Assembly (NCBI GenBank): GCA_903927685.1
Contig: CAIYOB010001438.1
Location: 1 to 21,406, forward strand
DNA from: an uncultured Planctomycetaceae bacterium
GTDB lineage: Bacteria > Planctomycetota > Planctomycetia > Pirellulales > Pirellulaceae
Length of the DNA: 21,406 nucleotides
Direction: 5' to 3'
The notes beneath the pieces are model-generated. The model searched no databases. It saw only the letters and a list, made by a program, of their open reading frames with translations, and was not told the origin of the DNA. The position numbers and the translations under genes were made by a program. This document shows, piece after piece, positions 1 through 21,406 of the stretch (the stretch's first letter is position 1; the number at the start of each line of letters is the position of its first letter).

Positions 1-1058
1 CCGAGGAAATTGGCTTCTTCGTTCTTGATCACGTCCGCGACCCGCTGCACGGTTTCGGCCAGCTCGGGGTAGGGCGTCTTCATCTGCTGGACGACGGCCG
101 GGACCAGCTGGTACAGGAACGGCTCGCGAAGCCCCATCTGGTGGCCGTCCAGCACGGCCCGCCGCAGCAGTCGGCGGATGACGTACTTCTCTTTCTGCGG
201 TCCGGGGTACACGTTCTCGTGGATGGCCATCGTGCAGGCGCGGACGTGGTCCGTGATCCGCCGCAGCCGCCGGCCGTTGTCCGAGCGGTACTCGTACTGG
301 ACGCCGCAGACTTCCGCCGCCGCCTCGACGATCGGCTTCAGGATGTCAATGTGGAAATTCGTCGGCACGCCCTGCAGGCAGGCCGCGGCCCGTTCGAGGC
401 CGGCTCCCGTATCGATGTTCTTGCTGGGCAGCGGCCGCAGATTGTCCGGCGGATCGCCGTCGCGGTTGAACTGGGTGAAGACCAGGTTCCAGATCTCCAC
501 CGTGTCGCCAAAATCGTCATGGTAGAAGATCTCGCTGCACGGTCCGCACACGCCGTCCGGGCCCTGGCTCGGCGCACTGGCCGGCCAGAAGTTGTCGCTC
601 TCGCCCATCCTCGTGATGCGATCCAGAGTCAAGCCGACGTCCTTCTGCCAGATCCCGGCGGCTTCGTCGTCATCCAGATAGACGGTGACCGTCAAGCGGC
701 TCGGGTCGATGCCCAGCCACTGCTTGCCGGTCAGGAACTCCCAGGCCCAGTTGATCGCTTCGCGTTTGAAGTAATCGCCAAAGCTGAAATTGCCCAGCAT
801 CTCGAAGAACGTGTGGTGATAAGCCGTCCGGCCGACGTTGTCGATATCGCCGGTGCGCAAGCACTTCTGGCACGTCGTCGCGCGGGTGTAGGTCAGCTTG
901 ACCTTGCCCAGAAAGTGGTCCTTGAACTGGTTCATCCCGGCGGGCGTGAACAGCACCGAGGGGTCCCAAGTCGGGACCAGCACGTCGCTGGGCTGGCGGC
1001 TATGGCCCTTGGATTGAAAGAACGTCAGGTATCGTTCGCGAAGTTCGTCGGTTTTCAT
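1..1058 (-). CDS. alaS: Alanyl-tRNA synthetase, N-terminal part (cut by window edge)
   Basis: Charges tRNA-Ala with alanine in the cytoplasm (class II aminoacyl-tRNA synthetase). About 352 codons are present, running off the left edge with no stop, so the editing and C-Ala domains lie outside the window. The frame begins [19 protein letters not shown] and shows the family's landmarks in order: [10 protein letters not shown] (about residues 37-46), [18 protein letters not shown] (59-76), the motif 2 region [17 protein letters not shown] (81-97), [12 protein letters not shown], motif 3 DTGAGLER, and [25 protein letters not shown] sequence after it. The ATG at 1058 gives the canonical N-terminus. 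I see no convincing Shine-Dalgarno upstream; a candidate promoter lies at 1103-1130. It is on the same strand as the PQQ gene upstream but separated from it by a 340-base spacer with hairpins, so it is probably its own transcription unit. The identity is secure. Confidence 0.97.
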
Positions 1059-1102
1059 GGTCGTGGCGGTCAAGGCGTTAGGGCTAGGGTTTTGAGCGTA
1101 AC

Positions 1103-1130
1103 ATCATACCCGCCGGACCGGGTTTGTACA
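1103..1130 (-). promoter_or_regulatory. Candidate sigma70-type promoter of alaS
   Basis: Read on the minus strand there is TGTACA (1130-1125), a 16-base spacer, then TATGAT (1108-1103). TATGAT matches the -10 consensus at five of six positions and TGTACA matches the -35 at four. Transcription would start near 1096, leaving a leader of about 38 bases before the alaS ATG. This is by-eye consensus matching only; planctomycete promoters are poorly defined. Confidence 0.35.
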
Positions 1131-1207
1131 TGCCCGGCGGCGGAGGAAGTGGCGGCGGCAAGTTCGGCGACTGTGCTCGGCGCAGAACCCGCCGCAGAAC
1201 CGTCGTC

Positions 1208-1294
1208 GGGTGCCTGGGGTCGAGCCGCGAGGCACGAGTGGCGAGCCCCCAGTTTCGGCCTCCGGGGGCTCGCTGCGCTCGACCCCGGGCACCC
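1208..1294. repeat. Long intergenic hairpin (probable dispersed planctomycete repeat)
   Basis: The outer arms 1208-1225 (GGGTGCCTGGGGTCGAGC) and 1277-1294 (GCTCGACCCCGGGCACCC) are complementary at 17 of 18 positions, and the one mismatch is a possible G-U pair in RNA. The inner arms 1241-1250 (GCGAGCCCCC) and 1264-1273 (GGGGGCTCGC) are perfect complements around a 13-base loop. From memory, very similar hairpins recur between genes in planctomycete genomes, so this is likely a dispersed REP-like element; I cannot verify the copy number here. It lies between two minus-strand genes and could act as a terminator or transcript 3'-end stabiliser, but no T-run follows it. Confidence 0.75.
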
Positions 1295-1299
1295 CAATG

Positions 1300-1394
1300 C
1301 TTGGTGTTGGCGGCGTGCTGTGCTCATCGCGATGAGGTGCTGTCATGCCCACAACCGGCGGGCTGACGCCAGCCGTTCGCCTCGCCACATGCGA
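1300..1394. repeat. Flank of the hairpin repeat with palindrome and small stem-loop
   Basis: Next to the long hairpin is a perfect 14-base palindrome CTCATCGCGATGAG (1323-1336), followed around 1360-1378 by a small stem-loop, GGCTG-ACGC-CAGCC, set in GC-rich sequence. I think this belongs to the same composite repeat as 1208-1294. It lies directly downstream of the PQQ-propeller stop codon, so it may also end that operon's transcript. No gene is visible here. Confidence 0.4.
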
Positions 1395-1401
1395 CTACCG
1401 G

Positions 1402-2934
1402 TCACGGAGCCTTGATGTCATAGCACATCAGCACCTCCTGGTCGCGCAACAGCAGCTTGCCGTCGGCGATCACGGGATGCGGCCAGCTTTCGGCCCGGAC
1501 GGACGCCAGCTTGAAGGAACTCTTCAAGTTGTATCGCTCCGGAGTCGCTTCGATCAGCGCCATCGTCCCGTTCTGGTAGCGGAAATAAAGGTTGCCGTCG
1601 GCGTACAGCACGGCGGCGGACCCGGAGCCAGCGCCGCGCTGGTCGCCGCCCCAGCGGATCTGGCCGGTTTTCATCTCGACGCAGATCGGGAAACCTTCAT
1701 TGTGACGGTGGCCGCAGTAGATGTAGCCATCCAGCAGGACCATGCCGCCGTGGTGATTCTGCAGCTTGTCCGCGTCCAGGAAATACTGCTCGTCGGCTTG
1801 AACGCCGCGCCCGGAACGCGTCAGCTTGAGCAGTGCCGCTCCGGTGCCGTAACCGGTCGAGCAGAATACATAATCGCCGCTGACGATGGGCGTCGGAATG
1901 TTGGCGGTCCCATTGGCGATCCGGTCGTAGCGCCACAGCAGTTGGCCGCTGTCAGCCGCCACCCCGATCACGCCGCGGCCCATCAATTGGACATACTGCT
2001 TGACCCCCGCGCCCTGGCTGATAACGATCGACGAGTAGCCCGCGCCATCGCCGCCGTGCGAGCCGCCGTCGGGCATCTCCGTCGTCCAGACCGGCTTGCC
2101 GGTATTCTTGTCCAGCGCGGCCAAGGCGGCTTGCGGCCCGCCGGGCGAGCAGACCAGCAAGTTGCCGTCGACCAGCGGCGACTCGCTGAAGCCCCAGCCG
2201 GACATCATCTTGCCGCCGAAGTCTTGGGCAAAGTTCTTCCGCCAAACGGTCTCGCCGTTGTCCGTGCGGGCGCAGATCAAATCGCCCTCGATCGAAATGC
2301 CGTACACCAAGTCGTCATCGACGGTGGGGGTACAGTTCGAGCCTCGTTGGTTGCTACCGCGACCGATCGGCGTGGACCATAGCGGCGAGCCGTCGCTGGC
2401 CTTCAGCGCGATCAGGTGCTCGGTGCCATCCTTGCGGCCCATCGTGAAGATCTTGCCGTCCACGACCGAGACGCCGGCATAGCCCGTGCCCAATCCCTCG
2501 ACCTGCCAGGCCAGCGGCGGTCCGTCCTCGGGCCACTGCTGCAGCAGTCCGGTTTCCGCGCATTTCGCGTCCAGGTTCGGACCGCGCCAGCGCGGCCAGG
2601 GACCGGCGGCCGAGGCACCGGTCGCGCGCGACGCCGGCTTCTTTGCGGTCGCGGAACCGCCGGCCGCCTGCTTGCGCCGCTGCAACTCGGCTTGCACAAA
2701 CTCGCGGTCCTCGGCGCTGAGTGCTGACGACGGCACCGAGATCTGCTTGCCATCGGCCTTGCGCAATTGGACCTTGCCGTCTTTGAAGCCCAGCAAGGCG
2801 GCTTGCGTCGTGTGCTGGCCGTCCGCCGAGGTCCAGGTCCGCAATTCATCGGCGGCCCACGCGGCAAACATGCCCAGGGAGAGAAAGGCGAGTCCGGCGG
2901 ACAGGAGCGTAGTGGTGCGCACGGGCTTCATCAT
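1402..2934 (-). CDS. Exported SHD1 plus PQQ-type beta-propeller repeat protein
   Basis: A 510-residue protein with an N-terminal signal peptide (basic start MMKPVR, hydrophobic core about residues 9-25, cleavage near AWA-A at 25-28). Residues of about 30-80 (RTWTSADGQHTTQAALLGF, then VPSSALSAEDREFV) match the SHD1 domain often fused to secreted planctomycete proteins. After an Ala/Lys linker, RWRGPNLDAKC opens a BamB-like PQQ propeller with blade signatures such as YAGVSVVDGKIFTMGRKDG, LVCSPGG, ALDKNTGKPVW and VIADGKLLLRDQEVLMCYD near the end. The family usually acts in the periplasm as a binding scaffold; enzymatic PQQ use cannot be inferred. The frame extends to a TTG at 2940, but I chose ATG 2934 because GAGGA (2948-2944) sits nine bases upstream and the ATG overlaps the upstream gene's TAA. 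It is the second gene of an operon with the zinc-ribbon gene. The exact function is unknown. Confidence 0.9.
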   Translation of the reverse strand: MMKPVRTTTLLSAGLAFLSLGMFAAWAADELRTWTSADGQHTTQAALLGFKDGKVQLRKADGKQISVPSSALSAEDREFVQAELQRRKQAAGGSATAKKPASRATGASAAGPWPRWRGPNLDAKCAETGLLQQWPEDGPPLAWQVEGLGTGYAGVSVVDGKIFTMGRKDGTEHLIALKASDGSPLWSTPIGRGSNQRGSNCTPTVDDDLVYGISIEGDLICARTDNGETVWRKNFAQDFGGKMMSGWGFSESPLVDGNLLVCSPGGPQAALAALDKNTGKPVWTTEMPDGGSHGGDGAGYSSIVISQGAGVKQYVQLMGRGVIGVAADSGQLLWRYDRIANGTANIPTPIVSGDYVFCSTGYGTGAALLKLTRSGRGVQADEQYFLDADKLQNHHGGMVLLDGYIYCGHRHNEGFPICVEMKTGQIRWGGDQRGAGSGSAAVLYADGNLYFRYQNGTMALIEATPERYNLKSSFKLASVRAESWPHPVIADGKLLLRDQEVLMCYDIKAP

Positions 2935-3506
2935 TAGCAATGGTCCTCGCGAATGGTTGGAAAATCGGTACCGGGTTCTTGATGTTGTCCAGAGATCCTG
3001 TGAAGCAGCATCTTTCGCTGCACTTCATAGCTCTTGCGGTTTCGTTGAAAAGCATCCGCCTTCTTCAGACCGGCGATCCCGCCGGCAATCGCCACGAAAA
3101 TGAACACAATCCCAAACAAGGGAAAAAAGCCGGGAGCGCCTATCGAGGCGGCGCTGACCGTCCAGAAGAGGCCAAACCCGGCGGCCAGGACCATGCCCAC
3201 AACGCTGCCGGTCTGGCTGGGAACGCTGTAATGGCCGTCCTGCCCCTTGACCTTGTAGCGATCCCGGTCCAGCATCCACTGACGGTCCAGAGACTGGAGT
3301 TCATTCTGCAACTTGATCGCGTCCAGGTCTTCTGCAATCCGCTCCGTACGTTTCTGGATCTCGTCCAGCGTTTGACTGTACACCGCATTGCCGTCGCGGT
3401 GGATGCTCAGCCGGGCCGAACAGTACGCGCAGGTCGCGAACTGGGTCTTTTCGGGGACTTCGAGCGGTGCGCCGCATTGATTGCAGTTGAGGGAAATCAA
3501 TCGCAT
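2934..3506 (-). CDS. Zinc-ribbon membrane protein with coiled coil
   Basis: A 190-residue protein. The N-terminus carries a four-cysteine zinc ribbon, CNQC at 8-11 and CAYC at 26-29, in a context like other small zinc-ribbon proteins (GAPLEVPEKTQFATCAYC). Residues of about 46-82 are charged and heptad-like (QTLDEIQKRTERIAEDLDAI), suggesting a coiled coil. Two hydrophobic segments follow, about 102-122 and 126-147, so the ribbon probably faces the cytoplasm with both ends on the same side. The frame is open to 3623, but ATG 3506 places the ribbon at the N-terminus as usual and has GAGA about eight bases upstream. Its TAA stop overlaps the next gene's ATG (TAATG), implying translational coupling with the PQQ-propeller gene. 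I recognise the domain architecture, not a named family, and assign no specific function. Confidence 0.8.
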   Translation of the reverse strand: MRLISLNCNQCGAPLEVPEKTQFATCAYCSARLSIHRDGNAVYSQTLDEIQKRTERIAEDLDAIKLQNELQSLDRQWMLDRDRYKVKGQDGHYSVPSQTGSVVGMVLAAGFGLFWTVSAASIGAPGFFPLFGIVFIFVAIAGGIAGLKKADAFQRNRKSYEVQRKMLLHRISGQHQEPGTDFPTIREDHC

Positions 3507-3543
3507 GGCGTTTCTCACGTGCGGCTTGCCGGCGCGTGGCGGG

Positions 3544-3573
3544 TTGACAAAGTCGCTGGTTTTCCGGTGTACT
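3544..3573 (+). promoter_or_regulatory. Candidate promoter for the DUF2760-Hsp70 operon
   Basis: A perfect -35 hexamer TTGACA (3544-3549), an 18-base spacer, then TGTACT (3568-3573), which matches the -10 consensus at four of six. Transcription would begin near 3580 and leave a leader of about 80 bases before the DUF2760 start at 3663. It lies in the divergent spacer between two operons. No heat-shock element such as CIRCE is visible here. Confidence 0.4.
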
Positions 3574-3609
3574 AGGCTAGCCAGGGATCTCCCACGAGAA
3601 CCCGGCCAT

Positions 3610-3639
3610 ATCTTACACGACAACCGGATAATACGTAAA
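3610..3639 (-). promoter_or_regulatory. Candidate divergent promoter for the zinc-ribbon/PQQ operon
   Basis: Read on the minus strand: TTTACG (3639-3634), 18 bases, TAAGAT (3615-3610). Each hexamer matches its consensus at four of six. The start would be near 3603, giving a leader of almost 100 bases. It overlaps the transcribed region expected from the plus-strand promoter, so the two could interfere. Weak, by-eye evidence. Confidence 0.22.
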
Positions 3640-3662
3640 GTCCGCTAACGAAAGGCGTTGCG

Positions 3663-4208
3663 ATGCGGTTATTGCTGGCGTTCCGCGCGTTTTGGGTGGT
3701 TTTGTTTCAAGGAGCGGTCGCGGGCCGGGTCAAAGCGGTGCTGGATCAACCGGCGTTGCCGGCTCCGGCCCCCGAGCCGGTCAAGGCGTCGGCCCCCACG
3801 GTCCGGATCGAAAAGCCCAAGCCGCCCGTCCGCAGCGATGCGATTACGCTGCTGGCGACCCTGCAGCGGGAGGCGCGCTTTGTGGACTTGGCGCAAGAGT
3901 CGCTCGACGCCTACACCGATGCGCAGGTCGGAGCGGCGGCCCGCGACGTGTTGCGGGACTGCCGCAAGGTCCTCGAACGGCTGTTCGCTCTCCAGCCGGC
4001 GTTGAGCCAGGACGAGGGCTCCGCCGTCGACGTCCCGGCCGGATTTGATGCCGCCCGCTTCCGGCTGACCGGAAAGGTCGCCGGCGAAGGCCCGTTCCGC
4101 GGCCGCCTGGTCCATCCGGGCTGGGAAGCCGCCAAGTGCGAACTGCCGGCGTGGTCGGGCAGCGAGGCGTCCGCTCGCGTGGTGGCGCCGGCGGAAGTGG
4201 AGCTGTAG
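3663..4208 (+). CDS. DUF2760 family protein
   Basis: A 181-residue protein that I recognise as DUF2760 from its overall pattern. It has a hydrophobic N-terminus (MRLLLAFRAFWVVLFQGAVAG), a proline-rich linker (about 32-56), then a conserved core: a helical part with LLATLQREARFVDLAQESL and DAQVGAAARDVLRDCRKVL, and a small beta-rich tail with FRGRLVHPGWEAAKCELP. No catalytic motif is apparent and the biochemical role is unknown. The start ATG 3663 has AAAGG (3651-3655) seven bases upstream. It directly precedes an Hsp70-like gene, the usual neighbour of this family as I recall it, so a role linked to that chaperone is a reasonable inference. The first 20 residues could be a membrane anchor or a buried helix. 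Confidence 0.85.
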   Translation: MRLLLAFRAFWVVLFQGAVAGRVKAVLDQPALPAPAPEPVKASAPTVRIEKPKPPVRSDAITLLATLQREARFVDLAQESLDAYTDAQVGAAARDVLRDCRKVLERLFALQPALSQDEGSAVDVPAGFDAARFRLTGKVAGEGPFRGRLVHPGWEAAKCELPAWSGSEASARVVAPAEVEL

Positions 4209-4226
4209 AGGAACCTGGAACCGAAC

Positions 4227-4257
4227 GGAGGCGCGTGCCTGGCACGTGACACACATG
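4227..4257 (+). promoter_or_regulatory. Hsp70-like gene ribosome-binding region with small hairpin
   Basis: GGAGG (4227-4231) lies 23 bases before the preferred ATG 4255 and 14 before an in-frame GTG at 4246, both longer than ideal. Between GGAGG and the ATG is an inverted repeat, CGTGC (4234-4238) and GCACG (4242-4246), with a three-base loop. If folded in the mRNA it would bring GGAGG closer to the ATG, or it may modulate initiation. The GTG start would add only MTH to the protein. Confidence 0.35.
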
Positions 4258-6042
4258 ACCGCTCGCTACGTCATCGGCATCGACCTGGGCACGACCAACA
4301 GCGTGATCGCCTATACGCCGCTGGACGCCGAGGAAGCAGCCGTCCAGATCTTGCCGATTCCGCAATTGGTGGCGGCCGGCACCGTCGAGTCGTTGGGCTC
4401 GCTGGCGTCGTTCTTGTACTTGGCGCGCGAGCACGAGAGCGGCCAGGGCACGCTGAATGTGCCCTGGGCCGACGGCCGCGATTTTGCCGTCGGCGAACTG
4501 GCTCGCCGCCAGTCCGCCGAGGTTCCGGAACGTACCGTCGGCGCGGCCAAGTCGTGGCTGTGCCACGGCCGCGTCGACCGCCGTGGCGAGATCCTGCCGT
4601 GGAACGCGCCGGCGGGAGTGCCCAAGATTTCGCCGGTCACGGCCACGCGACGCTACCTGGAACATCTGATCGCCACTTGGGAGCAGGCATTTCCGGATGC
4701 CCCGGCGGCGGACCAGTTGGTGGTCCTGACCGTCCCGGCCTCGTTCGACGCGGCAGCCCGCGACCTGACGCGCGAAGCAGCGCTGGCCGCCGGCTTGCCC
4801 GGCAATCTGCTGTTGCTGGAGGAACCCCAGGCGGCGGTCTACGCTTGGCTGGATTCGCTGGGCAATCACTGGCGGCGGTCGCTCAAGTTGAACGACATGC
4901 TGCTGGTCTGCGACGTCGGCGGCGGAACGTCGGACTTTACCCTGGTCCAAGTGGCCGAGGAGCACGGCGAACTGATCCTGCAGCGCGAGGCCGTGGGCAA
5001 CCACCTGCTGGTCGGCGGCGACAACATGGACTTGGCGCTGGCCTACCAGGCCGCGGAAACGTTCGGCCACAAGGGCGTCAAGCTGGACCCGTGGCAGTCG
5101 GTGTCGCTGTGGCACGCCTGCCGCACGGCCAAGGAAACGCTTTTGGCGGCTGACGGGCCCAACGCGCACACGATTTCCGTCCTGGGACGCGGCACCAAGC
5201 TGATCGGCGGCACGGTCTCGATCGAGATGAAACGCAAACAAGCCCTGGAGGTCTTGGTCGACGGTTTCTTCCCGCGGTGCGGCATCGGCGACCGGCCGGT
5301 GCGGCGGCGGGCATCGGGTTTTCAGGACATCGGCCTGCCGTTCGAGCAAGATACGGCGGTGACTCGCCACCTGGCGGCCTTTCTGTCCGACCACGGGGCA
5401 AAGGAAGGGGCCGCGGTTCAGCCCACCCACGTGCTGCTGAACGGCGGCGTGTTCAAGTCCAAGGCCCTAGCGGACCGGCTGATAGATGTCCTGGGCCAAT
5501 GGGCCGGCGGGCCGAAGCCCCAATTCCTGGAAGGCAAGCCCGACTTGGACAACGCGGTCGCTCGCGGCGCCGCATACTACGGCTGGGCCAAGACGCGCGG
5601 CGGCGTGCGGATTCGCGGCGGCACGGCGCGGTCGTACTACGTCGGCATCGAGACCGCCGGGTTGGCGATCCCCGGCGCGCCGCGGCCCCTGCGGGCGTTA
5701 TGCGTCGCCCCGCTGGGAATGGAAGAAGGCGACCAGGCCGATGTGCCGTCGCAAGAGATCGGTTTGGTCGTCGGTGAACCGGCCCACTTCCGCTTCTTCA
5801 GCTCGCCGCTCCGCAAGCAGGACAAGGTGGGCGACGTCCTGTCCTCGTGGAGCGAAGAGGAACTGGCCGAGACCGATTCGCTGGAGGCCACGCTGGACGC
5901 CGACGAGGTGATCGAGGAACCGTACGTGCCCGTCAAGTTCCAGTCCCGCGTCACCGAACTGGGCATGTTCGAGCTGTGGTGCGTGTGCACCAAGAGCAAG
6001 AAGAAATGGAAGCTGGAATTCAGCGTCCGGGAGGAAGACTGA
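4255..6042 (+). CDS. Hsp70 family protein (non-canonical DnaK-like ATPase)
   Basis: A 595-residue cytoplasmic actin-fold ATPase of the Hsp70 superfamily. The phosphate-1 loop VIGIDLGTTNSV sits at residues 6-17, phosphate-2 CDVGGGTSDF at 219-228, EEPQAAVYAWL lies between them, and the adenosine loop LLNGGVFKSKAL begins near 394. After about residue 420 the sequence does not look like the DnaK beta-sandwich substrate domain and its helical lid. It ends in its own beta-rich tail (FELWCVCTKSKKKWKLEF). It is therefore one of the divergent bacterial Hsp70 paralogues, not the housekeeping dnaK, and no DnaJ or GrpE gene is adjacent. It follows DUF2760 by 46 bases and is probably cotranscribed with it. 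I chose ATG 4255 over GTG 4246 because MTARYVIGIDLG gives a normal N-terminus. Substrate and partner are unknown. Confidence 0.93.
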   Translation: MTARYVIGIDLGTTNSVIAYTPLDAEEAAVQILPIPQLVAAGTVESLGSLASFLYLAREHESGQGTLNVPWADGRDFAVGELARRQSAEVPERTVGAAKSWLCHGRVDRRGEILPWNAPAGVPKISPVTATRRYLEHLIATWEQAFPDAPAADQLVVLTVPASFDAAARDLTREAALAAGLPGNLLLLEEPQAAVYAWLDSLGNHWRRSLKLNDMLLVCDVGGGTSDFTLVQVAEEHGELILQREAVGNHLLVGGDNMDLALAYQAAETFGHKGVKLDPWQSVSLWHACRTAKETLLAADGPNAHTISVLGRGTKLIGGTVSIEMKRKQALEVLVDGFFPRCGIGDRPVRRRASGFQDIGLPFEQDTAVTRHLAAFLSDHGAKEGAAVQPTHVLLNGGVFKSKALADRLIDVLGQWAGGPKPQFLEGKPDLDNAVARGAAYYGWAKTRGGVRIRGGTARSYYVGIETAGLAIPGAPRPLRALCVAPLGMEEGDQADVPSQEIGLVVGEPAHFRFFSSPLRKQDKVGDVLSSWSEEELAETDSLEATLDADEVIEEPYVPVKFQSRVTELGMFELWCVCTKSKKKWKLEFSVREED

Positions 6043-6156
6043 AGCAGACTTGTTGGGGAGCGAACGGGCATCTGGTTTGATCCCGACCAGATCGACCTCA
6101 GTGGGTGGATCCGCCAAGGCGAAGATCTGGTCAAGATTCGGTTGGAGGGGACGTAG
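6043..6156 (+). pseudogene. C-terminal scrap resembling a glycoside hydrolase sugar-binding domain
   Basis: Directly after the Hsp70 stop, the same frame runs on for 37 codons to a TAG at 6154-6156. It reads GIWFDPDQIDLSGWIRQGED from 6067 and then LVKIRLEGT. The pattern W-F-D-P-x-x-I-D-L-S-G-W-I-x-x-G-E-D-x-L-V-x-I-R-L is typical of the galactose-binding jelly-roll near the end of GH2-like and related glycoside hydrolases. There is no start codon or N-terminal part, so it is at most a remnant. It could be a chance reading frame, but the motif is unusually coherent. It implies a deletion that removed most of a gene between the Hsp70 gene and the next gene. Confidence 0.45.
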
Positions 6157-6172
6157 CGACGTTCCGTCGGAG

Positions 6173-7378
6173 ATGCACATCATCATCACTTGCTTCCTCG
6201 TGAGTTCGCTGGCCTTCACAGCGTTGAATGCCGTGGCAGCGGAAAGGACGCCGGCCACCGTGGACATCTCGCGCGCGGAACTGCTCGATCGGATCCACGG
6301 CGGTTGGGTCGGCATGCTGATCGGCGGGCTGGAAGGGCTGCCGCACGAGTTCAAGTACAAGGAACAGCCACGCGACACGCTGCCGGAGTTCACCTTCCTG
6401 GAGCAGGGCGCCTGGTCCGACGACGACAACGACTTCGAGTGGCCGCACCTGTTCTTCATGGACCGGGAGGGCACGCTCCAACTGCCGTATCCACGCCTTG
6501 TCGCAATCTGGAAGGCGAACATGAATTCGGGCATCTGGGTCGCGAACAAAAAGGCTCGCGAGTTGATGGACCAGGGCGTGCTGCCGCCCGAAACCGGCGC
6601 CGTGGCCCGGAATCCGCACGCCTGGTACAACCTGTCCGGCCAGTTCTGCGTCGAGTCTTACGGCTTGATCGCGCCCGGCATGCCGCAGACTGCGGCCGAC
6701 ATCGGCCTCCACTACGCGCGGATTGCCGTGTCGGAGGAACCGCTGCAGGCGACGCAGTTCTGGACCAGTCTGATCAGCCTGAGCGCCGTCCACGAAGGCG
6801 CCGTCGACCAGGCGATGCAACGCGCCCTCGCCGCTGTGGACCCCAAGAGTGCGATGGCCGAAGTCGTGGCGGATACCTGCACAGCGTTTCAAACGCATCC
6901 GGACGACTGGAAAGCGGCGCGGCAGGAACTGCACCGCAAGTGGCGGCTGGAACGTCAGTGGAACGACAATTCCACGCCGGTCAACGGGGCGGCGGTCTGC
7001 CTTGCGTTGCTCTACGGGCGCGACGACTTCTACCGGACGCTGCAATACGCGATGGCCCTCGGCTACGACGCCGACTGCAACGCGGCCACCGCCGGGGCGG
7101 TCGTCGGCGTGCGTCTCGGCTTCCGACGCATCGCCGCGCTGCCGCAGTTCAGGATGCCCGACCGGTACGTGAACAAGACCCGCCCTCAATTGCCGGCCGA
7201 GTGCACTGTCAGCGAGCAGGCGGAGACGCTCCTGCGCGTCGCCGAGCGCGTCATCCTCGCCAACGGTGGCGAGTCCATCACCATCGCCGGCCAGTCGGGC
7301 TATCGCGTGAGGCTGCAGCAGCCGCGCCTCGTCGAACCGCTGCCGGAGAGAGCCCACGGACCGGGAGACAAACCATGA
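6173..7378 (+). CDS. Exported ADP-ribosylglycohydrolase (DraG/ARH) family protein
   Basis: A 401-residue protein. Residues 1-22 form a signal peptide (MHIIITCFLVSSLAFTALNA, then VAA), so it acts outside the cytoplasm. The mature part has the DraG/ARH pattern: RIHGGWVGMLIGG near residue 40, the first acidic metal site WSDDDNDFEW at 81-90, and the second site GYDADCNAATAGAVVG from 297. In classical enzymes the second site reads D-x-D-T/S; here the position after D301 is Cys302. The paired metal-site aspartates look intact, so hydrolase activity is plausible, but an exported enzyme need not act on protein ADP-ribosylation and may hydrolyse another N- or O-glycosidic bond. The frame is open to 6050, but ATG 6173 gives the signal peptide; GGAG touches the start codon, an unusually close spacing. 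It ends in ATGA, overlapping a dead six-codon start (MSHGGQ). Gene scraps lie on both sides. Confidence 0.87.
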   Translation: MHIIITCFLVSSLAFTALNAVAAERTPATVDISRAELLDRIHGGWVGMLIGGLEGLPHEFKYKEQPRDTLPEFTFLEQGAWSDDDNDFEWPHLFFMDREGTLQLPYPRLVAIWKANMNSGIWVANKKARELMDQGVLPPETGAVARNPHAWYNLSGQFCVESYGLIAPGMPQTAADIGLHYARIAVSEEPLQATQFWTSLISLSAVHEGAVDQAMQRALAAVDPKSAMAEVVADTCTAFQTHPDDWKAARQELHRKWRLERQWNDNSTPVNGAAVCLALLYGRDDFYRTLQYAMALGYDADCNAATAGAVVGVRLGFRRIAALPQFRMPDRYVNKTRPQLPAECTVSEQAETLLRVAERVILANGGESITIAGQSGYRVRLQQPRLVEPLPERAHGPGDKP

Positions 7379-7384
7379 GTCACG

Positions 7385-7580
7385 GTGGACAGTAAGATCG
7401 GGGACTGGACAATGCCATCGCGGCGGCACGCCGCACTTATTCCACAGCGCGGAAGACTACAACCGGTTCTACACCCGCACGGTGGCCGGCTTGTTGCGAG
7501 GCGACCCGGAGGCCAGGGTGGGCGGACCCGCCGTGGCTTCCGCGGACAGTTTTCTCGTCGAGCCCCGGCCGACGACCTGA
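7385..7580 (+). pseudogene. GH39-like (beta-xylosidase family) gene fragment, frameshifted
   Basis: The frame starting at 7425 reads GTPHLFHSAEDYNRFYTRTV, then AGLLRGDPEARVGGPAVAS and a TGA at 7578-7580. This closely resembles the segment of GH39-type glycoside hydrolases after the acid/base region, where G-x-P-Y-x-F, D-Y-x-R-Y-Y and D-P-x-A-x-V-G-G-P-A occur in that order. The preceding bases in the other frame (VDSKIGDW from 7385) could be the segment just before it, implying a frame change near 7420. No intact start or catalytic glutamates are present. It is a remnant of a secreted sugar hydrolase, about 65 codons long. The family call is by eye. Confidence 0.55.
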
Positions 7581-7708
7581 TCGCGATTGCCGAAGCCTTG
7601 GTCCGTCTGGCTCACGCGGATCCACAGGCGGGCGCCACGCTACCTGACGTCAAGTTTCCTGACGCCATGTCTTCCCTCGGCGGTGCGGGCGGGAAAGAAT
7701 CATGGTAG
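7557..7708 (+). pseudogene. Unassigned coding-like C-terminal scrap
   Basis: Immediately after the GH39-like scrap a different frame reads DDLIAIAEALVRLAHADPQA and ends with LPDVKFPDAMSSLGGAGGKESW before a TAG at 7706-7708. Its composition and helical look resemble the end of a real cytoplasmic protein, but I cannot name the family. The frame is formally open from a GTG at 7385, but its middle part (Arg- and Gly-rich) is a shadow of the GH39-like frame, so a 107-residue protein is unlikely to be real. Alternatively it is the decayed tail of the same GH39-like gene. Confidence 0.3.
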
Positions 7709-7733
7709 CTGAGTCTCCTCAAGCGGATACTTC

Positions 7734-7738
7734 GGAGG
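7734..7738 (+). promoter_or_regulatory. Strong Shine-Dalgarno of the Tat-exported protein
   Basis: GGAGG seven bases before ATG 7746. It fixes the start and is the best-placed ribosome-binding site in this part of the window. Confidence 0.7.
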
Positions 7739-7745
7739 ACGTCCC

Positions 7746-9281
7746 ATGACCAGATTTCACAATCGACGAAGGTTTCTGAAACGCGTGGCTGCCGCGGGTG
7801 CGGCGGCGGGGTTGGCGGAGTTGTCGTTCGTCGCGGGCTGGCCGCCCGTGTCGGCCGCCGAGCTCGAGCCGCTGCCGGGTGTCGTCCCGCTGGACCCGGA
7901 CATCGAGCCGCTGGTCCGACTTCTGGAGGAAGCGCCGCGAGACCGCTTGCTGGAAGAGGTGGCCCAGCGGGTGCGCGGGGGCTTGAGTTACCGGGAAGTG
8001 CTGACGGCCTTGTTGCTGGCCGGTGTGCGAAACGTCCAGCCTCGGCCGTCGGTGGGCTTCAAATTCCACGCGGTGCTGGTGGTCAACTCGGTCCACTTGG
8101 CCGCGGCGGCTTCGCCGGAAAACGAACGCTGGCTGCCCCTGTTTTGGGCCCTGGACTACTTCAAGGAAGCGCAGGCTCAAGACGTGCGCGAAGGGAATTG
8201 GACGATGCGGCCCGTCGACAATTCCGCGGTGCCGCCCGCCGACAAGGCCCGCAAGGCGTTCCTCGCTGCGATGGACCGATGGGACGAATCGGCCGCAGAC
8301 GTGGCGGTCGCGGGACTGGCTCGCACGGCGCCGGCCAAGGACGTGTTCGAGTTGTTCTATCGGTTGGGCGCTCGCGATTTCCGCTCGATCGGCCACAAGG
8401 CGATCTTCGTAGCCGGCGCGGAACGACTGCTGCAGTTCATCGGCTGGCAGCACGCCGAGCCCGTGCTGCGGTCGCTGGCCTACGCCCTGCTGATGCACGA
8501 AGGCGGCAATCCGGCGGAGCGGGACGACGAAGCCGACCGGCCCTGGCGCCGGCATCCCGAATTGTTGAAGCGACTGGCCGGCGGCCTGGACGGCGGGAAA
8601 CGCGATGCGGGGGCGACGCGCGAGCTGATGGCCACCCTGCGCCGCGAGTCGCACGAAGCTGCAGCCGCTCAGGTCGTCGAGGTACTGAGCCGCGGCGTAG
8701 CTGCGCAATCGGTGTGGGATGCGATCTTCTGCGGGGCGGGTGAGTTACTGTTGCGCCAGCCGGGAATCGTGGCCTTGCACGCCGTCACCACGACCAATGC
8801 CCTGCATTATGCTTATCAGGCCAGCGGCGATCCGCAGACTCGCCAGCTGCTAGTCCTGCAAAACGCCGCTTTCCTGCCGATGTTCCGCGAAGCCATGCGG
8901 GTCCGCGGCCCCGTTGCCGAGGCGGCCCTCGATAGCCTCGAACCCGCGGAGTCGGCCGCCGCCGGTGCAGAAGGAGCCGCCGACGTGCTGGCGACCGTGA
9001 GCCGCGATCGGCGCGCGGCGGCCCGCAAGACCTTGGCGTATTTCGCGGCGGCAGGCGAGGACGCGACGCTGCTGAACGCCGCGCGGCAAGCGATGGTCCT
9101 GAAAGGCAACGACGCGCACGATTTCAAGTTCGGCGCGGCAGTCCTGGAAGACGCGGCGGCTGTCAGCCCGGAATGGCGCGGCCGATTCCTGGCGGCTGGG
9201 ATGCTGCAGTTGAACGGCGCAGGCGAGCCGGACAGTCCGACCCAAATGCGCGTACCCCGATTACTCGGCTTGCCAAAGTAG
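7746..9281 (+). CDS. Tat-exported protein of unknown function, 3' end rearranged
   Basis: A 511-residue protein with a twin-arginine signal: RRRFLKR at residues 7-13, an Ala/Gly-rich h-region, and a likely cleavage site near VSA-A at 35-38. The mature protein is alpha-helical and Ala-rich, with recognisable stretches such as LSYREVLTALLLAGVRNVQP, VGFKFHAVLVVNSVHLA and HEGGNP. I recall homologues in planctomycetes annotated only as Tat-signal proteins and know no activity; conserved histidines (the FHAV and NSVHL region, LMHEGG) might bind a metal or cofactor, which is a guess. Tat export suggests it folds in the cytoplasm first. The last 16 codons (9231-9278) are antisense to a DUF433 remnant, so the native C-terminus was probably replaced by rearrangement. 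The start is supported by GGAGG at 7734-7738. Confidence 0.85.
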   Translation: MTRFHNRRRFLKRVAAAGAAAGLAELSFVAGWPPVSAAELEPLPGVVPLDPDIEPLVRLLEEAPRDRLLEEVAQRVRGGLSYREVLTALLLAGVRNVQPRPSVGFKFHAVLVVNSVHLAAAASPENERWLPLFWALDYFKEAQAQDVREGNWTMRPVDNSAVPPADKARKAFLAAMDRWDESAADVAVAGLARTAPAKDVFELFYRLGARDFRSIGHKAIFVAGAERLLQFIGWQHAEPVLRSLAYALLMHEGGNPAERDDEADRPWRRHPELLKRLAGGLDGGKRDAGATRELMATLRRESHEAAAAQVVEVLSRGVAAQSVWDAIFCGAGELLLRQPGIVALHAVTTTNALHYAYQASGDPQTRQLLVLQNAAFLPMFREAMRVRGPVAEAALDSLEPAESAAAGAEGAADVLATVSRDRRAAARKTLAYFAAAGEDATLLNAARQAMVLKGNDAHDFKFGAAVLEDAAAVSPEWRGRFLAAGMLQLNGAGEPDSPTQMRVPRLLGLPK

Positions 9282-9331
9282 GCCTGGGGATCGACGGAGA
9301 TCCGTTGGACCAGTTCCTGACGATTCGTCAT
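9233..9331 (-). pseudogene. N-terminal fragment of a DUF433 (antitoxin-like) gene
   Basis: Starting at ATG 9331 on the minus strand, the frame reads MTNRQELVQRISVDPQAYFG, then KPSNRGTRIWV. This is the signature beginning of DUF433 proteins (R-I-x-V-x-P-x-x-x-x-G-K-P-x-x-R-G-T-R-I-x-V), small DNA-binding antitoxin-like proteins usually paired with a DUF5615/PIN-like toxin. A GGTGG five bases upstream could be its ribosome-binding site. After about 32 residues the resemblance stops where the minus frame enters the antisense of the Tat gene. The helix-turn-helix part and any toxin gene are missing. Conclusion: a truncated, non-functional remnant overlapping a convergent gene. Confidence 0.6.
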
Positions 9332-9471
9332 GGTGCCACCAAGACTTGCTGATCACGCACGGCGTGCCGAGGAGTTCCTGGAACTGCGGGAGGACGGTGA
9401 GGAATCCGGACCGGAGTGTGCTGCGGTCGCGAGTCACGACAGGTCTCCAGGGTGGGTGAGAGGTGATTCTA

Positions 9472-9495
9472 TAGGCTACAGTGCCGAGTAGCCTA
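9472..9495. repeat. Short perfect hairpin
   Basis: TAGGCTAC (9472-9479) and GTAGCCTA (9488-9495) are perfect complements around an eight-base loop. It lies about 190 bases after the Tat gene stop. There is no T-run behind it, so an intrinsic terminator is not established. Confidence 0.4.
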
Positions 9496-10016
9496 CAGAA
9501 TTCAAGGGGTTGGTAGGAAATCCTCGAAGGACTGGAAAAACGACAGAATCTTGGGTCAGCGAACCGTGTGTTTGCGTCCCTGGCGCGTCGCGGGTGCGAG
9601 GCTGCCCGCGAAGCCGTGCGGAGCAGCAGAATGGGGCTTCGTCGTAATCGTTGTTCTGATCCCGATCGGACGCGGCGACTTCATTGGTCATAACTGGCCG
9701 TAGGATGCCAGCCGGCAGGATCTGCCAAGGCGAGACGATAGCACATGGGTGCCGTAGGTTGCGCCAGCAGTTCGTTCCACGTGGCCGCCTGCCGACGGCG
9801 TCGCCTCCTGGGCATTCTCCCGGTCCATCGCAGGGTACCAGGCCCGACCTCGCGGCAGGGGACCTCGGTTCCCCAGCTGGACGGCATTCCTCCTCTGCGG
9901 GCCTGATTCTCGGAAAAGCCGCGAGCCGAGGTAAACGTTTCGCCGCGGCGCACGGTTATGGGGATAGGGGGACCTCGGAACTACTTGTGCCACGCAGTTT
10001 TCTCTTGTGGGATCGG

Positions 10017-10026
10017 GGAGGGGGAT
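10017..10026 (+). promoter_or_regulatory. Ribosome-binding site of the giant gene
   Basis: GGAGG (10017-10021) within a longer purine run, five bases before ATG 10027. This favours ATG 10027 over an in-frame ATG at 9958 that has no such site. Confidence 0.65.
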
Positions 10027-13000
10027 ATGTTTCGTCAACTCGTCGGCGAGGTGTTGAAGACAAGCAAGCGCGCGAAGCGGCTGGGACGGCGACGAGCGTT
10101 GGCGGAACGTTCGCGGTCCAACCGGCTGCAGTTCGAGTCGCTCGAACCACGGCTGGTGCTGGATGGGTATGCCGCCCTCGAGCGGCCGACGGAGTTGCAG
10201 TACTGGGACGCGACCAAGGCCGACAATGGGTACAACTTCTATGGCGTCGGCGGCACGTCTTATTTGCTCGACATGGAAGGCCGAGTCCTGCACACCTGGC
10301 CGATCGGCAACAATCCCCATCTGCTGGCCAACGGCAACGTGCTGGATGCCGCCACGAACGATCCCAGCGGGTTCAGCGGGTTCAAGGAAGTGACCTGGGA
10401 CGGGGCCACGGTTTGGTCGTATCTCGAAACCCGCTCGACCTACCACCCGCACCATGACTTCACGCGGATCTTCAACCCCGAGTTGAACGCCTACACCACG
10501 CTGTACATCGCCAACAAGGACCTGACCTACGACCAGTTGATCGCCGCCGGGGCGGACCCGGCGCGGACGCCGGCCACCGGCGCGCAGATGGACGCGATTG
10601 TCGAGGTCGACTCGACCGGGACGATTGTCTGGGAGTGGTCCTTCTTCGACCACGTAATCCAGGACTACGACGCGGCCAAGCCAAACTACGTGGGCGCGGG
10701 CAACACCATTGCCGACTACCCTGCCAAGCTGGACCTCAACCTCGACGGCCACAATCTGAAGAACGACTGGCTGCACTGCAATTCGTTGGACTACAACCAG
10801 ACGCTCGACCAGATCGTGATCAACTCGGTGCAGGGCGAGTTCTACGTCATCGACCACGGCGGCACATTCCTGGCCGGAGAGCCGACCGCCAGCACCGCCT
10901 TGGCCGCCACCAGCGCCGGCGATTTTCTGTACCGCTTCGGCGACCCGGCCCGCTACGACCAGGGGACCAAGCCCGAGATCCTCGACGACTGGACGCTCTC
11001 CACTACCGGCACCAAACAGATCGGCGGCGCCCACCACATCCAGTGGATCGCCGATGGCTTGGACGGGGCCGGGCACTTCCTGATCTTCAACAACGGCGAG
11101 TACCTGTCGGAGCACACGTCGCAGTCCTACGTGATGGAGATCGACCCGTACCTGGACGCCAGCGGGAACGATACGGGCCATTACGTGAACCCGCCGGATG
11201 CCGGCTACAGCACGCTCGTCTCGCCGGCGGTGACCGACAAGACGCCGAAGCTGATCTCCAAGCAGGTCGTGTGGAATTACTACAGCGAGAGCAACCTGAC
11301 GCTGTACAGCCAGATCGGCTGCGGCGCCCAGCGGTTGTCCAACGGGAATACGCTGATCACCGCGGACACCTACGGCTACATCATGGAGGTCACGCCCAGC
11401 GGCGAGACCGTCTGGGACTATATCATGCCGGTCACCAACAGCGGCAAGGCGCTGACCCTCGGCGACCGCCTGCCGATGGTGAACTCGATCTTCCGGGCCT
11501 TCCGTTACGATGAGAGCTACTCGGCCTTTGCCGGCCGCACGTTGACGCCTGGCGCGACCGTCGCCGGGCGCACGACCGTGGACAATCCCTACGCGGGCAC
11601 GGACCATTACGATGCGCTGCAGCGGCAGACCGAGACCCAGTACTGGGATGCCGCCAACGCCGCCAACGGCTACACGTTCTTCAGCGCGCAGGGCACGAGC
11701 TATCTTATCGACATGCAAGGACGGGTGGCGCACACGTGGGCCACGGGCACGGATGCCCGCTTGCTGGACAGCGGCAACCTGCTGGACTGGGCCACCAACG
11801 CCAGTGGTCAGACCGGACTGAAAGAACTGGACTGGAACGGCAATCCGGTCTGGCAGTACTACGAGACCCGTACGGCTTACCATCCCCACGGCGATTTCAG
11901 GCGGATCTACGACCCGAAGCTGGGGGCCTACGCCACGCTGTACCTGGCCAACAAGGACGTAACCGCGGCCGAGTGCATCGCCGCCGGTTGCGATCCGGCC
12001 GACGCGCCCTATGATGGCGCCCAGGTGGACACGATCGTCGAAGTCGACATGAGCGGGAACATCGTGTGGGAATGGTCGTTCTGGGACCATGCCATTCAGG
12101 ACGTCGACGCCACGAAGGCGAACTACGTCGGCTCGGGCAAGACGATCGCCGATTATCCGGGCAAGATCGACCTGAACCTGCCGGGCCGGCCGTTGCAGGC
12201 CAACTGGCTGGACGGCAACTCGCTGGACTACAACCAGTCGCTGGACCAGATCGTGGTCAACTCGCGGCAGGGCGAGTTTTACGTGATCGACCATGGCAAC
12301 ACGTTCCTCGCGGGCAATCCGGCCGGCAGCATCGCCCTGGCGGCGACCACGGCGGGCGATTTCCTGTATCGCTTCGGCGATCCGGCCCGGTACAGCCAAG
12401 GCACCCCGCCGTCAGTCAGCAGCGCCTGGGAGAGCGCCACCAGCGGCAACAAGCAGATCGGCGGCAGCAGCAATGTGCAGTGGATTGCCGCCGGACTGAG
12501 CGGCGCCGGCCATCTGTTGGTCTTCAACAACAACCAGTACCTGTATCAGCGCACGCCCCAGTCGTACGTGTTCGAGATCAATCCGTACTTGAACTCCAGC
12601 GGCGTCGACGCGGGCGCGTACGTCAACCCGCCCACGGCAGGGTACAACACGTGGAGTTTCGACAAGGACACGATGAAGGCCAATCAGTTGCTGTCCAAAC
12701 AGGTCGTGTGGAAATACGGCTCGGTCAGCAACCTGACCCTGTTCAGCCACTTCGGCTCGAGCGCCCAACGTCTGACCAACGGCAACACGCTGGTCTGTGC
12801 CACCGCAAACGGATACTTGGTCGAGGTGGATACGAGCGGCAACGTGGTCTGGGAGTACATCAACCCCGTCACGGATGCGGGGATCGTCACGGCGTTCGGT
12901 GACGACCTGCCGATGACCAACTCTGTGCCGCGGGCCCTGCGCTACGCCGCCGACTTCGCCGGGTTCGCCGGACACGACCTGACGCCGGGCGCCACGATCA

Positions 13001-16000
13001 CCGGCAACGTCATGCCCACGATCACGGGGACGACCCACACGCCGGCGGCGCCGTCGGCCACCGATGCCGTGTGGGTCACCAGTTCGATCTCCGACGACGG
13101 CAGCCTCGCCGGCGCCACGCTCACCTACGCGATTGGCAGCGGTACGCCGACCACGAGCACGCCGTTTACCGAGACCATGACGGCCACGGCGGTCAAGCCT
13201 TGGACCGGGACGGCGGCGGTGAATGCCTGGACAGTGACGGGCAGCTATTTCGAGACTCGCACCCAAGCGAACTACGGCACCGGCAACGCCTGCGGCCTGG
13301 AGTACAAGGGTCTGGTGACCAACAACCCCTTGACTAGCGCCATGATCGAAACGTCCAACGGCATCACGGCCACGGGCGAGTCGGGATACGTCGAGTTCTA
13401 CATCCAGACGCAGACGCTGGACGGGACCGACGGGTGGACGTTTCAACTCGATTCCGGCAGCGGCTATGTCACGCGATTGAGCGAACTGACGGGCAGCAGC
13501 CACACGTGGCAGAAGTACCACTACGATCTGGCCAGCAGTGAACTGGTTGCCGGGCTGAAGATGCGGTTCCAGTTCACCGGCGGCGGCAGCGGGGATCTGG
13601 ACGACCGGATCGACCTGGATCAGATCGCCGTCACGACCGTTTCCGGCGGCGGGAGCACTTCGACGGTGACGATGTACGATGACGGCCTGCACGGAGACGG
13701 GGCCTCAGGCGATCACGTCTACGGCGGGCAGATCCCGGCCCAGCCGCTGGGCACGACGGTCAGTTATTACGTCAACGCGACGGACAATTCGGGGTTCACG
13801 ACGTCCGACCCAGCCACGGCCCCGACAGACAAATACTCCTACACGGTAGGCGCCGCCAACAGTGCCCCCACCGTAGCGACGGCGGCCAGCGCCGCGCCCA
13901 ATCCGGTCACCGGCACGACCACCGTGCTCTCGGCCTTGGGCGCAGACGCGGATACGGGCGAAGCGAGTCTGACCTACACCTGGACGGCAACCACCGTGCC
14001 GAGCGGCGCCACCGCCCCGACCTTCAGCGTCAACGGCAGCAACGCCGCCAAGAGCACCACGGCCACGTTCGGCCAAGCCGGCAGCTACACGTTCCAGGTC
14101 GCGATCGCCGACCCGGGGAGCCTGTCCGTCAACAGCACGGTTGCGGTGACGGTGAATCAGACGCTCACGACGATCGCCGTCAGCCCCGCCTCGGTCACGG
14201 TGAACACAGGGGCCACGCAACAATTCACGGCGTCGGCCAAGGATCAGTTCAGCACCACGCTCGCGACGCAGCCCACGTTCACCTGGGCGACGACCGTCGG
14301 CACGATCAGCACGGCGGGCCTGTTGACGGCGCCGAGCACCGCCGTCTCCGGGACCGTCACCGCGACGAACGGCGGGGTCAGCGGGACCGCGTCGGTCACG
14401 GTCGGCAGCGCCACGCAGACTTACACGATGGCGGCCCTGCCCGATACAGGGCAAGTGGCCAGCTTGTCGACGCTTCCGGGCGAGGATTCGGATTATGCCA
14501 TCAACCCGCCGACGTACAAGGACAACGGCGACGGCACCGTCACGGACAAAGTCACCGGCTTGATGTGGCAGCAAGTCGACGGCGGCGAGATGACATGGGA
14601 GCAGGCGGCCGCCTATGCCGACAGTCTCACGTTGGGCGGCTACAGCGACTGGCGGCTGCCGTTCAGCAAGGAGTTGTTCAGCCTCATGGACGAGGGGACG
14701 ATCAACCCGGCCCTGAACACCGACTACTTCCCGAAGTCGGCGGCCGAGTATTGGTGGTCCAGCGATGTGGCCGTGGACACTGCGACCAAAGTCTGGGTCA
14801 CCAATGCCGGCGGCGGCATCGGCCCGCATCCCAAGACGGAAACGATCAGCGCGGGCGGGACCAAACGCTTCCACGTCCGCTGTGTGCGCGACCCGGCGGC
14901 TACGGGCGTCACCCAGTTCTCCGGCAACTTGACCGACAACGGCGACGGCACGGTGACCGACAATCATACGGGCCTGGTGTGGCAGCAGGCCGAATCGGCC
15001 ACGATGACTTGGGAGCAGGCGTTGGCTTACGCCCAAAGCCTCACGCTGGGCGGACAGAGCGACTGGCGACTGCCCAACATCAAGGAACTGCAGTCGGTCA
15101 GCGACAACAACTTCCGCGCCCCGTCGCTGGACAAGGCGTACTTCCCCGGCGGCACGGCTACGAAGTACTGGTCGTCCACGACCTTGGTCCAGGACGCGGC
15201 GCAAGCCTGGTACTTGGACAGCGACTACGGGCTGACCAGCTACGCCGCCAAGAGCGGCCTGTGGCACGTCCGCTGCGTGCGGGGCGGGGTCCCGGCCAGT
15301 CTCAGCGCGCCGGCGCTCTCGGTGATCCCCGCCGGCTCGTTCGTGATGGGCGACCACTTCGACTACACGGACCCGGAACATCCCACCGACGAGAAGCCGC
15401 TGCACACGGTCTCCATCGACCCGTTCTACCTGGGTACCTACGACATTACGAACGCCCAGTACCGGGACTACCTCAATTCCGCGCTGGCCCAAGGCCAGGT
15501 CGAAGTGCGCAACGGCGTGGTCTACGGCGCGGGCACCAGCACCATCTATTGCGAGACCCGTTCGTCGACGCTGTACAGTGTGATCGACAACGAGATCGTC
15601 TGGGACGGCGCGACCTTCTCCGTCGTCTCCGGCCGCGAGAACCATCCCATGGTCGGCGTACGCTGGGAGGGCGCGGCCGCCTATTGCAACTGGCTGAGTG
15701 ACGTCCACGGATACGAGCCGGTGTACGACGTGGCAACCTGGACCACCGACTACACCGCCAGCGGCTACCGCCTGCCCACCGAGGCCGAATGGGAATATGC
15801 GGCCAACGGCGGCGTGGCCTACGCCATGTTCCCCTGGGGCGACGATCCCAATACCGACGGCACCTTGGCCAACTGGCAGAACTCGGGCGATCCGTACGAG
15901 ACGGGCGACTATCCGTGGACGACACCTGTGGGGTTCTACAACGGCGAACTGCAGTTGAAGAGCGAGTTCGACTGGCCGGGCAGCGCGACCAGCTACCAGA

Positions 16001-19000
16001 CCTCCAACGCCGTCAACGGCTACGGCCTGTACGACATGTCGGGCAACGTCTGGCAGTGGACCAACGACTGGTACGGCCGCGAGTACTATGCGACGAGCCC
16101 GTCCAGCAATCCCCCGGGGCCGACGACCGGCGATCCCATGCCCGACGGCCTGCCCTACCACGTGCTCCGCGGGGGCCAGTGGTACAACGGGGCCGAGTAC
16201 TATGGCCATGGACGGATTGCCAACCGCGACCCGGGCTACTATCGCGGGCCCCAGGATCCCAATCATCCGTACTATCACGTCGGCTTCCGCGTCGCGCTGG
16301 CAGCCGAGGCCATCGTCCAGCCACGGGCCACCGACGAAGCCCTGGTCAGCACGCTGCAGTTCGGCGAAGGACCTGCGGCCGACGCCGACGGCAACGTGTA
16401 CTTCTCGGACGTCTCGGCGAATACGATCTACCAGTGGGCGACGACCGAGCAATTGTCCGTCTTCCGCACCAATTCCGGCGGAGCGAACGGGCTGGCGTTC
16501 GACGCCGCGGGGAACCTGATCGCCTGCGAAGGGACCAACGGTCGCGTCGTCTCGATCAGCCCGCAAGGGACCGTCACGGTGCTGGCGTCCCAGTACAACG
16601 GCACGCGGTTCAACGAGCCCAACGACCTATGGATCGATCCCGAGGGCGGAATTTACTTCACCGATCCGGTGTTCTTCGGGACCCAGGTCCAGGACAAGCA
16701 AGCCGTCTACTACATCAGTCCTGACCGCAGCACGGTCACACGCGTCATCAGCGACATGACCAAGCCCAATGGGCTGGTCGGCACGCCGGATGGCCAGACG
16801 CTGTACGTCAGCGACTACGGCGCCGGCGCCACGTACAAGTTCACGCTCAACGGCGATGGGACCCTGACGGGCAAGACGCTGTTTGCCGCGGTCGGCTCCG
16901 ACGGGATGGAGATCGACAGCGAGGGCAACGTCTATTTGACCACCGATGATGTCGTGGTCTACAACTCGGCGGGGACCAAGATCGACACGATCAACGTGCT
17001 GGACCGGCCCACCAATTTGTGCTTCGCGGGGGCCGACGGTCGGACGCTGTTCATCACGACCGAGAAGGGGCTTTACGCTATCCCTCTGCGTGTCACGGGA
17101 GCGATGGACGCAGGCGGCGTCACCGATGCGCCGCCGACAATCGCCGGCACCACCCGGACTCCCACGACTCCGTCGGCCGCGGACGCGGTGTGGGTCACCA
17201 GCACGGTCACCGACGACAGCGCGGTGGCCGGTGTCCAACTGACGTACGTCACGGGCAGCGGTACAGGCACGCCGACCACGCCGTTCACCGAGACCCTGGG
17301 AACCACCGCGGTGAAACCGTGGACCGGGGCCACCGGCTCGACCAACGCCTGGACCGTCACGGGCAACTACTTTGAGCTGCGGACCGGCGCCAACTATGTC
17401 ACCAGCACGACGGATTGTGGCCTGGAGTACAAAGGGACGACCACGCTGAACGACCTCACGAGCGCCATGGCGGCCACGACCAACGCGATTAATGCCGCGG
17501 GCACGTCCGGAACGGTCGAGTTCTGGGTCCAGACGCTCGGCCTGGACGGGACCGACGGCTGGACGTTCCAGGTCTCTCCCGACGGCGGCACGACTTGGAA
17601 TACGCGGCTGAGTGAACTGACCGGCAGCAGCCACGCCTTCCAGAAGTACAGCTACGCCTTGGCCGGCAGCGAGTTGGTCAGCACGCTCAAGCTGCGGTTC
17701 CAGTTCACCGGTGGAGGCGCGGGGGAGGACGATCGCATCGACTTGGACCAGATCACGGTCTCGGTCACCACCGGCAGCGTGCCGGTGACCGTCGCGATGC
17801 TCGACGACGGCGCCCACAACGACGGCGCGGCCGGCGACCACGTCTACGGCGGCCAGATCCCGGCCCTCGCCAGCGGCACGACCGTGCGGTATTACGTCAC
17901 GGCCACCGATGACGCCGGTCAGGCCGCCACCGATCCGGCTACCGCCCCTACCGATCAGTACTCGTACATCGTGGGCCACGCCACACCCGTGCTGCAACTG
18001 AACGAAGTCCTCGCCGGCAGTACGACCTTCCTGCCGACCGCGGACTATCCCGAAAAGACGGTCGGCCTGATCGTCGGCGACGACAGTGCCTGGGAGGGCT
18101 ACACGCTGCTGGTCCCCAAGCACAACACCAATACGTACCTGATCGACAATGCGGGCCGCGTGGTCAACTCCTGGTCCAGTGCGTACGTTCCGGGGCAATC
18201 CGCGTACTTGCTGCCCAACGGGCACTTGTTGCGGACGTGCATGACCAAGGGCGCCTTGAGCAGCGGCGGCGGGGAAGGCGGACGCGTCGAGGAGTACGAC
18301 TGGGACGGGAACTTGCTTTGGGAGTTCGACTACTCCAGCGACGCGTACATGCAGCACCACGACATCAAGCCTCTGCCCAACGGCAACATCATCATGCTGG
18401 CCGTGGAGAAGCGGACCTATGCCGAGGTGCTTGCGGCCGGGTTCAATCCGGCCCTGCTCGATTCCCAGATCGCCAGCAAGGGCTACATGCTGCCGGACAG
18501 CGTGGTCGAGATTCAGCCCGTGGGGGCTTCCGGCGGCACTGTCGTCTGGAAGTGGAGCGTATGGGATCACCTGATTCAGGACTTCGACGCGACCAAGGCC
18601 AACTACGGCGTGCCGGCAGCGCATCCGGAACTGATCGACCCCAACGGGTATGCCGAGACCGGCAAGATCATGCAGTTCTGGAACCACATGAACTCGATCG
18701 ACTACAACCCCGAGTTCGACCAGATCATGCTCAGCGTCCGCGGGAGCAGCGAACTGTGGATCATCGATCACAGTACGACCACCGCCCAGGCGGCGGGCCA
18801 CACGGGCGGCCTGCGCGGCAAAGGCGGCGACCTGGTCTATCGCTGGGGCAATCCCGTGACCTATGACGCCGGCACGGCCGCCGATCAGATGCTGTTTGAC
18901 CAGCACGATGCGCAGTGGATCGAAGCCGGCTCCCCCGGTGCCGGACACATCCTGGTGTTCAACAACGGTCTGGGACGGAACTACTCCAGCGTCGATGAGA

Positions 19001-21406
19001 TCGTGCCGCCGGTGGACGCCTTGGGCAACTACACACTGACGGCCGGCTCGGCCTACGCGCCCGACGCGCTCTACTGGACCTACGTTGCGCCCCAGCCGAC
19101 CGATTTGTACTCGGAGGCGATCTCCGGCGCCCAGCGGCTGCCCAACGGAAACACCCTGATTTGCGACGGCACCCACGGGGTGTTGCTCGAGGTGCTCCCG
19201 GCCGGCGGCGAGCCGGTCTGGGAGTACGTCAATCCGGAAATCAACACGGGGATCCTGTACCAAGGCGACGAAGCGCCCATCGACATCCGCGGCCACGACT
19301 ATAACGCGGTGTTCAAGGTCGAACGCTACGCGCCGGACTTCGCGGGCTTCGCCGGTCGGGATCTGACGCCCGGCGATCCTGTCGAGTTGTACCGCGACTG
19401 GATCGAGATCCGCAACCCCGGTACGTCCGCCGTCGACCTGAGCGGCATGTATCTGACCAACGACGCCGGCGCGCCGACCAAGTTCCAGATCCCCGCGGGC
19501 GTATCGATTCCGGCCGGCGGGTACGTCCTCGTCTGGGCCGACAATCAGACCACGTCGGGCAGCCGGCACACGAATTTCACCTTGGACGCAGCGGGCGGAA
19601 CGGTCAGCCTGTACGACATCGACGGCCTCACCCGCGTCGATACGCTCACGTACGGCGCCCAGACGAACGATGTCTCCTACGGCCGCTACCCGAACGGCAC
19701 CGGCGACTGGCAGGCGATGACGACACCGACTCCCGGCGCAGCCAACGTGGGCGGCGTCAACGAGGCCCCGACGGACATCACGCTGTCTTCGACTTCGGTC
19801 GCCGAAAACTCGCCTGCGGGAACGGCGGTAGGCGCGCTGACCAGCGCCGACCCGAATTCCGGCAACACCTTCACGTATAGCTTGGTGAGTGGCACCGGCA
19901 GCGACAACAACGGCTCGTTCACGATCAGCGGCAGCACGCTTCAGACCGCGGTCAGCTTCGATTACGAGACGCAGAACTCCTACAGCGTCCGGATCCGCTC
20001 CACCGACCAGGGCGGCCTGTCCGTGGAGAAGGTCTTTTCGCTGAGTGTGACGAACGTCAACGAGCCGCCGGTGATCCTGGGCACCAGTCGCACGCCCGCC
20101 GTGCCGGCCGCTGCCGATGCGGTGTGGGTTACCAGCACGGTCACCGACGACGGCACCGTCTCCGGCGTCAAGCTCACCTATTCGACCGGCACCGGCACGC
20201 CCGTCACGAGCACGGTATTCACCGAGACGATGACGTCCACGGAACTTAAACCTTGGACCGGTACCGGGGCCGTGAATGCCTGGACCGTGACGGGCACGTA
20301 CTTGGAGCAGCGCGTGGGATCCAACTACGGCACCGGAAATGTCTGCGGCCTGGAGTACAAGGGCGGTGGAACGCTCAACTCGCTCACCGCTGCAATGCTG
20401 ACCACCACCGACGCCATCAAGGCCGCCGGTACAGCGGGGTTCGTCGAATTCTGGGTCCAGTCGCTGACGCTGGACGGGACCGACGGCTGGACGTTCCAAC
20501 TCGATACGGGCAGCGGCTATGTGACACGGCTGAGCGAGCTGACCGGCAACAGTCACGCCTGGCAGCTGTATCATTACGACCTCGCGGCCAACGAATTGGT
20601 CAATACGCTCAAGATGCGATTCCAGTTCACGGGCGGCGGTGCGTCGGATGACGACCGGATCGATCTGGATCAGATCAGCGTGACGGTCACGACCGGCCCC
20701 GCCGCGACCGACGTCACGATGTATGACGACGGCGCTCACGGCGACGGCTCCGTCGGCGATCACGTCTTCGGCGGCCAGATCCCCGCCATGCCCAGTGGGA
20801 CCAGTGTCAACTACTACGTCACCGCCACCGACAACGCCGGCCTCGTCAGCACTGACCCCGCCGCGGCACCCACCGACAAGTACTCCTACACGGTCGGCGC
20901 AGCTGCGTTAACCGTGAGTGTGGCGGCGGCCTCCGTGGCCGAAAACGCCGGCGCGGCCGCGACAACGGTGACGATCAGCCGCAACACAGGTCCCACCGCG
21001 GCCCTGACGGTCAACCTGTCCAGCAGCGATACGACGGAAGGCACCGTCCCAGCCACGGCCACGATTCCGGCCGGCCAAGCGTCGGTGACGGTGAATCTGG
21101 CCGCGGTGGACGACACACTGGTGGACGGCGTCCAGACGGTCACGATCACGGCTACGGCGACCGGGTTCACCGACGGCAGCGACACGCTGCAGGTGACGGA
21201 CAACGACGCCGCGACCTTGACCGTGGACGTGGCCGCCGCGACCGTGGCGGAAAACGCCGGGGCAGCGGCGACCACGGTGACGATCAGCCGCAACACGGAT
21301 ACCACCGCGGCCTTGACCGTCAACCTGTCCAGCAGCGATACCGGCGAAGCCACGGTCCCGGCCACGGCCACAATTCCGGCCGGCCAGGCTTCCGTGACCG
21401 TGAATC
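10027..21406 (+). CDS. Giant LEPR-type extracellular multidomain protein with ASST-like propellers (3' end outside window)
   Basis: At least 3793 codons without a stop, still open at the window edge. The N-terminus is basic (MFRQLVGEVLKTSKRAKRLG) with no classical hydrophobic signal, followed by LEPRLVL at 39-45, the planctomycete LEPR-type motif of large exported proteins. Domains by residue: ASST-like propeller 55-511; ASST-like 535-993; repeated module copy 1 997-1275; PKD-like 1278-1378; Big_2-like 1379-1461; DUF1566 1497-1624 and 1631-1753; FGE-sulfatase fold 1764-2091; SMP-30-type propeller 2105-2355; module copy 2 2370-2650; lamin-tail domain split around a third ASST-like propeller (2655-3240); cadherin-like 3244-3347; module copy 3 3348-3624; Calx-beta repeats from 3625. 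The cadherin and Calx-beta parts suggest calcium binding and a surface role. The ASST parts could move sulfate between phenolic donors and acceptors, but activity is unproven. No operon partner is visible. The start rests on GGAGG at 10017-10021. Confidence 0.92.
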   Translation, partial: MFRQLVGEVLKTSKRAKRLGRRRALAERSRSNRLQFESLEPRLVLDGYAALERPTELQYWDATKADNGYNFYGVGGTSYLLDMEGRVLHTWPIGNNPHLLANGNVLDAATNDPSGFSGFKEVTWDGATVWSYLETRSTYHPHHDFTRIFNPELNAYTTLYIANKDLTYDQLIAAGADPARTPATGAQMDAIVEVDSTGTIVWEWSFFDHVIQDYDAAKPNYVGAGNTIADYPAKLDLNLDGHNLKNDWLHCNSLDYNQTLDQIVINSVQGEFYVIDHGGTFLAGEPTASTALAATSAGDFLYRFGDPARYDQGTKPEILDDWTLSTTGTKQIGGAHHIQWIADGLDGAGHFLIFNNGEYLSEHTSQSYVMEIDPYLDASGNDTGHYVNPPDAGYSTLVSPAVTDKTPKLISKQVVWNYYSESNLTLYSQIGCGAQRLSNGNTLITADTYGYIMEVTPSGETVWDYIMPVTNSGKALTLGDRLPMVNSIFRAFRYDESYSAFAGRTLTPGATVAGRTTVDNPYAGTDHYDALQRQTETQYWDAANAANGYTFFSAQGTSYLIDMQGRVAHTWATGTDARLLDSGNLLDWATNASGQTGLKELDWNGNPVWQYYETRTAYHPHGDFRRIYDPKLGAYATLYLANKDVTAAECIAAGCDPADAPYDGAQVDTIVEVDMSGNIVWEWSFWDHAIQDVDATKANYVGSGKTIADYPGKIDLNLPGRPLQANWLDGNSLDYNQSLDQIVVNSRQGEFYVIDHGNTFLAGNPAGSIALAATTAGDFLYRFGDPARYSQGTPPSVSSAWESATSGNKQIGGSSNVQWIAAGLSGAGHLLVFNNNQYLYQRTPQSYVFEINPYLNSSGVDAGAYVNPPTAGYNTWSFDKDTMKANQLLSKQVVWKYGSVSNLTLFSHFGSSAQRLTNGNTLVCATANGYLVEVDTSGNVVWEYINPVTDAGIVTAFGDDLPMTNSVPRALRYAADFAGFAGHDLTPGATITGNVMPTITGTTHTPAAPSATDAVWVTSSISDDGSLAGATLTYAIGSGTPTTSTPFTETMTATAVKPWTGTAAVNAWTVTGSYFETRTQANYGTGNACGLEYKGLVTNNPLTSAMIETSNGITATGESGYVEFYIQTQTLDGTDGWTFQLDSGSGYVTRLSELTGSSHTWQKYHYDLASSELVAGLKMRFQFTGGGSGDLDDRIDLDQIAVTTVSGGGSTSTVTMYDDGLHGDGASGDHVYGGQIPAQPLGTTVSYYVNATDNSGFTTSDPATAPTDKYSYTVGAANSAPTVATAASAAPNPVTGTTTVLSALGADADTGEASLTYTWTATTVPSGATAPTFSVNGSNAAKSTTATFGQAGSYTFQVAIADPGSLSVNSTVAVTVNQTLTTIAVSPASVTVNTGATQQFTASAKDQFSTTLATQPTFTWATTVGTISTAGLLTAPSTAVSGTVTATNGGVSGTASVTVGSATQTYTMAALPDTGQVASLSTLPGEDSDYAINPPTYKDNGDGTVTDKVTGLMWQQVDGGEMTWEQAAAYADSLTLGGYSDWRLPFSKELFSLMDEGTINPALNTDYFPKSAAEYWWSSDVAVDTATKVWVTNAGGGIGPHPKTETISAGGTKRFHVRCVRDPAATGVTQFSGNLTDNGDGTVTDNHTGLVWQQAESATMTWEQALAYAQSLTLGGQSDWRLPNIKELQSVSDNNFRAPSLDKAYFPGGTATKYWSSTTLVQDAAQAWYLDSDYGLTSYAAKSGLWHVRCVRGGVPASLSAPALSVIPAGSFVMGDHFDYTDPEHPTDEKPLHTVSIDPFYLGTYDITNAQYRDYLNSALAQGQVEVRNGVVYGAGTSTIYCETRSSTLYSVIDNEIVWDGATFSVVSGRENHPMVGVRWEGAAAYCNWLSDVHGYEPVYDVATWTTDYTASGYRLPTEAEWEYAANGGVAYAMFPWGDDPNTDGTLANWQNSGDPYETGDYPWTTPVGFYNGELQLKSEFDWPGSATSYQTSNAVNGYGLYDMSGNVWQWTNDWYGREYYATSPSSNPPGPTTGDPMPDGLPYHVLRGGQWYNGAEYYGHGRIANRDPGYYRGPQDPNHPYYHVGFRVALAAEAIVQPRATDEALVSTLQFGEGPAADADGNVYFSDVSANTIYQWATTEQLSVFRTNSGGANGLAFDAAGNLIACEGTNGRVVSISPQGTVTVLASQYNGTRFNEPNDLWIDPEGGIYFTDPVFFGTQVQDKQAVYYISPDRSTVTRVISDMTKPNGLVGTPDGQTLYVSDYGAGATYKFTLNGDGTLTGKTLFAAVGSDGMEIDSEGNVYLTTDDVVVYNSAGTKIDTINVLDRPTNLCFAGADGRTLFITTEKGLYAIPLRVTGAMDAGGVTDAPPTIAGTTRTPTTPSAADAVWVTSTVTDDSAVAGVQLTYVTGSGTGTPTTPFTETLGTTAVKPWTGATGSTNAWTVTGNYFELRTGANYVTSTTDCGLEYKGTTTLNDLTSAMAATTNAINAAGTSGTVEFWVQTLGLDGTDGWTFQVSPDGGTTWNTRLSELTGSSHAFQKYSYALAGSELVSTLKLRFQFTGGGAGEDDRIDLDQITVSVTTGSVPVTVAMLDDGAHNDGAAGDHVYGGQIPALASGTTVRYYVTATDDAGQAATDPATAPTDQYSYIVGHATPVLQLNEVLAGSTTFLPTADYPEKTVGLIVGDDSAWEGYTLLVPKHNTNTYLIDNAGRVVNSWSSAYVPGQSAYLLPNGHLLRTCMTKGALSSGGGEGGRVEEYDWDGNLLWEFDYSSDAYMQHHDIKPLPNGNIIMLAVEKRTYAEVLAAGFNPALLDSQIASKGYMLPDSVVEIQPVGASGGTVVWKWSVWDHLIQDFDATKANYGVPAAHPELIDPNGYAETGKIMQFWNHMNSIDYNPEFDQIMLSVRGSSELWIIDHSTTTAQAAGHTGGLRGKGGDLVYRWGNPVTYDAGTAADQMLFDQHDAQWIEAGSPGAGHILVFNNGLGRNYSSVDEIVPPVDALGNYTLTAGSAYAPDALYWTYVAPQPTDLYSEAISGAQRLPNGNTLICDGTHGVLLEVLPAGGEPVWEYVNPEINTGILYQGDEAPIDIRGHDYNAVFKVERYAPDFAGFAGRDLTPGDPVELYRDWIEIRNPGTSAVDLSGMYLTNDAGAPTKFQIPAGVSIPAGGYVLVWADNQTTSGSRHTNFTLDAAGGTVSLYDIDGLTRVDTLTYGAQTNDVSYGRYPNGTGDWQAMTTPTPGAANVGGVNEAPTDITLSSTSVAENSPAGTAVGALTSADPNSGNTFTYSLVSGTGSDNNGSFTISGSTLQTAVSFDYETQNSYSVRIRSTDQGGLSVEKVFSLSVTNVNEPPVILGTSRTPAVPAAADAVWVTSTVTDDGTVSGVKLTYSTGTGTPVTSTVFTETMTSTELKPWTGTGAVNAWTVTGTYLEQRVGSNYGTGNVCGLEYKGGGTLNSLTAAMLTTTDAIKAAGTAGFVEFWVQSLTLDGTDGWTFQLDTGSGYVTRLSELTGNSHAWQLYHYDLAANELVNTLKMRFQFTGGGASDDDRIDLDQISVTVTTGPAATDVTMYDDGAHGDGSVGDHVFGGQIPAMPSGTSVNYYVTATDNAGLVSTDPAAAPTDKYSYTVGAAALTVSVAAASVAENAGAAATTVTISRNTGPTAALTVNLSSSDTTEGTVPATATIPAGQASVTVNLAAVDDTLVDGVQTVTITATATGFTDGSDTLQVTDNDAATLTVDVAAATVAENAGAAATTVTISRNTDTTAALTVNLSSSDTGEATVPATATIPAGQASVTVN
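10189..11559 (+). other. ASST-like domain 1 (arylsulfotransferase propeller)
   Basis: Part of the giant protein, residues 55-511. Opens with YWDATKADNGYNFYGVGGTS and YLLDMEGRVLHTW, the usual first blade of this family. It has histidines at three positions typical of the ASST active site: YHPHHDF (10441), WLHCNSLDYN (10771) and GGAHHIQWI (near 11026). At the expected arginine position it reads INSVQGEFYVIDH, with valine instead. It ends with AFAGRTLTPGATVAG. Confidence 0.75.
11629..13005 (+). other. ASST-like domain 2, apparently degenerate
   Basis: Residues 535-993, clearly a duplicate of domain 1 in order and spacing (TETQYWDAANAANGYTF against TELQYWDATKADNGYNF). All three histidine positions are changed: HPHGDF for HPHHDF, WLDGNSLDYN for WLHCNSLDYN, and GGSSNVQWI for GGAHHIQWI. 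The arginine is kept (VNSRQGE). It is therefore probably a structural or binding propeller. Confidence 0.72.
13015..13851 (+). repeat. Repeated 280-residue module, copy 1
   Basis: 279 residues. Landmarks shared by the three copies: PTITGTTHTP and DAVWVTS at the start, KPWTG, NAWTVTGSYFE, CGLEYKG, LDGTDGWTFQ, RLSELTGSSH, MRFQFTGGG, DDRIDLDQI, then a second part with MYDDGLHGDGASGDHVYGGQ and YYVNATDNSG ending KYSYTVG. The second part resembles the Ig-like domain commonly found beside lamin-tail domains. Copies 2 and 3 lie at 17134-17976 and 20068-20898. Confidence 0.85.
13858..14409 (+). other. PKD-like and Big_2-like Ig domains
   Basis: Residues 1278-1461. The first part (SAPTVATAASAAPNPVTGTT, LTYTWTATTVPSGAT, GSYTFQVAIADPG) has a PKD/Ig-type pattern. 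The second (TLTTIAVSPASVTVNTGATQ, QFTASAKDQF, TFTWATT) has the Big_2 bacterial Ig-like pattern. Both are typical spacer or adhesion modules of extracellular proteins. Confidence 0.65.
14515..15285 (+). other. Tandem DUF1566 domains
   Basis: Two copies. The first (from 14515) has DNGDGTVTDKVTGLMWQQ, MTWEQAAAYADSL, GGYSDWRLP, a tryptophan-rich middle and RFHVRCVRD. The second (from 14917) has DNGDGTVTDNHTGLVWQQ, SDWRLPNIKELQS and WHVRCVRGG. This is the DUF1566 pattern of secreted proteins, a C-type-lectin/FGE-related fold, which fits its position just before an FGE-like domain. Confidence 0.8.
15316..16299 (+). other. FGE-sulfatase-fold domain, cysteine-less
   Basis: Residues 1764-2091. Landmarks: VIPAGSFVMGDHF, YLGTYDITNAQYRDYLNS, HPMVGVRWEGAAAYCNWLS, GYRLPTEAEWEYAANGG, FPWGDDPNTDG, GLYDMSGNVWQWTNDWYG, VLRGGQWYNGAEYYGHGRI and HVGFRVAL. 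These match the formylglycine-generating-enzyme (sulfatase-modifying factor) family. Real FGEs carry catalytic cysteines just after RGGSW; here the segment is RGGQWYNGAEYYGHGR with none, so sulfatase activation is unlikely. A binding role is more probable. Confidence 0.85.
16339..17091 (+). other. SMP-30/gluconolactonase-type beta-propeller domain
   Basis: Residues 2105-2355. Successive blades read FGEGPAADADGNVYFSDV, GANGLAFDAAGNLIACEG, NEPNDLWIDPEGGIYFTDP, KPNGLVGTPDGQTLYVSDYG and MEIDSEGNVYLTTDDV. This is the SGL pattern, including metal-site-like E (GEGPA), N (EPNDL) and D positions. Either a lactonase or a plain propeller; activity is unknown. Confidence 0.75.
17134..17976 (+). repeat. 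Repeated 280-residue module, copy 2
   Basis: 281 residues. Landmarks: PTIAGTTRTP, DAVWVTSTVTDDSAVAG, KPWTGATGSTNAWTVTG, CGLEYKG, LDGTDGWTFQVS, RLSELTGSSHAFQKY, LRFQFTGGG, DDRIDLDQI, DDGAHNDGAAGDHVYGGQ, RYYVTATDDAG. It immediately precedes the split lamin-tail domain. Confidence 0.85.
17989..19746 (+). other. Lamin-tail domain apparently split by ASST-like domain 3
   Basis: The first strand of an LTD (VLQLNEVLAGSTTFLP, 17989-18036) is followed by a complete ASST-like propeller (about 18037-19377). The rest of the LTD then resumes: DWIEIRNPGTSAVDLSGMYL, KFQIPAGVSIPAGGYVLVWA, DVSYGRYPNGTGDWQAMTTP, ending at TPGAAN (19378-19746). In ordinary LTDs the NE-x-L-A and DWIE strands are only about 10-15 residues apart. 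The inserted ASST part has MQHHDIKPLPNGN, FWNHMNSIDYN, LSVRGSSELWIIDH and FDQHDAQWI, so all four putative active-site residues are present. Confidence 0.7.
19756..20067 (+). other. Cadherin-like domain
   Basis: Residues 3244-3347: NEAPTDITLSSTSVAENSPA, GTAVGALTSADPNSGNTFTY, FDYETQNSYSVRIRSTDQGG and VTNVNEPP. The A-E-N, D-Y-E and N-x-N-E-P-P positions fit the calcium-binding pattern of bacterial cadherin domains. Confidence 0.8.
20068..20898 (+). repeat. Repeated 280-residue module, copy 3
   Basis: 277 residues. Landmarks: PVILGTSRTPAVPAAADAVW, NAWTVTGTYLEQR, CGLEYKGGG, LDGTDGWTFQLDTGSGYVTR, MRFQFTGGG, DDRIDLDQI, MYDDGAHGDGSVGDHVFGGQ, KYSYTVG. It is closest to copy 1 in its QLD-GSGYVTR segment. 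Confidence 0.85.
20899..21406 (+). repeat. Calx-beta repeats, 309-base period, cut by window edge
   Basis: One full repeat and most of a second. LTVSVAAASVAENAGAAATT (from 20908) is matched by LTVDVAAATVAENAGAAATT (from 21217), and VNLSSSDT recurs at the same 309-base (103-residue) offset. VDDTLVDGVQTVTITATATG is the classic Calx-beta end. The two copies are very similar in bases as well as residues, which points to recent duplication or gene conversion. More copies probably follow. Confidence 0.88.

Follow-up and report, generated by a model that had tools for sequence, protein, structure and literature searches.

What does a single gene do that joins three arylsulfotransferase (ASST)-like propellers in one chain, and are the three propellers equivalent? 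This question is raised by the locus described here. The window, meaning the whole 21,406-nucleotide stretch of DNA that was analysed, carries an open reading frame at 9958-21405 (+) of 3816 codons with zero stops, which is 3′-open at the window end. The original prediction had described a continuous frame of at least 3793 codons in which three ASST-like propellers are combined with adhesion-type modules, an FGE fold and an SMP-30-type propeller under an LEPR label, and had read the product as a surface platform for sulfated or phenolic compounds.

The giant gene, its domains and its homologues

The continuous frame was borne out, as no in-frame stop was found before it runs off the window at 21405. 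The start used in the original prediction, ATG 10027, is the second in-frame ATG and leaves 3793 codons; the ribosome-binding-site-like GGGGAGGGGGAT lies just upstream of it, and it is the better start as compared with ATG 9958. A scan for promoters and terminators returned no candidates.

Searching proteins of comparable size with the ASST1-ASST2 region gave 70 significant homologues out of 2006 scored candidates, 2109-4862 aa in length and 53-83% identical. When segments of the window protein were mapped on these 70 giants, the FGE-like domain was located in 69, anchor-X in 69, Lcl_C in 59 and SGL in 51, and of 71 giants, counting that of the window, 67 carry the C-type propeller ASST3. Source names include Verrucomicrobia, Lentisphaerae, Kiritimatiellales and Sumerlaeota MAGs. 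Giants named “DUF1566 domain-containing” possess the same core domain set and belong to the same family, but their C-terminal tails differ. Many giants contain a fused PhoD-type phosphatase, and two contain sulfatase domains. That the protein is a one-off was rejected in view of these 70 homologues and of clusters in which the same parts are separate genes.

Stops or assembly errors, which the original prediction had named as its possible undoing, are unlikely to account for the gene either. An assembly chimera or spurious fusion might be suspected, since the gene contains internal repeats and the window is a fragment; however, the direct repeats share 68-83% mutual identity, too divergent for easy collapse, and P0002 is 83% identical across the whole ASST1-ASST2 region. 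Because the architecture is largely common to 70 proteins and the internal repeats are only this much alike, chance or misassembly is unlikely, and we regard a chimeric origin as highly improbable.

Profile searches with PF05935 (E 6.3e-46) and PF14269, proposed along with structure prediction as checks on the original prediction, each matched three stretches above gathering scores. Models were built of two propellers, ASST3 and ASST1; both matched Cpz4 best and AssT next. The three ASST-like propellers are thereby borne out, all three by profile and ASST1 and ASST3 by modelled fold. Two Lcl_C domains, FGE-sulfatase, SGL, LTD and Cadherin also scored above Pfam gathering scores, which upholds the FGE fold and the SMP-30-type propeller, and choice-of-anchor X gave three NCBIfam matches above cut-off (Table 1). 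Among the adhesion-type modules, cadherin and LTD hold at this level, whereas Calx-beta falls under the Pfam cut-off (12.7 vs 27 bits) and the Ig-like linkers between anchor-X copy 1 and the Lcl_C pair are assigned by eye. The LEPR label is in a similar position, as the motif is visible by eye but the LEPR-XLL profile (NF012209) scores 12.0 vs 17 bits; nothing on LEPR-XLL function was found in the literature searched. Judged from this LEPR-like motif, the window may be of planctomycete origin. The two Lcl_C domains and the non-equivalence of the three propellers are additions to the original prediction.

Table 1. Features of the giant gene; positions refer to the window, residues to the protein.
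Feature	Position	Residues	Strand	Remarks
Giant ORF, 3′-open	10027..21405		+	In-frame ATG also upstream at 9958
LEPR-XLL-like motif FESLEPRLVLDG	10126..10167	within 57-70	+	Sub-cut-off NCBIfam match
ASST1, N-type propeller	10162..11577	69-540	+	H166 H273 N275 Q292 (or V291) H359
ASST2, degenerate N-type propeller	11605..13047	550-1030	+	G645 D752 N754 S838
Choice-of-anchor X, copy 1	13090..13827	1045-1290	+	NCBIfam
Two Lcl_C (DUF1566) domains	14485..15297	1510-1780	+	Pfam
FGE-fold domain without catalytic Cys pair	15307..16296	1784-2113	+	Pfam and alignment
SMP-30/gluconolactonase-like propeller	16360..17061	2135-2368	+	Pfam SGL
Choice-of-anchor X, copy 2	17140..17907		+	NCBIfam
Probable LTD first strand LQLNEVLAGSTT, separated from remainder by ASST3	17992..18027	2679-2690	+	
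ASST3, C-type propeller	18028..19332		+	Full pentad H2801 H2910 N2912 R2928 H2983
Remainder of LTD	19396..19656	3147-3233	+	Pfam
Cadherin domain	19789..20049		+	Pfam
Choice-of-anchor X, copy 3	20068..20877		+	NCBIfam
Calx-beta-like repeats, period ~309 nt	20895..21405, running past window end		+	Sub-threshold

The FGE-like domain matches PF03781 at E 2.1e-46 and is alike in fold to formylglycine-generating enzyme (2q17, 6muj), but it possesses neither catalytic Cys. The catalytic Cys pair of Streptomyces coelicolor FGE was found in 0 of 83 family rows, near-duplicates included, and with both active-site Cys missing we rejected activation of sulfatases in the manner of FGE. Most of the 14 displayed family rows contain a G[HF].R..NR.P-type motif at the FGE Cys region, often followed by Y.RGP; judged from these rows, it is perhaps the binding site of an FGE-fold subfamily.

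Over its whole length the SGL propeller can be aligned with solved gluconolactonases, and it has the EGP, PND, PNGL and DG motifs in common with 3e5z. Aligned to this structure, it is a propeller with the conserved acidic/Asn metal-site motifs of the SMP-30/gluconolactonase family, and the acidic and Asn residues of these motifs are presumably those of the metal site. The whole propeller resembles known SMP-30/gluconolactonase propellers (3e5z, 3dr2), although the window copy is embedded in a giant protein. ASST3, for its part, seems to be nested inside an LTD in the window protein and three relatives, as the first strand LQLNEVLAGSTT precedes it, DWIEIRNPG follows it, and similar flanks surround its counterpart in P0002, P0016 and P0023. 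When the two flanks are joined, the LTD profile is matched over 4-108 with 67.4 bits; the C-terminal flank alone covers 23-108 with 62.8 bits, so that joining gains just 4.6 bits.

Active sites of the three propellers

The reference enzyme for these propellers, AssT, is periplasmic. In the portion of the source cited here, AssT is described as a homodimer of single propellers with an N-terminal beta-sandwich, His436 is the sulfated residue, and His252, His356, Asn358, Arg374 and Thr501 make up the remaining site (PMC13426309). A profile of ASST3-type sequences plus the window's two N-type copies was matched to AssT structure 3elq at a weak E of 2.3e-5. In this match the QHDAQW histidine falls opposite His436, the residue that is Asn in the H436N entries, and the ASST3 pentad is complete, with H2801, H2910, N2912, R2928 and H2983 equivalent to AssT H252, H356, N358, R374 and H436; the H252 equivalence, from a stretch sub-significant alone, rests also on conservation within the family. 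By hand count in a loosely aligned stretch, AssT T501 is opposite an Ile. ASST3 thus has the PF05935/PF14269 profile, the AssT propeller fold and the five-residue site of an AssT-type domain, and the complete pentad is found in neither ASST1 nor ASST2.

ASST1 keeps four of the five residues (H166, H273, N275 and H359). Its R374 site is taken by V291 in a first alignment and by Q292 in a second, and the motif S-V-[Q/R/G]-G-E of listed single-domain-sized N-type proteins also places Gln292 there; because the alignments differ, our claim for ASST1 is limited to the lack of an Arg at the R374 site. ASST2 has lost all three histidines (G645 for H252, D752 for H356, S838 for H436), retains N754, and has R770 or Q771 at the Arg site. 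The idea of three equivalent enzymes was accordingly rejected, ASST1 being without the Arg and ASST2 without the histidines. A search for single-domain-sized ASST relatives found 7995 significant among 7997 candidates scored. In the 120 listed N-type proteins of single-domain size, the R374 site is Gln in 58, Arg in 39 and Gly in 18, and the histidines are fixed in 118 of the 120. This variation at the R374 site may mark specificity differences.

All 22 three-copy giants, the window's among them, combine exactly one N-type propeller reading HHN.H with one N-type propeller from which two or all three histidines are missing, the order of the intact and degenerate copies being swapped in P0019, P0021 and P0022; the C-type copy is complete in 21 of the 22. 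A pairing of a single N-type with a single C-type copy is seen in 45 giants (three N-N pairs left out), 41 of which have lost the N-type nucleophile. Among readable loci, a separate HHN.H gene precedes a giant whose N-type copy is nucleophile-less in L031, L033 and L035, the fused N-type is itself HHN.H in L037, and G171 (L042) is an exception to this gene-or-fusion pattern. In a quick tree of 89 of the 203 domains, the first and the middle copies of 19 of the 22 three-copy giants form two separate, strongly supported sets, and the remaining three giants stand apart. Judging from these copy patterns and tree sets, the family tends to retain three distinct propeller roles, whether fused or split.

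The loss of catalytic residues could also be read differently. The propellers and lectin-like folds may only bind. On this view the gene product would be a giant adhesin or a component of the matrix, in which the ASST domains retain sulfated or phenolic ligands but do not convert them; this reading fits the catalytic degeneracy of ASST2 and the FGE-like domain, the presence of adhesion-type modules and the frequent loss of the N-type nucleophile just described. It does not sit well with the C-type propeller, which carries the pentad HHNRH in 66 of the 67 domains from giants (P0018 reads HHHRH, an incomplete pentad) and in every one of the 120 relatives of single-domain size that were listed out of 7995, nor with the enzyme-like cluster partners, namely metallophosphatases and a sulfatase in one locus. 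On balance we find a purely binding function unlikely.

The same parts as separate genes

In an Ignavibacteriae locus (L003), five consecutive same-strand genes encode two metallophosphatases, a C-type ASST, an N-type ASST and an Lcl_C-Lcl_C-FGE protein, and each of the five bears a T9SS sorting tail. In two Lac Pavin Verrucomicrobia loci (L001, L002), the giant homologue, split into two frames in L002, adjoins an LTXXQ-like gene and lies near FGE, PEBP and ASST genes or fusions. We inspected 12 genomes with N-type genes (G001, G002, G003, G009, G018, G124, G145, G167, G171, G183, G227 and G632), from which the near-copies L004 and L005 were excluded. These genomes belong to the Verrucomicrobia and Ignavibacteria phyla. 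The parts are neighbours in them, encoded by separate genes or by partial fusions, and within each locus every matched domain is on the same strand; the parts are separate genes in G003, G009, G167 and G632 and fused to varying extent elsewhere. FGE-like domains occur in 11 of the 12 N-type loci, C-type ASST in 10, metallophosphatase/PhoD-type domains in 10, Lcl_C in 8 (weak in G124), PEBP in 6, LTXXQ-like proteins in 6 and SGL in 4. The clusters contain one sulfatase (PF00884), in the G009 locus (L041:9395-10837, -), between the metallophosphatase and N-type ASST genes.

Among 387 sampled genomes of the phylum of G001, N-type ASST was found in 9 at E 1e-100 or better (14 at a looser cut of 1e-40), and C-type ASST in 16 at E 1e-100 or better. 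Both types are carried by 8, a co-occurrence with Fisher p = 9.8e-12 if kinship is ignored and with G001 itself chosen via the N-type scan; since 8 of the 16 C-type genomes have no N-type, the C-type also occurs on its own account. In the phylum of G003, 2 of 395 genomes have N-type ASST, one of them G003.

LTXXQ-like proteins of the P0192 type, 440-610 aa long, are encoded near ASST genes in L001 (4784-6616), L002 (8199-9821), L035, L037, L039 and L042, where the LTXXQ-like part lies within a 963-aa protein with PEBP; PF07813 matches these proteins partially. In the window, no cluster partner was recognized by Pfam among the genes upstream of the giant, and a Tat-signal gene at 7746-9281 was rejected as an LTXXQ-like partner (best E 14). 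Upstream, at 3663-7378, genes for DUF2760, Hsp70-like and ADP-ribosylglycohydrolase proteins follow one another on the same strand.

Proposed function and relation to known systems

Because the 12 inspected genomes carry the same parts side by side, the giant is best read as a secreted multi-protein set, encoded elsewhere as a gene cluster, that has become fused; comparison of the fused and split forms indicates that the parts function together. Such a protein would be a scaffold for PAPS-independent transfer of sulfuryl, or of a related ester group, at ASST3, an explanation that we hold with evenly balanced confidence. Sulfuryl transfer is the leading idea for ASST3 because only this propeller keeps the complete AssT site. 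The protein would be exported, and in ASST3 an aryl sulfate would donate its sulfuryl group to H2983, from which sulfo-histidine the group would pass, without PAPS, to a phenolic or other hydroxyl acceptor. ASST1 could provide another site that differs in specificity or rate, and ASST2, the FGE-like domain and the Lcl_C domains may bind or position substrate or partners. The SGL propeller might open a lactone or ester, and the anchor-X, LTD and cadherin modules could be spacers keeping the enzymes together at the surface. The surface platform of the original prediction therefore survives in part: it fits ASST3 with its intact pentad, but ASST1 lacks the Arg, ASST2 the histidines and the FGE fold its Cys.

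The metallophosphatases, together with the one sulfatase, suggest a wider ester chemistry, and because the clusters include metallophosphatases, the transferred group may not be sulfate. ASST3 and its relatives may instead transfer a different group, for example phosphoryl, or be hydrolases; phosphate-ester chemistry is then the direction in which metallophosphatase/PhoD-type domains point through their occurrence in 10 of 12 clusters and their fusion into several giants; T501 is not evidently conserved (by hand count), and the sulfotransferase names of relatives, where informative, are taken as homology-based alone. On the other hand, ASST3 retains all five tested residues, and the structure closest to it in fold is a reaction intermediate of a sulfotransferase. 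We judge this alternative to be even less likely than a purely binding function.

Among the closest known systems is E. coli AssT (PDB 3elq, 3ets, 4p04), which is like ASST3 in propeller fold and in H252, H356, N358, R374 and H436, but has one propeller per chain, whereas the window protein has three copies, two of them altered, in a single giant chain. The Streptomyces sulfotransferase Cpz4 (PDB 9kf4, 9kf6) differs in serving caprazamycin synthesis, according to the entry title; the window showed no natural product pathway. Arylsulfotransferase and sulfotransferase genes were noted in two MAGs, of Hydrogenedentota and Sumerlaeota, in the part of a study cited here (PMC10866078). Neither this architecture nor this gene cluster was described among the matches listed in the literature searched, mostly without subscription journals. 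The view that several ASSTs within a giant surface protein are undescribed agrees with these listed matches.

More broadly, and somewhat more tentatively than the fused set itself, the locus could represent an undescribed extracellular multi-enzyme group-transfer system comprising two AssT-like types, a dead paralogue, an FGE-like binding domain and a lactonase propeller, with metallophosphatase, PEBP and LTXXQ partners elsewhere, fused in the window's lineage and provided with lineage-specific export tags at its two ends. A very large “aryl-sulfate sulfotransferase” family is hereby tied to a recurring partner set by natural gene fusion, the trio of complete, variant and dead propellers is a sharp mechanistic clue, and a hypothesis is offered on extracellular sulfate-ester metabolism in uncultured bacteria.

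As for the ends of the giants, P0002 combines an N-terminal LESRVLL motif with a dockerin domain, and in many others the N-terminus, by eye, is simply signal-like and the tail closes with GFYRV, FYRI or similar. P0024 and P0025, which are possibly archaeal, end in a transmembrane-like stretch with a charged tail and, by eye, seem to contain many NxT/NxS sequons.
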